Shown here piece after piece: positions 1 to 64,000 of a DNA stretch of 64,000 nt. The translations under genes were made by a program, and so were the position numbers. Position 1 is the first letter of the stretch; every line of letters starts with the position of its first letter. The notes beneath the pieces were generated by a model. That model made no database searches and was not told the origin of the DNA. It saw only the letters and a list, made by a program, of their open reading frames with translations. Source of the stretch: Gammaproteobacteria bacterium (GTDB taxonomy: Bacteria; Pseudomonadota; Gammaproteobacteria; Burkholderiales; Burkholderiaceae_B); assembly GCA_030832095.1 (NCBI GenBank), contig JAURJT010000039.1, forward strand, positions 62,001 to 126,000, read 5' to 3'.

Positions 1-1
1 C

Positions 2-991
2 CCCAGCGAGCCCGCGCAACGACAACGTGGCGGGCGCACCCTCGCCCTAGACGTTTTGAACAGTTTTTTAAACGATCGAAGCCAACAATACCGCGGAGGG
101 ATTTCTTCCCCCCTTTCAGCGCCCACCGCCTGTTCACGTCTGTCAGCGTATCTGACCTTTGGCTGCCTGAGTCTGCGCGAAGTCGTGCAAGCCACTACCC
201 AACACTTACAGGCCTTGAGCCCTGCGCAAACCTGGCATAAAAAGGGCTTAACGGCCTTTATCAGCAGACTGTATTGGCACTGCCACTTTATCCAAAAACT
301 TGAAAGCGAACCCGAGATTGAATTTCAAAACATGCACCGAGGCTACGATGGTCTGCGTGAAAACGACTGGAACCCTGCGCACTTTGAAGCTCTGAAGGCG
401 GGCCAAACCGGTTGGCCAATGGTCGACGCCTGTGTCGCGATGTTGCGCGAGACTGGTTGGTTGAATTTTAGAATGCGTGCAATGTTGGTATCGACTGCCG
501 CCTACCCGCTTTGGTTGGACTGGCGCCCGGTGGGGCATTGGTTGGCGCGTCAGTTCTTGGATTACGAACCCGGCATCCACTGGAGTCAGCTACAAATGCA
601 ATCTGGCACCACGGGGATCAATATCCCACGCATCTACAACCCGATTAAACAGGCGCAAGATCACGATCCAAACGGTATGTTTGTCAGACGATGGCTACCC
701 GCGATGCGCCGCGTGCCTGACACCTGGTTGCTTGAGCCTTGGAAAATGCCCCACTCGCTTCAAGAGCAACACAACGTATACGTCAGCAAAGACCTCAGTG
801 TGCCGATCGTCGAGCTTGAGGCGAGCACGCGAGCAGCCAAACAAAAGCTCTACGCCCTGAGGGCTCAGGATCACGTGCGCGCCACCAAGCGCGAGGTGGT
901 TCAAAAGCATGGCTCTCGCAAACGTCCGGGATCCGTCAAACAAAAACCTGTCTCAGCACCCGCAAGTCAACAACAAACTCTAGACTTCTGA
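2..991 (+). CDS. Photolyase/cryptochrome family protein, C-terminal FAD-binding part (5' truncated by window)
   Basis: This is the FAD-binding helical domain of the DNA photolyase/cryptochrome superfamily, which uses blue light and FADH for DNA repair or signalling. The frame is open back to the first bases, so the gene starts outside the window and the TTG at 56 is not a real start. Visible family signatures are [13 protein letters not shown] near the beginning, [25 protein letters not shown], and the DWR and [13 protein letters not shown] segments that close the FAD pocket. The C-terminal 70 residues are basic and look disordered. The stop codon overlaps the next start (TGATG), so this is the upstream visible gene of a four-gene light operon. 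Whether an N-terminal antenna domain exists, and whether it repairs DNA, cannot be seen here. Confidence 0.9.
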
Positions 992-1158
992 TGTCAAACG
1001 ACTCTTCGATGCGCGGCGTCAACAAACACAATCTGCCCAGTAAAAACTGTCTGACCTGCCTGCGCCCGTTTACCTGGCGCAAAAAATGGGAACGCGACTG
1101 GGACAACGTCAAGTATTGTTCTGAACGCTGCCGGCGCACGGCGATCGGAAAAAAATAA
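991..1158 (+). CDS. DUF2256 small zinc-ribbon protein
   Basis: This 55-residue protein matches the DUF2256 family: a basic N-terminus, then [20 protein letters not shown], then [10 protein letters not shown]. Two CxxC-type pairs (C-x2-C and C-x3-C) make a treble-clef or zinc-ribbon-like metal site. It overlaps the preceding stop by one base and its own TAA overlaps the ATG of the next gene by one base, so translation of all three is very probably coupled. DUF2256 genes are often found beside photolyase/cryptochrome genes, but I know of no established biochemical role. A nucleic-acid-binding or cofactor-related helper function is inference from the basic charge and the neighbours. Confidence 0.9.
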
Positions 1159-2585
1159 TGACTGCCATCTATTGGTTTCGCAACGATTTGCGCCTATGTG
1201 ATCAACCGTCATTTAAAAACGCCTGCGCGCAAGCCACTCGGCTCTTGCCGGTCTTTATCCATGACAGCGCTTATGTTGCACCAACCCGCTGGGGCTTTGA
1301 GCGATTAGGGCCTCACAGAAAGTACGCTCTGCGCTCGGCGCTTCAAGCACTTAAGTTGCAACTACGTCAACAACAGAGCGATTTACTTGAGTACAGGGGC
1401 GACCCGTGTCAAACGCTAATTGCACTGGCCAAACAAGTTGGTGCTGAGACAATTTTTTGTGAAGACATCGCTGCACCCGACGAGCAGCAGCAAGTCATGA
1501 GCCTCAGGCGAGCGGGCTTGACCGTCAACACCCTTTGGCACTCGAGTCTGTTGGATCCACATGACTTGCCGTTTGCAATTGAACAACTACCTTTAGTTTT
1601 TACAGAGTTTAGAGTAGCCGTTGAGAAAGCAAACGTGCTTGTGCGGCCGCCTGAAGCCGCGCCGGCAAGCGTGCCGCCGCTTCCCGAGAGGCTTGTACAA
1701 AACAGAACAATAGAAAGCGACCAGACAGCGAATTTGCCATCTGAGCGGTTTGGTTCGTCTGATTCGTCTGATTCGTCTGATTCGTCTGAGTCTTTCGTTA
1801 AACTTGATGCGCGCAGCTCACTGACTTTTTCAACTGCAAACGATTTTGCCGGCACACTGGGAGGGCTCAGGCACACCCAGCAATATTTTGAACGCCAACT
1901 GGCGCATAGCTATAAAGCTACCCGTAACCAGCTGTCAGGATTAGATTATTCAACAAAGTTTTCAGTGTGGCTAGCCTCGGGTGCACTCTCGGCCAGAATG
2001 CTTTACCAACAGTTGCAAGACTTCGAAGCTGAGCATGGCGCGAATGACGGCAGCTATTGGATTTGGTTTGAATTGCTCTGGCGCGATTATTTTAGATTTT
2101 TACATCTGAGATTTGGGGCTCAACTCTATCGGCGCTCGGGCTTGCGCCAGCCCGCAGCTGTAGAGCAACAGAGCCCGCGTAGCGTCGAACCAGAGTTGAA
2201 TGAACGCACCACACACACGGGTGGCGCTGTCATCACTGCGCCGGCACAAGTTGAACAATTTAAACGCTGGTGTCTAGGACAATGTGGTGAGCCCTTTATC
2301 GATGCTGGGATGCGTGAGTTAAAACAGACCGGCTATCTTTCGAACCGAATGCGACAGGTCACGGCAAGTTATCTCATTCACACACTGAAGCTCGATTGGA
2401 GAGCCGGCGCTGCGTGGTTTGAGGCACAGTTAATCGACTACGACGTATATAGCAATCAAGGCAACTGGCTCTACATCGCGGGGCTTGGTACCGATCCGCG
2501 GGGTGGTCGCGCGATGCGTACCGACAAACAAGCGGTCGAGCACGACCGCGACGAAACTTACCGTAAACAATGGGGCACGCTTTGA
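1158..2585 (+). CDS. DASH-type cryptochrome/photolyase
   Basis: This 475-residue flavoprotein has a complete photolyase fold: the antenna-binding Rossmann domain begins with IYWFRNDLRLCDQ and the FAD domain covers roughly residues 230-470. The ending SNQGNWLYIAGLGTDPRGGR is characteristic of cryptochrome-DASH proteins, which repair CPD lesions mainly in single-stranded DNA and may also signal. The usual antenna in this group is methenyltetrahydrofolate, relevant to the folE gene at 9.3-10.0 kb. The linker between the domains (about residues 165-225) is Ser/Asp-rich and contains a tandem 9-bp repeat. The start ATG overlaps the DUF2256 stop by one base. The 3' end overlaps the next gene. DASH class is well supported; in vivo role is not visible from sequence. 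Confidence 0.88.
   Translation: MTAIYWFRNDLRLCDQPSFKNACAQATRLLPVFIHDSAYVAPTRWGFERLGPHRKYALRSALQALKLQLRQQQSDLLEYRGDPCQTLIALAKQVGAETIFCEDIAAPDEQQQVMSLRRAGLTVNTLWHSSLLDPHDLPFAIEQLPLVFTEFRVAVEKANVLVRPPEAAPASVPPLPERLVQNRTIESDQTANLPSERFGSSDSSDSSDSSESFVKLDARSSLTFSTANDFAGTLGGLRHTQQYFERQLAHSYKATRNQLSGLDYSTKFSVWLASGALSARMLYQQLQDFEAEHGANDGSYWIWFELLWRDYFRFLHLRFGAQLYRRSGLRQPAAVEQQSPRSVEPELNERTTHTGGAVITAPAQVEQFKRWCLGQCGEPFIDAGMRELKQTGYLSNRMRQVTASYLIHTLKLDWRAGAAWFEAQLIDYDVYSNQGNWLYIAGLGTDPRGGRAMRTDKQAVEHDRDETYRKQWGTL
1754..1789 (+). repeat. Four tandem 9-bp units inside the cryptochrome linker
   Basis: Four perfect head-to-tail copies of TTCGTCTGA lie in frame in the cryptochrome gene and encode Ser-Ser-Asp repeats. 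The unit is a multiple of three, so copy-number change would alter linker length without a frameshift. It sits between the antenna and FAD domains, where length variation should be tolerated. Confidence 0.9.
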
Positions 2586-4111
2586 CGACCTTAAGACTCA
2601 TCCTCGGCGATCAACTCAACCCTGAGCATTCGTGGTTTTTAAGACCACGGGCCGATGTCGTGTTTGCCTTAGTTGAAATGCGCCAAGAGACGGATTACGT
2701 TTTGCATCATGCACAGAAAGTCATTGCGATTTTTGCGGGGATGCGTGATTTGGCCCGTTTGCTACAAGAGCGCGGGCATCGAGTGCACTACCTGAAGATT
2801 GATGATCCGACCAATCAACAAAGCCTGACGGCTAACCTTGATGCGCTAATGGCTCGGTACACCTGCACCCACTTTGAATACCAAGAGCCTGATGAGTGGC
2901 GTCTTGACCAGCAACTTCAGCACTATGTCAGAGCCAGTTCACTTCATTGCGCTGCAGTGTCGAGCGAGCATTTTTATACAACGCGCTTAGAGGTGGCAAC
3001 ATTATTCGCCGGGCAAAAAACCTGGCTCATGGAACGGTTTTACCGCCACATGCGCACGCAACACAAGATCTTAATGCTCGACACGAAGCGTCCGGTCGAA
3101 GGAAAATGGAACTTCGATCACGACAATCGTAAGGCCTGGTCAGGCATACCAGCCGAACCGGCAGACCGGCGCGTAAGGCATGATCATTCAGCGTTATGGT
3201 CGAGCATTGACGCTGCGGGTGTACGAACCTTTGGCGCACCGAACGCCGCACACTTTGCGTGGCCGTTAAATCGCGCTGAGGCTCTGGCCTGTTTGGCTGA
3301 TTTCATTGAGCACGCGCTACCTCACTTTGGCGACTTTCAAGATGCGCTGAGCACAAAGGGCTGGCGACTGTTTCATTCGCTCTTATCCTTTGCGTTAAAT
3401 ACAAAAATGTTGAATCCGCGCGAGGTGGTCGAACGCGCGCAACAAGCTTGGCTCGATAAAAAAATTACGATCGCTACTGCCGAGGGCTTTATCCGCCAAA
3501 TTTTGGGCTGGCGTGAGTACATCCGTGGTGTGTATTGGGGCAAGATGCCCAACTACGGCGAGCAAAATTATTTTGCACAGAGCACAGCCTTACCAACCTG
3601 GTTCTGGACCGGAAACACCAAGATGCGCTGCCTAGAACAGTCAATTGGACAATCTCTAGAACACGCCTACGCACACCATATTCAACGCTTGATGGTGATT
3701 GGCAATTTTTCTTTGCTAGCCGGGCTCAATCCAGACGAAGTGCACCAGTGGTATTTAGGCGTCTATATCGATGCCTTTGAATGGGTTGAGCTCCCCAACA
3801 CAATCGGGATGAGCCAGTTCGCCGATGGGGGCATGCTGGCGACCAAACCCTATGTGTCGAGCGCAGCGTATATTGACCGTCAGGGCGACTACTGCAAGGG
3901 CTGTCATTACGACAAAAAGAAGCGCGAAGGCGAACGCGCCTGCCCCTTCAATGCCTTGTATTGGGATTTTTTTGATCGTCATCGCGCTAAGCTCGCAGAC
4001 AACTTTCGTCTGGCGATGGTGTATCGCAATCTAGACAAAATGGATGACCTCGCGCTGGACGCCTTACGCGCACAGGCAAACAAGACTCGTTCGCAACTAG
4101 AGTCGCTATAG
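2570..4111 (+). CDS. Iron-sulfur bacterial (6-4)-type photolyase/cryptochrome (PhrB/CryB class)
   Basis: This 513-residue protein belongs to the FeS-BCP class, the prokaryotic (6-4) photolyases that carry a [4Fe-4S] cluster as well as FAD and a lumazine antenna. The four cysteines C354, C442, C445 and C458 reproduce the ligand spacing of Agrobacterium PhrB (350, 438, 441, 454) with a constant offset of four. The segment HAYAHHIQRLMVIGNF contains the histidines typical of this group. The N-terminal LRLILGDQLN start is also typical. It overlaps the upstream cryptochrome gene by 16 bases; a TTG at 2582 that overlaps the upstream TGA is an alternative start. It is the last gene of the light operon. 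Expected substrate is the (6-4) photoproduct, by family assignment only. Confidence 0.9.
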   Translation: MGHALTTLRLILGDQLNPEHSWFLRPRADVVFALVEMRQETDYVLHHAQKVIAIFAGMRDLARLLQERGHRVHYLKIDDPTNQQSLTANLDALMARYTCTHFEYQEPDEWRLDQQLQHYVRASSLHCAAVSSEHFYTTRLEVATLFAGQKTWLMERFYRHMRTQHKILMLDTKRPVEGKWNFDHDNRKAWSGIPAEPADRRVRHDHSALWSSIDAAGVRTFGAPNAAHFAWPLNRAEALACLADFIEHALPHFGDFQDALSTKGWRLFHSLLSFALNTKMLNPREVVERAQQAWLDKKITIATAEGFIRQILGWREYIRGVYWGKMPNYGEQNYFAQSTALPTWFWTGNTKMRCLEQSIGQSLEHAYAHHIQRLMVIGNFSLLAGLNPDEVHQWYLGVYIDAFEWVELPNTIGMSQFADGGMLATKPYVSSAAYIDRQGDYCKGCHYDKKKREGERACPFNALYWDFFDRHRAKLADNFRLAMVYRNLDKMDDLALDALRAQANKTRSQLESL

Positions 4112-4162
4112 TTCAAAGACTGAGGTTTTTTAGAATACGTGGCGTTTGTTTGACTACACTAG

Positions 4163-4205
4163 CGTATCGCCCAACAAATTTTTTGAACGAACGTATCGCC
4201 CAACA
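4163..4205. repeat. Short direct repeat with 29-bp period in the post-photolyase spacer
   Basis: The 14-mer CGTATCGCCCAACA occurs at 4163-4176 and again at 4192-4205, followed each time by a related AT-rich stretch. It lies in the 183-bp spacer between the photolyase stop and the dioxygenase start. I see no hairpin or clear promoter in this spacer; a regulatory role is only a possibility. Confidence 0.6.
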
Positions 4206-4294
4206 GATTGTTCGAGTTCAGTCGCTGATTTGTGCGTCAAACCTCTCCCGACAGGGTGAGTAGTATTTCAACTGTTTTTGTGTGAACCCTTTAT

Positions 4295-5047
4295 ATGCTT
4301 GAGCACTCGCCCGTCACTGTGTCTTTATCTCAACTTTTACCTCAACTTGAGGCAGAAGGTTATGCGGTGCTCGACGCAACGACAGTTGCACACTGGGCCC
4401 AACACCCGCTCGCTGAGCTCACAGCGCTCGTACCAGACTGGGAAGGCATGCCCGAGGATGCCTATCTAAAAGATGGCGGGCACTATCGCCTGCGTCGCCA
4501 CTCTTGTTTTGTATTTGAAAATAATCAACTCACGCTTGCGCCTGCACGCGCGCATTGGCAGTCTTTATCCTACAACGCCCTGCATGGCGGTATGCAACGC
4601 TGGTTTGAGCCTATGCGCACGCAAACAATTGAACAAGCTGTCTGGATAGACTTGTTGAGTGCCTTTGCGCGTGCTGCAGACTCTCTGCATCGTGCAAAGC
4701 AACCCACCGTTGCAGTCACGCGCTGGTGTATTGAGGCGCATCAATTCAGAATCGACACCAAAGCGGGTATTGGTCGTCCGACGCCTGAGGGCGCGCACCG
4801 TGATGGCGTCGACTTGGTCGGTGTATTCATGATCAATCGTAAAAATATCAAAGGCGGCGAGACGCGTGTTTTCGATGCCACGGGTACCTCGGGGCAGAGA
4901 TTTACGTTAAGCGAATCATGGTCGCTACTTTTGCTAGACGACGCGCGGGTGATTCATGAAACGACACCCATTCAACCCGCCCAGCCTGGCGGCTATCGCG
5001 ACACGCTGGTCTTGACCTGCCGTGCCGGCAACTTTCAGGGCGAGTAA
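4295..5047 (+). CDS. 2-oxoglutarate/Fe(II) dioxygenase family protein (2OG-Fe_Oxy_2 type)
   Basis: This 250-residue protein matches the family of 2OG-dependent oxygenases that includes free L-amino-acid hydroxylases such as isoleucine dioxygenase. Visible are the iron ligands H168 and D170 in PEGAHRDG, the distal H221 in RVIHETTPI, and R235, placed to bind 2-oxoglutarate. The NRKNIKGGETRVFD strand is also a family mark. The substrate cannot be read from sequence; a free amino acid is the best family-based guess. The neighbour downstream is a DadA-like amine/amino-acid oxidase whose gene starts a few bases after this stop, so the two may act on related nitrogen compounds. No strong ribosome-binding site precedes the ATG. 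Confidence 0.8.
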   Translation: MLEHSPVTVSLSQLLPQLEAEGYAVLDATTVAHWAQHPLAELTALVPDWEGMPEDAYLKDGGHYRLRRHSCFVFENNQLTLAPARAHWQSLSYNALHGGMQRWFEPMRTQTIEQAVWIDLLSAFARAADSLHRAKQPTVAVTRWCIEAHQFRIDTKAGIGRPTPEGAHRDGVDLVGVFMINRKNIKGGETRVFDATGTSGQRFTLSESWSLLLLDDARVIHETTPIQPAQPGGYRDTLVLTCRAGNFQGE

Positions 5048-5051
5048 TTCT

Positions 5052-6185
5052 TTGCAGCCCAAACGCTCAGATTTCTTAATCGTCGGGGCAGGTATCGCCG
5101 CAGCCTCGACAGGGTATTGGCTTGCCAAACACGGCAAGGTGACCCTGCTTGAGCGTGAAGCGCAACCCGGCTATCACTCTACCGGACGCTCGGCGGCGTT
5201 ATTTATGGAGAGCTATGGCACACCACAAGTTCGCGCGCTCACCATGGCGAGTCGTGCCTTTTTTATGCAAGCGCCGGCAGGGTTTTCGGCTCATCCGCTC
5301 GTGTCGCCACGCGGCGCGCTGATGGTGGCAGAACATGGTCAAGCGTTACAGCTTTCTGAGCATTGGGACATTTTGCGTAGCGTGACCAAACTGGCGCGAC
5401 AACTGTCGACGTCAGAGGTGCTGGACATGGTGCCAGTGTTTCGCTCAGACAAAATTCTAGGTGGCGTCTACGAACCCGAAGCCTATGACATGGATGTGCA
5501 CAACATTCATCAAGGTTTTTTACGTGGGCTCAAACAAAATGGCGGTGAAATTGTTTGCCAGGCTGAAGTCAGCAGACTAGAACGCATGGGCGCAGACTGG
5601 CTGGTGCACACGGCCGATGGTAAGCAGTATCAAACCGGCGTTGTGCTCAACGCCGCAGGGGCCTGGGCAGATCAGGTCGGCGCACTTGCTGGTGCTCAGC
5701 GTTTGCATCTTGAACCTCGTCGACGTTCTGCCATGATCTTTAACCCGCCGCCCACGCTTAACGTTGCGAAGTGGCCAATGGCCATCGGGGTCAACGAAGA
5801 CTGGTACTTTAAGCCCGATGCGGGCATGCTGCTGGGCTCGCCCGCCAACGCCGATCCAGTCGAACCACAAGATGTGCAGCCAGAAGAGCTCGATATCGCG
5901 CTCGGCATTCATCGCATCCAAGAGATCACCACCCTGCAGATTCGTCGGCCCACACGCACGTGGGCAGGGCTCAGATCCTTTGTGGCAGATGGTGATTTAG
6001 TCGGCGGCTTTGATGCCATGGCGCCTAATTTTTTCTGGATCGCAGCGCAAGGCGGCTATGGAATTCAGACTTCGCCAGCGATGGGGCAAGCCTGTGCGGC
6101 CTTGGTGCGCGGCCAGCCCTTACCTGAAGCCCTGCTAGCGTTTGGCTTGACAACGCAAATGCTGGCCCCCACACGCCTAGCGTGA
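5052..6185 (+). CDS. FAD-dependent oxidoreductase, DadA/glycine oxidase-like
   Basis: A DAO-family flavoprotein that oxidises amines or D-amino acids. The N-terminal FLIVGAGIAAASTGYWLA is the ADP-binding Rossmann motif, followed by TLLEREAQPGYHSTGRSAA, which is the FAD-contacting segment of this family. Near the C-terminus, FFWIAAQGGYGIQTSPAMG is the second flavin-binding motif. I chose the TTG at 5052 because AGGGCGAG lies seven bases upstream and the Rossmann strand then starts at about residue 7; a GTG at 5022 would add ten residues and overlap the dioxygenase gene. Tight spacing to the preceding oxygenase suggests one transcript. The substrate is unknown. No membrane segment or signal peptide is seen. 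Confidence 0.82.
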   Translation: MQPKRSDFLIVGAGIAAASTGYWLAKHGKVTLLEREAQPGYHSTGRSAALFMESYGTPQVRALTMASRAFFMQAPAGFSAHPLVSPRGALMVAEHGQALQLSEHWDILRSVTKLARQLSTSEVLDMVPVFRSDKILGGVYEPEAYDMDVHNIHQGFLRGLKQNGGEIVCQAEVSRLERMGADWLVHTADGKQYQTGVVLNAAGAWADQVGALAGAQRLHLEPRRRSAMIFNPPPTLNVAKWPMAIGVNEDWYFKPDAGMLLGSPANADPVEPQDVQPEELDIALGIHRIQEITTLQIRRPTRTWAGLRSFVADGDLVGGFDAMAPNFFWIAAQGGYGIQTSPAMGQACAALVRGQPLPEALLAFGLTTQMLAPTRLA

Positions 6186-6275
6186 AGAACCGAGCCTTTA
6201 CGCTTTGAAACTTCAGCAACGATTAGGGTCTGACGCGCTCTTGGTTCGCTTGGTAGGCGAAACCATTCAGGCGAC

Positions 6276-7241
6276 TTAAGCCTTCGACTGCTTCGCTTTT
6301 TTTGTGGCCTTGGGGGTTTTAGTCTTAGGGGCGGCTTTTTTTGCCGTCGCTTTGCGCACTTTAACGCCACCCCAGTCTTCGACCACTTTACAAATTGACG
6401 TAAAGTCAGACTCAGGGCCATAAGTCGCGTTCGTCACCGCAAGCATCTGACGTACAGCCGCACCGACTACCATTGGCACGCCCATGGCCTCGGCTTCGTC
6501 TACGCACAAACGCACGTCTTTGTAGGACAAGGCCGTGGCAAAACCAAAGTCAAAAGTCCCTGTCAAAATTGCACGAGGAAACTTATCTTGCGTGGCACTA
6601 TTTCGACCAGAGCCACTGTTGATCACGTCGAGCATCACTTGTGGATCAAGCCCAGCCTTGACGCCCATCACCATCGCCTCAGAAGACACCGCCAAGGCTG
6701 CGCCGGCCAAAAGGTTGTTAGCGAGTTTCATGGTTTGAGCCTGGCCTGCACCCTCACCCAAGTGAAATGTTTTACCAAAGGTTGCCAGAATCGGCGTCAG
6801 CTTGGCGTACAAGGCTTTGGGGCACGAGACCATCACAGCTAGCGTGCCCGCCGCGGCACCTGTCACGCCGCCACTCACGGGTGCATCAACGTAGCTCACC
6901 TTGTTAGCACTCAAGCCCTTGAATACGGCAACGGCAGTTTTAGGTCCAATGGTCGAAAAATCGATCACGCATCTGACCTTTTTACCTTCGATCAAGCCGT
7001 CTTTACCTAGCGCGACTGCATTCACGATCTCGGGGTTTGGCAGACTTAAGAAAATGGTTTCTGCGCGGTTCGCAACATCGGCTGCAGACTTGGCTGCGAC
7101 GGCACCCTTCTTCACGAGGGCCTGTACCGCTTTTTGATCGCGATCATAAATGCAGACATCGTAGCCAGCTGCCAGTAAGCGCAAGGTCATCGGCCCGCCC
7201 ATGTGACCGGTGCCAACAAAACCTACAAGTTCTTTTGCCAT
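6276..7241 (-). CDS. NAD(P)-dependent beta-hydroxyacid dehydrogenase (3-hydroxyisobutyrate dehydrogenase/tartronate semialdehyde reductase family)
   Basis: Family signatures are complete: GFVGTGHMGGPM for the dinucleotide, FIDFSTIGP-like substrate loop, DAPVSGG, and GAGQAQTMKLANN with the catalytic lysine. Such enzymes oxidise or reduce short beta-hydroxyacids such as 3-hydroxyisobutyrate or tartronate semialdehyde; the exact substrate is not determined here. The last 30 residues are a Lys/Ala/Thr/Pro-rich tail (KATAKKAAPKTKTPKATKK) not usual for the family and reminiscent of histone H1-like tails. It stands alone on the minus strand, convergent with the DadA-like gene. The ATG is preceded by AGACATCTC-type sequence with only a weak ribosome-binding site. 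Confidence 0.85.
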   Translation of the reverse strand: MAKELVGFVGTGHMGGPMTLRLLAAGYDVCIYDRDQKAVQALVKKGAVAAKSAADVANRAETIFLSLPNPEIVNAVALGKDGLIEGKKVRCVIDFSTIGPKTAVAVFKGLSANKVSYVDAPVSGGVTGAAAGTLAVMVSCPKALYAKLTPILATFGKTFHLGEGAGQAQTMKLANNLLAGAALAVSSEAMVMGVKAGLDPQVMLDVINSGSGRNSATQDKFPRAILTGTFDFGFATALSYKDVRLCVDEAEAMGVPMVVGAAVRQMLAVTNATYGPESDFTSICKVVEDWGGVKVRKATAKKAAPKTKTPKATKKAKQSKA

Positions 7242-7334
7242 GAGATGTCTCCGAATGTATTTGTATGTGTTCGGCTCAGCGACTCAGCGGTCGCCCAAGC
7301 TTAGTCACAGCTTACCCGAAGATGCACCGATAGA

Positions 7335-7622
7335 TCAAAGTTTATCGATACGTTGTGCCAGGTCAAGATCACGGGATGACAAACCGCCAGCGTCGTGTGT
7401 CGTGAGCGTAATCGACAGGCGGTTGTACACGTTCGACCACTCAGGGTGGTGATTGTGCTGCTCAGAGAGTAATGCCACCCGAGTCATAAACCCAAAAGCT
7501 TCGTTAAAGTCGAGGAACTTAAAGTCACGCGTGATACTGCCGCCGCGCTCTGGCTGGTAGCGCCACTGCGGCAACCCCGCCATCAAGCCGACAATCTGTT
7601 CGGGGGCAATTTTTTGAAGCAT
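7335..7622 (-). CDS. phhB: Pterin-4a-carbinolamine dehydratase
   Basis: A 95-residue 4a-hydroxytetrahydrobiopterin dehydratase. It dehydrates the carbinolamine formed when pterin-dependent hydroxylases use tetrahydrobiopterin, so the cofactor can be recycled; some homologues also take part in folate synthesis. The active-site motif EQHNHHPEW, the following [19 protein letters not shown], and the ending DLAQRIDKL are standard for the family, and the length is normal. It starts nine bases after the MFS gene stop and is probably cotranscribed with it. No phenylalanine hydroxylase gene is in the window. The closeness to folE (pterin synthesis) 1.7 kb away fits a local pterin theme. Confidence 0.92.
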
Positions 7623-7630
7623 GGCACCCT

Positions 7631-8812
7631 TCAGGTTTTTAAGTTGGATTCGCTAGGTAACCAAAGTACGACGAACGCCGTGCAGGCAGAGAAGCCAGCC
7701 ATCACTAGCAGCAAAGTTTCAAACCCCAAGCCCTTAACTGCGGGACCTAACAACCAAACCGCCAACGAACTGATCCCGAGCGATACCGCAAGGCGAATCC
7801 CCGCCACACGCGAGCGCGAACGATCATCGACGTAGCGCACAATCATGACATCAACGAACGGGACTGCACCAAAAATAAACACCATCACGCCTAGCAGCGC
7901 AGCAAACAGCCACCATCCTTGGGCATACGCAGACATAACAAATAGGGGAATCTGCAACAGAACAATTCCCAGAAAAATCGGCCGTACCGCAAAATGATCA
8001 AGCAACTTACCGACAGCCACTTGCATGAGTGACGCCACGGCGTAAATAACCGCAAGCAAAATGCCTAGCATTGCGGGATCAGACACAACGCCCTCAAACC
8101 GCTCGGTCATCAGTTGCCCATTGCCATTGGTCGTGAAATTAAACAACACGCTACCGGTGGCGGCACTTACCGTCATCACCGCCAGCACGCGGGCCAACAT
8201 CGCAGGTGTCAAAGTGACTTTGGCCGCACCCTTACGTTTAGCCGGAGCTTCGGTTTCGACCGGACAGGCAAGTGCAAACCAGAGGCCGCATAGCAAGCAC
8301 AGCATGGCGGGTACGGCAAAGGCAGCGCGCCAACCAATCCACTTGATCAAAAAACCCGTCAGCATCGCGGCTAAGGCCACACCTAGGTTGCCGGCCAGGC
8401 CGTTGACACCAATCGCCAAGCCAGGATTCGCTGACTTTTGAACTAATAAAGGAATACCAACCGGATGATAGATCGAGGCAAAGGCCCCGACTAAGGTCAG
8501 CGTGAAGGCCATTTGCCAAGCATTTTGCGTCAGTGCCGTCAGTAAGGTGGACAGCCCAATCCCTACAAAAAACACAATCATCATGTTGCGCCGCCCCCAC
8601 AAATCGCCCAATCGACCAGAGGGAATCGAACCCAACCCAAATAAAACGAAGGCACCCACGCCGTAAGGCATGAGGTCTTCCCAGCTTTGAAAACCAAATT
8701 CTGTGGCGATCACACCCACTGCAGCCGCAAAAATCAGCAAGAACATGTGGTCAAGGCCATGACCCACATTCAACAGCAAACGAACTGACAACGAGTGATC
8801 TTGGGTATTCAA
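7631..8812 (-). CDS. MFS transporter, twelve-helix type
   Basis: A 393-residue major facilitator with regularly spaced hydrophobic helices and the inter-helix [13 protein letters not shown] loop between helices 2 and 3, the classic MFS signature. It resembles the fosmidomycin-resistance-type branch in its start, but the substrate cannot be told. The start codon is TTG at 8812, supported by AGGTGA seven bases upstream; there is no ATG that would keep the first helix. It is followed by the pterin dehydratase with an eight-base spacer, so the two probably share a transcript. The 73-bp spacer toward the BLUF gene is AT-rich and could hold its promoter. Confidence 0.85.
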
Positions 8813-8885
8813 TTGATCGTCACCTTTTTTTAATTTGAATATCTTTATTTAACTTAATGTTCAACACGTTCAAACGAGCGGCTTC

Positions 8886-9311
8886 TTAGGCCCGTCCGAT
8901 GATTGACGCTGTTAGCATCAACTCTTCGAGTAACGCCAGCGACACCGCGCCTGAGACCGAATAGGGATCAAGCTCGGGCTTTTCAGAATATTTCAAAACA
9001 ATCGAGGTGTTGAGCTTGGCCAGATTAACCTGTCCCATTGTCCAGCCACCAAAGCGACGTTCAGTGATTTCTTGATAGTCAAGCAAGACAACATCTTGAT
9101 GACGTTTATCGCGAACAATGTAGCCATAGAGTTCGTTGACCTGTGTGCGCCCGCCTTCGACAGCTTGCAAATACAGCCCTCCGCCATAGCAAAGTATGCC
9201 GGTGATGCCGTTGGCCGCATTGTATTTGCGCGCCGAATCTAAAATCGACTGCGTGGCGGAGCCCGACTCGGGATCAAGCGCACGACTCACATACAGTAAA
9301 CGAACTAGCAT
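8886..9311 (-). CDS. BLUF-domain blue-light photoreceptor
   Basis: A stand-alone 141-residue BLUF (blue light using FAD) protein. The photocycle residues are all present: Tyr7 in LLYVSR, Gln49 in LYLQAVEG, and Trp90/Met92 in GGWTMGQ. Asn residues 31-34 lie where FAD is bound. There is no fused EAL or cyclase output domain; about 40 residues follow the core, so signalling must go through a partner protein. Its ATG is two bases after the folE stop, so the two are certainly cotranscribed, pairing a flavin photoreceptor with pterin synthesis. Partner and output are unknown; the eroded GGDEF-EAL gene at 48-49 kb is the only c-di-GMP enzyme in the window. Confidence 0.93.
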   Translation of the reverse strand: MLVRLLYVSRALDPESGSATQSILDSARKYNAANGITGILCYGGGLYLQAVEGGRTQVNELYGYIVRDKRHQDVVLLDYQEITERRFGGWTMGQVNLAKLNTSIVLKYSEKPELDPYSVSGAVSLALLEELMLTASIIGRA

Positions 9312-9313
9312 GT

Positions 9314-10015
9314 TTAATCCTCTCGACGAATCAGAGACAAAAACTCACGACGCAAATTTGCGTCTTTTAAAAAGGCACCGCGCATCACTGAGTTAATCAT
9401 GCGACTGTCGGGATCTTTGACACCACGCCACGACATGCAGTAATGCGTGGCATTCATCACCACAGCCAAGCCGTCAGGCTGCGTTTTTTCTTGAATCAGA
9501 TCGGCCAACTGCACCACGGCCTCTTCTTGGATTTGCGGACGACTCATGATCCAGTCGGCTAAGCGAGCGTACTTTGAGAGCCCGATCACGTTGGTGTGCT
9601 CATTTGGCATCACACCAATCCACACTTTACCCATCACTGGGCAAAAATGATGGCTGCAAGCACTTCGAACCGTAATCGGCCCAACGATCATTAATTCGTT
9701 CAGATGCTCGACGTTTGGAAACTCGGTAATCTTCGGTTGCCCCGCGTAGCGCCCGCCAAACACTTCGTGTAAATACATTTTGGCCACACGCCGAGCGGTG
9801 TCATTGGTGTTGTGATCGGCCTCGGTATCAATCACTAGACTTTCAAGCACGCCCTTCATTTTGGCCTCAACCTCGTCAAGCAACAACGCAAGTTCACCGG
9901 GCTCGATGAAGTTAGCAATATTGTCATTTGCATGAAAGCGTTTGCGAGACGCTTTTAGGCGGTTACGAATAACCTCCGACACAGGGATGCCTTTGTCTTG
10001 CTCTGAAGCGCTCAT
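9314..10015 (-). CDS. folE: GTP cyclohydrolase I
   Basis: The enzyme converts GTP to dihydroneopterin triphosphate, the first step to folates and biopterins. Zinc-site residues are visible in RSACSHHFCPVMGKVWIGVMPN and later in HYCMSWRGV; other marks are NTNDTARRVAKM and VIGLSKYARLADW. At 233 residues it is of normal length. The zinc motif reads CSHHF instead of the common CEHH, indicating a divergent subgroup. It is the first gene of a two-gene unit with the BLUF receptor. Because methenyltetrahydrofolate is a photolyase antenna, a light-responsive extra copy is plausible, but whether another folE exists elsewhere is not visible. A 241-bp divergent spacer separates it from the gamma-glutamyltransferase gene. 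Confidence 0.93.
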   Translation of the reverse strand: MSASEQDKGIPVSEVIRNRLKASRKRFHANDNIANFIEPGELALLLDEVEAKMKGVLESLVIDTEADHNTNDTARRVAKMYLHEVFGGRYAGQPKITEFPNVEHLNELMIVGPITVRSACSHHFCPVMGKVWIGVMPNEHTNVIGLSKYARLADWIMSRPQIQEEAVVQLADLIQEKTQPDGLAVVMNATHYCMSWRGVKDPDSRMINSVMRGAFLKDANLRREFLSLIRRED

Positions 10016-10259
10016 GCTCTTTAACTCTTAGTCTCAAAATTAATAGCTTATCTTACTCCGTTGCCCTTAGTCGTATTGAAATAACCGTAAGGCAGTCTAC
10101 TTTACTCTTAGATTAACCGACCCTGTTCAAAGGGACGACGACTTTACTCGGAGGCGAGTCTAACTGACCTTGAGTTGAAACCGCTTAAGTCATGCCGCCA
10201 TTGCGCTTAGGTCAGGCCGCTTTAGGTATGATTGCACCAAGATTTTTCAGGAGACTGTG

Positions 10260-11861
10260 TTGGCTCAATCTATTTTTGGTATGCGCGGCATTGCCGTTGC
10301 CCCGCATTCGCTGGCGGCCGAGTCGGCGGTTGCTGTGTTACGCGAAGGCGGCAACGCCCTTGAGGCCATGATTGCAGCGGCCGCGACCATTGCAGTGGTC
10401 TATCCTCATATGAATTCAATTGGCGGCGATGGATTTTGGGTGATCAACGGCCCCAATAATCGCCCGGGTGGCATCGACGCGAGCGGTCGCAGTGCTCAGG
10501 CTGCCTCGCGCGACTGGTACGCCTCGCGCGGCATCACTTCTAACATCCCGTTTCGAGGCGGCGTTGCCGCCTTGACGGTGGCCGGCACCATCTCTGGCTG
10601 GGGTGCCGCGCACCAACTCTCAAAACAATGCCTAAACGGCAAGCTACCGCTGTCGCGCCTGCTGTCTGATGCCAGGTATTTTGCACAAAACGGCATCGCG
10701 GTCACGCAAAGCCAAGAGGCCTGTACCTCTTTAAAACGCAGTGAACTTGAGCCCCAAAGTGGCTTTGCCAGTACGTTCTTACCTCAAGGCATGGTACCGG
10801 CCAGGGCCAGTATTTTTAAGCAACCAAAACTGGCTGACACGCTTGCGCTCATTGCAAAAGAAGGCTGTGACACCTTTTATCGAGGCAAGCTCGCCAAGAT
10901 GCTGGCTGCCGAACTCGCTGAGGTGGGCAGCCCTTTGACACTGTCGGATCTGAAGGCCCATCAAGCAAAGCTTGTCGACCCCCTTCACACAACGGTCGCT
11001 CAGGGCCAACTCTTTAACATGGTGCCCCCTTCACAGGGGCTGCTCTCTTTGTTGATTCTAGGCATCATGGATCGTATCCATGGCTGGGATCAAGATCCTG
11101 AGGGTGCTGCCTTTATTCATACGCAAGTTGAAGCGACGAAACTGGCGTTCAGTATTCGGGATCAGTATCTCACTGACCCGGCATTCATGTCGGTGGCACC
11201 ACAAGACCTCTTGAGCCGCGCACGTATCGACGCCTTAGCAGCCAAGTTAGATACCACTCGAGCTGCGCCCTGGGGCCAAAAGACTTCGCCGGGCGATACG
11301 ATCTGGATGGGTGTCATCGATCAGGCTGGCATCGCCGTCTCGTTCATCCAAAGCATATATCACGAGTTTGGTTCGGGGCTGGTCTTACCGCACTCAGGGG
11401 TAAATTGGCAAAATCGCGGATGCAGTTTTTCACTGAATCCTGGTCACATCAACACCCTTGAACCGGGCAAAAAGCCGTTTCATACCCTGAACCCAGCTCT
11501 AGCACAACGGGCCGACGGTGGCGTGATGGTATACGGCGCCATGGGGGGCGATGGGCAACCACAAACCCAGGCGACAATCTTTAATCGTGTGACGCGTTTT
11601 GGCGATCACCCACAACTTGCGATCGAGCGTCCGCGCTGGCTGCTCGGACGCACGTGGGGGCAGTCAAGCGACTCACTCAAGCTTGAAAGTCGCTTTAGCG
11701 CAAATACGATCGATCAACTTCGAGCGCTGGGCCATGACGTTGAAACAATTGGTGCGTGGGATGAGGGCGTGGGGCATGCCGGGATGTTGATCCGCCATGC
11801 GAACGGCGTACTCGAGGGGGGCTTTGACCCTCGTTCAAATGGGGCGGTGGCGTCGTTTTAG
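10260..11861 (+). CDS. Gamma-glutamyltransferase family protein, cytoplasmic type
   Basis: An Ntn-hydrolase of the gamma-glutamyltranspeptidase family, which cleaves or transfers gamma-glutamyl groups. Visible marks are AAESAVAVLREGGNALEAMIAAA, NSIGGDGFWVI, VPPSQGLLSLLIL, and the autoprocessing site in SPGDTIWMGVID, where the conserved Thr becomes the new N-terminus of the small subunit. There is no signal peptide, unlike periplasmic Ggt, so this is a cytoplasmic YwrD-like form. Two starts are possible: GTG at 10257 and TTG at 10260; I prefer TTG because AGGAG then sits six bases away. It is convergent with the GNAT gene, with one base between stops. Substrate unknown. Confidence 0.85.
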   Translation: MAQSIFGMRGIAVAPHSLAAESAVAVLREGGNALEAMIAAAATIAVVYPHMNSIGGDGFWVINGPNNRPGGIDASGRSAQAASRDWYASRGITSNIPFRGGVAALTVAGTISGWGAAHQLSKQCLNGKLPLSRLLSDARYFAQNGIAVTQSQEACTSLKRSELEPQSGFASTFLPQGMVPARASIFKQPKLADTLALIAKEGCDTFYRGKLAKMLAAELAEVGSPLTLSDLKAHQAKLVDPLHTTVAQGQLFNMVPPSQGLLSLLILGIMDRIHGWDQDPEGAAFIHTQVEATKLAFSIRDQYLTDPAFMSVAPQDLLSRARIDALAAKLDTTRAAPWGQKTSPGDTIWMGVIDQAGIAVSFIQSIYHEFGSGLVLPHSGVNWQNRGCSFSLNPGHINTLEPGKKPFHTLNPALAQRADGGVMVYGAMGGDGQPQTQATIFNRVTRFGDHPQLAIERPRWLLGRTWGQSSDSLKLESRFSANTIDQLRALGHDVETIGAWDEGVGHAGMLIRHANGVLEGGFDPRSNGAVASF

Positions 11862-11862
11862 G

Positions 11863-12351
11863 TCACAGCCACTTCTGCATAAACAGCGCCTGCCCCGTCA
11901 GTGCGCTCAATGTGTATTGCTCAAAGCCAAAGCGTGCATACGACTGTTTGGCCACGCTGTTGCCGCTCAAGACCTCAAGCGTCAGCTTGCAGCACCCCAA
12001 CTGCTGGGCGTGCTCTTCTAGGGCCTTGAGTAAAGCTTGACCGATGCCTTTACCCCGCTGAGCAGGGTCGACTGCGATATCGTGCACATTCATTAAGGGC
12101 CTGGCCTTAAAGGACGAATAGCCTTGCAAGGCGTTGAGCAAACCGACAGGTTGTTGGTCAAGCCAGGCCAGCCAACTAACCGCCCCTGGCAACCGAGCCA
12201 AGTCATCACATAATCGGGCTTTCACGTCTGCGGCCAAGGGTTCGCCTCCGCCCATCGGGTCGCGCGCATACATGTCAAGCACACTGAGCAAGGCCAGACG
12301 ATCGGTCGGATCCAGATAATTCACTTTTTTAATCACAATGCTGCGCTGCAT
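11863..12351 (-). CDS. GNAT family N-acetyltransferase
   Basis: A 162-residue acetyl-CoA-dependent acyltransferase. The acetyl-CoA pyrophosphate loop is plain in VDPAQRGKGIGQALLKAL, preceded by the MNVHDIAV strand and followed by LEVLSGNSVAKQSYARFGF, the C-terminal GNAT motif. The acceptor substrate is not predictable. It stands alone on the minus strand, with its stop one base from the gamma-glutamyltransferase stop, and divergent from the CoA transferase gene, whose start is 87 bases away. Confidence 0.88.
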   Translation of the reverse strand: MQRSIVIKKVNYLDPTDRLALLSVLDMYARDPMGGGEPLAADVKARLCDDLARLPGAVSWLAWLDQQPVGLLNALQGYSSFKARPLMNVHDIAVDPAQRGKGIGQALLKALEEHAQQLGCCKLTLEVLSGNSVAKQSYARFGFEQYTLSALTGQALFMQKWL

Positions 12352-12438
12352 AAAAGAACCTCACGCGAAACAACAAGAATCAAGGGCAGCCTCAATGGTA
12401 TAACAAGCGGCTACCCGTTTTGAACACAAAGGATTCTG

Positions 12439-13677
12439 ATGTCAGCACCGCTACCACTCGAAGGCCTCCGTGTCATCGAGTTTACTCATATGGTGATGGG
12501 CCCGACCTGCGGCATGATTTTGGGCGACCTAGGAGCAGAGGTCATTAAGGTCGAGCCCTTGGCTGGGGATAACACCCGTAAACTGCTTGGTTCGGGGGCT
12601 GGTTTTTTTCCGATGTTCAATCGCAATAAAAAAAGCATTGCAATTGATGTGAAGAACCCGCGCGGCCGAGAGATCGTTTTAAAGCTACTGACCGACGCAG
12701 ACGTCTTTAGCGAAAACTTTAAAAGCGGCACAATGGATAAGTTAGGGTTTGGCTATGACGCCCTCAGCAAACTCAATCCAAAACTGATCTACGTGTCACA
12801 CAAAGGTTTTTTACCCGGCCCCTATGATCATCGCACGGCGCTTGACGAGGTCGTGCAAATGATGGGTGGGCTCGCCTACATGACGGGCCCCGAAGGGCAA
12901 CCGCTTCGCGCGGGGGCGAGTGTCAATGACATCATGGGTGGTATGTTTGGTGCAATTGGCGTTTTAGCCTCGTTGCAGCAACGTGCACGCACCGGCGAGG
13001 GGCAACAAGTTGCCAGCGCACTCTTTGAGAATAATGTGTTTTTAGTGGCTCAACACATGTTGCAGTACGCCGTCACCGGTAAACCAGCCAACCCCATGCC
13101 AAGCCGTATTAGCGCCTGGGGGGTTTACGATGTCTTCACCGTCAAAGACGGCGAGCAAATATTTTTAGCCGCGGTCAGCGACACGCAATGGGCCATTCTA
13201 TGTGAAGAATTTGGCTTTGATGATTTAAAAAGCGATCCACGTCTGGGTAGTAATAATGACCGCGTACGCGTGCGAGCGTGGCTGACGGCGGAACTGCGCA
13301 AAAGATTTGCCGGTTTCAGCGCCGCCGAACTAAGCCAGCGCTTTGAAAAAACGGCTCTGCCCTATGCACCGATTACCCGTCCACATGATCTGTTTGACGA
13401 TCCGCACCTATTAGCCACCGGCGGCTTGGCCCCGATGACGGTAGCGGCTGACAACACGGGGGCCGGTCGCGACATCGACACCCGCGTCGCCCTGCTCCCG
13501 ATCGCACTGAAAGGCGAGCGCTTACGGGTGCGCAAAGCCTCGCCCAAAATTGGCGCAGATACGATTGAAATTTTGCAATCGGCAGGCTATACCCCCCAAG
13601 AGATCGAAGATTTACATCGGGCAGGGGTGATCGGGACGCAACCTGAAACCGAGACCGAGACACCCCACATCATTTAG
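12439..13677 (+). CDS. CaiB/BaiF family (class III) CoA transferase
   Basis: A 412-residue family III CoA transferase moving CoA between carboxylic acids through aspartyl anhydride intermediates. The start LEGLRVIEFTHMVMGPTCG, the AEVIKVEPLAGD segment, NRNKKSIAIDVK and the catalytic-Asp region ASVNDIMGGMFG are all typical. The donor and acceptor cannot be inferred. The downstream SDR gene lies 61 bases away in the same direction and is probably in the same unit, together suggesting degradation of an organic acid as its CoA ester. The extreme C-terminus is a short Glu/Thr-rich tail (ETETET). Confidence 0.88.
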   Translation: MSAPLPLEGLRVIEFTHMVMGPTCGMILGDLGAEVIKVEPLAGDNTRKLLGSGAGFFPMFNRNKKSIAIDVKNPRGREIVLKLLTDADVFSENFKSGTMDKLGFGYDALSKLNPKLIYVSHKGFLPGPYDHRTALDEVVQMMGGLAYMTGPEGQPLRAGASVNDIMGGMFGAIGVLASLQQRARTGEGQQVASALFENNVFLVAQHMLQYAVTGKPANPMPSRISAWGVYDVFTVKDGEQIFLAAVSDTQWAILCEEFGFDDLKSDPRLGSNNDRVRVRAWLTAELRKRFAGFSAAELSQRFEKTALPYAPITRPHDLFDDPHLLATGGLAPMTVAADNTGAGRDIDTRVALLPIALKGERLRVRKASPKIGADTIEILQSAGYTPQEIEDLHRAGVIGTQPETETETPHII

Positions 13678-13683
13678 TCAGTA

Positions 13684-13711
13684 CCTTTCACCTTTCACCT
13701 TTCACCTTTCA
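13684..13711 (+). repeat. Four tandem 7-bp units in the SDR leader
   Basis: Four perfect copies of CCTTTCA stand in the 61-bp spacer between the CoA transferase stop and the SDR ATG, followed by a pyrimidine-rich run. The SDR ribosome-binding site GGAG (13730-13733) lies 18 bases downstream. Slippage here would change the leader length but not the coding frame. No other element is seen in the spacer. Confidence 0.9.
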
Positions 13712-13738
13712 CTTTTTCATTTTTTCGTCGGAGCACTC

Positions 13739-14539
13739 ATGGACTTACATCTCACCAATCAACACGTTTTAATTACTGGCGGCAGCAAAGGCATTGGCCT
13801 GGCTTGTGCGAAAGTTTTTTTAGAAGAAGGCGCGAAAGTTAGCCTTGTGTCACGTGATCAAGCCAACCTCGAAGCCGCGAAGGCTACCTTAGTGGCACAA
13901 ATGCCAGGCGCTGCTGCACGCATCGCCGTGTTTTCGGCTGACTTAAAGAGCGATGCCTCTGCCTTGGCTTGTTTGGATGCTGCCGAAAAAGCGATGGGCC
14001 CGGTCGATGTATTGGTGAACTCTGCCGGCGCAGCCGCGCGCAAGGCCGCGCCCGATCTCACACCTGAAGCCTGGCGCAATGCCATGGATGCCAAATTTTT
14101 TACTTATGTCAACATGATGGATCCCGTGATCAAGCGCATGGGCGCGCGTCGCAAAGGCGTGATCGTCAACGTGGTGGGTGCCGGCGGTAAAGTGCCATCG
14201 ACTGTTCACATTTCGGGTGGTAGCGCCAATGCCGCCTTAATGCTGGCAAGCGCTGGCTTAGCAGCAGCCTACGCACCGATGGGAATCCGCGTGAACGCTG
14301 TGAACCCTGCAGCGACGCTGACTGAGCGCCTGAAAGAAGGCATCAAAGTCACCGCTAATCACGAAAAAATCAGCGAAGCTGAGGCGTTAAAACAAGCGAC
14401 AGCCAAGGTGCCACTTGGACGCTTAGCGACACCAGAAGAAGTCGCTGATACTGTCGTGTATCTGGCGTCTGATCGCGCCAGTTATGTCACCGGCACGATC
14501 ATCACAATGGACGGCTCAGCCAATCCAATCGTGGTGTAA
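13739..14539 (+). CDS. SDR family protein with a non-canonical active site
   Basis: A 266-residue short-chain dehydrogenase/reductase-fold protein. The cofactor-binding TGGSKGIGLA, the D-x-x-S-A-G-A segment (VLVNSAGAA) and the C-terminal YVTGTIITMDGSANP are normal. However, the catalytic YxxxK is not recognisable: the place where YSASK normally stands reads SGGSANAAL, so both the catalytic Tyr and Lys appear replaced. The surrounding helix (ANAALMLASAGLAAAYAP) aligns well, so this is substitution, not a frameshift. Such SDR relatives exist and may use another mechanism or be non-catalytic. A GGAG site lies five bases before the ATG. It probably shares a transcript with the CoA transferase. 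Confidence 0.85.
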   Translation: MDLHLTNQHVLITGGSKGIGLACAKVFLEEGAKVSLVSRDQANLEAAKATLVAQMPGAAARIAVFSADLKSDASALACLDAAEKAMGPVDVLVNSAGAAARKAAPDLTPEAWRNAMDAKFFTYVNMMDPVIKRMGARRKGVIVNVVGAGGKVPSTVHISGGSANAALMLASAGLAAAYAPMGIRVNAVNPAATLTERLKEGIKVTANHEKISEAEALKQATAKVPLGRLATPEEVADTVVYLASDRASYVTGTIITMDGSANPIVV

Positions 14540-14614
14540 ATCGCGTCTGATCGAGCCAGTGCTGTCACGGGGTCGATCATCGCTATCAAAGGCTTGGTCA
14601 ACCCGAGCTTGCCC
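14540..14614 (+). pseudogene. In-frame remnant resembling the SDR 3' end
   Basis: Directly after the SDR stop, in the same frame, 25 codons read IASDRASAVTGSIIAIKGLVNP and onward, matching LASDRASYVTGTIITMDGSANP at the end of the intact SDR. At the DNA level about 52 of 75 bases agree by hand alignment. It has no start codon or ribosome-binding site of its own, so it is a relic of a second, diverged SDR copy rather than a gene. The remaining 40 bases up to the denD stop show nothing recognisable. Confidence 0.7.
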
Positions 14615-14652
14615 GAACAGCATGCGGCAGCGTCCCGCTCAAGGGATTGGTG

Positions 14653-15636
14653 TCATCCTCGCTGCATGCGGATATATTGCTCGATCACAGCCTGATACGA
14701 CGTGTCGGGCTGAAGTCCAAAACGGTGGGTGCGCTCGCAATCAAACTTTGATGGCCAGCCACCCACAATTTTTGTAATGGTCGGATCAGGTTTGACGGTC
14801 ACAAGGCTGGCGACGTCTTTACCCGCGACCCTCTCAAGCGCCTCAAGCATTTGACCCACCGTCACAGTCAAGGCCGGTAAATTCAACGCAGTACGACCAC
14901 CAAAGGCCTCGCGCGTCGCTTCAGCAACAGCCAAAATCCCAGCAATCGTGGTCTCGGGGGAAGATAACGCCACAGCAGTCGACAGATCAACCGGACACAC
15001 CGTGGCAACACCCGCCAAAGGTTCGCGCACAATGCCGGACAAAAAGCTTGACGCCGCGCCGTTGGGCTTGCCTGGGCGCACCGATACTGTCATTAATCGT
15101 GCGACACGACCATCAATAAACCCCTTGCGGGTGTAGTCGGCAATCAGTTGTTCACAAATAAATTTGTGAATCCCGTAGCTTGACTGGGGCGTTGGTAAGG
15201 TGCCATCGTGCACCACTGCGCCCAAGGGGATCGCAGGATCCGAACCAAATACGGCAACCGAGCTGGCAAAGAAAAATAACGCCGCCTGACCTGTTCGAGT
15301 GTGTTGGGCACGAACCGCATCAAGCATGCGCCGGGTAGCATCTAAGTTTGAGCGCAAGCCTAAATCAAAATCCGCTTCGCATTCGCCCGATACCGCCGAC
15401 GACAGGTGAAAGACTGCGTCGTAGTCTTTTTCAAAGAGGCCGTCGATGCGTTTCAGTAAATCACCGGTATCAATTTTGACGAGCGGATGGTCGACTACGT
15501 CGGCATGCCGCGGCGCCGCCAGATCTGTAATCGTCAACGAGGTCAGTGCGCGGCCTTGCAGTGCGCCGCGCTTGAGCAACGCGCGGGTCAACAACGTCCC
15601 TAAAAAGCCAGCACCGCCAGTAATGAGGATGTTCAT
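14653..15636 (-). CDS. denD: D-erythronate dehydrogenase
   Basis: An NAD-dependent epimerase/dehydratase-fold oxidoreductase. It matches DenD, which oxidises D-erythronate to 2-oxo-tetronate in the four-carbon acid sugar pathway. Marks: MNILITGGAGFLG for NAD, FHLSSAVSGECEADFD, the catalytic Tyr/Lys in SSYGIHK, and VRPGKPNGAASSFLSGI, a distinctive segment of this group. I start at the ATG at 15636 because GGAGA precedes it by six bases; upstream in-frame starts at 15648 and 15666 lie in the repeat-derived spacer. Immediate upstream neighbours otnC and otnK in the same direction confirm the pathway. No otnI isomerase gene is present, which fits use of D-erythronate through DenD and OtnK/OtnC with an isomerase supplied elsewhere. 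Confidence 0.88.
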   Translation of the reverse strand: MNILITGGAGFLGTLLTRALLKRGALQGRALTSLTITDLAAPRHADVVDHPLVKIDTGDLLKRIDGLFEKDYDAVFHLSSAVSGECEADFDLGLRSNLDATRRMLDAVRAQHTRTGQAALFFFASSVAVFGSDPAIPLGAVVHDGTLPTPQSSYGIHKFICEQLIADYTRKGFIDGRVARLMTVSVRPGKPNGAASSFLSGIVREPLAGVATVCPVDLSTAVALSSPETTIAGILAVAEATREAFGGRTALNLPALTVTVGQMLEALERVAGKDVASLVTVKPDPTITKIVGGWPSKFDCERTHRFGLQPDTSYQAVIEQYIRMQRG

Positions 15637-15661
15637 CGTTTTCTCCATGTTTGTGCGCCCT

Positions 15662-15780
15662 ACCAAAATGCCTTGAACGTTTCACGCAAGGCTCGATCTT
15701 ACCAAGACGCCTTGAACGTTTCGCGCAAGGCTTGAATCTTACCAAGACGCCTTGAACGTTTCGCGCAAGGCTTGAATTGC
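15662..15780. repeat. Three tandem 39-40 bp copies of the otnC 3' end
   Basis: Three head-to-tail units share the core CCTTGAACGTTTC (starts at 15671, 15710 and 15750; periods 39 and 40). Read on the minus strand, the first copy is the authentic end of otnC (ALRETFKASW plus stop), and the next two repeat those codons and the stop beyond the real stop. The middle copy is nearly identical; the denD-proximal copy has several substitutions. The array fills most of the spacer between otnC and denD. Confidence 0.92.
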
Positions 15781-16425
15781 GGCTTCGCTGAGTGGTTGTG
15801 CCGTGCACTGTCCGCGCAGCCAAAGCTTAGCGGTTTCTTCAAGTTCTTCAAGTGTGGCCATAGCAGCAGCGGGAGTCGCACCCCAGACCTGAGGCCCCAG
15901 GCGATCACACATCACCGCACGCAGCGTTAAGCCTCGCGCTTGGTATTGCGCAACACGTTGCGCCAGGTGCTCGGCTACCTGAGCATCGCCGGGCAAAAAG
16001 TAGGGGATCAGAGGGACATGCCCGACTTTCATCACATAATAGGGCGTCAAAGGCGGCACGATATCATCAGGGTGCCATACCCCACGCAACGTCAGATCAA
16101 CCAAATAAGATGAATGCGTGTGCACCACGCAGCCCGCGGTTGGTACACAGGAATAGATGCGACGATGCAACGTTAAGGTCTTACTCGCGCGCTCACCTGA
16201 AATTTGTTGGCCTTGCTCGTTGACCCACGCCAATGCCTCCGACTCAAGAAACCCTAAGCACGCATCAGTGGGGGTAATTAAAAATCCACCCCCCTGATCG
16301 GCAGGCACGCGCACACTGATGTTGCCAGTCGAGCCATGCACGTACCCACGTTCGAACAGGCTTTTACCAACGCGGCAAACCTCGTTTCGTAAAAATTCGT
16401 TTGGTGCCTGGGTAGATTCAGTCAT
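15739..16425 (-). CDS. otnC: 3-oxo-tetronate 4-phosphate decarboxylase (class II aldolase family)
   Basis: A 228-residue class II aldolase/adducin-fold metalloenzyme matching OtnC, which decarboxylates 3-oxo-tetronate 4-phosphate to dihydroxyacetone phosphate. Metal-binding histidines are in VVHTHSSY, and the substrate loop GSTGNISVRVP and the SGERASKTLTLHRRIY segment are typical. It lies between otnK (upstream) and denD (downstream). Its last 13 codons plus stop are repeated twice just downstream. The first codons take part in a 12-bp inverted repeat spanning the upstream spacer. Function is supported both by family match and by operon content. Confidence 0.88.
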   Translation of the reverse strand: MTESTQAPNEFLRNEVCRVGKSLFERGYVHGSTGNISVRVPADQGGGFLITPTDACLGFLESEALAWVNEQGQQISGERASKTLTLHRRIYSCVPTAGCVVHTHSSYLVDLTLRGVWHPDDIVPPLTPYYVMKVGHVPLIPYFLPGDAQVAEHLAQRVAQYQARGLTLRAVMCDRLGPQVWGATPAAAMATLEELEETAKLWLRGQCTAQPLSEAAIQALRETFKASW

Positions 16426-16534
16426 GCTGTAAACATTTGTTCAAGGCGTGGATGGGTTTAGAGATACCGCAAAAAATTGAATGTTTAGATGAGTCAAGTC
16501 GTGCTGCCAAAATTTGTTTAAGGCATGACTGAAT
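16416..16534. repeat. 12-bp inverted repeat flanking the otnK-otnC spacer
   Basis: ATTCAGTCATGC at 16416-16427, which covers the otnC start codon, is the exact reverse complement of GCATGACTGAAT at 16523-16534 just after the otnK stop. The intervening 95 bases also contain TTTGTTCAAGGCGTG and TTTGTTTAAGGCATG, a degenerate direct repeat. The pairing could sequester the otnC start in the polycistronic RNA, but the loop is long and this is only a possibility. Confidence 0.5.
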
Positions 16535-16544
16535 TCAATGCGAC

Positions 16545-17825
16545 TCAAGCAATGCACTGAAAGGCTTTTGTAAAAAAGTCAGGCGTACCAAAATTGCCCG
16601 ACTTCAAGGTGATGTGTAAAGTCTTGTCAGACACCGCAGTGTTACCGGAACACCAAGGCACACCAGGGTCAATCTGTGCACCAATTTGTAATTGTGTCAT
16701 GCCCAACGCTTGCACGACAGCACCAGAGGTTTCGCCTCCGGCGACGATTAACTGACCAACGCCTTGTTGAACCAAACCAACGGCAATCCGTGCCAACGTT
16801 TGTTCAACCAGTTGTCCAGCCATCTGCACACCAAGTTGGTCTTGAATGCTTTTTAGTGCGTCGGGTTCTGCGGTTGAATACACCAGCACTGGCCCCTTGC
16901 CAAGCTGCGACTGGCATACGGCAAGCACCTCAGCCACCACCTGTTGAACTGCCTCAGCCCCTCGCTGCAAACGCAGGGGATCCACTGCAATGGCAGGCAG
17001 GCCTGTTGAACGAAAAGCCACAACCTGTGCGTTTGTCGCACGCGAGCAACTGCCAGACACAATCGCCTGCAAGCCAGCAGTGGGAGGTAAACAAGAGGCC
17101 TGCGCATTAGGCGCAATACCAAAATTAGCGGGCAAACCAATCGCCACACCTGAGCCTGCAGTCACTAAAGGCATATCCGACAGTGCAGCACCCAAGCGCA
17201 GCAAATCAGCATTGCTCACAGCGTCAACGACTGCGATGGCCACCCCCTCGGCGCGCAAGGCTGCAATACGCGCGCGGATCGCGGCTTCGCCTTGCGCCAC
17301 GACGGTGTAGTCAATCAGACCAACCTGATGGCGCGTTTGGGGCTTCAACACACGCACAAGATTCGGGTCTGTCATGGGGGTGAGCGGATGATCTTGCATA
17401 CCGCTCTCGTGGAGCAGCACCGAGCCAACAAATAAGTACCCTTTAAAGACGGTACGCCCTGCGTCTGGAAACGCCGGTGTTGCAATCGTAAAGTCGGTTT
17501 GCAAAGCAGCCATCAAGGCGTCAGTCACGGGGCCGATATTGCCCTGAGCCGTTGAATCAAACGTTGAACAGTATTTGAAATAAATTTGCTGTGCGCCTTG
17601 CGCCTGCAGCCAGTGCAAAGCGGCTACCGACTGCGCGCAAGCCTGCTCTGGCTCAATCGTGCGCGACTTCAGAGATACCACCACGGCGTCAACTTCGGCT
17701 TGCAGCGGTTGAGTGGGGATCCCGATAGTCTGCACCACTCGCATCCCAGCGCGCACCAAGTTATTGGCTAGATCAGTCGCGCCTGTGAAGTCGTCGGCAA
17801 TACAGCCAAGTAAGATTTTTTTCAT
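16545..17825 (-). CDS. otnK: 3-oxo-tetronate kinase (four-carbon acid sugar kinase, DUF1537)
   Basis: An ATP-dependent kinase of the four-carbon acid sugar kinase family that phosphorylates 3-oxo-tetronate at C4 before decarboxylation by OtnC. Marks: the substrate-binding start LLGCIADDFTGATDLAN, FKYCSTFDSTAQGNIGP, and the nucleotide-binding IVAGGETSGAVVQAL near the C-terminus. I start at the ATG at 17825, where MKKILLGCIADDFTG begins; a 19-residue extension to 17882 is possible but not family-like. It is the promoter-proximal gene of otnK-otnC-denD and is divergent from the aconitase-like gene; the 194 bases between the two starts should contain both promoters. Confidence 0.9.
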   Translation of the reverse strand: MKKILLGCIADDFTGATDLANNLVRAGMRVVQTIGIPTQPLQAEVDAVVVSLKSRTIEPEQACAQSVAALHWLQAQGAQQIYFKYCSTFDSTAQGNIGPVTDALMAALQTDFTIATPAFPDAGRTVFKGYLFVGSVLLHESGMQDHPLTPMTDPNLVRVLKPQTRHQVGLIDYTVVAQGEAAIRARIAALRAEGVAIAVVDAVSNADLLRLGAALSDMPLVTAGSGVAIGLPANFGIAPNAQASCLPPTAGLQAIVSGSCSRATNAQVVAFRSTGLPAIAVDPLRLQRGAEAVQQVVAEVLAVCQSQLGKGPVLVYSTAEPDALKSIQDQLGVQMAGQLVEQTLARIAVGLVQQGVGQLIVAGGETSGAVVQALGMTQLQIGAQIDPGVPWCSGNTAVSDKTLHITLKSGNFGTPDFFTKAFQCIA

Positions 17826-18019
17826 GATGTGCGCAGACAGGATTGAACAGAGCTTGGGGTCAAAGTATAGCCTTGGAGCCATACTGCCTTTGGCTCGGGT
17901 ATTCCCCTGTCAGGATTGAGCGAAAACTGGTCAAAATTAGCTAAACTAAACCTAAATTAAACAAATAACGCTGCGGTTGCTGCATTGCAGAATGACCACA
18001 AGCACGGAGACACAACACT

Positions 18020-19984
18020 ATGACGGCTATCACCTTTGCCCCGCGCATTTTATATCTCAGCCAAAGTCTAGAGGCGGTTCGGGTGCAACTCGCTGGCGTT
18101 CGACTGACCAGAGCCGCTGCAAGCCCCCTGCGCGATGACATCTCAACCGACGAAATCTCTCCCCTGCCAGTCATGGTGCATTTCGATGAAGCGCTTGGAC
18201 GCTATCCCTATACGGGATACACCGTTGCTGGTCATCAGCCAATCGGCGTTGGAGCCATTCAACAAGCGCAAATAGAAGTGGTGGTGGGCGGCAAACGCTA
18301 TGGCAAAGGCAGTTCACGCGAACATAGCCCGGTTGCTGAACAGGCGGCTGGGGTGCGCTTAATCATCGCCGAAAGCTTTGAACGCATCTATCGACAAAAT
18401 GCCGACAATCTTGGCCTATTTACCTCAACCAATTTTTCTTTGCTTGAGCGCATCACGCGCGGTCAGGCCATTGAACTTGAAGAGCTTCTGGAAGGGCGCG
18501 ATGCCGTTGCCGCAGCGATTTTGCGTGCAGGTGGCCTGCTCAACTATGGGCAGGCGCGCTTAAAAGCAAAACCTAAAAAAACACTGGCACTGAAACAATC
18601 CCTGACTCTTTTTGAAAAAATCATTGCACGCCATTTGCTCTCGACTGAAGACGCGCCGGCTTGGTTGCTGCCGGGTGAAGGCGGCTTTGTACAAGCCGAT
18701 TTGCGCTTCATTCATGAGTACTACACAGGGATGTGTGCGCACGCCTTGAATCAGAAATTTGGCCAAGCCCTCGCGTTACACGACTCAACGAGCATCGTAT
18801 GTTTTGAAGATCATCTGTCTTATGTCCATCGAAGCCCGGCGCACCTCAAACAGGGCTTGGTCCCTGCCGTGAATCAACTTTCGAAAGCACACCGCGCGTT
18901 TGTCGCACGACATCATTTGAAAGATCACGGCTACCTGCAGGCGCTTGAGGCGGGCGACGTCAACAACACAGGCTCTGAGGGCATCTCGCATGCGTTGATG
19001 GCCGAGAATTATGCCTTACCCGGGCAATTGATCGCAGGCACAGATTCGCACACCCCACATAGCGGCGCGCTTGGCTGCATCGCGTTTGGCGTAGGCACCA
19101 CCGATATGGCAAATGCCTTTATCACCGGAGCCGTGCGTTTCACCATGCCTGAGAGTTTACGAATCACTGTGTCGGGACCCCTACCGGCAGGAGTCTCAGC
19201 AAAAGACGTCGTCTTGCATTTATTAGCCGAGCCAAGCATTCGGGCCGGCGGTGGCGTGGGTAAGGTCTTTGAATTTGGTGGTGAGGCAGTCAGAGCGATG
19301 TCAATCGACGAGCGTGCGACACTGACGAATATGGTGGCCGAACTCGGTGGCTTTACCGGGATCGTCGAACCTGATGAGCAAACAGTACGCTTTATCAAAG
19401 AGCGTCGTGGCGTTGAGTGTGTGCTCGAGCCTTGGATGAAAAGCGACCCTGGGGCGGCCTATGCACGCACGATTCATATCGATGGCACACGCTTGGTACC
19501 CATGGTGGCTCGCCCAGGCGACCCAGGCAATGGCGTTGCGCTTGACGCGCTTGCCGAGCGTCCCAAGATCGACATCGCCTATGGTGGCTCTTGCACTGCT
19601 GGCAAACGTGAAGATTTCGACCAATATCATGCTGTCTTGGCTTGGGCCGCCAGTAAAGGGCTCAAAGCGGCCCCAGGCGTGACGTTATTTTTGCAAGCGG
19701 GCACGCAAGGCGTGCGCGACTACTGTACGGCAAAGGGCTACCTTGCCACCTTCGAAGCTGTCGGTGCCGAGTTTTTACAACCTGCGTGCGGCGCCTGTGC
19801 AAACTGCGGCCCGGGCTCATCGTCTAAAGCCGAGCAAATTACCGTGAGCGCCATTAATCGTAACTTCCCCGGGCGCTCTGGGCCGGGACAGGTGTGGCTA
19901 GCCAGCCCAGCCACGGTCGCGGCCAGCGCCATCGCTGGCAAATTGGTGTCTTTTGCTGAACTTCAAGCAAGCCATGTAGAGTGA
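18020..19984 (+). CDS. Aconitase/isopropylmalate dehydratase family protein with swivel domain first
   Basis: A 654-residue Fe-S hydro-lyase in which the small (LeuD-like swivel) domain comes first and the large (LeuC-like) catalytic core second. The swivel signature GGKRYGKGSSREHSP is at about residues 90-105; the core starts near residue 200. Cluster cysteines are in IAYGGSCTAGKRED and in PACGACANCGPGS (CxxC), and AGTDSHTPHSGALGC is a substrate/cluster loop. It lacks the N-terminal HEAT-like domain of AcnB and the order is opposite to AcnA. The substrate may be a 2-hydroxyacid such as citrate, isopropylmalate, methylmalate or homocitrate; sequence alone does not decide. Divergence from the otn operon hints at, but does not prove, a link to sugar-acid use. 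Confidence 0.85.
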   Translation: MTAITFAPRILYLSQSLEAVRVQLAGVRLTRAAASPLRDDISTDEISPLPVMVHFDEALGRYPYTGYTVAGHQPIGVGAIQQAQIEVVVGGKRYGKGSSREHSPVAEQAAGVRLIIAESFERIYRQNADNLGLFTSTNFSLLERITRGQAIELEELLEGRDAVAAAILRAGGLLNYGQARLKAKPKKTLALKQSLTLFEKIIARHLLSTEDAPAWLLPGEGGFVQADLRFIHEYYTGMCAHALNQKFGQALALHDSTSIVCFEDHLSYVHRSPAHLKQGLVPAVNQLSKAHRAFVARHHLKDHGYLQALEAGDVNNTGSEGISHALMAENYALPGQLIAGTDSHTPHSGALGCIAFGVGTTDMANAFITGAVRFTMPESLRITVSGPLPAGVSAKDVVLHLLAEPSIRAGGGVGKVFEFGGEAVRAMSIDERATLTNMVAELGGFTGIVEPDEQTVRFIKERRGVECVLEPWMKSDPGAAYARTIHIDGTRLVPMVARPGDPGNGVALDALAERPKIDIAYGGSCTAGKREDFDQYHAVLAWAASKGLKAAPGVTLFLQAGTQGVRDYCTAKGYLATFEAVGAEFLQPACGACANCGPGSSSKAEQITVSAINRNFPGRSGPGQVWLASPATVAASAIAGKLVSFAELQASHVE

Positions 19985-20102
19985 AGACAGCCACGCCAAC
20001 AGCATCGGCTATCTCATGGCCTGCCATCGCAAAGTACGAAACAACGATGAGTGGGGCCAGTTTCTCTGGGGCGCAGAGCCAAAAGTACGGGTGCTAGACT
20101 GA
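19983..20102 (+). other. Short open frame, possible gene-end remnant
   Basis: The spacer after the aconitase-like gene holds a frame open from 19980 to a TGA at 20102. From an ATG at 20016 it would encode 28 residues containing NNDEWGQFLWGAEPKVRVLD, which looks protein-like (acid/aromatic pattern) rather than random. There is no ribosome-binding site before the ATG. I do not recognise the family. It may be the relic of a truncated gene end; a tiny real gene is less likely. Confidence 0.3.
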
Positions 20103-20178
20103 GAAGCTGACCAACTTGCGAGCCTGCTCGCGCCCCGTTAGCATTGGGTCTATCTATCAATTACAGGAATACACTCGC

Positions 20179-21291
20179 ATGAGCCAGCTTTTTACCCCCC
20201 TCCAAGTCGGCCCACTTAAACTGGCCAATCGCATCATCATTGCCCCGATGTGCCAGTACATGGCCGACGAAGGGCTCGCGACCGATTGGCACACCATCCA
20301 CCTTGGCCAAATGGCGCTCTCCGGTGCTGGCCTGCTGATTATCGAAGCCACTGCAGTCGAAGCTGTTGGTCGAATCACGCACGGCTGTCTGGGTTTGTAT
20401 TCAGATGCACACGAAACAGCGCTCAAAAAAGTCATTGATTCTGTGCGCAAGTACTCGTCGATGCCCATCATGATCCAGCTGGGTCACGCCGGTCGCAAAG
20501 CCTCAAGCTATCGCCCCTGGGAGGGCGGTCAGTTGCAAACCCCGGCAGACGGCGGCTGGGAAGTCGCTGGCCCCTCTGCGATCCCACAACTCCCCAACGA
20601 AGCGACCCCGAAAGCCTTTGAACTCGCTGACTTAAAGCGTATTCGCCAAGCCTTTGTCGATGCTGCCAAACGCTCAGTACGAATTGGCTTTGATGGCATT
20701 GAGTTGCATAGCGCCCACGGTTATCTGTTGCATCAGTTTTTATCCCCGATTGCCAACCAACGCACCGACGAGTACGGCGGCTCGCTTGAAAATCGCATGC
20801 GGTTTCCGCTTGAGGTCTTCAAGGCCGTGCGCGAGGTCACGCCTGCCAATGTATGCTTGGGGCTGCGTATTTCAGGGACAGACTGGGTCGAAGGTGGTTG
20901 GACAGCCGAAGACAGCATTGTGTTTGGTCGTGCAATCAAAGCACTTGGCTGCGACTTTATCGACGTATCAAGCGGCGGCGTATCACCTAAGCAGCAAATC
21001 ACTCTTGGGCCAAAATATCAAGTGCCCCTCGCCACACAAATCAAAAACGGCACTGGCTTACTCACGATGGCCGTTGGCTTGATTACTGAGCCTCAAGAGG
21101 CTGAAGACATTATCGTGAATAGCGAGGCCGATATGGTGGCGCTGGCGCGTGGCATGCTGTTTGATCCACGCTGGCCCTGGCATGCTGCTGCACACCTTGG
21201 CGCACAAGTGCAAGTCGCCAAGCCTTACTGGCGTTCGCAGCCACGTGGTTTAAGCACCTTGTTTGGCGACATTAAGACGGGTGGTCGTTAA
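20179..21291 (+). CDS. Old Yellow Enzyme family NADH:flavin oxidoreductase (YqjM/NamA type)
   Basis: An FMN-dependent ene-reductase reducing alpha,beta-unsaturated carbonyls with NAD(P)H. The thermophilic-like/YqjM subgroup is shown by the redox-tuning Cys in IIAPMCQYMADEG. Also present are HLGQMALSGAGLLIIEATAVE, IQLGHAGRKAS, HSAHGYLLHQFLSP and the FMN-phosphate region ADMVALARGMLFDPRW. The 370-residue length is normal. I start at the ATG at 20179 with AGGA nine bases upstream, rather than at 20116. It appears monocistronic. The natural substrate is unknown; family members act on quinones, enones and nitro compounds. Confidence 0.92.
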   Translation: MSQLFTPLQVGPLKLANRIIIAPMCQYMADEGLATDWHTIHLGQMALSGAGLLIIEATAVEAVGRITHGCLGLYSDAHETALKKVIDSVRKYSSMPIMIQLGHAGRKASSYRPWEGGQLQTPADGGWEVAGPSAIPQLPNEATPKAFELADLKRIRQAFVDAAKRSVRIGFDGIELHSAHGYLLHQFLSPIANQRTDEYGGSLENRMRFPLEVFKAVREVTPANVCLGLRISGTDWVEGGWTAEDSIVFGRAIKALGCDFIDVSSGGVSPKQQITLGPKYQVPLATQIKNGTGLLTMAVGLITEPQEAEDIIVNSEADMVALARGMLFDPRWPWHAAAHLGAQVQVAKPYWRSQPRGLSTLFGDIKTGGR

Positions 21292-21304
21292 TAGCTCGTT
21301 GCGC

Positions 21305-21340
21305 TAAAAATCGTTCGCTGCGCAGGTCGCACGAACGATG
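21305..21340 (-). terminator. Intrinsic terminator after yajQ
   Basis: On the minus strand a stem of eight pairs (ATCGTTCG with CGAACGAT, 21332-21339 and 21310-21317) with a further four-pair inner stem is followed by a TTTTT run. It begins five bases after the yajQ stop. The convergent Old Yellow Enzyme transcript meets the same hairpin but without a T-run. Confidence 0.82.
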
Positions 21341-21344
21341 TGCA

Positions 21345-21827
21345 TCAATCTCTAAAGTTGTTGAACTGCAACGGTAACTCGACGTCTGCTTTTTTCAACA
21401 ACGCGATGGCGTCTTGCAAGTCGTCGCGCTTTTTACCTGTGACGCGTAATTTTTCGCCGGTGATTTGGGTTTCGACTTTGAGTTTGGCTTCTTTAATCGA
21501 CGCAATCAATTTTTTAGAAATGGGTTGCTCGATCCCTTGCTTGATCGTCACCTTTTGACGCGCGCCGCCTAAATTTTCTAGCGGGTCAGCCACATCCAAA
21601 CACCGAGTATCAATACCTCGTGCACTTAATCGGGCACGCAAGATATCCAGCATTTGCTTGAGCTGAAAAGCACTGCCTGCAATTTGAGTCACAACAAAGC
21701 CTTCAAGCTCAAACTTGGCATCGGTACCCTTGAAATCAAAGCGCGTACTGAGTTCTCGGTTGGCCTGATCCACCGCGTTGGTCAGTTCGTGTTTGTCAAC
21801 TTCAGAAACAACATCAAAAGAAGGCAT
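21345..21827 (-). CDS. yajQ: YajQ family cyclic-di-GMP-binding protein
   Basis: A 160-residue YajQ protein. The start MPSFDVVSEVDKHELTNAVDQ, RFDFKGTDAKFEL and the ending KKADVELPLQFNNFRD are nearly invariant in the family. Homologues bind c-di-GMP or nucleic acid and act with transcription factors to control virulence or stress genes. The start at 21827 gives the usual N-terminus; upstream starts would add a non-conserved leader that overlaps the neighbour. It is a single-gene unit ended by a clear terminator and divergent from the MOSC gene. Confidence 0.93.
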   Translation of the reverse strand: MPSFDVVSEVDKHELTNAVDQANRELSTRFDFKGTDAKFELEGFVVTQIAGSAFQLKQMLDILRARLSARGIDTRCLDVADPLENLGGARQKVTIKQGIEQPISKKLIASIKEAKLKVETQITGEKLRVTGKKRDDLQDAIALLKKADVELPLQFNNFRD

Positions 21828-21916
21828 GGTCATGTTCCTAGCAAAAGAATTAAGGCACATTTTAGGATACATTGGCCTTAGAATGTCGTGAAGCTCACTT
21901 CTATCAAGAGATCTCT

Positions 21917-22780
21917 ATGGCCGACTGCACTGGCGTGATTGCCCAACTGTTCATTTACCCAATCAAATCGTGCGCGGGTATTGAAGTGACTCAGGCACAG
22001 CTCACAGCAACCGGTCTGAGCATGGATCGCGAGTGGATGATCGTCGACCAAGAGGGTATGTTTTTAACCCAACGACAGATCCCGCATATGGTGTGGATCA
22101 CGCCGGCGCTCTCGAGCACCACTCTGACGCTTTCAGCCCCTGGGTTTGACTCAGTCAGCATTCCTCTTGAGCTCCCTTCGGCCCCGAAACAGGTCACTGT
22201 CTGGCGCGACACGCTGCTAGGTGACGACCAAGGTGATGCGGTCGCACAATGGCTAAATGCCTATCTTGCGGTACCCGGCAAGCACTATCGCTTGATACGC
22301 TTTTCAAAACAAGCGCGACGGCTCTCGGCTCTTGACTGGACAAAAGGCGTTGAAGCTGTCAACAAGTTTAGTGATGGCTTTGCCGTTCAAGTCGTGACGC
22401 AAAGCGCTCTCGATGAACTGAACTCGCGTTTAACAAGTCAAGGGCATGAACCGGTCTCGATGTCGCGGTTCAGACCTAATATTGTGTTGGAGCAACTCGA
22501 AGCGCACACCGAAGACCATCTCGGCGAACTCATGATTCAAACCAACCAAGGTAGCGCACAACTGAACTTAGTCAAGCCCTGCCCTCGTTGCGCGATTCCG
22601 GATATCAACCCAGAGACTGCGATCTCGTCACCCGAGGTCAACGACACCCTTCGACCCTATCGCACGCTAGCCCGAGTCGATGGTGCGATCTGTTTTGGCA
22701 TGAATGGTATTGTTCATGCAGGAATTGGGCAGACCCTCGCAGTTGGTCAACAGGCCGAGGGTAATTATTCTTTTGAATAG
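21917..22780 (+). CDS. MOSC domain protein (YcbX/mARC-like)
   Basis: A 287-residue protein with the MOSC N-terminal beta-barrel (residues about 5-120, beginning IAQLFIYPIKSCAGIEV) followed by the MOSC domain. The domain carries FRPNIVL and the conserved cysteine region LVKPCPRCAIPDINPET, where the molybdenum cofactor sulfur is expected to bind. YcbX-type proteins use Moco to reduce N-hydroxylated compounds such as 6-hydroxylaminopurine, with a reductase partner; no ferredoxin domain is fused here. The ATG at 21917 has AAGAGA a few bases upstream. The gene is divergent from yajQ. Several other molybdoenzymes occur in this window, but far away. Confidence 0.87.
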   Translation: MADCTGVIAQLFIYPIKSCAGIEVTQAQLTATGLSMDREWMIVDQEGMFLTQRQIPHMVWITPALSSTTLTLSAPGFDSVSIPLELPSAPKQVTVWRDTLLGDDQGDAVAQWLNAYLAVPGKHYRLIRFSKQARRLSALDWTKGVEAVNKFSDGFAVQVVTQSALDELNSRLTSQGHEPVSMSRFRPNIVLEQLEAHTEDHLGELMIQTNQGSAQLNLVKPCPRCAIPDINPETAISSPEVNDTLRPYRTLARVDGAICFGMNGIVHAGIGQTLAVGQQAEGNYSFE

Positions 22781-22905
22781 CGTTGTCCGTTTGACTCACG
22801 CTATTCGATTCATCCGTTCGAGGGTCATTCGACATCGCGTGTGTGCTACAGTCAATCAAGCCTATTTCCTAACCACACGCGACACCTTTTAAAAGGACTC
22901 AAGTC

Positions 22906-23064
22906 ATGATCATGATGTTGCCCTTTTTCACCACACTCATCGCGATTGGGCTCGCCATGCGAGGGCTGCGTCAACAAGCCATTGGCGTCTGGGTCATCTC
23001 GTTTGTTATTTTTTTGGTCTGGATGAAATTTCATATGACCGATACGCTTAACATTTCTCTCTAG
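22906..23064 (+). CDS. DUF5993 family small membrane protein
   Basis: A 52-residue protein starting MIMMLPFFTTLIAIGLAMRG, with two hydrophobic segments separated by a basic turn (MRGLRQQ) and the ending HMTDTLNISL. This matches DUF5993, a family of tiny membrane proteins found next to DsbB-like genes. AAGGA lies about eight bases before the ATG at 22906; ATGs at 22912 and 22915 are alternatives. The dsbB-like gene begins eight bases after the stop, so cotranslation is likely. No function is established; a subunit or assembly factor of the neighbouring thiol oxidase is a reasonable inference. Confidence 0.85.
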   Translation: MIMMLPFFTTLIAIGLAMRGLRQQAIGVWVISFVIFLVWMKFHMTDTLNISL

Positions 23065-23072
23065 AGGTTGAC

Positions 23073-23645
23073 ATGATCAGCCTGACCAACTCGCGCAGCA
23101 ATCTTTCTACCGCTTTTTCAAGTCAGCTCAATCTGCTGGCCTTACTTGCCATCTGCGGCTCACTCCTTGCAGCTTTTTACTATCAAATTGCCTTTAACGA
23201 GCTGCCCTGCCCACTCTGTCAGTTGCAGCGCGTCGCGCTCACTCTCGCTGGTATTGGCATGCTGCTCAATATCCGTTTTGGCGCGTCGAATATCCACTAC
23301 GCAATGATCTTGGCCTCGGCCTTAGTGGGCGCTGCCACTTCGATGCGACAAATTCTTTTACATATTGCCCCCGGCGATCAAGGGTATGGCTCTGCCTTGT
23401 TTGGCTTGCATTTTTACACCTGGGGTTTTATCTCTTTTGTTGTCATGATGGTTTTTTGCGCACTGATGCTTTGTATCGATCGCCAACCGAACAAACTGTC
23501 TAATCGTGGCACCTCAGGCGTGATTGCCACCGGGGTCATTATTTTATTTTTTGCACTGGCGGCAGCTAACACGGTAAGCTCGGTTATGGTGTGCCAGTTC
23601 GGGCCCTGCCCCGATAATCCCACGCAATACCTCTGGAAGTTTTAA
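23073..23645 (+). CDS. dsbB: DsbB-family disulfide bond formation protein
   Basis: A 190-residue inner-membrane thiol:quinone oxidoreductase of the DsbB/BdbC fold. The first redox pair is C46-C49 in NELPCPLCQLQR. Four further hydrophobic helices follow. The second cysteine pair (C174 and C179, CQFGPC) stands after the last helix, at the very C-terminus, not in the loop between helices 3 and 4 as in E. coli DsbB. This identifies a distinct branch that goes with DUF5993. It should pass electrons from a periplasmic thioredoxin-like partner to quinone. No dsbA is in the window. Confidence 0.85.
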   Translation: MISLTNSRSNLSTAFSSQLNLLALLAICGSLLAAFYYQIAFNELPCPLCQLQRVALTLAGIGMLLNIRFGASNIHYAMILASALVGAATSMRQILLHIAPGDQGYGSALFGLHFYTWGFISFVVMMVFCALMLCIDRQPNKLSNRGTSGVIATGVIILFFALAAANTVSSVMVCQFGPCPDNPTQYLWKF

Positions 23646-23792
23646 CCGGCCTGTTGCTCGATATGCACGTTTCCTTATTGAGCGATCCGCCCACTCACTC
23701 CATCATTATTATGTGTGCGCTTCTTGAATCACAGGTCTGCCTAACTCTTGAACGATCAGAGCGTGAAGCCTTCTCCTTTTGAATGTTAAAGA

Positions 23793-24704
23793 ATGTCAGC
23801 ATACGCGCCAAGAGATACCTTTCGTTTTTTTAAAGTGCGTTTGATGGGCTGCGTTGCCGCAGTGCTAGCCCAACTGTGCCTAAGTCTTTTTTCACTGACT
23901 CTGCTGCCCAGCGCCCAAGCCACCCCCTTAACACTTCAAAGCCTGCACCAACCGGTTCCTGGGGGCGTGGCGATCGTGCCTCTGCCCAGCGCCAGTCGCA
24001 CCCCACCCAAGGTCACCTTTCTTCAGAAGCCTGTTCTAGTCGTGGCAGGCCAAGAGCAACGTTGGGTTGCGGTGGTGGGGCTGCCGCTTGACATAGCTGT
24101 TCAAACACAAGTGCTGATCGTGACCGAGCAAAAAACCAGCACTGAGATTAAGTTTGAAGTTAAAGATAAAAAATATCGCGAACAACGCATCACCGTTAGC
24201 AACAGTCGCCATGTCAACCCCTTAGCCGACGATATGACTCGTATTACGCGCGAACTTGAATTGCAAAATGCTGCCTATCGGCAGTTCAGTCCAAATACAC
24301 CCAGCAATATTCTGCTTGATCCACCCGTCAAAGGACCACTCTCAAGCCCCTTCGGCCTGAAACGTTTTTTTAACGGCGAACCCAGAGCGCCACACTCGGG
24401 ATTAGACTTTGCTGTACCAACAGGTACTCCAGTCGTAGCACCCGCTGCCGGCAAAGTCATCTTGACTGGAGATTATTTTTTTAATGGCAACACCGTATTT
24501 TTGGATCACGGACAAGGCTTGATCACCATGTACTGCCACCTGTCTGTGATTGACGTCAAGATGGGAGACACGCTCGCGCGCGGACAAGTGCTGGGCAAGG
24601 TAGGAGCCACCGGTCGGGTAACCGGGGCACATCTGCACTGGAACGTCAGCTTAAACGATGCCCGAGTCGATCCAGCGATTTTTATCGGGCAATTTAAACC
24701 GTAG
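23793..24704 (+). CDS. M23 family peptidoglycan endopeptidase
   Basis: A secreted or periplasmic zinc metallopeptidase of the LytM/M23 family that cuts or helps remodel peptidoglycan. An N-terminal hydrophobic signal sequence ends near SAQA. Residues 50-180 form the usual beta domain of this subgroup. The catalytic domain shows the zinc ligands in HSGLDFAVP (HxxxD) and HLHW near residue 280, both intact, so it is probably active rather than a NlpD-like activator. It is monocistronic and convergent with the DUF805 gene. The 147-bp spacer upstream shows no recognisable element. Confidence 0.9.
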   Translation: MSAYAPRDTFRFFKVRLMGCVAAVLAQLCLSLFSLTLLPSAQATPLTLQSLHQPVPGGVAIVPLPSASRTPPKVTFLQKPVLVVAGQEQRWVAVVGLPLDIAVQTQVLIVTEQKTSTEIKFEVKDKKYREQRITVSNSRHVNPLADDMTRITRELELQNAAYRQFSPNTPSNILLDPPVKGPLSSPFGLKRFFNGEPRAPHSGLDFAVPTGTPVVAPAAGKVILTGDYFFNGNTVFLDHGQGLITMYCHLSVIDVKMGDTLARGQVLGKVGATGRVTGAHLHWNVSLNDARVDPAIFIGQFKP

Positions 24705-24820
24705 AGGCGAGCTTACGCACCGGCACAAGCTGTCTTGCGTTTGAATCGTTGCTAATCGACAAAGAGGCTCTCGCCTTCACTGGCAGAGACGGTACGACAC
24801 GAAGGCGCTCTGCCATGAAA

Positions 24821-25162
24821 TTAAGCCGTCGGTGCGATGTATTCGCCGTATTTATTCGCAGCTTTTTCAGAATCTGTCGAGTACCAAACAATCAACACGA
24901 TAATTCCGATCAAGGTAAAGGCAATCAGCTGCCACCAACCCGTACGACCGATATCATGCAAGCGCCTTGCCCCCGCCGCCCAAAGCGGCAAAATCATCGC
25001 TATGCTTACGATGCCTGCAATGCTCACACCCACCGCCATCTGTGCGAACCAAGTGAGTAGTAACGTAAACAAATAAAACCACCAAAACTCGCTACGCGTC
25101 GCACGGCCGCTAAAAGTGGCAAACTTTGAGAAACACGTGGTAATTGCTGTTGGAAAATTCAC
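24821..25162 (-). CDS. DUF805 small membrane protein
   Basis: A 113-residue integral membrane protein of the DUF805 family. The N-terminal FATFSGRATRSEFWWF and the conserved ARRLHDIGRTGWWQL motif are characteristic, with three to four hydrophobic segments. The GTG at 25162 gives the family-typical start (VNFPTAITTCFSKF) and has GAGG six bases upstream; a longer form from 25192 is less likely. Function unknown for the family. It stands alone, divergent from the Bug-type gene. The 250-bp spacer to that gene contains no recognisable element. Confidence 0.88.
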   Translation of the reverse strand: MNFPTAITTCFSKFATFSGRATRSEFWWFYLFTLLLTWFAQMAVGVSIAGIVSIAMILPLWAAGARRLHDIGRTGWWQLIAFTLIGIIVLIVWYSTDSEKAANKYGEYIAPTA

Positions 25163-25412
25163 TTTGACCTCAGCTCTAAAGTTAATAGACACTGCGAAAC
25201 ACTATATTACGTTTTGCCTCTCAAGCACCGAATATTGGCTTAGCCGACGCAATTTCTTGTATATTTAGCAACACTTGGTAGCGATGCGTGAGACGATCTA
25301 CGCCAGGCAGCATACATTTACGTACTGGGCGTCAGTTGTTGGCGTCACCCTTTTGGTTGCCGACCATGGCAATTTAAACAATATGCGCCTCCGTGCAGGC
25401 GCCGGAGATCAA

Positions 25413-26372
25413 ATGAAAGCTCGAATCCTTGCCGCGCTGGCTGCCATAGTGCTTAGCGCCAATTGCACAGCTGCTTTTCCTGAACGTGCGGTGACCTTGA
25501 TTGCTCCGTTTCCGGCCGGTGGTGCTGCTGACGTGATCGCGCGCCTGCTGGCCAGACAACTTGAACTGCAACTTGGCAAACCGGTAATCGTCGAAAACAA
25601 AGCAGGCGCAGGCAGCGTAATTGGTGCAACGTATGTCGCCAATGCTAAACCTGATGGGTACACCCTCTTGCTCGGCGCAAACTCAACCTTTGTCCTGAAC
25701 CCAGCTTTGATGGCTAAGATGCCCTACGATTCTGCGGTGGATTTTGATGCCATCGGTAAAGTTGGGACTCTTAGTTTAGCGTTATTGGTCAATCCTCAAG
25801 TCCCTGCAAACAACGTCGCAGAGCTGATTGCCCTAATTCGTGCCAACCCCGATAAATATTCGTACGCAAGTTATGGCAACGGCACGACGTCAAACTTTGC
25901 CGGCGCAATGTTCAATTCAGTCACTGGCTTGAACGTGATGCATATCCCCTACAAGGGCAGCACACCCGCCATGAATGATACGATTGGCGGGCAAGTACCG
26001 ATATCTTATGACACGGTTTTGGCGACGACACCACAACATAACGCGGGTCGCGTTCGGGCGCTCGCTGTCACCAGCATCAAGCGTTCACCCTTGTTACCTA
26101 ATATCCCCACCTTAGCTGAGTCGGGCTTCAAGGACTTCAATATTGTGGCTTGGAATGCCGTTGTCGGTCCAAAAGGCTTACCCGCTGACGTCAAAGCTGT
26201 ATTGCAAAAGGCGTTGAAAGCAGTCATTGAAGACCCAGCCGTCGTCGAGAAAATGGCCGCTACTGGTTTTGATATCAGTTGGAACCCCGCTAACGACTGG
26301 GCGCAAATGATTCGGTCAGAAATTGCTGAGTCCAAAGACATAGCAGTCAAAGCAAAAATAAAAATTGAGTAA
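25413..26372 (+). CDS. Bug-type tripartite tricarboxylate transporter substrate-binding protein
   Basis: A 319-residue periplasmic binding protein of the Bug/TctC family, hugely expanded in Burkholderiales. A signal peptide ends near NCTAA. Typical segments are RAVTLIAPFPAGGAADVIARLLA, VIVENKAGAGSVIGATYVA, DGYTLLLG and the MHIPYKGSTPAM ligand loop. No TctA/TctB membrane genes are near, as is common for orphan Bug proteins. I chose the ATG at 25413, with GGAG six bases before, because it places the signal peptide at the N-terminus; an upstream GTG-led extension to 25275 is not supported. Ligand probably a carboxylate, not determined. Confidence 0.9.
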   Translation: MKARILAALAAIVLSANCTAAFPERAVTLIAPFPAGGAADVIARLLARQLELQLGKPVIVENKAGAGSVIGATYVANAKPDGYTLLLGANSTFVLNPALMAKMPYDSAVDFDAIGKVGTLSLALLVNPQVPANNVAELIALIRANPDKYSYASYGNGTTSNFAGAMFNSVTGLNVMHIPYKGSTPAMNDTIGGQVPISYDTVLATTPQHNAGRVRALAVTSIKRSPLLPNIPTLAESGFKDFNIVAWNAVVGPKGLPADVKAVLQKALKAVIEDPAVVEKMAATGFDISWNPANDWAQMIRSEIAESKDIAVKAKIKIE

Positions 26373-26458
26373 AATTCTTTGATGTCCAATCGCGACAAGT
26401 TCTTTTGCGTTCTGTGACAATCAAAATCAGGCCCGCTTAACGCTTCTTTGGATCGTAC

Positions 26459-27073
26459 ATGTCACTTTTTTTGATTCGCCACGGCGAAACTTTGCTCAAT
26501 GCCGCGCGCACGGTTCAACCTGCCGCAACCCCTCTTGCGCCGCGCGGGCTTGCGCAGGCTGAACTCGTCGCCGCGCGGGTGATTGGCCTCAAACCTGCAG
26601 CAATCTTATCAAGCGATATGCCGCGCGCCTGGCAAACTGCTGAAGCAATCGCACGCCATACGGGGCTCGAACCTCTAAGCACTGAACTATTACGTGAGCG
26701 TAATTTTGGTGATTTGCGCGGCCGTCCTTACGACACGCTGAGCTTTAACCCACTTGAGATGATTGAGGCACCCGCAAACGGTGAATCTTTGGCCGAGTTT
26801 CACGAACGCGTTACCGAGGCGTTTGAGTATGCAGCGCGACTGCGTGTATCGCTAGATGGCCCGTTAGTTGTTGTTTGCCACGGCTTAGTGATTCATGCCA
26901 TGCTGGCCAATTGCATTGACATCAGTAAACAGGCAATACCAGCGCGCATCGGCAACACCTCGATCACCCGCGTCGTCGCGCAGCATCCCTTTACAGCCGA
27001 ACTCGTGAACTGTACAGCGCACTTAGACGGCACCGATTTAGCTGAAGATACTAAAAGCTTATCGGGCGGCTAA
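26459..27073 (+). CDS. Histidine phosphatase family protein
   Basis: A 204-residue member of the phosphoglycerate-mutase-like histidine phosphatase superfamily. The catalytic RHG is in LFLIRHGETLLNA; the second arginine/glutamate region (LLRERNFGDLRG) and the distal histidine in VVVCHGLVIHAML complete the active site. Substrates in this family range from sugar phosphates to the alpha-ribazole phosphate; none can be assigned. It lies 86 bases after the Bug gene in the same direction and is convergent with the CoxS-CoxG fusion gene. Confidence 0.88.
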   Translation: MSLFLIRHGETLLNAARTVQPAATPLAPRGLAQAELVAARVIGLKPAAILSSDMPRAWQTAEAIARHTGLEPLSTELLRERNFGDLRGRPYDTLSFNPLEMIEAPANGESLAEFHERVTEAFEYAARLRVSLDGPLVVVCHGLVIHAMLANCIDISKQAIPARIGNTSITRVVAQHPFTAELVNCTAHLDGTDLAEDTKSLSGG

Positions 27074-27116
27074 ACACGTCGAGCAGTTAGCGCCCCACCC
27101 ACTTGAGCGTTGTCAG

Positions 27117-28346
27117 TTAGCGAACCCCGAACAGACTTTTGATTTTCTGCCAGAGGATACTTAACATGACCCCAATAGGATTGATAGCTTGAGCCTGCGC
27201 AGCCTTGTGCGTATCCGGGTACGCCAAACGCTGCGACACATTTTTACCAAAATCCGCCACCATCCGTCGCACAAACTCTTGTACTAAGCCAGAACGCGAA
27301 AACTGCGCCAACGGCCCCTGTAAGGTGTAGAGTAGTTCGACAGCAACGCGCGTACTCGTCGCACTAAGCGCTTCAAGTTGGTAGCGCACATCGCCGGTCG
27401 CGCGCGACTGGCTGACCGAATCTTGACCCGTCCCTTTCAAAACCGCAACGTGTTGGGCTGCATCACGTTCAATCTTAGCGCTACCTTTGAAGGATGCCGC
27501 CATTGGGCCGAATTTAATCGCAATATTTCCTGTGACCTGCTCAGACGTCTCACTGTCGATTTGAGCACCGGGCAAACAACTTGCGACAGCTTTTAAATCC
27601 GACATGAAAGTCCAAACCGCCTCAAGGCCGAACGGAACGTCAAACGACGCGTTCACCTTCGTGCCCTTTTGCTGAACCTGTTGGTCTCGACCCTGTGTGT
27701 CTGCTACGCCGCCCATGCCGATAGGGCGTACAGGCGGTTGCTCACTCGACTCAGAGAGTTTCCCAAGTTGGCGCTTAGCCTCAAAGCTCGTGAAAGCTTG
27801 CGCAAGCCGTGGGGCGTCAATAGGCTCGGCTCTCCCTTCAGCAATCGCTACGCGCAACAATTGAACTTGAGCATCGGGGTACTCGCGTAAGTCTTGCAGC
27901 ACCGCTAAGATCGCCGCGACAATCCCCATGTAGCCGGTACAACGGCACAAATTGCCCGCCAATTCAATGCGCACGCGCTGCTCATCGGCTTGTGGCAAAC
28001 GCAAAATGATGTCGCGCGCGGTTGCCAGCATGCCGGGGGTGCAGTAGCCACATTGCAAAGCGTGATGGGTTTGGAAAGCAGCACGAAGGCGCGACATCAC
28101 CGGGTCAGACTCATAACCCTCAATCGTCGTAATGGCACGACCCTCGCAGGCCACCGCGTAAGTGATACAAGCCCTGACTGGTTCGCCATCAAGCAGTACG
28201 GTACAGGCACCACAGACACCGTGTTCGCAACCAAGATGCGTGCCCGTGAGCTGTACCACATCCCGCAAAAAATCACCCAAATGGGTGCGGTCAGAGACTG
28301 CCTTTTGAACAGTGTTGCCGTTCACCGTTAACGTAATGATCTTCAT
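27117..28346 (-). CDS. CoxS-CoxG fusion: [2Fe-2S] subunit joined to SRPBCC CoxG domain
   Basis: This 409-residue protein joins two normally separate components of a Cox-type molybdenum hydroxylase. Residues 1-155 are the small iron-sulfur subunit: plant-type cluster C40, C45, C48, C60 and the second cluster C99, C102, C134, C136. Residues about 220-370 are a CoxG-like SRPBCC domain (SFDVPFGLEAVWTFMSDLKAVASCLPGA), which in CO dehydrogenase anchors the enzyme to the membrane. A short amphipathic/hydrophobic C-terminus (GVMLSILWQKIKSLFG) could contact the membrane. It is last in the operon after the large and FAD subunits. The 118-bp spacer to the FAD-subunit gene shows no frame linking them. 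Confidence 0.88.
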   Translation of the reverse strand: MKIITLTVNGNTVQKAVSDRTHLGDFLRDVVQLTGTHLGCEHGVCGACTVLLDGEPVRACITYAVACEGRAITTIEGYESDPVMSRLRAAFQTHHALQCGYCTPGMLATARDIILRLPQADEQRVRIELAGNLCRCTGYMGIVAAILAVLQDLREYPDAQVQLLRVAIAEGRAEPIDAPRLAQAFTSFEAKRQLGKLSESSEQPPVRPIGMGGVADTQGRDQQVQQKGTKVNASFDVPFGLEAVWTFMSDLKAVASCLPGAQIDSETSEQVTGNIAIKFGPMAASFKGSAKIERDAAQHVAVLKGTGQDSVSQSRATGDVRYQLEALSATSTRVAVELLYTLQGPLAQFSRSGLVQEFVRRMVADFGKNVSQRLAYPDTHKAAQAQAINPIGVMLSILWQKIKSLFGVR

Positions 28347-28464
28347 GCGTGCGTTCTCGGCTCAAGGCTTTGTCTAGTGGCCCAGTCATTGCAGTTCACA
28401 ATATTCATATTTTTCAGCAGCCGTACCATGCAGCAACTGACTGTTGTGTCTTTCACAGATGGCT

Positions 28465-29310
28465 TCATGTATCACCTCGCAAACCAAAAGCCTGTTTGAG
28501 ACAGCGCATCACAGCCGCAGCGGCCATGCGGCGCCCGAGTGTGTCAAGTTGGCCAATATTCTCGCGTAAGGCAGCGTCAATCGCCGCCTCAGACGCGGCA
28601 ACTACACCACCATGGGCGACTGCACTAGCAAGCGCCTCAAGTGCTACCGGCGCACCATCTAAGGCGCCCACAACAATCTGCGCTGTCGCACTTACGGGTT
28701 CAAAATAAGCCGCACAACTGGCTTCGGCGAATTCGCCTGTCTTTCGACAAAATTTGTAATACCCCCAGCGAGCTTGAGCGCTCAAGAGCGGCAAATGCAG
28801 CGCTGTAATCGCCTCACCTTCGCCCAAAATAGTCGTGTAGGCGGCCAGCATAAAGTCTTGCATATTGATCAGACGCGGCGCTTGCTCAAAGGCACACACT
28901 TCAACCTGCGCATTGAGCGCCCGCGCAGCAAGAACCCAGTCGGCTGCTGGATCGGCATGCGCCAAACTACCACCCACCGTGCCACGATTGCGCACTGATC
29001 GATAGGCGATACGCGCAGCCATCTCTTGTACGGGGTGCCCGCGCAAGAGCTCAAAACGCCCATCTTCAATTTCGGCATGCGTCACCGATGCACCGACTCG
29101 CACACGCCCTTGAACCAGATCCACGCTGCGTAATTCATTGAGGCGGGACACATCCAGCACTTGGGTAGGACGTGCCAGTCGCAAGTTCAGCATGGGGCCC
29201 AAGGATTGACTCCCCGCCATGAGTTTGGCTTGACCTCCAGAGCCGGCAAGCGTTTGCAAGGCCTGCGCCAACGTAGCGGGTTTGATATATTCGAACTGCG
29301 CCGCTTTCAT
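28465..29310 (-). CDS. Molybdenum hydroxylase FAD-binding subunit (CoxM type)
   Basis: A 281-residue medium subunit that takes electrons from the [2Fe-2S] protein to FAD and on to an acceptor. FAD motifs are KLMAGSQSLGPMLNLR and the pyrophosphate-binding TVGGSLAHADPAADW; the C-terminal CO_deh_flav_C domain begins around residue 170. The start ATG overlaps the large-subunit stop by four bases (ATGA), which couples their translation. The set large-medium-small(+CoxG) is complete. Confidence 0.9.
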   Translation of the reverse strand: MKAAQFEYIKPATLAQALQTLAGSGGQAKLMAGSQSLGPMLNLRLARPTQVLDVSRLNELRSVDLVQGRVRVGASVTHAEIEDGRFELLRGHPVQEMAARIAYRSVRNRGTVGGSLAHADPAADWVLAARALNAQVEVCAFEQAPRLINMQDFMLAAYTTILGEGEAITALHLPLLSAQARWGYYKFCRKTGEFAEASCAAYFEPVSATAQIVVGALDGAPVALEALASAVAHGGVVAASEAAIDAALRENIGQLDTLGRRMAAAAVMRCLKQAFGLRGDT

Positions 29311-31676
29311 CGCACCACGTCCGTTTTTTGTTCAAGCGCCTGAAGCACTCGTCTTGGCGTCAGTGGGGTACGCGTCAATTCGGCCGCACCGACTCTGCGC
29401 AGCGCATCATTGACCGCACCAAAAATCGCCGCGGGTGGTGCAATGGCACCACCCTCACCCATACCCTTCGCACCAAACTCTGTGTGAGGCGAAGGCGTTT
29501 CAAAATGATCCATCCGAATATTTGGAACCTCAGTTGCCCCCGGCATCACATAGTCAGCGAGGGTCGAGGCCAGTGGTTGCGCGAACTCGTCGTAACGCAT
29601 TTCTTCATAGAGCGCGGTACCGATCCCCTGAGCAACCCCGCCAATCGTTTGCCCTTCAACCACCATCGGATTCACGAGCACGCCACAGTCTTCAACGACC
29701 ACATAATCCAGAATTTCGACCCCACCCATTTGCGGATCGACCGCGACGAGTGCGACGTGTGTGGCATAACTAAAGGCGCCTGTATCCACGCGCGGTTTAT
29801 AGCCAACGGTCGCCTCTAAACCGGCCGGATCCACGTCGGGCGGCAAGAGTTGTGGGCTCAGGTACCAGGCTTTTGCGATGTCACTCAAAGACACTCGACG
29901 TTCACCGCAACACACTGAACCGCTTTCAAGAACGACGTCTGTCACTTTGGCTTTCAACAAATGCGCGCCAATGTTCAATAACTGCGGGACCAGTTTTTGG
30001 CAAGCTTGCGAGACGGCTCCGCCAGACATCACCAGTGAACGCGAAGCGTAGGTACCACTCGAATATGGAGTCTGTCCTGTATCTCCGTGCATCACACGCA
30101 TCTTAGACAGCTCGATCCCCAAGACTTCGTGCGCAATCTGAGCAAAAGTGGTTTCCATCCCTTGCCCATGAGAATGCACACCCACTCTGATTTCAAGACC
30201 GCCATCAGGCGTCATGCGCACCATCGCCTGGTCAAAGCCAGGAACAATAGGCATCCCCCAAGCGGCAAATACCGAAGTGCCATGAGCCGATTGCTCGGTA
30301 TACGTGGCTAAGCCAACACCAATCAAACGCCCATCGGCCTCGCCTTGTTGTTGGCGCGCACGCACGGCTTTGACATTAATCATCTCAAGTGCGCGTCTGA
30401 CACTGGCGGGATAATCACCGCTATCAAAGTGCTTGTTTGCAACATTCACATAGGGCATCTGCTCGGGTTGCACGAGATTTTCAAGACGAATCTCCCAAGG
30501 CTCGCGACCCACCTCAAGCGCCAGTGCGTTCAGCGTGAGCTCCATGGCAAAGCACACACCGGTGCGCGCCACGCCTCGATAGGGTACAAAACCAGGCTTA
30601 TTGGTGGCGACACATTGCGTGACGCAGCGATAGCCATCGAAGGCATAAGGACCGGGCAAATTACCGATCGCCTGGCCCGGTTCAATCCCAATCGTAAATG
30701 GCCAGACTGAATAGGCGCCACCGTCAATCGTAATCTTCGCATCGAGCGCAAGTAAACGCCCACGACGATCTGCATAGGCAGTCATTTCGTAATGATGCTC
30801 GCGGGTATTCGCACCCGCGATCAAATGTTCACGACGATCTTCAAGGTAGCGAAACGGCTTACGATACGTCTTGGCAAGCCAGGCCACGCACAACTCTTCT
30901 TGCTGCAGCACGCACTTGTAGCCGAACGCCCCGCCCACATCAGGCGAAATCACACGTACCTGCCCCTGATCCATCTGCAAATATTGAGCGAGCGCTGTAC
31001 GAATCAAATGAGGCACTTGGGTCGCGCTCACCACCACCAACTGATTCGCCTGGTGATCCCAATAGGCAAGTACGGCTTTGCCCTCGAGCGGCACCATACA
31101 CTGACGCGAAAGACTCATCTTTCGATGAACCACAACCTCAGCCTGTGCAGCAAGTGCATCAAAATTCTTATCAACCGATAACGTCACGAAGGCGTTGTCT
31201 TTCCATTGCTCATGCACCAGATTATTTGCGGCCTGCATCGCAGTGACGACATCCGCGTACGCTGGCAACTCTTGATACTGCACCTGCACGGTTTCGAGCA
31301 AGTCTTCAGCTTCAGCACGCGTTGGCGCAAACCCCATGACAATCGGCTCACCCACAAAGCGCACTTTATCTCGCGCCAAAGGCGGATGTGCAGACAACTG
31401 ATACGTCGGTAAAGACGAGTCAGCAGCAATATCTAGCACATCGCTCAAGTGCGCACGAGTGAACACCGCATGCTGACCCGCAGGTGCAATCTCAATTGCC
31501 GTCAACCGGGCGTGCGCAAGCGGGCTGCGCATAAAAGCCACTTCAGACAACCCAGGCATCACCATATCCGCAACAAAATTTGCTTTGCCATGCAGATGAC
31601 GATCATCTTCTTTACGCAATACCCTTGCCCCAATGCCTTGGGGCTTAATACGCGACGTGCTACCTGGGTGTCCCAT
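29307..31676 (-). CDS. Molybdenum hydroxylase large subunit, molybdopterin-binding (CoxL/XDH family)
   Basis: This 789-residue subunit carries the molybdenum cytosine dinucleotide site. The start GIGARVLRKEDDRHLHGKANFVADM is typical, as are SPDVGGAFGYK, the ALEVGREPWEIRLENLV region and the C-terminal catalytic-Glu region TEFGAKGMGEGGAIAPPAAI. In place of the CODH active-site loop AYRCSFR it has PYRGVARTG, so this is a form II-like enzyme, not a true CO dehydrogenase. Such enzymes hydroxylate aldehydes, purines or N-heteroaromatic rings. The cluster neighbours (PreA-like, hydantoinase A/B) argue for an N-heterocycle. It lacks any signal peptide and is cytoplasmic. Confidence 0.9.
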   Translation of the reverse strand: MGHPGSTSRIKPQGIGARVLRKEDDRHLHGKANFVADMVMPGLSEVAFMRSPLAHARLTAIEIAPAGQHAVFTRAHLSDVLDIAADSSLPTYQLSAHPPLARDKVRFVGEPIVMGFAPTRAEAEDLLETVQVQYQELPAYADVVTAMQAANNLVHEQWKDNAFVTLSVDKNFDALAAQAEVVVHRKMSLSRQCMVPLEGKAVLAYWDHQANQLVVVSATQVPHLIRTALAQYLQMDQGQVRVISPDVGGAFGYKCVLQQEELCVAWLAKTYRKPFRYLEDRREHLIAGANTREHHYEMTAYADRRGRLLALDAKITIDGGAYSVWPFTIGIEPGQAIGNLPGPYAFDGYRCVTQCVATNKPGFVPYRGVARTGVCFAMELTLNALALEVGREPWEIRLENLVQPEQMPYVNVANKHFDSGDYPASVRRALEMINVKAVRARQQQGEADGRLIGVGLATYTEQSAHGTSVFAAWGMPIVPGFDQAMVRMTPDGGLEIRVGVHSHGQGMETTFAQIAHEVLGIELSKMRVMHGDTGQTPYSSGTYASRSLVMSGGAVSQACQKLVPQLLNIGAHLLKAKVTDVVLESGSVCCGERRVSLSDIAKAWYLSPQLLPPDVDPAGLEATVGYKPRVDTGAFSYATHVALVAVDPQMGGVEILDYVVVEDCGVLVNPMVVEGQTIGGVAQGIGTALYEEMRYDEFAQPLASTLADYVMPGATEVPNIRMDHFETPSPHTEFGAKGMGEGGAIAPPAAIFGAVNDALRRVGAAELTRTPLTPRRVLQALEQKTDVVR

Positions 31677-31704
31677 GCTTCACACTCAATTCAAACAAGG
31701 TTTA

Positions 31705-31773
31705 AAGCGTAACCATCAATGATTAAATATTCAAAAAAAAATAATCACCGATGGCTAAACGTTCAAAGCATAA
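31705..31773. repeat. Degenerate repeats after the TRAP-protein gene
   Basis: Minus-strand reading past the TRAP gene stop shows GTTTAGCCATCGGTGATTAT and ATTTAATCATTGATGGTTA-like segments about 30 bases apart, both resembling the gene's own end GTTAACCGTCGTTGATTAT. They look like worn copies of the 3' end plus stop. An A9/T9 run lies between them. Similarity is moderate and judged by eye. Confidence 0.35.
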
Positions 31774-32868
31774 TCAACGACGGTTAACAGCGGCGAAGGT
31801 GTAATTGTCGAGCGTTGCCTCTGCCAAGCGGAACCAACTGGCTTCGCTTTGTTGAAACTTCTGCCACTCAGGGAAAATCGCAGCGAAATCTGGATTCTTG
31901 GCTGACAGTTCTTTCCAGAGTTCTTGCGAGGCCTGATAGGTCGCGTCCATCACATCTTTAGAGAACAGACCGACTTTAGCGCCACCGCCAATTAACTTGC
32001 GCAACGCCTCTGGGTTTTTAGCGTCGTAATTCGCAAGCATCTTGAGCGTTTGTTCGTTGCAGGCAACTTCGAAAGCAGCCTGATACGCGGGTGGCAAGGC
32101 TGCGAACGCTTTGTCATTGACCATCGTCGTAATCGATGCACTACCCTCGAACCAACCAGGCGCATAGTAAAACGGCGCAACTTTATTCAAACCAAGTTTT
32201 TCGTCATCATATGGACCAATCCATTCCGCTGCATCAATCGTCCCTTTTTCTAGAGAAGAATAAATATCAGACGGAGGGATTTGCTGCGGAACAGCCCCAA
32301 GTTTTGAAAGCACCATACCGCCAATGCCACCAATACGAATTTTTAAACCTTGCAGATCAGCGACGGACTTGATCTCTTTGCGATACCACCCACCCATCTG
32401 TACACCCACGTTGCCACAGGTGAAGTTAATAATGTTGTACTTTTTGTAGACTGCGCGCACCAACGCCAAACCACCACCGTACATTAACCAGGCATTGTGC
32501 TGTCGCGCATTTAAACCATAGCTCAGACCCGTATCAAATGTCAGTGCGGTATTTTTGCCGATGAAGTATGTGCTTAAGGTGTGGTTACACTCAACTGTGC
32601 CGTTACTGACACCATCCATACTCTGGGGTGCAGGCATGATTTCACCACCTGCAAAGACACGAATTTCAAATTTGCCGTCAGTGAGTTGAGCAACACGTTT
32701 GCCGAGCTCTTCAGCCGAGCCATAAATCGTGTCAAGGCCTTTAGGCCAACTCGTTGACATACGCCATTTGACAGTCGGACTGGTTTGCGCGAAGGCTGGC
32801 GCGCCGATCGCAGCTAAGCCAGCGCCAGCGGCTGTAGCAGTTTTGGTAAGAAAACGACGTCGTTGCAT
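31774..32868 (-). CDS. TRAP transporter substrate-binding protein, Tat-exported
   Basis: A 364-residue periplasmic binding protein of the DctP/TakP type. The N-terminus MQRRRFLTKTATAAGAGLAA carries a twin-arginine motif, cut near AFAQ. The mature start VKWRMSTSWPKGLDTIYGSAEELGKRV is typical of the TakP-like subgroup binding 2-oxo acids or related carboxylates. The WYRKEIKSVADLQGLKIRIGG region contains the ligand-binding arginine. No DctQ/DctM membrane genes lie nearby, so it must use a transporter encoded elsewhere. It sits inside the hydantoinase-molybdenum hydroxylase cluster, so its ligand is probably the substrate of that pathway. Confidence 0.9.
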   Translation of the reverse strand: MQRRRFLTKTATAAGAGLAAIGAPAFAQTSPTVKWRMSTSWPKGLDTIYGSAEELGKRVAQLTDGKFEIRVFAGGEIMPAPQSMDGVSNGTVECNHTLSTYFIGKNTALTFDTGLSYGLNARQHNAWLMYGGGLALVRAVYKKYNIINFTCGNVGVQMGGWYRKEIKSVADLQGLKIRIGGIGGMVLSKLGAVPQQIPPSDIYSSLEKGTIDAAEWIGPYDDEKLGLNKVAPFYYAPGWFEGSASITTMVNDKAFAALPPAYQAAFEVACNEQTLKMLANYDAKNPEALRKLIGGGAKVGLFSKDVMDATYQASQELWKELSAKNPDFAAIFPEWQKFQQSEASWFRLAEATLDNYTFAAVNRR

Positions 32869-32944
32869 GCGAATCCCCTAGAGAGAAGTTAAGTGAGCAT
32901 ACTGATAGGTCAACAAAATATCAACAACTGTACATCTTGCAGCG

Positions 32945-34489
32945 TCAGGGTTTGACGCCGTAACCACCTCCGCCCGGCAAGCCTAGCTCGAGAATATCTC
33001 CCTCGACCATATCGACTACGCCCTTTGGATGTTCAACTGCCTGGCCATTAAGCAAGACATGGCCAGTGCGCCCCGCTTGTCCGCCTTCGATACCTTTAGC
33101 GGGCACGCGTGTTCGTTCTGTTAACAAAGACACGCGCAGGCGACCGGGCCAGCGCGATTGGAATGATACTTTTTGCCCCATACCGCCACGATGGATACCT
33201 TCGCCACCTGAACCTTCGATCAGGCTCTTACAACCAAAGAGCACCGGCGAGAGCATCTCGGCGACTTCGATGGGAGTGTTTGAAATATTGGCCGGAAACC
33301 CCGAAGTCGGTGGACCGTCGCGATCACGCATCGCCCCCATACCGCCATTAAAAAAGAGAATGCTGGAAAACGAGGTGCCAAGTGCAGGATTCACGCCGCG
33401 CATCAACACGGACCACAGCGGCGTGCCACTATCCGCCTGCACACGCTCAGGCATCACTGAAGCGAGCGCCTCAAACACGGCGGCTTGTAGTTGGTGTCCG
33501 ATCAAATGCCTCGCCCCGACCGCGGCCGGCGGCTTTGCGTTCACGATCGTCCCCTCTGGGGCAATCACTTTAAACAAGCGCGTGAAGCCATCGTTATTCG
33601 GGATACCTGGTGACAACAGACATTTAAAGGGATAAATCGTGTATGCGTAGGTGTGATTAAAGGTCTCATTAATTCCAAATCTGACCTGCGCCGTACTGCC
33701 ACTGTAATCCACCGTCACACCTTCGTGACTCACGGTAATCTTGGCTTGAATCCTGATCCGTTCATCCCACCCATCAGACTCGACCGAGCCGTGATAGATG
33801 CCTGGCGGAATTTTTCGCAGCTCGCGCAGCGCTGCGTCTTCAGAGGCCTTGAAGATCGCCCCCGCGATCTCATTGATATCGCTTAAACCATATTCTTGTA
33901 GTAGCTCAACTAAGCGACGCTCGGCGACTCGCAGCGCCCCTACCTGCGCCTCGATATCACCGCGCACTTGTTGCGGCAAACGCACGTTCGCTTCAAGCAT
34001 CTGCATCACCCACGGGTTAAATACCCCAGCTTCGGCAAGCTTGATCACTGGAAACCGAATCCCTTCTTCGTACACTTCGCCGGCGTCCGCAGACCACTGA
34101 CGACCACCCACATCCGACAAATGTGCCACTGCCATCGCGAACGCCACTAAGCGGTCACCAAAAAAGATGGGCGCGACCATCGTGGCATCGGGCAAATGGC
34201 CTGTGCCAATCCAAGGGTCGTTGGTAAACAGAATATCGCCCGGTTTCAAAGACTCTTGGGGAAACACTTTCAAGATCCCTTTGAGAGACAAAGGCGCTGT
34301 TCCGATAAAGCCGGGGATACTGAGAGCCGACTGCGCGACTAACCGCGCTTCGGGATCGAGGAGCACGCAGGCAAAATCGTTCGACTCTCGTACGACTGTT
34401 GAGAACGAGGTCCGTTTAAGTGTTGCCCCCGCCTCGTCGGTAATCGCGATCAGTCTGTTCCAGTAAATCTCAAGATCAATCGGGCTCAT
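32945..34489 (-). CDS. hyuB: Hydantoinase B/oxoprolinase family subunit
   Basis: The B subunit of an ATP-dependent N-methylhydantoinase/5-oxoprolinase-type enzyme that opens cyclic amides or imides. It begins DLEIYWNRLIAITDEAGATLKRTSFSTVVRE and contains TNDPWIGTGHLPDATMV, VDYSGSTAQV and the GSGGEGIHRGGMGQ region, all standard. I start at ATG 34489, which has AGGAG six bases upstream; the longer frame to 34624 overlaps hyuA and is non-conserved. It follows hyuA by 109 bases. Length 514 is normal. Related subunits also form acetone and acetophenone carboxylases, so ring opening is not the only possibility. Confidence 0.9.
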   Translation of the reverse strand: MSPIDLEIYWNRLIAITDEAGATLKRTSFSTVVRESNDFACVLLDPEARLVAQSALSIPGFIGTAPLSLKGILKVFPQESLKPGDILFTNDPWIGTGHLPDATMVAPIFFGDRLVAFAMAVAHLSDVGGRQWSADAGEVYEEGIRFPVIKLAEAGVFNPWVMQMLEANVRLPQQVRGDIEAQVGALRVAERRLVELLQEYGLSDINEIAGAIFKASEDAALRELRKIPPGIYHGSVESDGWDERIRIQAKITVSHEGVTVDYSGSTAQVRFGINETFNHTYAYTIYPFKCLLSPGIPNNDGFTRLFKVIAPEGTIVNAKPPAAVGARHLIGHQLQAAVFEALASVMPERVQADSGTPLWSVLMRGVNPALGTSFSSILFFNGGMGAMRDRDGPPTSGFPANISNTPIEVAEMLSPVLFGCKSLIEGSGGEGIHRGGMGQKVSFQSRWPGRLRVSLLTERTRVPAKGIEGGQAGRTGHVLLNGQAVEHPKGVVDMVEGDILELGLPGGGGYGVKP

Positions 34490-34598
34490 GCCAGACTCCT
34501 TCGCTGATTCATGCGAGCGTCGCGACTCGACGCAGGTTGGGCATTTATTGGTTTCAGACAAACCTCTTTTGGCATTGCATGCCAGTGCTCTGTTTGTT

Positions 34599-36725
34599 TC
34601 ATGCTGCACGACCTTGGCGGGCACCGAGAGTGATTCTTAGATTACCGTGAGCATCTAACGTAAACACGTCGCCTGGGCCAATCACCACAGTCGAACCGGG
34701 TTGTTCAACCAAAGCGGGCCCTTCGTAACGCTGCTCTGCACGCAACTGCTCGAGCGACAGCACCGGTGTTTGAATAAATCCCTCGATATCCGGAAAAAAC
34801 ACCTGACGCGAACGCTCGGCCTGTGGGGGCTGGCCGGCTGGCGCTTGTGACGAACGCACTTCGGCACCGAGTGCAGCATTCGCTGAGGCCTCAACTCGCC
34901 AGTTGACAGCCTCAACCCGCTGTCCGACCAGTTTTCCGCCAAAGCGGGCTGCGTACGCCTGAGCGAACGACGCCTCGATGGTGCTCTGTTCAGTCTGCAG
35001 CAACTTCGCGGGTAACTCAGTCTCGACCTCAAACCCTTGGCCGACATAGCGCATATCCGCGCTGCGACGAAACGCGATCAGGTCTCGCGTAACGCCCGCC
35101 GAAGCCAATTCTTGACTCAAGGCATCTTCCATCCCTTGCAATAAGGCGTCGATCGCAGGCCAGTCCATCTCGCTTAAGCGTGCATAGCGTGTGCGAACCA
35201 TGTCCATTTTCATTGGCGCGACCAACAACCCAAAGGCGGAAAACACGCCCGCGTTGGCTGGCACCAATAAATCAGAGCAACCACTGCGGCGTGCGACTTC
35301 GCGTGCGTGAATCGGGCCTGCGCCACCAAAGGCGAGCAAGGTATAGCGTCGAATGTCGCGCCCATTCTCGACCGCGTGAATTTTGGCGGCCACTGCCATG
35401 TGTTCGCAAACAATCCGATGAATCCCGTTGGCCGCTTCGACAATACTCAAACCCAACGGGCGAGCAATATGTTCTTCGATCGCCTGTTCAGCTAAGTCCA
35501 GACGCAAACTCACGGCGCCGCTTAACGTACCTTGTGGATCCAGATATCCCAATACCAGCGCCGCATCGGTCACCGTGGGGCGAGTTCCGCCCAAGCCATA
35601 ACACGCAGGCCCAGGACTTGAGCCTGCGCTCTGCGGGCCGACTTTCAACAAGCCTGTCGTATCAACGTGAGCGATACTGCCTCCGCCTGCACCGATCTCA
35701 ATCAGGTCGATCGTGGGCAAACGAACCGGCAGCCCGCTACCTTTTTTAAACCGTTGTTGACGCGCTGCTTCAAACTCTGTCGTAATCGACGGCCGTCCAT
35801 TCGAAATTAAACAGGCTTTGGCAGTGGTGCCCCCCATATCAAAGGCCATCACGTTCGGAGTCTTTGACACGCGGGCAGAATGCGCCGCGCCCAAGGCACC
35901 AGCTGCGGGCCCCGATTCAAGCATACGAATCGGCATACGCTCACCAAGTTCGCGAGAAATGACACCACCGTTTGACTGCATGATGTGCAAGGTCGCGTTC
36001 AACCCGATTGCCCGTAAGCCGTCTTCAATCGCCCCTAAATAACTGCCAACCATGGGCATAACACAGGCGTTGAGCACCGTCGCAACGGTACGCTCGTATT
36101 CACGAATTTCACCTAACACTTCAGACGACAGCGAAATCGACAGCTCGGGCGCGATCCGTTGTGCGATCGCTTTCACACGCTGTTCGTGAGCGGGGTTAGT
36201 AAAGCTATGCAAAAAGCACACTGCAATCGCACGTACTCCAGCTGCACGTAATTGATTCACGACTTGCTCGACCTCTTGGTCTTGCATAGCAATCACGACT
36301 TGCCCCGCAGCATCTACCCGCTCGCGGACTTCGGCACGTAAGGCACGCGGTACGATCGCATCAGGCCCTGGTGCCGTCAAGTCATACAGGTCGTAGCGCA
36401 ACTCGCGTGCGATTTCGATCACATCACGAAACCCTTCGGTTGTGATTAAGCCGGTGACAGCACCCTTGCGCTCAATCACAAGGTTAGTGACCGCGGTCGT
36501 CGCCCCCACCACCACATCGGTCACTTGCGAAAGGGTCAGACCATGCTCTTTTAGCAAAGCCAGCAAGCCCAAACGAATGGGCATCACAACATCGGGCGCA
36601 CCGGTCAGAACCTTTGAGGTGAAGATAGTGCCATCAGTACCGAGCAACACCAAATCAGTGAAGGTGCCGCCGATATCAAACGCAAAACGATACTGCTGGC
36701 TAGAAACTAATGCCTGAGCACTCAT
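34599..36725 (-). CDS. hyuA: Hydantoinase A/oxoprolinase family ATP-dependent subunit
   Basis: The 708-residue ATP-binding subunit that pairs with HyuB. ASKHA-fold phosphate loops are visible in RFAFDIGGTFTDLVLLG and VMAFDMGGTTAKACLI; EIGAGGGSIAHVD and GPGPACYGLGGTRPTVTDA-like segments follow. It phosphorylates the cyclic amide/imide (or a ketone in carboxylase relatives) at the expense of ATP. The start is two bases after the preA-like stop, so the two are translationally linked. This linkage to a ring-reducing flavoenzyme is a main reason to propose heterocycle catabolism for the cluster. Confidence 0.92.
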   Translation of the reverse strand: MSAQALVSSQQYRFAFDIGGTFTDLVLLGTDGTIFTSKVLTGAPDVVMPIRLGLLALLKEHGLTLSQVTDVVVGATTAVTNLVIERKGAVTGLITTEGFRDVIEIARELRYDLYDLTAPGPDAIVPRALRAEVRERVDAAGQVVIAMQDQEVEQVVNQLRAAGVRAIAVCFLHSFTNPAHEQRVKAIAQRIAPELSISLSSEVLGEIREYERTVATVLNACVMPMVGSYLGAIEDGLRAIGLNATLHIMQSNGGVISRELGERMPIRMLESGPAAGALGAAHSARVSKTPNVMAFDMGGTTAKACLISNGRPSITTEFEAARQQRFKKGSGLPVRLPTIDLIEIGAGGGSIAHVDTTGLLKVGPQSAGSSPGPACYGLGGTRPTVTDAALVLGYLDPQGTLSGAVSLRLDLAEQAIEEHIARPLGLSIVEAANGIHRIVCEHMAVAAKIHAVENGRDIRRYTLLAFGGAGPIHAREVARRSGCSDLLVPANAGVFSAFGLLVAPMKMDMVRTRYARLSEMDWPAIDALLQGMEDALSQELASAGVTRDLIAFRRSADMRYVGQGFEVETELPAKLLQTEQSTIEASFAQAYAARFGGKLVGQRVEAVNWRVEASANAALGAEVRSSQAPAGQPPQAERSRQVFFPDIEGFIQTPVLSLEQLRAEQRYEGPALVEQPGSTVVIGPGDVFTLDAHGNLRITLGARQGRAA

Positions 36726-36727
36726 GC

Positions 36728-38044
36728 TTAGCCCTTAACTTTTGAAAGCTTAATGCCGCGTTCAAAGCCTTTTTCGAATTTCTTAGACTCAAACACATTG
36801 TCTTTAATCGAGAAGAACTCTTGTAACGCGCGCTGCTCTTCGGTGGTCGTGTGCATCGTAGTGGCATCAAATGGGCAGGTTTGCGTGCACATTTCACAAC
36901 CGATACAGTTGGCATGTATCGATTCGACTGAGCCGTCACCCTGCGCCAAGGCATCGTAAAAACAGGTTTGAATACAAATCGTGCAAGTTGGATTTTTACA
37001 AGCCTCAGAGGCAATTTCACTATGCATGCGGGGCTTGCGAAATTGCTCGCCATAGTCCTTCACCGCTGCGCGCGAAGCAATGCCCGTCATGGATGCGATA
37101 TCTGGATAACCATGACTATCCATAAAGCTATCGAGCCCAGTGATCATGCTAGGCAAGTACTTGATTCCCTTGAGCATCAACACCGAGCCCACCTGTACGA
37201 GCGGCGCACCCGTCATGATGAACTCGACGATATCTTTGTGATCGTAAATACCGTTCGAACCCGTAATCGGCATCCCAAGCTCGGTATAGATCCGATTCAC
37301 CCAGCGAAGTGATAAAGCTTTTGCCCATACCCCACCGATTCCGGCTGGCCCGCCCAAGCGTGGCAAACCAGTTTCAATGTCAACCGAAAAACCGGTGTAA
37401 CGATTCGTGGCGGTCACACCCGCCGCACCCGCCTCTTTCACAGCGCGTGCAACATCCAACACGCGCGATTGATCAGGCGTGAGTTTGATCACCACAGGGA
37501 TCTTGACGGCCTCGCAGACGCGCGCAGTCACCTCGCGCGCAATCTCAGGCTCTTGCCCGATCATCGAGCCGCCATGCACGCCAGGCATCATGGCAGGATG
37601 CGGGCAGCCAAAGTTAAGCTCAACCATGGGCAAGCCACAATCTTCGATCGTACGGCAAATATCGATCCAGCTTTGCATGGTTTTGCCACCGGCACTACCG
37701 ATCAAATGAGAGCCCTGATCTTGCGCGTACTTGTTCAAGTCTTTTAGGTGCGGAATCCATTCGCGCAGAGGCGTACTTGAGTATCCCGAACGGCTATAGA
37801 ACACAAAGTTCTTGTTGACCTTACCTTTAATCAGTTCATTCTTTTCATTCAAAATTGCGTACTTTGAATTTTGCGTCAAGCGCGCCATGTCCTCGATATC
37901 GGTGAGGGTTTTAATGATCATGCCACCCGCACCTGCGTCCACACACTCACGAATCACTTCTGGACTATTGGTTGTTTCGAGCGATGCAATCACCACCGGA
38001 TTTTTAAATTTAACGCCACAAAAATCTAAAGAGAGATCAGCCAC
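36728..38044 (-). CDS. PreA-like dihydropyrimidine dehydrogenase-type Fe-S flavoprotein
   Basis: A 438-residue protein with a dihydroorotate dehydrogenase-like FMN barrel (residues 1-330) and a C-terminal ferredoxin domain with two [4Fe-4S] motifs, CKNPTCTICIQTC and CIGCEMCTQTC. It matches PreA, the catalytic half of bacterial dihydropyrimidine dehydrogenase. The active-site Cys is kept in NFGCPHPAM, but the following substrate loop (PGVHGGSMIGQ) departs from that of uracil-reducing PreA. The NADH-oxidising partner PreT is not in the window, so another electron donor is needed. GTG start with GGGGTAA upstream. It is the first enzyme gene after the MarR regulator. Confidence 0.88.
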   Translation of the reverse strand: MADLSLDFCGVKFKNPVVIASLETTNSPEVIRECVDAGAGGMIIKTLTDIEDMARLTQNSKYAILNEKNELIKGKVNKNFVFYSRSGYSSTPLREWIPHLKDLNKYAQDQGSHLIGSAGGKTMQSWIDICRTIEDCGLPMVELNFGCPHPAMMPGVHGGSMIGQEPEIAREVTARVCEAVKIPVVIKLTPDQSRVLDVARAVKEAGAAGVTATNRYTGFSVDIETGLPRLGGPAGIGGVWAKALSLRWVNRIYTELGMPITGSNGIYDHKDIVEFIMTGAPLVQVGSVLMLKGIKYLPSMITGLDSFMDSHGYPDIASMTGIASRAAVKDYGEQFRKPRMHSEIASEACKNPTCTICIQTCFYDALAQGDGSVESIHANCIGCEMCTQTCPFDATTMHTTTEEQRALQEFFSIKDNVFESKKFEKGFERGIKLSKVKG

Positions 38045-38103
38045 GCGTTACCCCTAAATTAAGCGAATTGAATAGATTAAATAAATGAAAAACGTTCGAG
38101 ATC

Positions 38104-38718
38104 TCAAGGCGCCCCCACACGTCGTCCACGCGCCTTTAACGCTTCGCCGCCCGGCCGCAACGAGGTTCGGCCATTTTCATTATTGCCCTCGACCAGTCGT
38201 CCGAGAAGCTCCATGAACACCCGTCGATCGGCAGGATTGAGCGGGCTGAGCAATTGCTGTTGCGACAACTGCATATCTTTTTGATAGCGCTGTACGAATT
38301 TTTTGCCGTCTGGCGTGGCCAAACATAATTTACGCCGGCGGTTCTGCGGATCGACGACTCGGGTGAGCAGGTTACGGTCTTCAAGGCGCCTAAGAATCTC
38401 TGCAACGTTGGCTGGATCGAGTCCAAGCTCAGCACCAAGGGTGGCCTGATCGATACCTGGGCGGCGGATCAAAATACTCAGTAAGCCAAACTGCACAGGC
38501 GTGACTTGCCCATCTGCCACGCGGGCCGAAAACATCGCCACATGAATTTGATGCAACCTGCGTACCAAATAACCAGGGCGATCCCAAATCGTGTGGTTAG
38601 TTGTTGAGGAGCTGGCGGTTACGTTGGACACCGTCGGCACGACCACCAAAGCGGGCTGCCTGCGCACGGCAGGTTTGGGCCCTAACTTGGTTGGCACAGC
38701 AGGCACATTTTTACGCAC
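38104..38718 (-). CDS. MarR family transcriptional regulator
   Basis: A 204-residue winged-helix regulator. Residues about 45-60 form the dimerisation helix (GYLVRRLHQIHVAMFSARV), followed by TPVQFGLLSIL, the recognition region DQATLGAELGLDPANVAEILRRLEDRNLL and the wing VDPQNRRRKLCLATPDG. The 40-residue N-terminal arm is longer than usual and basic. GTG start with GAGG eight bases before. It is the first gene of the leftward catabolic run, 59 bases before preA-like, and is likely to control it in response to an aromatic or heterocyclic ligand. Paired repeats just upstream look like its operator. Confidence 0.9.
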   Translation of the reverse strand: MRKNVPAVPTKLGPKPAVRRQPALVVVPTVSNVTASSSTTNHTIWDRPGYLVRRLHQIHVAMFSARVADGQVTPVQFGLLSILIRRPGIDQATLGAELGLDPANVAEILRRLEDRNLLTRVVDPQNRRRKLCLATPDGKKFVQRYQKDMQLSQQQLLSPLNPADRRVFMELLGRLVEGNNENGRTSLRPGGEALKARGRRVGAP

Positions 38719-38737
38719 GGCTCGCCTCGTTTAACGG

Positions 38738-38765
38738 TTCGTATACTGATTGTTCGTATACTGAC
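38738..38765. promoter_or_regulatory. Putative MarR operator: two direct repeats
   Basis: The 12-mer TTCGTATACTGA occurs at 38738-38749 and 38753-38764, 15 bases apart, each with the palindromic core GTATAC. They lie 20-47 bases upstream of the marR start, in the expected promoter region. A TTGACA hexamer on the minus strand (38778-38773) is adjacent, but no good -10 at 17 bases is seen. An autoregulatory site is inferred. Confidence 0.55.
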
Positions 38766-38833
38766 AGTTGATTGTCAAACCAAGCTAGCCGTGTTGTCAA
38801 GTAAAAAATCAGGCAGGGTTTACGCGCATTTGG

Positions 38834-40108
38834 TTACAGCAAACTATCGGCCCAAATATTACGCGCCCAGCCCCAGGCATAGACGCCTTCTAACTCACTG
38901 GGGGCCGCCGACACGCCGCCCGAACCCGCGGCAGTTTTATACGTCTTGTCTGGCGCACTGTACTGATGAACGCTGGCCACATGTACGACTTTTGTGGCAT
39001 CGACAAAGCTATAGCAAGTGTTGTTTAAAACCGGCTGAGGGTTAAGGGCAAACCCTCGTAACTCAGCCACAATAGCGGCCGCAGCGACCTTAGCATGCTG
39101 ATTTGCCATGTGCGCCGACTTGGGCATAAACGCGGCGTTTTGTGTCGAATCCCCCAAAATATGGATATCTTTGGCCGCCGTTGATTCGAAATTCAAAAAA
39201 TTTACCTGCGCCCAGCGTTTATTTGAGTTCGCTAAGCCCGCTTGCACAATTAACTCAGCCGCACGCATGCGTGGCAAAACATTTAACACGTCAGCCTGGA
39301 CTGAGTCTTGAATATCGAAGCGAAGCGTCTTGGTCGCAGCCTCGACTCTGACCAGATTATGCGATGCGCGATATTCAATCATGCCCGGGTACAAATCGGC
39401 CCAAGCCTTCTTAAACAAGCCGGGCTTTGACACGACGTCTTCGTTCGCATCGAGAATCAAGACCTTAGATTTAGGTTTATGCTTTTTAAAATATGCGGCA
39501 ACTTGGCAAGCTCGCTCATACGGGCCGGGCGGGCATCTAAAGGGCGCCTCTGGAATGCTCAGCGCAAACACGCCACCGTCTGGCATGTCATGTAGTTGCT
39601 TCTGTAATCTAAGCGTTTCGGACCCGGCTTTCCAGGCCTGCAGTGTCACCCCCGCTTGATTCGCCTGCACCAAGCCTTCAATGCTGTCCATCATCAGGCC
39701 GATGCCTGGCGACAACACTAATTTATCGTAATTCAGAGTCGTGCCAGAGTGTAATTGCACAACCTTTTTAAACGGCTCAATCGCAGTCACCCAGTCGCGC
39801 ACCAACGAGACACCGTGCCGCTTTTGCAACGCATCGTACGAAACGGTCAACTCAGGCAGCGTGCTTGACCCCCCCAGTACCAGGTTAGAAAGAGGGCAAG
39901 ACACGAACGACAACTCGGGTTCAATCAAGGTGACGTTTGCAGTGCCCTCAGACCAAAGGCGAAGATATTTTGCCGCCGTCGCCCCGCCATAGCCGGCCCC
40001 AACCACCAGCACTCGAGCCGCCTTCAAATCGGCACGCACAACAGCAGGAAACGCTAGGCTAGCAGCCAACAGAGCTCCGGTGCGATGTAAAAACTGACGA
40101 CGCTTCAT
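38834..40108 (-). CDS. soxF: Sulfide dehydrogenase-type flavoprotein (SoxF/FccB)
   Basis: A 424-residue periplasmic FAD protein of the flavocytochrome c sulfide dehydrogenase family. A twin-arginine signal (MKRRQFLHRTGALLAASLA) precedes the FAD motif ARVLVVGAGYGGATAAKYL. The redox cysteines expected in the family are seen in VSCPLSNLVLGG and FRCPPGPYERACQVA, and the C-terminal FCSD-flavin-binding domain contains NTCYSFVD. It would oxidise sulfide or a persulfide and pass electrons to cytochrome c. No FccA cytochrome follows. It is the last gene of the sox run, 24 bases after soxA. Confidence 0.88.
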   Translation of the reverse strand: MKRRQFLHRTGALLAASLAFPAVVRADLKAARVLVVGAGYGGATAAKYLRLWSEGTANVTLIEPELSFVSCPLSNLVLGGSSTLPELTVSYDALQKRHGVSLVRDWVTAIEPFKKVVQLHSGTTLNYDKLVLSPGIGLMMDSIEGLVQANQAGVTLQAWKAGSETLRLQKQLHDMPDGGVFALSIPEAPFRCPPGPYERACQVAAYFKKHKPKSKVLILDANEDVVSKPGLFKKAWADLYPGMIEYRASHNLVRVEAATKTLRFDIQDSVQADVLNVLPRMRAAELIVQAGLANSNKRWAQVNFLNFESTAAKDIHILGDSTQNAAFMPKSAHMANQHAKVAAAAIVAELRGFALNPQPVLNNTCYSFVDATKVVHVASVHQYSAPDKTYKTAAGSGGVSAAPSELEGVYAWGWARNIWADSLL

Positions 40109-40132
40109 GGTTGTTGACCTCGGGGTAATCTT

Positions 40133-40957
40133 CTAGGGGCGAACGCCTGGGCTTTCGAGCAGCATGGCGCGTGCACGCCAAGCTAAAAACAATTCAAGCT
40201 CAAGCAACTCGGTCGAGCCAAACGCAAAAGGCTCTGCGCGAACCCCGACCAGACAATTACGCAAGCGTCGCTCGAGCGAACCAACCGCCTGCCATTCAAG
40301 CCGGTAGATTGGATACGCTGTTGGATGCGCCTGAGGAATCGGATTACCTGCAAGTTTTTGCCCAGCGCGCTCGGCATGGCATTGAGCACAAGAGAGGTTT
40401 AACTGGCCCATGCGCTGATTAAACAAGCGTTGGCCTGAGGCAAGTGCCGACTCATTAGCCGGCGTGCGTTCAACAGTGATCGGCATGCCTTTAGACTGGT
40501 TGGCGACAAAAGCCGAAAGTGCCAGCAATGGCTTGCTCTCAAAAGCAAAGGGCGTTGCGCCTTGGTGCTCGATGCGACACTGATTGATGCGCCCCGAAAG
40601 GCTGAGTAACTGACCCGCAGCGTTGAACTTAGGGAAGCTGGCTGCAATACCTTTCATCGATACCGTAGCATCACCATGACACGAGGCACAAGATTGATTT
40701 TTTTTACCCGCGATCTCTTGCCATAAAACCTGGCCGTCTAACACTGCAAACGTGGCCGGGTTTAAAAGAGGATCATCCTGCATTGCCTTGGTGTCAGGCG
40801 ACATCAAGGCATAACTTGATTGACGCTCAGCCCCAACTGGATCAGCTTGCGACGAGGTGTGGAAGGGCAGCAAAATAGCGAGCGAAAAAAGAATAGCTAG
40901 CGACACCCGCTTTTCAAGCAGACAAGACAAAAAAACTTGCCACACCCAAGGCATCAC
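40133..40957 (-). CDS. soxA: Sulfur-oxidation c-type cytochrome SoxA, diheme
   Basis: A 274-residue periplasmic cytochrome with a hydrophobic leader, then two heme-binding CxxCH motifs (CASCH and CAQCH), so this is the diheme form. The active-site cysteine that is modified to cysteine persulfide is in LRNCLVGVRAEP; the matching first-domain cysteine is in INQCRIEH. With SoxX it joins the sulfur substrate to the SoxY cysteine. Its start overlaps the soxZ stop by four bases (ATGA). Confidence 0.92.
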   Translation of the reverse strand: MMPWVWQVFLSCLLEKRVSLAILFSLAILLPFHTSSQADPVGAERQSSYALMSPDTKAMQDDPLLNPATFAVLDGQVLWQEIAGKKNQSCASCHGDATVSMKGIAASFPKFNAAGQLLSLSGRINQCRIEHQGATPFAFESKPLLALSAFVANQSKGMPITVERTPANESALASGQRLFNQRMGQLNLSCAQCHAERAGQKLAGNPIPQAHPTAYPIYRLEWQAVGSLERRLRNCLVGVRAEPFAFGSTELLELELFLAWRARAMLLESPGVRP

Positions 40958-41283
40958 GTCACTGTGAGCGTACTGGTTGTACTCGAAGCGTAGCCGTTAT
41001 CTCCAGACCACTTGAACTCTAGTGTGCCGCTTTCGGTCGCAGTAGTCGTAAACACAATCAACGGATTCGCACCCATAGCCGGGTGCAACTCGACACGAAA
41101 CACTTCAACACCGTTATAGGTACAACGGAAATCGCGAATGATATCGCGAGGAATCCGTTGACCCGTCTCTGTGTGCCGAAAACCAGACTCCATATCATGT
41201 TGCACAATGATACGGATCTCAAGAATTTCGCCTTTTTTAGCCGTCGCGGGCATCGTGACAATCGTACGAGAGGTCTTGCTCAC
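40954..41283 (-). CDS. soxZ: Thiosulfate oxidation carrier subunit SoxZ
   Basis: A 109-residue immunoglobulin-like protein that forms the SoxYZ carrier. GEILEIRIIVQHDMESGFRH, IPRDIIRDFRCTYNGVEVFRVELHPAMGANP and FKWSGDNGY are family marks. The GTG at 41283, just after the soxY stop and preceded by GAGG, is the likely start; the ORF can be extended to 41307 but that would overlap soxY. It has no signal peptide and is exported as a complex with SoxY, whose twin-arginine signal serves both. Confidence 0.9.
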   Translation of the reverse strand: MSKTSRTIVTMPATAKKGEILEIRIIVQHDMESGFRHTETGQRIPRDIIRDFRCTYNGVEVFRVELHPAMGANPLIVFTTTATESGTLEFKWSGDNGYASSTTSTLTVT

Positions 41284-41284
41284 A

Positions 41285-41728
41285 TTACACCTCAGTGCAG
41301 GCTGCAAGCGTCACTAGGGTCGCTGCGTCACCTTGCCAAAAAGAACCATCACTCAATTGCGCGATTGCCCGCACGCGCTGCGAATCTCCCAACCGGATGC
41401 GGGTGGTCACTGCCGCGCGCCCCGAACGAGGCGACAAGAAAAAGCTCACCACATTGGGCAAGGGATTGCCCTCAGCCACGATATGAACGGCTCGCACGTA
41501 ATCTGCTTCGGTCATCGGGCTTTGCACAGACACCTTCATGGTAACCAGATTACCGTTCTCAACCAGTGGCGGAATTTCGAGCGTCACGCGACCGACCTGT
41601 GCCGAGCGACCACCCAAAATTTTGTCAACGGCTTGTGTGGCATCATCGACCGTCGCAAACGCATTCAATGTTGGCAACACGCTGGCGGCTGCCGCACTTA
41701 TCACAAAGGTTCTTCGAGTGACTGTCAC
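41285..41728 (-). CDS. soxY: Sulfur carrier protein SoxY with atypical C-terminus
   Basis: A 147-residue protein with a twin-arginine signal (TVTRRTFVISAAAASVLP) and the SoxY fold (VTLEIPPLVENGNLVTMKVSV; NPLPNVVSFFLSP). In thiosulfate-oxidising SoxY the chain ends in GGCGG, whose cysteine swings between enzymes. Here the end reads LVTLAACTEV: a cysteine is kept near the end, but the flexible glycines are absent and three residues follow it. The DNA shows no frameshift there. It overlaps soxX by four bases and soxZ starts one base after its stop. Carrier function is likely, but partner recognition probably differs from the classical pathway. Confidence 0.87.
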   Translation of the reverse strand: MTVTRRTFVISAAAASVLPTLNAFATVDDATQAVDKILGGRSAQVGRVTLEIPPLVENGNLVTMKVSVQSPMTEADYVRAVHIVAEGNPLPNVVSFFLSPRSGRAAVTTRIRLGDSQRVRAIAQLSDGSFWQGDAATLVTLAACTEV

Positions 41729-42165
41729 GGTTTTAAGCTCACTAAAAAAGCTACAACGTCTTCGATGTCTTGCGCCGTCAAGATTGCTTTACCTGCAAAC
41801 TGCGGTGCAATCCGCGTAAAACCCTCCGCACGAAAATAAGAGGGCATGATGGTATTTGGATTAAAGCGACTCGCATCGACAATGCGAGCACGCAACTGCT
41901 CTGCCGACAAGGCTGCCGAACTAGCCGCCAAATCTGGGGCAAGCGTGCCCTGAAAACGTTCTTCAGGAAACGGCCCGCTATGACACAGTATGCATAAACC
42001 GCCCTGACGGCTCAACACCAGAGCGCGCCCGCGTACTGTATCCCCCGGTTGCCCCGACAATGAAGCGTTGATCGCATCACCGACAAAGACCTGCGCTTGC
42101 AGGGGGCTGAGGCAGGCAAGCCAGAAACTGGCCACTAACGCCCACCCAGCACCCCATTTGGTCAT
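41725..42165 (-). CDS. soxX: Sulfur-oxidation c-type cytochrome SoxX
   Basis: A 146-residue monoheme cytochrome with a cleavable signal (to LQAQ), heme motif CILCH, and the IMPSYF methionine ligand region followed by TAQDIEDVVAFLVSL at the C-terminus, as in SoxX. It pairs with SoxA. Its ATG overlaps the TGA of the upstream iorB-like gene by four bases, tying the sox genes to the molybdenum hydroxylase genes. The soxB, soxC and soxD genes are not present on either side. Confidence 0.9.
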   Translation of the reverse strand: MTKWGAGWALVASFWLACLSPLQAQVFVGDAINASLSGQPGDTVRGRALVLSRQGGLCILCHSGPFPEERFQGTLAPDLAASSAALSAEQLRARIVDASRFNPNTIMPSYFRAEGFTRIAPQFAGKAILTAQDIEDVVAFLVSLKP

Positions 42166-44351
42166 ACCAAAGTCATACCACTATTTTTCAAAGGCACATC
42201 ACGCAAACGCTTACCCGTTGCACGATAAATCGCATTGAGCACGGCGGGTGCCGCCACACAAATCGTGGGTTCGCCAATACCGCCCCAGTCTTTGCCACCG
42301 CCCTCAATAATAATGGTTTCGACTTTAGGCATTTGCGCAAGACGAATCGAGCCAAACGTATCGAAGTTTTTCTGTTCAATGCGGCCGTCTTTCACGGTGC
42401 ACTCTTCTTCAAACAACGCCGACAATCCGTACACAAACGAGCCAGAGACTTGACGCTGAATTTGAGCCGGGTTCACGGCGTAGCCGCAATCCGTTGCTGC
42501 CACGATACGATGAATCTTGACCTTAGTACCGTCGGTCACAGAGAGTTCGCACGCAGCGGCCACGTAACTGCCAAACGCCGTCATCTGGGCAATACCTCGA
42601 AAAACTCCGGGAGCAGCAGGTTTTGTCCAACCAATGCCTGCAGCGGCGGCGTTGAGCACCGCAAGATTGCGGGGAAACTTGCCCATAAACTTACGACGAA
42701 ACTCAACCGGATCTACACCAGCAGTTTCAGCAAGTTCATCCATGAAACATTCGATGAACACCGCGTTTTGATTCACGTTCACACCACGCCAAAAACCTGG
42801 TGGCACGTGCGTGTTGCGCATCGCATGGTCCATCAACTGATTCGGAAACTCGTAACCGAAGGCATGCTCGCCGCCGTCAAACACGCCTTGAAAAACCAAG
42901 GGATCACGGCCTTTTTGTTGCGCTACGACTGCAGGGCGCACCGCCGCCAGGATCGACTGACCCGACAAGCGCATGTGCACGCCGGTCAAGTTTTTATCCT
43001 TATCAAACGAGCCTGTCAGCTTACACATCATGACTGGGTGGTAACGCCCTTGGGTCATGTCTTCTTCGCGCGTCCAGATCAATTTGATCGGGGTACCAGG
43101 CATTTGCTTAGCGATATTGACAGCCTGCGTGGTGTAGTCTTGAAACGCACCACGACGACCAAAACCGCCACCCAGATTAATTTTGTAAACCTCGCACTTC
43201 TCAGCGGGCAAACCTGAGGCCGCAATGACAGCAGCCAATGAGGCCTCACCGTCTTGCGTTGGCACCCAAGCGTCGCAACGTTCTGGCGTCCACTTCGCCG
43301 TGGCGTTCATGGGCTCCATGGGGGCGTGATTCAAGAACGGATAGAAATAAGTCGCCTCGGTCTTGTTGACGGCCGCGGTGATCGCAGCTTTAGTGTCACC
43401 ACGCGTGTTGCCAACGAAAGCCTGCTCTGCAGTCAAGCCCTCTACGAGCGTCTTAGCGATCGACGCGCTTGACACAGTTGCATTTGGGCCCTCGTCCCAC
43501 ACAATTGCAACCTGATCGAGGGCTGTTTTGGCAATCCAGAACGTCTCGGCCACAACAGCAACGGCGGTTTCACCCACCTTCATAACCTTCTTAACGCCCT
43601 TCATGGCGGTCACTTTGCTGTCATCAAAGCTTTTAACCTTGCCGCCAAAAACGGGGCACTCTTTGATGGTGGCTACCATTAGGCCAGGCATCGTTAAATC
43701 CATACCGTAAACCTGCTTGCCCGTCACCTTATCGGCAAAGGTGTCGATACGGTTCATAGACTTACCGATGATCTTCCACTCTTTGGGGTCTTTGAGCGTG
43801 ATCTCGGTGGGGACAGCAATCTTTGAGGCCGCCTCAGCCACTTTGCCAAACGATACTTTGCGGCCAGTTGGCTTGTGGGTGATGACGCTTTCAGCGGCCA
43901 CGCACTCTGCGACGGGGACTTTCCACTCGTCGGCAGCAGCTTGCACCAACATCATGCGGGCGGCGGCGCCGCCTTTACGAACATACTGTTCTGAGGTACG
44001 AATACCGCGACTACCGCCGGTTGAAAAATCACCCCATATACGCTTGCGCTTGAGGCTTTCACCGGGCGTTGGATATTCAACCGTGACCTTGCTCCAGGCA
44101 CACTCAAGCTCTTCGGCCACCATCTGTGCCAAGCCAGTAATCGTGCCCTGCCCCATCTCTGAGCGCACGACACGCACGATGACAGTGTCATCGGGCTTGA
44201 TCACGACCCAAGCGCCGATTTCTGGGGTTGACTCTGCTGCAAGCGCTGAGCCCATAAAAGGAATTTGCAAACCAAGTGCCAGTCCACTACTGACGGCGGT
44301 GGTACCTACAATAAACTGACGACGTGAAGGATTCGGGACGCGTGCGTTCAT
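42162..44351 (-). CDS. Isoquinoline 1-oxidoreductase-like molybdopterin subunit (IorB type), copy 1
   Basis: A 729-residue molybdenum hydroxylase large subunit of the IorB branch, in which the catalytic subunit is exported through Tat: PNPSRRQFIVGTTAVSSGLALG. Marks include VRSEMGQGTITGLAQMVAEELE, STGGSRGIR, VPTQDGEASLA, INLGGGFGRRG and the C-terminal active-site region WGGIGEPTICVAAPAV with the catalytic Glu. I start at the ATG at 44351 with AAGGGG upstream. Family members hydroxylate N-heteroaromatics or oxidise aldehydes in the periplasm. It is followed directly by soxX (ATGA overlap). Its small subunit is the gene just upstream. Confidence 0.9.
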   Translation of the reverse strand: MNARVPNPSRRQFIVGTTAVSSGLALGLQIPFMGSALAAESTPEIGAWVVIKPDDTVIVRVVRSEMGQGTITGLAQMVAEELECAWSKVTVEYPTPGESLKRKRIWGDFSTGGSRGIRTSEQYVRKGGAAARMMLVQAAADEWKVPVAECVAAESVITHKPTGRKVSFGKVAEAASKIAVPTEITLKDPKEWKIIGKSMNRIDTFADKVTGKQVYGMDLTMPGLMVATIKECPVFGGKVKSFDDSKVTAMKGVKKVMKVGETAVAVVAETFWIAKTALDQVAIVWDEGPNATVSSASIAKTLVEGLTAEQAFVGNTRGDTKAAITAAVNKTEATYFYPFLNHAPMEPMNATAKWTPERCDAWVPTQDGEASLAAVIAASGLPAEKCEVYKINLGGGFGRRGAFQDYTTQAVNIAKQMPGTPIKLIWTREEDMTQGRYHPVMMCKLTGSFDKDKNLTGVHMRLSGQSILAAVRPAVVAQQKGRDPLVFQGVFDGGEHAFGYEFPNQLMDHAMRNTHVPPGFWRGVNVNQNAVFIECFMDELAETAGVDPVEFRRKFMGKFPRNLAVLNAAAAGIGWTKPAAPGVFRGIAQMTAFGSYVAAACELSVTDGTKVKIHRIVAATDCGYAVNPAQIQRQVSGSFVYGLSALFEEECTVKDGRIEQKNFDTFGSIRLAQMPKVETIIIEGGGKDWGGIGEPTICVAAPAVLNAIYRATGKRLRDVPLKNSGMTLV

Positions 44352-44361
44352 AGTTGACCCC

Positions 44362-44814
44362 TTAAGCTTTAGCGACTGAGTGAATGGCGGCGCGAACTTC
44401 TTGAAAGCTGCCGCAGCGACAAATATTTGTGATGGCCGCATCAATATCGGCATCAGTAGGTTTAGGTTTTTTAGCCAGCAAATCAGTGGCTGCCATCAAC
44501 ATACCTGACTGACAAAAACCACATTGCGGCACTTGATGATCGATCCAAGCCTGTTGCAGTTGGGTCAGTTTGCCATCTTTGGCCAGGCCTTCAATTGTTT
44601 GAATTTGTTTGCCTACGGCGGCACTCACAGGCAGGACGCACGAACGAATGGCTGCACCGTCCATCATGATGGTACAGGCGCCACATTGAGCAATACCGCA
44701 ACCGTATTTGGTACCGGTCAGGCCGACCTGCTCTCGAATGACCCACAAGAGTGGGGTATTTGGATCGACATCCACGCTATGCGCTTTGCCGTTTACGGTC
44801 AACTGAATCGCCAT
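44362..44814 (-). CDS. IorA-type [2Fe-2S] subunit, copy 1
   Basis: A 150-residue small subunit with the plant-type cluster (GTKYGCGIAQCGACTIMM and a later Cys in AAIRSC) and the second cluster (VPQCGFCQSGM and NICRCGSF). It passes electrons from the molybdenum site, normally onward to a cytochrome c in this branch. AGGAG lies seven bases before the ATG. The 120-bp spacer to the upstream iorB copy is long enough for an internal promoter, but none is convincing. It is closely similar to the copy at 47.2-47.7 kb. Confidence 0.92.
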   Translation of the reverse strand: MAIQLTVNGKAHSVDVDPNTPLLWVIREQVGLTGTKYGCGIAQCGACTIMMDGAAIRSCVLPVSAAVGKQIQTIEGLAKDGKLTQLQQAWIDHQVPQCGFCQSGMLMAATDLLAKKPKPTDADIDAAITNICRCGSFQEVRAAIHSVAKA

Positions 44815-44934
44815 CGAGAGACTCCTGAAAATTGAGCAAGAAAGTTTAGAAACAAATAACTAACTAATATGGCGCGAGTGTATCGCCAAAAAATGAACCC
44901 GTCAGTCACAACCTTACAGAATAAAACCCCCGTC

Positions 44935-47181
44935 TTACGCTAAGGTCAAACCATGCTTGCGCAAGGGCAAATCTCTTGCGGGTTTACCCGTAGCCGCAAA
45001 GATCGCATTCAAGACTGCAGGCCCGACAACACAGATGGTGGGCTCTCCGACACCGCCCCAGAAATCATAGGAAGGCACCAACACGCACTCGACCTTGGGC
45101 GTATCTTTAAGTTTGGCTAAGGGGTACGAGTGGTAGTTGTTTTCTTTGACTTGCCCGTTTTCAATCGTAATGTCTTCATTAAAAATTGCAGACAACGCCA
45201 TCACAACTGACCCCTCAATCTGCGCTTTCACCTGCGAAGGGTTCACAAAGTGACCCGAATTCAAAGCAAACACCATGCGATGAACTTTGACCTGACCACT
45301 AGGCGACACCGACACCTCAGCCGTTGCCGCCGAGTAGCTGCCATAGCCCATGAACTGCGCAATGCCGCGATGCTGTCCTGCCGGTAGCGGCTTACCCCAA
45401 TCACCTTTCTGCGCCACCGCATCCAAGACAGCAAGGTGTTTAGGATGGTTTTTCATCAGATCACGACGAAACGCCAGTGAGTCGCGACTGGCCGCACGCG
45501 CGCACTCTTCAATGAAGCATTCCATGTAAATACCGTTTTGATTGGTATTCACTCCACGCCACGGGCCAACAGGCACATGACTGTTACGCATCACGTACTC
45601 GGTTAAGAGCGACGGAAAGGTGTAACCCAATTGCGCATCGCCCGGCGCATCATAAAATCCTTGCAGCTGCCTCACATCTTTATTGTTTTTAATGGCTGAC
45701 GGGTTTAAGTAGGCATTGATCGACTGACCAGAGACGCGGATATGAAATCCCGTCAAATTACCTTTGTCATCAAGGCCAGCTGACATCTTGGCCATCGAAA
45801 TCGGGCGAAAGAAGTCGTGCGTCATATCCTCTTCGCGACTCCAAACCATCTTGATCGGAATGTTTGGATATTGCTTGGCAATCGCCACGGCGTGATGCAT
45901 AAAATCTTGTGTACCGCCGCGTCGCCCGAGCCCACCGCCCAAGTCCATGGTCTTGATGTCACAATTTGCCAAAGGCAGACCTGAAGCTTCAGACAGCGCG
46001 GCCATCGAGGCTTCGGCGTTTTGCGTCGGCACCCAAGCGTAGGCACGATCACCACTAAGCTGCACAACGCAATTCATCGGCTCCATCGTGGCATGAGCCA
46101 AATACTGACTGCTATACACCGCTTCGACCGTTTTGGCTGAGGCTTTAATGGCGGCTAGTGCGTCGCCTTCTTTACGCTGCCAATAGTCGCCTTCAGCGCC
46201 TAAGCCGTCTTTCAAGGCCGCTGCAATTGTCGTACTCGAGACCTTTGCGTTTGGACCCAAATCCCAATCGATCGGAAGATTGTCTAAGGCGTTTTTTGCA
46301 CGCCACCAGGTGTCAGCCACCACAGCCACAGTTGAGTCATTGACTTTGACCACACCTTTCACACCGCGCATGGCTTTGACCTTTGATTCATCAAAGCCCA
46401 CGAGCTTGCCGCCAAACACTGGGCAGCTTTTGACTGCTGCGCATAACATTCCTGGCAGACGTAGGTCGATACTAAAGACCTTGGCACCGTTCACCTTATC
46501 TGCGCTATCTAACCGCGCAACCGCAGTCCCTGCAATCTTCCAGTCTTGAGGCTTTTTCAAAACAATCGATTTTGCTTCGGGGGGCGTGAGCTTTGCCGCC
46601 GCATCAGCGACCTTGCCGTAGCTCACGGTACGTTTTGTCTGGGCATGCGTGATGACGCCTTGGCTGACCATTAATTCGGACACAGGCACTTTGAACTGCT
46701 CAGCCGCCGCTTGCAAAAGCATCAACCGCGCCGCAGCACCACCGCGGCGCACATAGTCGTGCGAATCACGAATACCCCGGCTACCGCCGGTCGCCATCGC
46801 ACCCCAAGCACGCTTGCGGGCTAAATTTTGCCCTGCGGAAGGCGCTTCATAGGTGACTTTTTTCCAGTCACAGTCAAGCTCTTCGGCAACCAACTGAGCT
46901 AGGCCTGTACGTGTGCCCTGACCCATCTCAGAACGAACGATACGAATCACCACGGTGTCGTCGGGCTTGATCACGACCCACAAATTCACCTCGTCGGCAG
47001 TCAACGCCGGCGCAGTGGTTTGTGCCAAGGCCGGACGCGAGTTCATCAACCCGAGCGCCAGACCCGCGCCAACCGTGGCGGTACCGATCAAAAACTGTCG
47101 ACGAGCCGGGTGTAAAGGAGCGTTGCTTAAACGCTTGACATTGCGTGTTGCGCCCAAGGACTTACTGATACGATTTGTCAT
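44935..47181 (-). CDS. Isoquinoline 1-oxidoreductase-like molybdopterin subunit (IorB type), copy 2
   Basis: A 748-residue paralogue of the neighbouring large subunit, with a twin-arginine signal HPARRQFLIGTATVGAGLALG cut near ALAQ. It keeps VRSEMGQGTRTGLAQLVAEELD, ATGGSRGIRDSHDYVRRGGAAARL, VPTQNAEASMAALSEASGLP, MDLGGGLGRRGG and the end WGGVGEPTICVVGPAV. Parallel order iorA-iorB-iorA-iorB shows a module duplication followed by strong divergence in the mid-region, so the copies probably have different substrates. It starts eleven bases after its small-subunit stop. Confidence 0.9.
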   Translation of the reverse strand: MTNRISKSLGATRNVKRLSNAPLHPARRQFLIGTATVGAGLALGLMNSRPALAQTTAPALTADEVNLWVVIKPDDTVVIRIVRSEMGQGTRTGLAQLVAEELDCDWKKVTYEAPSAGQNLARKRAWGAMATGGSRGIRDSHDYVRRGGAAARLMLLQAAAEQFKVPVSELMVSQGVITHAQTKRTVSYGKVADAAAKLTPPEAKSIVLKKPQDWKIAGTAVARLDSADKVNGAKVFSIDLRLPGMLCAAVKSCPVFGGKLVGFDESKVKAMRGVKGVVKVNDSTVAVVADTWWRAKNALDNLPIDWDLGPNAKVSSTTIAAALKDGLGAEGDYWQRKEGDALAAIKASAKTVEAVYSSQYLAHATMEPMNCVVQLSGDRAYAWVPTQNAEASMAALSEASGLPLANCDIKTMDLGGGLGRRGGTQDFMHHAVAIAKQYPNIPIKMVWSREEDMTHDFFRPISMAKMSAGLDDKGNLTGFHIRVSGQSINAYLNPSAIKNNKDVRQLQGFYDAPGDAQLGYTFPSLLTEYVMRNSHVPVGPWRGVNTNQNGIYMECFIEECARAASRDSLAFRRDLMKNHPKHLAVLDAVAQKGDWGKPLPAGQHRGIAQFMGYGSYSAATAEVSVSPSGQVKVHRMVFALNSGHFVNPSQVKAQIEGSVVMALSAIFNEDITIENGQVKENNYHSYPLAKLKDTPKVECVLVPSYDFWGGVGEPTICVVGPAVLNAIFAATGKPARDLPLRKHGLTLA

Positions 47182-47192
47182 ATTCAGCCTCT

Positions 47193-47690
47193 TTATGCTT
47201 TAGCGATGCCAGCTGTGGCGTAATCTTTTAAAACGTCGGCTAGTTGCTTTTGACCCGCCGCGACATGGATACCGTCGCGGATGCGCTGATAAGTGCCGCA
47301 GCGACAGATATTCGTCATCGCCGCGTCAATATCAGCGTCGGTGGGTTTGGGCACGCGCTTAAGTAAGGCAACAGCGGCCATCACCTGGCCCGACTGACAG
47401 TAGCCACACTGAGGGATATCAAGTGCGATCCAAGCTTGCTGGACAGCATGGCTGGAGTCTTTAGACAGCCCTTCGACGGTGGTGATCATCTGACCGGCAG
47501 CGCTCGCCACCGGAATCGAGCACGAGCGCACCAATTCACCGTTTAGTTGCACAGAACAGGCGCCACACTGTGCAACACCACAACCATATTTGGTGCCGGT
47601 CAAACCGAGCACTTCTCGCAGCGCCCACAACAAAGGCATATCGGGTTCAACGTCGATCTTGTGAACGGTGCCGTTTACTTTGAGTTCCAT
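47193..47690 (-). CDS. IorA-type [2Fe-2S] subunit, copy 2
   Basis: A 165-residue small subunit: cluster one in [20 protein letters not shown] plus RSC, cluster two in [11 protein letters not shown] and NICRCGTY. It has a C-terminal extension of about 15 residues ([18 protein letters not shown]) absent from copy 1. It is the first gene of the nine-gene leftward run that ends with soxF. The 207-bp spacer upstream should contain the main promoter; I do not see a strong consensus there. Confidence 0.92.
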
Positions 47691-47897
47691 GAACAGTGCC
47701 TCAAGTCAGAAGAATTACGGTCGAATATACCCGAGCGCATCACTTAAGTCAGCAGAGTTTTTACAGTCCTACGTTAAGAACACTTTAATGTTTTGAAGAT
47801 ACCCCTTCACCCGCCCATATAGATGCCGGGGTGCACAGTCGCCCTTGACGGGTCAAAAAACGACAACACTTCCTGAGCCTCAATAGGCGCTACTCAC

Positions 47898-49160
47898 CTA
47901 ATGCATGTGTAGACGCGCAAAGCTCTCAAAATCATGTGCAGGGATTGGCCGGCTATACAAATACCCTTGAAACGCCAGGCAACCGATATCTTGCAAGAAC
48001 TCTTGCTGCCCTAAGGTTTCTACGCCCTCAGCGATGACCTCTAACCCCAAAGAGTGCCCGAGCGTCACAATAGTGCGTGCGATCGCAGCACCGTGAGCAT
48101 CGGTCAACATATCGCGCACAAAAGATTGGTCGATTTTGAGCTGATCGAGCGACAAGCGCTTCAAATAATTCAGCGATGAATAACCTGTACCGAAGTCATC
48201 AAGCGACACTGCAATACCAATATCTTTAAGTGCTGCAATCTTGCGATTGACATCCGTTAAGTCATTGACCAGCATGCTCTCGGTGAGTTCGAGTTTCAGT
48301 CGCTCAGGTGGCGCCCCACTGGCCTTTAGCGCACTCAATACCGTCTCAGTAAAGTCAGGTTGCTGAAACTGCATAGGGCTAATGTTGACGGCTAACTTGA
48401 GCTCACGCATATGCTCAACCTGAGACCACCTAGACAACTCAATACAAGATTGCTCAAGCACCCAGCCACCAAGCTGCTTGATAAACCCGATTCTTTCGGC
48501 AAGCGGCACAAACAGCCCGGGCGAAATATTGCCGTAAGTGGGATTTTTCCAGCGCAACAAAGCTTCAGCTCCGCTGACTTTAAGGTTTGCATCAATTTGC
48601 GGCTGAAAGTGCAAATTAAGCTGATTACCTTGAATCGCTTGTCGCAACTCATTTGCCATCAGCAAACGTTCGTCCAAACTGGCTTGCATCTGTGCATCAA
48701 AGAAACGATAAGTATCCTTGCCTTGGGCCTTGGCCTGATACATCGCCAAATCCGCGTTTTGCAATAAGACCTCTGCGCTTGCCTGGCGATCGCCAATTAA
48801 TATCACCCCTGCGCTGGCAGACGAATCGTGCGCCGTACCTTGCAACTCAATCGGACTAGAGAGCAAACTCAGAATACGCTGCACCGCAGCGAGCACTCTG
48901 GCACCAGACAAAGCGTGATCGCTACCGAGATTTCTGAGCAACACGACAAATTCATCTCCACCAATCCGGGCAACCGTTTCATCAGCTCGCACACAGCTCA
49001 ATAAACGCTGACTGACCTCGATCAAAAATTGATCCCCTTGTTGGTGACCAAAGGCATCATTATGTTTCGCTGCACAATTGCTCAACTTACCCGTCCATTG
49101 CATTTTTAAGCGCAAGACATACGGCAAAGCGCTCTTCAAACTAGCTGCGCTGTCGGACAA
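47898..49160 (-). CDS. GGDEF-EAL protein with eroded N-terminus
   Basis: A 420-residue c-di-GMP enzyme. The EAL phosphodiesterase half (about residues 160-420) is intact: GAEALLRW, LELTESMLV, DDFGTGYSSLNYL, KIDQSFVRD and VIAEGVETLGQ. The GGDEF half keeps NDAFGHQQGDQFL and ARIGGDEFVVLL, but the first strand and helix, including the DxDxFK metal motif, are gone; the first 35 residues (LKMQWTGKLSNCAAK) do not fit the family and no other frame upstream restores them. No sensor or membrane domain is present. It is a 5'-truncated relic or a PDE-only protein with a degenerate GGDEF module. Confidence 0.75.
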   Translation of the reverse strand: MSDSAASLKSALPYVLRLKMQWTGKLSNCAAKHNDAFGHQQGDQFLIEVSQRLLSCVRADETVARIGGDEFVVLLRNLGSDHALSGARVLAAVQRILSLLSSPIELQGTAHDSSASAGVILIGDRQASAEVLLQNADLAMYQAKAQGKDTYRFFDAQMQASLDERLLMANELRQAIQGNQLNLHFQPQIDANLKVSGAEALLRWKNPTYGNISPGLFVPLAERIGFIKQLGGWVLEQSCIELSRWSQVEHMRELKLAVNISPMQFQQPDFTETVLSALKASGAPPERLKLELTESMLVNDLTDVNRKIAALKDIGIAVSLDDFGTGYSSLNYLKRLSLDQLKIDQSFVRDMLTDAHGAAIARTIVTLGHSLGLEVIAEGVETLGQQEFLQDIGCLAFQGYLYSRPIPAHDFESFARLHMH

Positions 49161-49390
49161 ATGGGCTGGCTCATCGCTGTACTTGCATCACCGCCCTGGG
49201 AGAAGGCACGAGGATTAAACTCGAACGCAGCGGCAAACAGGTTTTGCACAACGGCAAACGTCCGACTGAGCTAACATAATGACAATCTGCGGTTACAGAG
49301 CTGCCTACAGCGCTATTCACCCTTCCACTAACCAAGGCAGCTTTGCGCGCTTTTGTTAAAGATCAAGCAAAAACAACTCGAGACAGCAAA
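49161..49390. other. Divergent spacer between the GGDEF-EAL and CurA-like genes
   Basis: This 230-bp stretch carries no recognisable gene. A plus-strand frame ending at the TAA at 49277-49279 reads protein-like (ALGEGTRIKLERSGKQVLHN) for about 35 codons without a start, so it could be a relic of a lost gene end. Loss of the GGDEF 5' end and this fragment may reflect the same rearrangement. Confidence 0.3.
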
Positions 49391-50383
49391 ATGAAAAATC
49401 AACACGTTATTTTGGTCAGCCGCCCAAATGGTTGGGTGACACCTGAAAACTTCAAGCTCGTTGATGCAGACATGCCTGTGCCAACCAACAACCAAGTCCT
49501 GATTCGTAACCAATGGTTATCGCTTGACCCCTATATGCGGGGTCGCATTTCTGATGCAAAGTCGTACGCACAGAGCGTCAATCCAGGCGAAGTCATGGTG
49601 GGTGGTGCGATCGGTGAAGTGATTGAATCCAACTCGCCAGACTTCAAGGTTGGTGAAACTGTCTTGGCTGCCACCGGCTGGCGACTCTATGGCACGATCA
49701 ACGCCAAAGGTGTGACCAAAATTGATACCAGTAAAGTCAGTCCAACCGCTTACTTAGGTATCCTTGGTATGCCTGGCATCACAGCCTGGACCGGTCTGAT
49801 TGATATCTGCCAACCAAAAGCAGGCGAAACCGTCGTGGTCGACGCTGCCTCGGGCGCTGTGGGTAGTGTGGTGGGGCAACTTGCCAAACACGTTGGCTGC
49901 CGAGTTGTTGGTATCGCAGGTGGCGCTAAAAAGTGTCAATACGTTGCAGACGAGTTGGGCTTTGACGCCTGCATTGACCACCGTGCCAATGACTTTGCCG
50001 AACAGCTTGCGGCAGCCTTACCTAAAGGTATCGACTGCCTGTTCGAAAACGTCGGTGGCGAAATTTTTGAACGCTTACTCACCCACATGAACACCTTTGG
50101 TCGTATCGCGCTGTGCGGCATGGTGTCTGAGTTCAATCGCGATCCTCACGCTTATCATACGTTGCGCGCTATTTTGGTCAGCCGCTTACGCGTGCAAGGT
50201 TTTATCGTCTCAGACAAGCTCGACACCTGGCCCGCCATTCGTTCACAACTTTACGACCTAGTGGTCGCAGGCAAACTGAAGTTTCGCGAATCGGTTGCGG
50301 TCGGTCTCGGCAGCGCGCCCGAGGCACTTGTCGGCATGCTCAAGGGCGAGAATTTTGGCAAGCAACTTGTGAAGTTGGTGTAA
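49391..50383 (+). CDS. NADP-dependent oxidoreductase, medium-chain (CurA/leukotriene B4 dehydrogenase-like)
   Basis: A 330-residue zinc-free medium-chain reductase acting on carbon-carbon double bonds of enones or alkenals with NADPH. Marks: WLSLDPYMRGRI near residue 50, LGMPGITAWTGL, AASGAVGSVVGQLAKHVGCRVVG for NADP, ENVGGEIFERLL and the ending LVGMLKGENFGKQLVKL. I start at the ATG at 49391, which matches the usual N-terminus, not at 49343. The Bug-type gene follows after four bases, so the two are cotranscribed. Confidence 0.92.
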   Translation: MKNQHVILVSRPNGWVTPENFKLVDADMPVPTNNQVLIRNQWLSLDPYMRGRISDAKSYAQSVNPGEVMVGGAIGEVIESNSPDFKVGETVLAATGWRLYGTINAKGVTKIDTSKVSPTAYLGILGMPGITAWTGLIDICQPKAGETVVVDAASGAVGSVVGQLAKHVGCRVVGIAGGAKKCQYVADELGFDACIDHRANDFAEQLAAALPKGIDCLFENVGGEIFERLLTHMNTFGRIALCGMVSEFNRDPHAYHTLRAILVSRLRVQGFIVSDKLDTWPAIRSQLYDLVVAGKLKFRESVAVGLGSAPEALVGMLKGENFGKQLVKLV

Positions 50384-50387
50384 CGCC

Positions 50388-51413
50388 ATGCAGAGCACCT
50401 CTAAAACGACTTGGTGCCAGTGCGTGTTAAGAGTAAGTGTGGTTGCCAACCTCGCCTTGGCTGTACTTCTGAGTTTTGCCGCAACGGCACAAAGCTCAAC
50501 TCAAAAACCGGTTGGCGCCTACCCCGAGCGCCCCATTCGCTTTGTCGTACCCTTTGCAGCAGGTGGCGCGACCGACGTGGTCGCGCGTCTGATTGCACCG
50601 AACCTGTCTGCGGCACTCGGGCAAACTGTTGTCGTTGAAAATCGCCCGGGTGCTGCAACGGTGATTGGCACAGCGCTCGTTGCGCAATCCGCGCCAGACG
50701 GCTACACACTCCTACAAGGCTCGGCGAGCTTGGCAATCACTCCCAGCACCATGGCGAAGCTACCCTACAACGTCACCCGTGACTTGATACCAGTGATACA
50801 AACTTCGTCCCAATCTTATTTGGTGCTGGTACGTCACTCGTCGCCGATCCAATCGCTTCGAGAGCTACTCTCTTACGCACAACAACATCCCAAAAAAATT
50901 AGCTACGGCACTCCAGGCCATGGCAGTAGTGGCCATCTTTCAATCGAACAATTTTGTTTAGAAGCCGGCATCCAAATGACGCATGTCGCGTATAAGGGAG
51001 ATAACCCCGCACTCACAGACTTACTCGGTGGTCACATTGATTTGGTATTCGCAACGATTTCAGCGGCCCATCCCCATTTGCGCTCTGGTCAACTACGCGC
51101 ACTGGCTATCACGGCGCCGCAACGTTCGACGCGGTTTCCAGATTTACCCACCGTCTCGGAGTCAGGTGTGCCCGGTTATGAAGCGAGCTCTTGGAACGGG
51201 GTCTTGGTGCCAGCTGGTACGCCGCAAGCCATCGTTGAGCGCTTAGAGCAAGACCTCGCAAAAGTCTTAAAATCGCCTGAGCTTGTTCAGTGGTACACGG
51301 ATAACGGTGCTGACCCAGGCGCTCAAAGCTCAACACAATTCAAAGAGGTCATACGAGTCCACCTCGACAAATGGGCACGGCTAGTCAAAACACTAGGCCT
51401 GACACCTGAATAG
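50388..51413 (+). CDS. Bug-type tripartite tricarboxylate transporter substrate-binding protein
   Basis: A 341-residue periplasmic binding protein. A signal peptide covers about residues 1-36 (cleavage near ATAQ). Mature motifs are YPERPIRFVVPFAAGGATDVVARLIA, VVVENRPGAATVIGTALVA, DGYTLLQG and THVAYKGDNPAL. It lies four bases after the CurA-like reductase gene. No TctAB genes are present. It is only distantly similar to the Bug protein at 25.4-26.4 kb, so a local duplication is not indicated. Ligand unknown, probably a carboxylate. Confidence 0.92.
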   Translation: MQSTSKTTWCQCVLRVSVVANLALAVLLSFAATAQSSTQKPVGAYPERPIRFVVPFAAGGATDVVARLIAPNLSAALGQTVVVENRPGAATVIGTALVAQSAPDGYTLLQGSASLAITPSTMAKLPYNVTRDLIPVIQTSSQSYLVLVRHSSPIQSLRELLSYAQQHPKKISYGTPGHGSSGHLSIEQFCLEAGIQMTHVAYKGDNPALTDLLGGHIDLVFATISAAHPHLRSGQLRALAITAPQRSTRFPDLPTVSESGVPGYEASSWNGVLVPAGTPQAIVERLEQDLAKVLKSPELVQWYTDNGADPGAQSSTQFKEVIRVHLDKWARLVKTLGLTPE

Positions 51414-51418
51414 CCAAA

Positions 51419-51988
51419 CTAAAACACACCACCCACATTAAACAGGGCCATCATCCCCAATATCACAAACAACCCGGCTGCGATCAGATGCACGGTGCGC
51501 ATAGGCACGATACGCGTGATGCGCTCGCCCAAGAGCACAGCCGGGGCGTTGGCCAGCATCATGCCAAAGGTGGTGCCAATCACAACCGCAGCCAAAGACG
51601 AATACTGAGCGGCCAGAGCAACGGTCGCGAACTGGGTTTTATCACCCATCTCAGCCAAAAAGAAGGCGATCACCGTCGTGAGAAAGACCCCACCCTTTTG
51701 TACCGCTTGCGTGTCATCAAGTTTGTCAGGGATCAAAATCCAACCCGCCATCGCCAAAAACGAGACGCCTAAAATCCAACGCATCACCTGTGGCCCAACC
51801 CAGTGCATCAGCCAGGCACCCAAGGCACCTGCGACACCATGATTGAGTAGCGTTGCCACCAGAATACCCAAGATAATCGGCACAGGCTTACGAAAGCGTG
51901 CCGCTAGCACCAAGGCCAGTAACTGCGTTTTGTCGCCCATCTCTGCGAGCGCGACAATACCAGTGGACATCAAAAAAGCTTCAATCAT
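51419..51988 (-). CDS. GDT1/TMEM165 family cation transporter
   Basis: A 189-residue, six-helix membrane protein with the two family signatures EMGDKTQ, one in helix 1 (about residue 16) and one near residue 112, in inverted halves. Bacterial members export Mn2+ and eukaryotic ones move Ca2+/Mn2+ into the Golgi. Mn2+ export is the most likely job here. The stop is five bases from the convergent Bug gene stop. Its leader contains a 50-bp tandem repeat. I looked for a yybP-ykoY manganese riboswitch upstream and did not recognise one. AGGT lies about six bases before the ATG. Confidence 0.9.
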   Translation of the reverse strand: MIEAFLMSTGIVALAEMGDKTQLLALVLAARFRKPVPIILGILVATLLNHGVAGALGAWLMHWVGPQVMRWILGVSFLAMAGWILIPDKLDDTQAVQKGGVFLTTVIAFFLAEMGDKTQFATVALAAQYSSLAAVVIGTTFGMMLANAPAVLLGERITRIVPMRTVHLIAAGLFVILGMMALFNVGGVF

Positions 51989-52005
51989 TTTTTACCTGAG
52001 TGGCG

Positions 52006-52107
52006 ACTTGAGTTGAAATGCTCGTTGAACGAATAAGTCGAAAGACTCGTTGAGCACTTGAGTCGAAATACTGGTTGAACGAATAAGTCGAAAGACTCGT
52101 TGAACGA
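52006..52107. repeat. Two-unit 50-bp tandem repeat in the GDT1 leader
   Basis: Two copies of a 50-bp unit (52006-52055 and 52056-52105) share CGAATAAGTCGAAAGACTCG exactly and differ at a handful of other positions. The unit contains the near-palindrome TCGTTGAACGA (52022-52032 and 52097-52107; a one-mismatch form at 52072-52082). It lies 18-120 bases upstream of the GDT1 start, between that gene and the DUF1854 gene, so it could serve as a repeated protein-binding site or RNA structure. Confidence 0.85.
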
Positions 52108-52137
52108 ATGAGACGTCAATCATCAGACGCACTTACC

Positions 52138-52602
52138 TTATAAAAATCTATCTAGTATGCGGCGGCTATTTTTATCAAGTGCCTGCATGTCAGGCAAAAT
52201 AAACCTCAAGCCATGACTATCAGTAATGATCAGCGTCGAACCAGTTAAACGACGGATATCTTCTTCGCCTTTCAGTATTAACTTTGTCGCGCCCCTGTCA
52301 GTGACGATATCCCAAGTGCTAGGGGTTGAAAGAGTTGACACACTGACGATGCGTTGAATCGACGGCATCATCTCGCGCAAAGCGATCTCTTCAGTAATCA
52401 ACTCACGCATGTCTTGGGGTAACGCACTCAACTCATCTACCCAAGCAATTTCTTTGCCTTCTGTACTCATGAACGCCACAAATTGCTCGGGTGCCTGCAA
52501 TGGGAACGCACGCACCGGCACCACCCCTTCGAAGACACGCCCGTCTTGAAACGTGACCAACAGGCGACCCGCCTGATTACGCGATAACAAAAAGTCAGAC
52601 AT
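52138..52602 (-). CDS. DUF1854 protein, cyanophycin-associated
   Basis: A 154-residue protein matching the DUF1854 family found with cyanophycin genes. Marks: VTFQDGRVFEGVVPVRAFPL, GKEIAWVDELSALP, RVSVSTLSTPSTWDIVTDRG-like strand and DSHGLRFILPDMQALDKNSRRILDRFL at the end. I start at the ATG at 52602, preceded by AAGGGG; it overlaps the ABC transporter stop by eight bases, which couples translation. No catalytic motif is visible; it may be a partner of the ABC protein. Molecular function unknown. Confidence 0.85.
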   Translation of the reverse strand: MSDFLLSRNQAGRLLVTFQDGRVFEGVVPVRAFPLQAPEQFVAFMSTEGKEIAWVDELSALPQDMRELITEEIALREMMPSIQRIVSVSTLSTPSTWDIVTDRGATKLILKGEEDIRRLTGSTLIITDSHGLRFILPDMQALDKNSRRILDRFL

Positions 52603-54958
52603 CAGCGGCCCCTTGTCGATTATCGGGCGTGACGACTGGCGAAGACACTGGTTTGACGTCTGCAATTACCTTGCTCGCCGAGGCTTCGAGCGGACCGGGG
52701 ATCGCAACACCTTCAACTCCTGTCAGGCGCGACTGAGCCTGATACAAATCGTGGTAAGCGCCACCGCGGGCAAGTAAGTCATCATGGTTACCAATCTCGA
52801 CAATTTCGCCCCGATCGAGCACCACCAGACGATCGGCCTTTCGCAAGGTACTTAAGCGATGTGCGATCGCAATTGTGGTGCGACCTTGAATGAGGTTATC
52901 GAGAGCTTCTTGGATCTCCATCTCGGTGGTGGTGTCCACCGATGAGGTCGCCTCATCCAATATGAGAATACGTGGATCAATCAGTAGCGCACGCGCGATT
53001 GAGATACGTTGACGCTCGCCGCCCGACAGCGCTTGACCACGTTCGCCAACAAGTGAATCGTATCCTTGAGGCAGTCGCAAAATAAATTCGTGCGCACGCG
53101 CAGCACGCGCTGCCGCGACAATCTCTGAACGCGTTGCCCCAGGTTTACCGTAGGCGATGTTTTCAGCAATGGTTCCGAAAAATAAGAACGGCTCTTGCAA
53201 TACCAAGCCAATGTTTCGCCTGAACGAGGCAAGTGAGTATGAGCGTATATCAACACCGTCCACTTTGATCCCACCCTCGGTGACATCATAAAAACGGCAA
53301 ATCATATTCACCAGCGAACTCTTACCCGAACCGCTGTGGCCCACTAAGCCAATCATCTCGCCTGCGCCGATACTTAAGTTGACGTTGCGTAATACCGTTC
53401 TGCTGCCATAGCGAAAGCCAACATTGCTCAACTCAATACGCCCTTCTACACGCTCAAGCGGCACGGGGCGCTGTGCATCGGGTACGCTCGACACGTGATC
53501 CAAAATATCAAAAATACGCTTGGCGCCGGCCGCCGCTTGCTGCGTGTGCGACACAATGCGGCTCATTGAATCTAGTCGCGTGTAAAACCGGCCGATATAC
53601 GCCAGAAAGGCGGCCAGTACGCCAACCGTTATCGTGCTACTTGCCACCTGTGAAATACCGAAAACCCATACCACCAGCAAGCCGATTTCAGTTAAGAAGG
53701 TCACAGAGGGCGCAAAGAGCGCCCACACTTTATTAATACGATCATTGACCGCGAGATAACGGTCATTCGCTTCGCGAAACCGCGCGACTTCGCGGTGCTC
53801 TTGGGCAAACGCCTTGACCACCCGAATACCCGGAATCGTGTCAGCCAGTACGTTGGTCAGTTCGCTCCAGGAGCGATCAACCTTTTCAAAGCCAAACCGC
53901 AAACGATGGCGTACCAGGTGAATCATCCAGATAATCACCGGTAACGGGATTAACGTGGTCAAGGCCAGCCATGGATCAATCGAGATCAAGATACATGCTG
54001 TCATCACGATCATCAGCACGTCGTTGGCAAAGTCAAGCAAATGCAACGAGAGAAAAATATTAATGCGATCAGTTTCGCTGCCAATGCGCGCCATTAAGTC
54101 ACCGGTGCGCTTACCGCCAAAGTATTGCAACGACAGCGTTTGCAGATGACTAAAGGTGGCGGTGCGCAGATCAGCGCCGATTCGTTCGCTCACCCAAGCA
54201 AGCAAGTAGGTACGCGCCCACCCAAGTAGCCAAGCCAACAGACCCGCAACCACTAGCCCAGTCAAGTACAACGCCACCAAGTCATAGTTAATCGGCTTGC
54301 CATTTTGAAACGGAATCAAAATGTCATCCATTAACGGCATAGTCAGATAAGGTGGTACCAGTGTTGCCGCAGTGGAAAGCAAGGTCAGAATAAACCCGAC
54401 AATCAGAGGCAATTTGTAAGGTTGGGCAAAACGCGCCAAACGCAGTAGCGCCCAAGTATCACTCGGCCCCGCCTGCTCAGTGTCACAAACAGCACACTCA
54501 TCCTGGTCAAGCGCGAAAGGCGTACCGCAGGTTGGGCAAGAGGCAGCAGTGCTCTGCTGTGTATGCAGGGGGTCTGCTAGTTTTTGCTGAAGTTGAGTAA
54601 AGAGCTCGATCAGGCGACCCACCGCAGGCGACATGCCAAGCGTGTGACGCCAAACACTTAAGCGCAGCGCCCCTTCAAAGAGCTCGATGGTACCGACCCC
54701 CGCGTGGTCGCGATGCTGCAACAGTTGCGTGGTGGTAATCGGGAAAACAGTCCAGCCAAGCGCCAGCGATTCGCGCGACACCAATCGGCTGGGCGTCAAA
54801 AACAAGATACCCGCTGCGAAGAACAAATTCGAATCGAGATCGGGCTCGAGCCAAGCTAAGACTTTTTCGCCGGGTTCGAGCAAAGACCTGATCTCAACGG
54901 CCCAAGCCGTCGGCAGCGTTGACTCAAACGCAGGATCGGCGGTTGGAAGGGGTGTCAT
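52595..54958 (-). CDS. Cyanophycin-associated ABC transporter (fused permease-ATPase) with zinc-ribbon extension
   Basis: A 787-residue type IV ABC exporter half-transporter. Residues 1-165 are an extra N-terminal domain ending in a zinc-ribbon-like CPTCGTPFALDQDECAVCD; residues 175-480 hold six transmembrane helices; residues 510-750 the ATPase with Walker A GLVGHSGSGKSSLV, signature LSGGERQRISIARAL and Walker B ILILDEATSSVD. The gene is divergent from cphA' with 225 bases between starts, and is followed by DUF1854. This pairing is conserved with cyanophycin synthetases. The cargo is not known; a dipeptide, polymer-related or lipid cargo would all be speculation. Confidence 0.88.
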   Translation of the reverse strand: MTPLPTADPAFESTLPTAWAVEIRSLLEPGEKVLAWLEPDLDSNLFFAAGILFLTPSRLVSRESLALGWTVFPITTTQLLQHRDHAGVGTIELFEGALRLSVWRHTLGMSPAVGRLIELFTQLQQKLADPLHTQQSTAASCPTCGTPFALDQDECAVCDTEQAGPSDTWALLRLARFAQPYKLPLIVGFILTLLSTAATLVPPYLTMPLMDDILIPFQNGKPINYDLVALYLTGLVVAGLLAWLLGWARTYLLAWVSERIGADLRTATFSHLQTLSLQYFGGKRTGDLMARIGSETDRINIFLSLHLLDFANDVLMIVMTACILISIDPWLALTTLIPLPVIIWMIHLVRHRLRFGFEKVDRSWSELTNVLADTIPGIRVVKAFAQEHREVARFREANDRYLAVNDRINKVWALFAPSVTFLTEIGLLVVWVFGISQVASSTITVGVLAAFLAYIGRFYTRLDSMSRIVSHTQQAAAGAKRIFDILDHVSSVPDAQRPVPLERVEGRIELSNVGFRYGSRTVLRNVNLSIGAGEMIGLVGHSGSGKSSLVNMICRFYDVTEGGIKVDGVDIRSYSLASFRRNIGLVLQEPFLFFGTIAENIAYGKPGATRSEIVAAARAARAHEFILRLPQGYDSLVGERGQALSGGERQRISIARALLIDPRILILDEATSSVDTTTEMEIQEALDNLIQGRTTIAIAHRLSTLRKADRLVVLDRGEIVEIGNHDDLLARGGAYHDLYQAQSRLTGVEGVAIPGPLEASASKVIADVKPVSSPVVTPDNRQGAADV

Positions 54959-55183
54959 CTAGGCGGCACGCGTTGCCCATCAGTCGGCACGAACAACTGC
55001 AGCGGGAAGCGCTTCATTAGGGGGCAACAAGTTCGATTGAAAAATTCGATTGAAGTTAATCCCGCAAGTATAACGACCAACGCTCACCGAAACTACTCTT
55101 AGCCTCGTAAGTTGCTCTGGTTTGGCGATTTTGCTGCGATAATGATGGATTCAAAGTATTGTTGCACCGCAACAAATGATGTG

Positions 55184-57358
55184 ATGACAACTAAAAGCAA
55201 GATCGTGCTTGAGCAAATCGTCAATTTGCTTGGGCCCAACAGTTGGACCTATCGCCCGGTGCTCGAGGCTTGGGTAGATTTTGCTGCGATTGAAGACTAC
55301 CCGCAATCGCGCAAGACTGCAGCCTTAGCACGATTGCTCGCCTGGGTGCCCGAGTTGGCGCAGTCTCACCTAAACCCCGAAGCCTCGCTCGGGACGCAAA
55401 GCACTCTCGCTGCGGGGCGCTGGTCGCCTCAAGTACTCGAGCATCTGACCCTCACTCTGCAGTTGCTGGCTGATATGCCTGGTGGTTTTGGCGATACGCA
55501 TCAAACCTCTGAGCCAACTGTCTATAAAGTCGTCGTACGCGCTTGGCATCCAAGCGTGACCACTTACGCTCTGCACGCTGCTCGCGATCTGCTCGAGGCG
55601 GCTTTTAACGATACTCAGGCCGACGTTAACGCCACGATCGTGCGCTTGCAAGACCTACGTCACAAGCATTGCCTGGGGCCCAGCACCGCCTGTATTGTCG
55701 ACGCAGCCGATGACCGCGATATCCCCGCCATCAGGCTTAACACGGGCAACCTGCTACAGCTCGGCTATGGCATCAATCAACGGCGCATCTGGACAGCCGA
55801 AACCGATCGCACCGGAGCCATCGCCGAAACCATCTCACGCGACAAAGACCTCACAAAATCTTTGCTGCAATCCTGCGGCGTTCCCGTCCCCGTGGGGCAG
55901 GCTGTTGACTCGGCCGCCGAGGCTTGGGAGGCCGCACAAGAGCTTGGCGTTCCGGTTGTCGTCAAACCGAGCGACGGTAATCATGGGCGCGGGGTCTTTA
56001 CTAATCTCAGTACGCAGCAAGAAATCGAACAAGCCTACAGCGTCGCCGTTCAAGAAGGCTCGGGCGTGTTGGTTGAACGTTTTATTTTGGGACAAGAGCA
56101 TCGCCTGCTGGTGGTGGGTGGCAAGCTGATTGCCGCGGCCAAAGGTGAATATGCACAGGTCATTGGTGATGGCGCAAGTTCGATCGAGACCCTGATTGAC
56201 ACCCAACTCAACGCCGATCCGCGTCGCGGTCACGAAGAAGACCAACCATTAAATTATGTGCGACTCGACTCGGCGGCCCAACTAGAAATTGCCCGGCAAG
56301 GCTACACACCGCAAACGATTCTGCCGCCCGGTCAACAAGCCGTCATTCAACGCAACGGCAACGTTGCGGTGGACTGCACCGAGCTGGTGCATCCCGATGT
56401 CGCGACGCTGGCCTGCACGGCAGCACGCATCGTGGGGTTAGATATCGCCGGGATCGACCTGGTGGCACTCGACATTTCGAAGCCCTTACAACAGCAGGGC
56501 GGAGCAATCGTTGAAGTCAATGCAGGCCCGGGCCTGCTAATGCATTTAAAGCCCGCCTCTGGCACAGCACGTCAAGTTGGGCGCGATATCGTCGCACACA
56601 GTTTCGCGCTTGGTGACATGGCGCGTGTGCCAGTCATCGGTATCACGGGCTCGCAAGGCAAAACCATGACCGGCAAGCTATTGTTTCGCCTGTTGACACT
56701 ACATGGTTGGCGCTGTGGCCTCGCGAGCAGTGCCGGGCTATTTGTCGATAAGCGACTCTTGCATCGCGGTGACTGCGCGAATTTTGAAAATGCGCGACGC
56801 GTTCTCATGAATCGAGAAGTCCAAACCGCCATCATTGAAAATGGTGCACACCAGTTACTCAGCGAAGGCCTGGCCTACGAGCGCTGCGAGGTTGGCATCA
56901 TCACCCAGATTGACTGGGCAGAAGACCTAGACGCCTACAAAATTCGCAGTCACGCCGAACACGTCAAGGTCTATCGCACCCAGATGGATGTCATCTTACC
57001 CAAAGGCATGGCGGTGCTGAATGCGGACGACCCGCACATTGTTGAGCTTGCGCGTCATTGCGATGGAAAAATCACCTGGCTCTGTCTAACGGGCAACGCC
57101 CCACTGATTCAAACGCATCTCAAACAGGGCCAGCGTGTCGTGTCGCTGATCGACGGTAAGCTGACCTTGCTTGAAGGCACGCGGCAGCATGTACTTTGCT
57201 CAATCGACGCGATCGGCATCACCAAACTCGGGACGGATATGACGCAAACCTATAACGCGCTGGCCGCTGCGGCGGCGGCCTGGGCGCTTGGGCTGACTCC
57301 TGATTTAATTCACGCTGGCTTACTCAGTTTTGATCCGGATACCGCAGTACCTCAATAA
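55184..57358 (+). CDS. Cyanophycin synthetase-like protein CphA' (truncated Mur-ligase form)
   Basis: A 724-residue cyanophycin synthetase paralogue. The N-terminal domain (GPNSWTYRPVLEAWVDF) and ATP-grasp domain (DKDLTKSLLQSCGVPVP; VVKPSDGNHGRGVF; IVEVNAGPGLLMHL) are intact. The Mur-ligase part starts with the P-loop GITGSQGKTMTG but stops about 110 residues earlier than in CphA, lacking the C-terminal Mur domain. Betaproteobacteria often carry this form next to a full CphA. The start is uncertain: ATG 55184 fits the family, while the frame is open to 55112. The full synthetase follows after 15 bases. The 225-bp upstream spacer shows GATAAT at 55138 as a weak -10 candidate. Confidence 0.88.
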   Translation: MTTKSKIVLEQIVNLLGPNSWTYRPVLEAWVDFAAIEDYPQSRKTAALARLLAWVPELAQSHLNPEASLGTQSTLAAGRWSPQVLEHLTLTLQLLADMPGGFGDTHQTSEPTVYKVVVRAWHPSVTTYALHAARDLLEAAFNDTQADVNATIVRLQDLRHKHCLGPSTACIVDAADDRDIPAIRLNTGNLLQLGYGINQRRIWTAETDRTGAIAETISRDKDLTKSLLQSCGVPVPVGQAVDSAAEAWEAAQELGVPVVVKPSDGNHGRGVFTNLSTQQEIEQAYSVAVQEGSGVLVERFILGQEHRLLVVGGKLIAAAKGEYAQVIGDGASSIETLIDTQLNADPRRGHEEDQPLNYVRLDSAAQLEIARQGYTPQTILPPGQQAVIQRNGNVAVDCTELVHPDVATLACTAARIVGLDIAGIDLVALDISKPLQQQGGAIVEVNAGPGLLMHLKPASGTARQVGRDIVAHSFALGDMARVPVIGITGSQGKTMTGKLLFRLLTLHGWRCGLASSAGLFVDKRLLHRGDCANFENARRVLMNREVQTAIIENGAHQLLSEGLAYERCEVGIITQIDWAEDLDAYKIRSHAEHVKVYRTQMDVILPKGMAVLNADDPHIVELARHCDGKITWLCLTGNAPLIQTHLKQGQRVVSLIDGKLTLLEGTRQHVLCSIDAIGITKLGTDMTQTYNALAAAAAAWALGLTPDLIHAGLLSFDPDTAVPQ

Positions 57359-57373
57359 TCACAGGAAATTGTT

Positions 57374-59950
57374 ATGGATGTCTCTCGTATTCGCGCACTC
57401 CGCGGCCCAAATTTATGGACACGGTTAACTGCCATTGAGGCAGTCGTGACCTGCACAGATCGCGAAGCCGACTTAGACCAGTTGCCCGAATTTTTGACGC
57501 AGCTGCGCGCGCGTTTTCCAGACGTCAAGCCTTTGCGCCCCTTTGGTCATAAAGACCCGATCACGATGGCCCATGCACTCGAGGCAGTTAGCTTAGGCTT
57601 ACAAGCCGCGGCCGGCTGCCCCGTCGCCTTTGGGCAAACCATGTCTACGCCCGAGCACGGCGTCTTTCAAATCGTCTTTCAGTACACCGAAGAACCCGTC
57701 GGCAGACTGGCGCTGGATCTGGCCCAGGCTTTGTGCTTGGCTGCATTGAACAACGAGCCGTTTGACATTACCCAGGCACTATCTCGTTTGCGTGAACTAG
57801 ACGAAGACGTTCGACTCGGACCCAGCACAGGTTCAATCGTCAACGCTGCGACCGCGCGCGGGATTCCGTATCGTCGACTCACTGAAGGCAGTTTGGTGCA
57901 GTTTGGCTGGGGCAGCAAACAACTGCGTATTCAAGCAGCAGAAACCGGCAACACCAGTGCCATCGCTGAGGCGATTGCGCAAGATAAAGACCTGACCAAA
58001 ATGTTGCTCGAAGCAGCTGGCGTGCCAGTACCACGAGGCTTTGTCGTCGAAGATGAAAATCAAGGCTGGGACATTGCTAATAAAATTGGTTTACCTGTAG
58101 TGGTCAAACCACGCGACGGCAATCAAGGCAAAGGGGTCGCCGTCAATATCGAAACCCGCGAGCAATTAAACGCAGCGTTCAAAGTCGCTTCAGAGATCAG
58201 TCGCGATGTGATTGTTGAGCAATATATTCCTGGTCACGACTTTAGGATGTTGGTGATTGGCAATCAACTTGTGGCCGCAGCACGACGCGATCCCCCAACC
58301 GTCATTGGTGATGGCAAACACACCGTCACGCAACTCGTTGATCAAGTCAATACAGATCCTTTGCGAGGAGACGGCCACGCCACTGCCTTAACCAAAATCC
58401 GCTTTGATGAAATTGCCCTGGCTACACTCGCGACGCAAGGCTTCAACGCTCAATCTATCCCTGAGAAAGGCAAACGCGTCTTACTGCGAAACAATGCCAA
58501 CTTAAGCACTGGCGGAAGCGCAACCGATGTTACCGATGACGTGCATCCCGAACTCGCGGCGCGCATGGTCACTGCTGCACAAATGGTCGGCTTAGATATC
58601 GCGGGTGTCGATCTAGTCGCCGAAACTATTTTGAAACCCATGGAAGAACAGCGTGCCGGCATTGTTGAAATCAACGCTGCACCAGGCTTGCGTATGCATT
58701 TAAGCCCCTCGTTTGGTAAGCCTCGCCAAGTTGGCGAAGCGATTATTTCAAGCATGTTTGCTGCAGGCGACAACGCGCGCATACCAATCGTAGCGGTCAC
58801 TGGCACTAACGGCAAAACGACTACCGTACGTCTAACGTCACATCTGTTGCGTACAAGTGGAAAACGAGTTGGCATGACCAATTCAGATGGCGTCTATATC
58901 GAACAACGGTGCATCGACACGGGCGACTGTAGCGGGCCACGCAGTGCGCGCAACGTACTGCTACACCCTGATGTTGATGCCGCCGTGTTTGAAACGGCCA
59001 GAGGCGGAATTTTGCGCGAAGGCTTAGCCTTTGACCGCTGCGATGTCGCAGTTGTCACCAATATCGGCGTGGGTGACCATCTCGGCATGAACTTTATCAA
59101 TACCGTTGACACACTTGCCCTGCTCAAGCGAGTCATCGTTCAAAACGTGGCACCGCATGGTAGCGCGGTACTCAACGCCGCCGATCCGATGGTTGCAAAA
59201 ATGGCAGAGGTCTGCCCCGGCACAGTGATCTTTTTCAGTGTTGACCGCTTTCACCCAGTCTTGAACACCCACCGCGCGCAAGGCAAACGCGTGGTGTTCT
59301 GCGACAACGGTCAACTGGTTTGCAGCGAGGGAGGGCAAGAGCATTCGATTCCTTTAAGTGCCATCCCCCTGACACGTAACGGCACCATCAGCTTTCAGGT
59401 CGAAAATGCCATGGCTTCGGTCGCTGCTGCCTGGGCCCTGGGGCTCAGCTGGAAAACCATTGAAGCGGGCTTGGCCACCTTCGTCAACGACGCCCAGACC
59501 GCCCCCGGGCGCTTTAATGTCTTTGACTATCGGGGCGGCACAATCATTGCCGACTATGGTCATAACCCCGATGCTGTTCAAGCGCTTGTACAGGCGATTG
59601 AGAGCATGCCCGCCACCAAGCGCACTGTCGTCATTAGTGGCGCGGGCGATCGGCGCGACGAAGATATCTCTCGCCAAACCGAGATTTTGGGCGAAATTTT
59701 TGACGAAGCAATTTTGTATCAAGATCAGTGCCAACGCGGACGTGAAGATGGCGAAGTTTTAGCATTGCTGCAATTGGGCTTAAAGCATGTTTCGCGTACG
59801 AAAGAGATTCAAGAGATTCGCGGCGAATTTCTTGCGATCGACACAGCGATGGCCAAACTTAAACCGGGCCAGCTTTGCTTAATCTTGATTGATCAGGTGC
59901 AAGAGGCGCTCGATCATATTGCCAAAAGAATTGCTGAAGATCAAAATTAA
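57374..59950 (+). CDS. cphA: Cyanophycin synthetase
   Basis: The 858-residue full-length enzyme that elongates multi-L-arginyl-poly-L-aspartate with ATP. The N-terminal domain covers residues 1-160; the ATP-grasp domain, which adds Asp, shows DKDLTKMLLEAAGVPVPRG, VVKPRDGNQGKGV and IVEINAAPGLRMHL; the Mur-ligase domain, which adds Arg, shows VTGTNGKTTTVRL, VFETARGGILREGLAFDRCD and the C-terminal DYGHNPDAVQAL. All key motifs are intact. It lies 15 bases after the CphA' gene in the same operon. No cyanophycinase gene is in the window. A strong hairpin terminator follows. Confidence 0.96.
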   Translation: MDVSRIRALRGPNLWTRLTAIEAVVTCTDREADLDQLPEFLTQLRARFPDVKPLRPFGHKDPITMAHALEAVSLGLQAAAGCPVAFGQTMSTPEHGVFQIVFQYTEEPVGRLALDLAQALCLAALNNEPFDITQALSRLRELDEDVRLGPSTGSIVNAATARGIPYRRLTEGSLVQFGWGSKQLRIQAAETGNTSAIAEAIAQDKDLTKMLLEAAGVPVPRGFVVEDENQGWDIANKIGLPVVVKPRDGNQGKGVAVNIETREQLNAAFKVASEISRDVIVEQYIPGHDFRMLVIGNQLVAAARRDPPTVIGDGKHTVTQLVDQVNTDPLRGDGHATALTKIRFDEIALATLATQGFNAQSIPEKGKRVLLRNNANLSTGGSATDVTDDVHPELAARMVTAAQMVGLDIAGVDLVAETILKPMEEQRAGIVEINAAPGLRMHLSPSFGKPRQVGEAIISSMFAAGDNARIPIVAVTGTNGKTTTVRLTSHLLRTSGKRVGMTNSDGVYIEQRCIDTGDCSGPRSARNVLLHPDVDAAVFETARGGILREGLAFDRCDVAVVTNIGVGDHLGMNFINTVDTLALLKRVIVQNVAPHGSAVLNAADPMVAKMAEVCPGTVIFFSVDRFHPVLNTHRAQGKRVVFCDNGQLVCSEGGQEHSIPLSAIPLTRNGTISFQVENAMASVAAAWALGLSWKTIEAGLATFVNDAQTAPGRFNVFDYRGGTIIADYGHNPDAVQALVQAIESMPATKRTVVISGAGDRRDEDISRQTEILGEIFDEAILYQDQCQRGREDGEVLALLQLGLKHVSRTKEIQEIRGEFLAIDTAMAKLKPGQLCLILIDQVQEALDHIAKRIAEDQN

Positions 59951-59985
59951 AAAACCACGCTCTCTTCGTATTGAAGAGAGCGTGG
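59948..59985 (-). terminator. Bidirectional-type hairpin between cphA and phaR
   Basis: A perfect 13-bp stem CCACGCTCTCTTC / GAAGAGAGCGTGG (59955-59967 and 59973-59985) with a five-base loop starts four bases after the cphA stop. On the minus strand it is followed by a TTTTTT run, so it ends the leftward phaR transcript intrinsically; for the rightward cph transcript the stem is there without a T-run. The remaining 114 bases to the phaR stop show nothing else. Confidence 0.9.
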
Positions 59986-60099
59986 CGGGATGACCTGTTC
60001 AAACCTCGTTGGCTAAAGAGAACCGCTAGCCACCATCACGAGAAGCAGTTACGCGTAGGCTCGCTTGCTCGTCAAGTTTGCGCGCTAAAGAAGAAGCTA

Positions 60100-60669
60100 T
60101 CAAGATTTCGCTTTGTCGCTAGCACCACCGGCAGCAAACGGAAACGCCGGAAACATCGCGCGAGCCTGCTCTTGCAGCTTGTCTTGCATTTGCCCGAACA
60201 AATCCTTGCTCTGCTCAACATATGAATTCATCATGTTTTGCATAACAGGTGTTTGGCCACTCATAAATTGTGTCCAAGCCTCGGGCGACAATTGGGTATT
60301 GCCAAACAAACCTTTCGATTGATCTGCAAGACGGTCTTGCACCTCCATGAAGGTCTGGATGTTTTTTTCGAGGTAAGTGCCCATCATCCCTTGCATGGCA
60401 TGACCATAAAACCGAATAACCTGAGCCAACATGACCGACGAAAACATCGGCATCCCACCACTCTCTTCTTCGAGAATAATTTGGAGCAAAATACTGCGCG
60501 TGAGATCTTCAGCAGACTTGGCATCTACCACTTTAAAGATCTCACTTTTAAGCACTAACTGTTTAACATCTGCCAACGTGATGTAGGTACTAGTTTGCGT
60601 GTCGTAAAGACGACGATTAGGATATTTTTTTATCAGACGTACGGATGCGTCTGTTGCCGCTTCGGTCAT
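60100..60669 (-). CDS. phaR: Polyhydroxyalkanoate synthesis repressor PhaR
   Basis: A 189-residue regulator that binds PHA granules and represses phasin (and pha) genes until polymer is present. The N-terminal DNA-binding domain reads VRLIKKYPNRRLYDTQTSTYITLADVKQLV; the second domain (LLQIILEEESGGMPMFSS) and the helical, Met/Gln-rich C-terminus follow. I start at the ATG at 60669 with GGAGG six bases before. A terminator-like hairpin separates it from phaB, so it probably has its own promoter in the short spacer or is partly read through from phaCB. Confidence 0.94.
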   Translation of the reverse strand: MTEAATDASVRLIKKYPNRRLYDTQTSTYITLADVKQLVLKSEIFKVVDAKSAEDLTRSILLQIILEEESGGMPMFSSVMLAQVIRFYGHAMQGMMGTYLEKNIQTFMEVQDRLADQSKGLFGNTQLSPEAWTQFMSGQTPVMQNMMNSYVEQSKDLFGQMQDKLQEQARAMFPAFPFAAGGASDKAKS

Positions 60670-60697
60670 GCATGCCTCCAAAATCACTGTGTAATAA

Positions 60698-60731
60698 CAA
60701 ACAATAGGTTGTTAGCAGCGCCAACAACCTA
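60698..60731 (-). terminator. Intrinsic terminator after phaB
   Basis: On the minus strand TAGGTTGTT (60731-60723) pairs perfectly with AACAACCTA (60713-60705) around a nine-base loop, followed by the T-rich TTGTTTGTTATTAC. It begins six bases past the phaB stop and should end or reduce the phaC-phaB transcript before phaR. Confidence 0.7.
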
Positions 60732-60736
60732 CGACT

Positions 60737-61474
60737 TCAACCCATGTGCAAACCACCGTTCAAAGAAAAATCAGCACCGGTTGAAAAGCCTGATTCTTCA
60801 GACGCAATCCAGGCCACAATCGAGGCAATTTCTTCGGGGCGCCCCAGTCGCTTGACCGGAATCGTTGCGACAATCTTTTCAAGGACTTCGGGGCGAATTG
60901 CACGCACCATATCGGTGCCAATATAGCCAGGCGATACCGTATTCACTGTCACGCCTTTACTGGCAACCTCTTGAGCGAGCGACATCGAAAAACCATGGAT
61001 CGCAGCTTTCGCGGTGGCGTAATTCGATTGCCCAAACTGACCTTTTTGTCCGTTAACCGAACTGATATTGATGATGCGACCAAAACCGCGATCGACCATG
61101 GCTTCAATCACTTGTTTTGTCACGTTAAACAAACTATTTAAATTCGTATCCATGACGGCTCGCCAATCGTCGGCCGACATTTTACGAAACACGCCATCGC
61201 GCGTGATCCCAGCATTGTTCACCAGAATATCGACTGGGCCATGCTCGGCCACGACCGCTTTAAACGCAGCTTCACATGAGTTCCAGTCTGAGACATTACC
61301 GACAGAGGCAAAAAATTTATAGCCGAGTGCTGCTTGCTCGGCCAGCCATTGTCCGTAGTCGCGGCTCGGGCCACAACCCGCAACAACCGTCATTCCTTCT
61401 TTTGCCAAACGCTGACAAATAGCAGTCCCAATCCCACCCATTCCACCGGTTACATACGCTAGCTTTGCACTCAT
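60737..61474 (-). CDS. phaB: Acetoacetyl-CoA reductase
   Basis: An NADPH-dependent SDR that reduces acetoacetyl-CoA to (R)-3-hydroxybutyryl-CoA, the PHB monomer. Marks: YVTGGMGGIGTAICQRLA for the cofactor, DILVNNAGITRDGVFRKM, catalytic Ser in NISSVNGQKGQFG and YxxxK in SNYATAKAA, and the ending SGFSTGADFSLNGGLHMG. The start ATG at 61474 is preceded by AGGAG; the frame extends to 61513 without family support. It follows phaC by about 40 bases. No phaA thiolase gene lies in this locus. Confidence 0.95.
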   Translation of the reverse strand: MSAKLAYVTGGMGGIGTAICQRLAKEGMTVVAGCGPSRDYGQWLAEQAALGYKFFASVGNVSDWNSCEAAFKAVVAEHGPVDILVNNAGITRDGVFRKMSADDWRAVMDTNLNSLFNVTKQVIEAMVDRGFGRIINISSVNGQKGQFGQSNYATAKAAIHGFSMSLAQEVASKGVTVNTVSPGYIGTDMVRAIRPEVLEKIVATIPVKRLGRPEEIASIVAWIASEESGFSTGADFSLNGGLHMG

Positions 61475-61515
61475 CCTCATCTCCTTTTGCCGCGCTGACA
61501 CGGCATTGACCAACG

Positions 61516-63138
61516 CTAGACTGCTCGAACCTTGACGTAAGACCCCGGAGCTTTTTCAAGCACGGGATATGATTGATTACCCAATGTTTTTGAAGCTTTG
61601 ACACGCTTGCCGCTGTGGGTTGCCAACCAGTCGCCCCAGTCACGCCACCAACTGCCAGGATACTCAGTCGCTTGCGCAAACCATTTTTCAGCAGCTTGAC
61701 CCTTGACAGGTTTGTCGGCAACCCAATAGTTGCGCTTGTTTTTTGCTGGTGGATTAATCACCCCAGCGATATGCCCCGAGGCACCCAGCACAAAGCGATT
61801 AGGGCCAGGAAAAATTGCCGTCGAGGCAAACGCCGAGTGCCACGGCACAATGTGATCTTCGCGCGAGCCGTAGAGATAGGTAGGGACTTTGACTTTACGC
61901 AAATCGATTGGCACGCCGCAGCTTGTCAGCGCATTGGGTTGGCTTAATTTATTTTCAAGATAAGTATGTCGAAAATACCACGTGAAAAATGGCCCAGGCA
62001 AATTCGTGCTGTCGCCGTTCCAGAATAACAAATCGAAGGCAACCGGCGACTCGCCCTTTAAATAATTGGATACGACGTAATTCCAGACCAACTCGTTGGG
62101 TCGCAGAAATGAAAACGTGGTGCCAAGCTCGCGCGCCGACATCAAACCACCGTGTCCGATTTGTTGCTCGCGCAGGCTGGCATGCTGTTCATCGACAAAC
62201 ACCCCAAGCGGGCCCGTTTCTTTAAAGTCAACCATTGAGGTCAACAGCGTTAAAGACGCCACCGGACTTTGCCCGTTAGCCGCGGCAACAGCCAAGCCTG
62301 CCGCAAGCATCGTGCCACCCACGCAAAACCCCAACGCATTGATCTTGCTTTGCCCAGAAATCTTTTGCGTCACATCGAGCGCGGTTAGGATTCCGTCTTG
62401 AAGGTAATCATCCCAGGTCGCTTTTTCGATGCCATCCGTATCTTCTGCAAGCGGATTGCGCCAGGACATCAAGAACACGGTAAAGCCTTGCGCCACAGCA
62501 TCACGCACAAACGAATTTTCGGGTTGCAGATCGAGAATGTAAAACTTATTGATGCAGGGCGGCACCAACAAAATTGGACGCTGATACACCGTCGGTGTCG
62601 TAGGCGAATATTGTATTAATTGAAAAAACTTGTTTTGAAAAACAACCGACCCGGCAGACGTGGCAACGTTTTCACCCACGACAAATTTGCTTTCGTCACT
62701 TTGTGAAATACGCCCTTTTTGAATATCACCGATCAGGTTCGAGACGCCCGCAACGAGAGTTTCGCCGCCAGACTCCAGCAGCGCGGCTTGTGCATCAGGA
62801 TTGGTCGCCAAAAAATTAGCGGGCGACATCGCGTCGATCCACTGCATCACTGAAAAATGTAGCCGGTCTTTGAGTTCTGGCGAGGCGTCTGAAACATCGA
62901 CCAACTTTTGCATGGCGTTTGCCGACAAAAGGTATAGGTGGGCCATGAGTAAATGAGGCGGGCTCGAGGCCCAAGCCGGCGCGGCAAACCGACGGTCTTT
63001 AATCGCCGGCAAATGCCCTTGAGTCGCCTGTTGGGATAATCGTTGCCAAGCTTGCATGAAGTCGTGTTGGACCGACGCGAGCGCCTCTTTTGAAATCCCG
63101 GGCGGTGGCGCCAATCCCTCTGGAAACGGAAAGTTCAC
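61516..63138 (-). CDS. phaC: Class I poly(R)-3-hydroxyalkanoate synthase
   Basis: A 540-residue polymerase making PHA from hydroxyacyl-CoA at granule surfaces. The N-terminal domain ends near residue 185; the alpha/beta hydrolase domain follows with LVPPCINKFYILDLQPENSFVRD, the nucleophile C272 in LGFCVGGTML, the catalytic Asp in YGSREDHIVPW and His in GASGHIAGVINPP. It is somewhat shorter than the 589-residue Cupriavidus enzyme, mainly at the N-terminus. GTG start at 63138. It heads the phaC-phaB unit. A TTGACA hexamer stands about 60 bases upstream. Confidence 0.95.
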   Translation of the reverse strand: MNFPFPEGLAPPPGISKEALASVQHDFMQAWQRLSQQATQGHLPAIKDRRFAAPAWASSPPHLLMAHLYLLSANAMQKLVDVSDASPELKDRLHFSVMQWIDAMSPANFLATNPDAQAALLESGGETLVAGVSNLIGDIQKGRISQSDESKFVVGENVATSAGSVVFQNKFFQLIQYSPTTPTVYQRPILLVPPCINKFYILDLQPENSFVRDAVAQGFTVFLMSWRNPLAEDTDGIEKATWDDYLQDGILTALDVTQKISGQSKINALGFCVGGTMLAAGLAVAAANGQSPVASLTLLTSMVDFKETGPLGVFVDEQHASLREQQIGHGGLMSARELGTTFSFLRPNELVWNYVVSNYLKGESPVAFDLLFWNGDSTNLPGPFFTWYFRHTYLENKLSQPNALTSCGVPIDLRKVKVPTYLYGSREDHIVPWHSAFASTAIFPGPNRFVLGASGHIAGVINPPAKNKRNYWVADKPVKGQAAEKWFAQATEYPGSWWRDWGDWLATHSGKRVKASKTLGNQSYPVLEKAPGSYVKVRAV

Positions 63139-63173
63139 ATTCAGACCTATTTGTTTATGGTGTTGGCGGTGTC

Positions 63174-63203
63174 ATCGTGCTCTGCAAGATGAGGATTGTC
63201 AAC
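63174..63203 (-). promoter_or_regulatory. Weak sigma-70-like promoter candidate for phaC
   Basis: On the minus strand TTGACA (63203-63198) is a perfect -35, with CACGAT 18 bases downstream (63179-63174) as a poor -10. It is located in the 101-bp spacer between pgeF and phaC, 35-65 bases before the phaC GTG. The placement is right but the -10 is weak, so confidence is low. Confidence 0.35.
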
Positions 63204-63239
63204 CCCCAAAAATACGCTTGACCGGGCATTCAAAATGAG

Positions 63240-64000
63240 TCAGAGACTGCCTAACCAAGCAAGCGTCGCCATACGCCCTGTTTCACGGTCACGTCGGTAC
63301 GAAAAAAACTGCCGCTGCGAGTCATTTACCGTACACAAGCCACTGTTTTCGACCTGCACCACGCCCATTTGCGCAAGACGCCAGCACGCCAGACCCGCTA
63401 AATCTGCACGCCATTTGTCTGGTTCAAGCGCGTCTGGCAAAAAATACCCTGCCTGCTCAGCCCCCTTGCCCTGAAAAGCCACTCTGACCTCTTCGCCCAC
63501 CTGAAAGGCTTTAGCGCCGATACCGGGGCCAACCCAAGCACGCCAACCTGACGCCGTCGGGAGCTTGGCTTGCATCAGCTGCAAAGTCGCCTCTAAGACG
63601 CCGGCGGCAAGGCCTTTCCAGCCAGCATGGGCCACCCCAACGACGGTACCAGCCTGGTCCGCCAGCACCACCGAGAGGCAATCAGCCGTTAACACCGCCA
63701 GCACACGCCCAGGCGTGGTGCTGACCGAGGCATCCGCCGCCGGAGGCCATTGGTTTAACCCAAATAGTTGGGGGTCATCTGCATCTACCACGCGAACCCC
63801 GTGCACTTGCTTGAGCCAAGCAGGTTCGTTGGGTAGCACACGTCTCAGGCGCTTGCGATTCTCATGCACGCTAGCAGGATCTTCTTGGGTGCCAAGACCT
63901 AAGTTAAACGTATCGTAAGGAGGCTCGCCCACTCCGCCGTCGCGGGTTGTACAAAAGAGTTGAACACCCTGCCAAGCTTGCTTTGGCCGGATCAGGGGGA
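63240..64000 (-). CDS. pgeF: Peptidoglycan editing factor PgeF (laccase-domain, YfiH family), 5' end outside window
   Basis: A multicopper-like laccase-domain protein (DUF152) that removes misincorporated residues from peptidoglycan precursors; related proteins act as purine nucleosidase/deaminases. Metal and active-site residues are in KQVHGVRVVDAD, LTADCLSVVLAD and GVAHAGWKGLAAGV. The frame stays open through the end of the window (upstream codons encode QLFCTTRDGGVGEPPYDTFNLGLG, which is family sequence), so the gene continues beyond 64,000 and the GTG at 63932 is not the start. It is upstream of phaC in the same direction; the 101-bp spacer could separate them transcriptionally. Confidence 0.93.
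   Translation of the reverse strand, partial: PLIRPKQAWQGVQLFCTTRDGGVGEPPYDTFNLGLGTQEDPASVHENRKRLRRVLPNEPAWLKQVHGVRVVDADDPQLFGLNQWPPAADASVSTTPGRVLAVLTADCLSVVLADQAGTVVGVAHAGWKGLAAGVLEATLQLMQAKLPTASGWRAWVGPGIGAKAFQVGEEVRVAFQGKGAEQAGYFLPDALEPDKWRADLAGLACWRLAQMGVVQVENSGLCTVNDSQRQFFSYRRDRETGRMATLAWLGSL

Follow-up and report, generated by a model that had tools for sequence, protein, structure and literature searches.

What does it mean that a molybdenum hydroxylase gene runs directly into a sulfur oxidation gene? In the 64,000-nucleotide stretch of DNA analysed here (the window), the stop codon of an IorB-like subunit gene had been reported to overlap the start of soxX, and reading the sequence directly between 42000 and 42400 bears this out: on the minus strand iorB2 ends ATG ACT TTG GTA TGA and soxX begins ATG ACC AAA TGG, such that the ATGA at 42162–42165 is common to both. 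The accompanying layout of nine co-directional genes with small gaps (iorA-iorB-iorA-iorB-soxX-Y-Z-A-F) likewise stands, with successive gaps of 11, 120, 10, −4, −4, 1, −4, and 24 nt, computed using an iorB2 start at 44351 and a soxZ start at 41283. No clear Shine-Dalgarno sequence was seen by eye before the soxX ATG, which fits translational coupling of soxX. The overlap alone is ordinary, as 4-nt overlaps occur at four of the 16 junctions of the longer same-strand run. Counts of promoter-like sites (6 versus 6.1 expected) and terminator-like sites (19 versus 13.4 expected) are uninformative.

Gene identities were assigned by Pfam and NCBIfam profile scans of the window ORFs, and all genes of the cluster are on the minus strand. 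The [2Fe-2S] subunits of the first and second hydroxylases are encoded by iorA1 (47193..47690; Fer2_2 1e-27, Fer2 4.9e-09) and iorA2 (44362..44814; Fer2_2 5.1e-27), the latter with conserved cluster cysteines. The molybdopterin subunit genes are iorB1 (44935..47181), whose product has a twin-arginine signal and MoCoBD_1/2 domains and belongs to a second Sox-linked sublineage, and iorB2 (42162..44351), with twin-arginine residues R10-R11, a GEP glutamate (E694), and a clade-specific tryptophan (W689). Residue numbers for IorB2 count from the start at 44351, which is likelier than 44453, where the ORF opens. The soxX gene (41725..42165) encodes a monoheme cytochrome c (TIGR04485, 74.9 bits; cut-off 61) and is followed by a divergent soxY, here soxY′ (41285..41728), by soxZ (40954..41283; TIGR04490, 77.4 bits; cut-off 76), which opens as an ORF at 41307 and likely starts at the GTG at 41283, and by soxA (40133..40957; TIGR04484, 213.5 bits; cut-off 110), encoding two CxxCH motifs and a conserved C235. 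The last gene, soxF (38834..40108), encodes a flavocytochrome-c-type sulfide dehydrogenase flavoprotein (FCSD_central 2.8e-43, FCSD-flav_bind 7e-22). By eye, twin-arginine N-termini are present in IorB1, IorB2, SoxY′, and SoxF, and those of SoxX and SoxA are of the secretion type; IorA and SoxZ have no signal and would travel with their partners, IorA1 being a presumed Tat hitchhiker. Neither SoxB nor SoxCD is encoded among the 17 genes scanned between 27117 and 47690.

Downstream of the cluster the minus strand continues (27117–38718) with a marR-type regulator gene (38104..38718; MarR 9.5e-13), which follows the module in near relatives only, and then PreA-like, HyuA, HyuB, DctP, CoxL, CoxM, and CoxS-type genes. 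The nearest model for HyuA/HyuB is caprolactamase (500 and 194 bits, below the cut-offs of 1000), and the ORF at 27117–28346 joins a CoxS-type [2Fe-2S] domain (residues 4–153) to about 250 residues that appear CoxG-type by eye. On the other side of the cluster there are two tandem plus-strand ORFs of cyanophycin synthetase type by eye (55112–59950) and, on the opposite strand to these, an ABC exporter-like gene (52595–54958).

The gene after soxX had been labelled simply as soxY, and this label needs correction. Its product scores 89.0 bits against the true-SoxY model, below the cut-off of 125, and 187.8 bits against TIGR04487 (‘SoxY-related AACIE arm protein’), above the cut-off of 172, and its tail reads AACTEV instead of GGCGG. 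By these profile matches it belongs to the AACIE-arm family of SoxY paralogues, not to the thiosulfate carriers; it has a twin-arginine N-terminus. In an alignment of 33 SoxY′ sequences, made up of that of the window and 32 of the 39 fetched ones, the arm cysteine (C144) is invariant and GGCGG is replaced, typically by an end of the form Cys-x-Glu or Cys-x-Asp; the cysteine is present in all 39 fetched tails. The SoxY′ structure model (pLDDT 86.6) has the SoxY fold, with 2oxg of Paracoccus as its best match.

Is the pairing of hydroxylase and carrier conserved? We compared two sets of loci, one of 40 regions (39 with SoxY′ hits, together with the canonical sox locus of the window genome) and the other of 80 loci from a genome collection, giving 119 SoxY′ loci that are not independent, as L044 and L140 are probably one contig and Polynucleobacter is over-represented. 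Their titles include freshwater Alcaligenaceae and Comamonadaceae bins, Zwartia, Sheuella, Limnohabitans, and many Polynucleobacter, and extend to Reyranella, Bradyrhizobium, Enterovirga, and Rokuibacteriota; none in the 80-locus set is from Starkeya or Ancylobacter. Two bins with the module (L084 and L140) are titled ‘Bordetella parapertussis’, which looks like a misclassification of environmental Burkholderiales.

IorB lies upstream of SoxY′, on the same strand and within 4 kb, in 107 of the 119 loci, and the gene next after IorB is soxX in 79 of these, soxY′ itself in 15, and soxF in 13. Of the 12 loci without the upstream IorB, six have SoxY′ no more than 5 kb from where the stretch begins. 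The exact ATGA overlap of IorB and SoxX is seen again in 19 of the 107 loci, all near relatives (L072–L092), so that the refuting outcome named in the original prediction, a junction not conserved in related genomes, did not occur. Given this count and the 4-nt overlaps at 4/16 junctions, the iorB-soxX overlap was rejected as special evidence for the pairing. No further constant partner was found among 498 neighbouring ORFs, the widest cluster of which, a solute-binding-protein type by eye, is present in 12 of 40 loci. Four loci (L058, L062, L067, and L069, with L062 near a contig edge) have SoxXY′ZA without an adjoining IorB; their genomes (G293, G349, G131, and G169) hold an IorB of the Sox-linked kind elsewhere, and one such separate copy in G131 (L190) falls in the IorB1 sublineage.

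Co-occurrence was counted in 399 genomes of the order, including that of the window, with thresholds of E <= 1e-180 for IorB and at least 96 bits for SoxY′. IorB of the Sox-linked kind is present in 75 genomes and SoxY′ in 70; 66 have both, nine IorB alone, four SoxY′ alone, and 320 neither (Fisher p 3.6e-60, indicative only as the genomes are related). Two of the nine with IorB alone (G125 and G198) have a weaker SoxY′ hit directly after IorB. At most two IorB candidates were scored per genome, further copies being left out, and of the 89 hits so obtained 63 are followed by SoxY′ no more than 4.5 kb away on the same strand; 19 of the other 26 are in genomes with SoxY′ elsewhere and seven in genomes without it. 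In a sample across the phylum, SoxY′ (E <= 1e-30) is present in 32 of 398 genomes. Chance adjacency of IorAB and Sox is rejected by these linkage (107/119) and co-occurrence (66/9/4/320) counts, which uphold the earlier view of hydroxylase and Sox genes as one unit. The molybdenum hydroxylase–SoxY′ module looks like a real conserved gene unit in many freshwater and soil bacteria.

The hydroxylase itself belongs to a dedicated lineage. IorA has two [2Fe-2S] domains, and IorB has MoCoBD domains, a Tat signal, and the GEP glutamate, as expected of the IorAB type; E694 of IorB2 is presumably the catalytic glutamate, as judged by this motif. An XdhC-type maturation protein is encoded in all 36 module genomes examined. 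In a tree of 93 IorB sequences (frames longer than 620 aa only, with 22 from the 80-locus set, and linkage scored by stop-to-stop distance), one branch of 67 rows (SH-aLRT 100) contains 64 that are SoxY′-linked and three that are not, the latter from genomes with SoxY′ elsewhere (G143, G131, and G263); outside it there are 25 unlinked IorBs and one linked (L209). The linked rows were sampled through SoxY′, which makes the 399-genome count the fairer test of pairing. At fifteen IorB positions conservation reaches 97% or more within the branch and does not exceed 25% elsewhere; among them are W689 (five residues before E694), E369, and M511-R512-N513, and several of the fifteen are predicted from sequence motifs to lie near the molybdenum-binding loops. 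The AlphaFold model of IorB2 (pLDDT 85.0) has chain C of 8gy3 as its nearest fold (TM 0.83, 26% identity). A specific Tat-signal IorAB lineage is thus tied computationally to SoxY′ and SoxZ, usually to SoxXA, and sometimes to SoxF.

IorB1 and IorB2 of the window represent two sublineages that in other loci occur singly, one or the other preceding soxXYZA; iorB1 belongs to a set of 13 tree rows, ten SoxY′-linked and three unlinked. In the window both sublineages share a single set of carrier genes, suggesting either that there are two substrates or that two steps follow one another. Such doubling is recurrent, as two IorAB pairs or two IorBs also surround one SoxXY′ZA set at L037 and L055, beyond the near relatives of the window. 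A second, independent IorAB–SoxY′ pairing may exist at L209 (contig C51 of G143), where SoxY′Z adjoins an IorAB that falls outside the main branch and a TRAP-type binding protein is also encoded.

SoxXA retains its cofactor motifs within the module. All 103 SoxA sequences (scores above 150, the window's included) have two CxxCH motifs, with C235, which we take to be the heme-ligating catalytic cysteine, and C127 conserved in at least 97%; the SoxX heme motif is present in 102 of 103. In 15 of the 107 clusters IorB is followed by SoxY′Z and SoxX and SoxA hits are absent from the locus, so that not every cluster could be loaded by a SoxXA encoded in cis; SoxA is present somewhere in the genome in all 36 module genomes examined. 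In one IorB subclade SoxXA is missing from the locus in all ten rows, and SoxY′ there ends Cys-Gly, and in the subclade of the window's IorB2 SoxA is in the locus in 35 of 40 rows, one of the five without it (L081) ending at a contig edge.

The window genome also encodes SoxB (a single hit), SoxA, true SoxY, and SoxC on another contig (C17), apart from the module. Among the 36 module genomes, SoxB is over its cut-off in 29, SoxA in 36, true SoxY in 34, and SoxC in 23. SoxB over the cut-off is commoner in genomes with SoxY′ (51 of 70) than in the other genomes of the order (134 of 329; p 1.3e-6), with SoxB negatives called by eye and two of them (G368 and G393) being incomplete genomes. SoxB is below its cut-off in 19 of the 70 SoxY′ genomes, including all seven of one genus (g21), and in one genome that is 99% complete and 5% contaminated (G140) no SoxB was found and the only SoxA and SoxY′ are those of the module, such that hand-off to a canonical Sox system is not obligatory. 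The module often accompanies thiosulfate oxidation genes and does not need them.

A role other than in thiosulfate oxidation is suggested by two published systems. In Starkeya novella, a second sox cluster (Snov_1982-1977) lies with a molybdenum enzyme (Snov_1975/1976) in what the authors regard as one operon; it includes no SoxB or SoxCD, and a complete canonical Sox set is encoded elsewhere (PMC3797975). According to the available part of that report, the SoxAX and SoxYZ proteins of the second cluster were undetected and its transcripts very low on thiosulfate, methanol, and glucose, one SoxF subunit was present at a low level except on glucose, and the authors considered that these Sox proteins may have no function or may act under other growth conditions. 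In Bradyrhizobium diazoefficiens, soxY1 is essential for thiosulfate oxidation and soxY2, which is a candidate member only of the SoxY′ family, is not, as stated in the accessible text (PMC5748708).

We tentatively favour, at well below an even chance, the explanation that the module is a second, dedicated Sox-type carrier system in which SoxXA attaches an organic thiol to SoxY′ and the carbon of the bound group is oxidised by IorAB. We infer each step, from SoxXA loading to sulfur removal. SoxXA would oxidatively attach an organic sulfur compound with a thiol group to SoxY′, forming a mixed disulfide with Cys144, and the carrier would present the bound compound to IorAB, which would hydroxylate the carbon adjoining the sulfur using oxygen from water. 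Collapse of the resulting hemithioacetal would yield an aldehyde (or, further on, an acid) and a carrier persulfide, from which SoxF or other sulfur enzymes of the cell would take the sulfur. The proposal draws on the joint conservation of a C–H hydroxylase, SoxXA with its cysteines, and the arm cysteine, on the cluster being without SoxB and SoxCD, and on the very low expression on thiosulfate in the available account of the S. novella counterpart; SoxB being below its cut-off in seven of the 36 module genomes also counts for it. Clusters without SoxXA, the aldehyde dehydrogenase kinship of IorB, and the excess of SoxB count against it: the nearest solved relative fits aldehyde oxidation without sulfur chemistry, and the greater frequency of SoxB is also compatible with involvement in the oxidation of inorganic sulfur. 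We know of no IorAB enzyme acting on a protein-bound substrate.

An alternative is that IorAB acts on a free sulfur compound such as a heterocycle or thio-aldehyde, with SoxXA and SoxY′Z then accepting the released sulfur. The sulfur-heterocycle reading in the original prediction is of this kind, and it is possible, in that the run of MarR, PreA-like, HyuA, HyuB, DctP, and CoxL/M/S genes in the window and its near relatives makes a plausible ring-degrading set. However, PreA/HyuAB follow the module in only six of the 80 loci (L072, L074, L075, L083, L084, and L085, all near relatives; some contigs end too early for a decision), and they are absent from the loci of Polynucleobacter and of Alphaproteobacteria. 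The flanking PreA, HyuA/HyuB, DctP, and CoxLMS genes may point to a substrate peculiar to this lineage, for example a sulfur heterocycle; as an account of the module, action on a free substrate is unlikely, since it leaves unexplained why a special SoxY′ lineage tracks with a special IorB lineage.

Alternatively, SoxY′ could carry an aldehyde (as a hemithioacetal oxidised to a thioester) or be a thiol redox helper of IorAB, with no sulfur oxidation taking place. Oxidative formation of S–S bonds needs SoxA and aldehyde oxidation does not, and in the subclade of the window's IorB2 SoxA is encoded at 35 of the 40 loci and retains its heme motifs and cysteines, which makes this alternative rather unlikely, as does SoxF, which also fits sulfur chemistry. 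In its favour are the closeness of IorB to the membrane-bound aldehyde dehydrogenase of Gluconobacter (TM 0.83), the ten of ten rows without SoxXA in the subclade whose SoxY′ ends Cys-Gly, and the comparable carriers beside quinoprotein alcohol dehydrogenases, SoxYZ-like carriers being known in a quinoprotein gene cluster from the accessible part of one report (PMC12997753).

That IorAB takes the place of SoxCD, serving inorganic sulfur oxidation as the sulfane dehydrogenase, is improbable. SoxCD is a periplasmic molybdenum enzyme, as IorAB is, the module is without SoxCD, and SoxB is commoner with SoxY′ (51/70 versus 134/329, p 1.3e-6). Against this, SoxC is already over its cut-off in 23 of the 36 module genomes, including the window's, SoxB is below its cut-off in 19 of the 70 SoxY′ genomes, and enzymes of the xanthine oxidase family are known for C–H hydroxylation; the second S. 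novella cluster was also barely expressed with thiosulfate in the available text (PMC3797975). The weakest alternative, very improbable, is that SoxXA, as suggested earlier (or SoxXA with SoxY′Z), is a mere electron acceptor of IorAB. In its favour, 30 of the 39 SoxY′ loci of the first set contain no other CxxCH ORF within 6.5 kb of SoxY′. Against it, control IorAB regions are equally short of such ORFs, SoxXA is absent from the locus in 15 of the 107 clusters, and neither SoxY′ nor the cysteines kept in SoxA are given a role. The controls were 30 further IorB regions, of which four (L209, L216, L217, and L218) are SoxY′-linked and 26 have no SoxY′; a same-strand CxxCH ORF is nearby in six of the 26 and absent in 20, so the scarcity of cytochrome c genes was rejected as evidence for an acceptor role.

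If the carrier-bound oxidation of organic sulfur is correct, the module would be a periplasmic protein-carrier assembly line cutting C–S bonds. The broader claim, that there is a widespread Sox branch in which organic sulfur is oxidised while covalently bound to a carrier, with a dedicated hydroxylase attacking the carbon and the sulfur being left on the carrier, is doubtful though possible. What duplicate sox genes do is posed as an open question in the Discussion of the S. novella report, as far as its available text goes (PMC3797975), and the conserved pairing indicates that a particular molybdenum hydroxylase is the partner of one class of them. Annotators can tell this class from the thiosulfate carrier by the IorB tryptophan five residues before the GEP glutamate and by a SoxY′ arm cysteine without GGCGG. 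If the module genes of Polynucleobacter, Bradyrhizobium, and freshwater metagenomes are scored as thiosulfate oxidation genes, inorganic sulfur oxidation could be overestimated and a route for organic sulfur concealed.

The statement in the original prediction that no system with this layout had been described is mistaken, as the S. novella soxX2Y2Z2A2F2 genes with a xanthine-oxidase-family molybdenum enzyme were published in 2013 (PMC3797975, available in part), and the IorAB–Sox layout is thus already reported in one organism. Apart from S. novella, no account of the IorAB–SoxY′ pairing was found in the literature searched, which was largely outside subscription journals, and the accessible portions of PMC3623810 and PMC6382920 hold nothing further on it. 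Both IorAB and a separate flavocytochrome c with SoxYZ are reported from SAR324 genomes, and no link is drawn between them in the available text (PMC4782131). The S. novella and window clusters share SoxXYZA, SoxF, and a xanthine-oxidase-family enzyme in the absence of SoxB and SoxCD, and judging from gene content their proteins probably belong to the same families. By locus numbers the molybdenum enzyme is beside SoxF in S. novella, whereas it is beside SoxX in the window, and only the window has two IorAB pairs and its particular flank.

The module shares SoxXA (with its heme motifs and conserved cysteine), SoxYZ, SoxF, the carrier cysteine, and the SoxY fold with the canonical Sox system of Paracoccus type, but differs in its cluster being without SoxB and SoxCD, in its SoxY′ tail (AACTEV rather than GGCGG), and in having two CxxCH motifs in SoxA rather than the one in the canonical SoxA of the window genome. 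It resembles the quinoprotein-associated SoxYZ-like carriers (TIGR04557) in combining a carrier with a periplasmic oxidoreductase outside thiosulfate oxidation; those are fused SoxYZ proteins with PQQ enzymes in the part of the report available (PMC12997753), whereas the window proteins score only 60.7 and 38.1 against a cut-off of 140. Isoquinoline 1-oxidoreductase IorAB and the membrane-bound aldehyde dehydrogenase of Gluconobacter (8gy3) have the same IorA/IorB layout, MoCoBD domains, GEP glutamate, and twin-arginine signal on the molybdenum subunit; the window IorB differs from them in its 26% identity to 8gy3, in having Trp and Glu at positions at which other IorBs have different residues, and in being tied to SoxY′.
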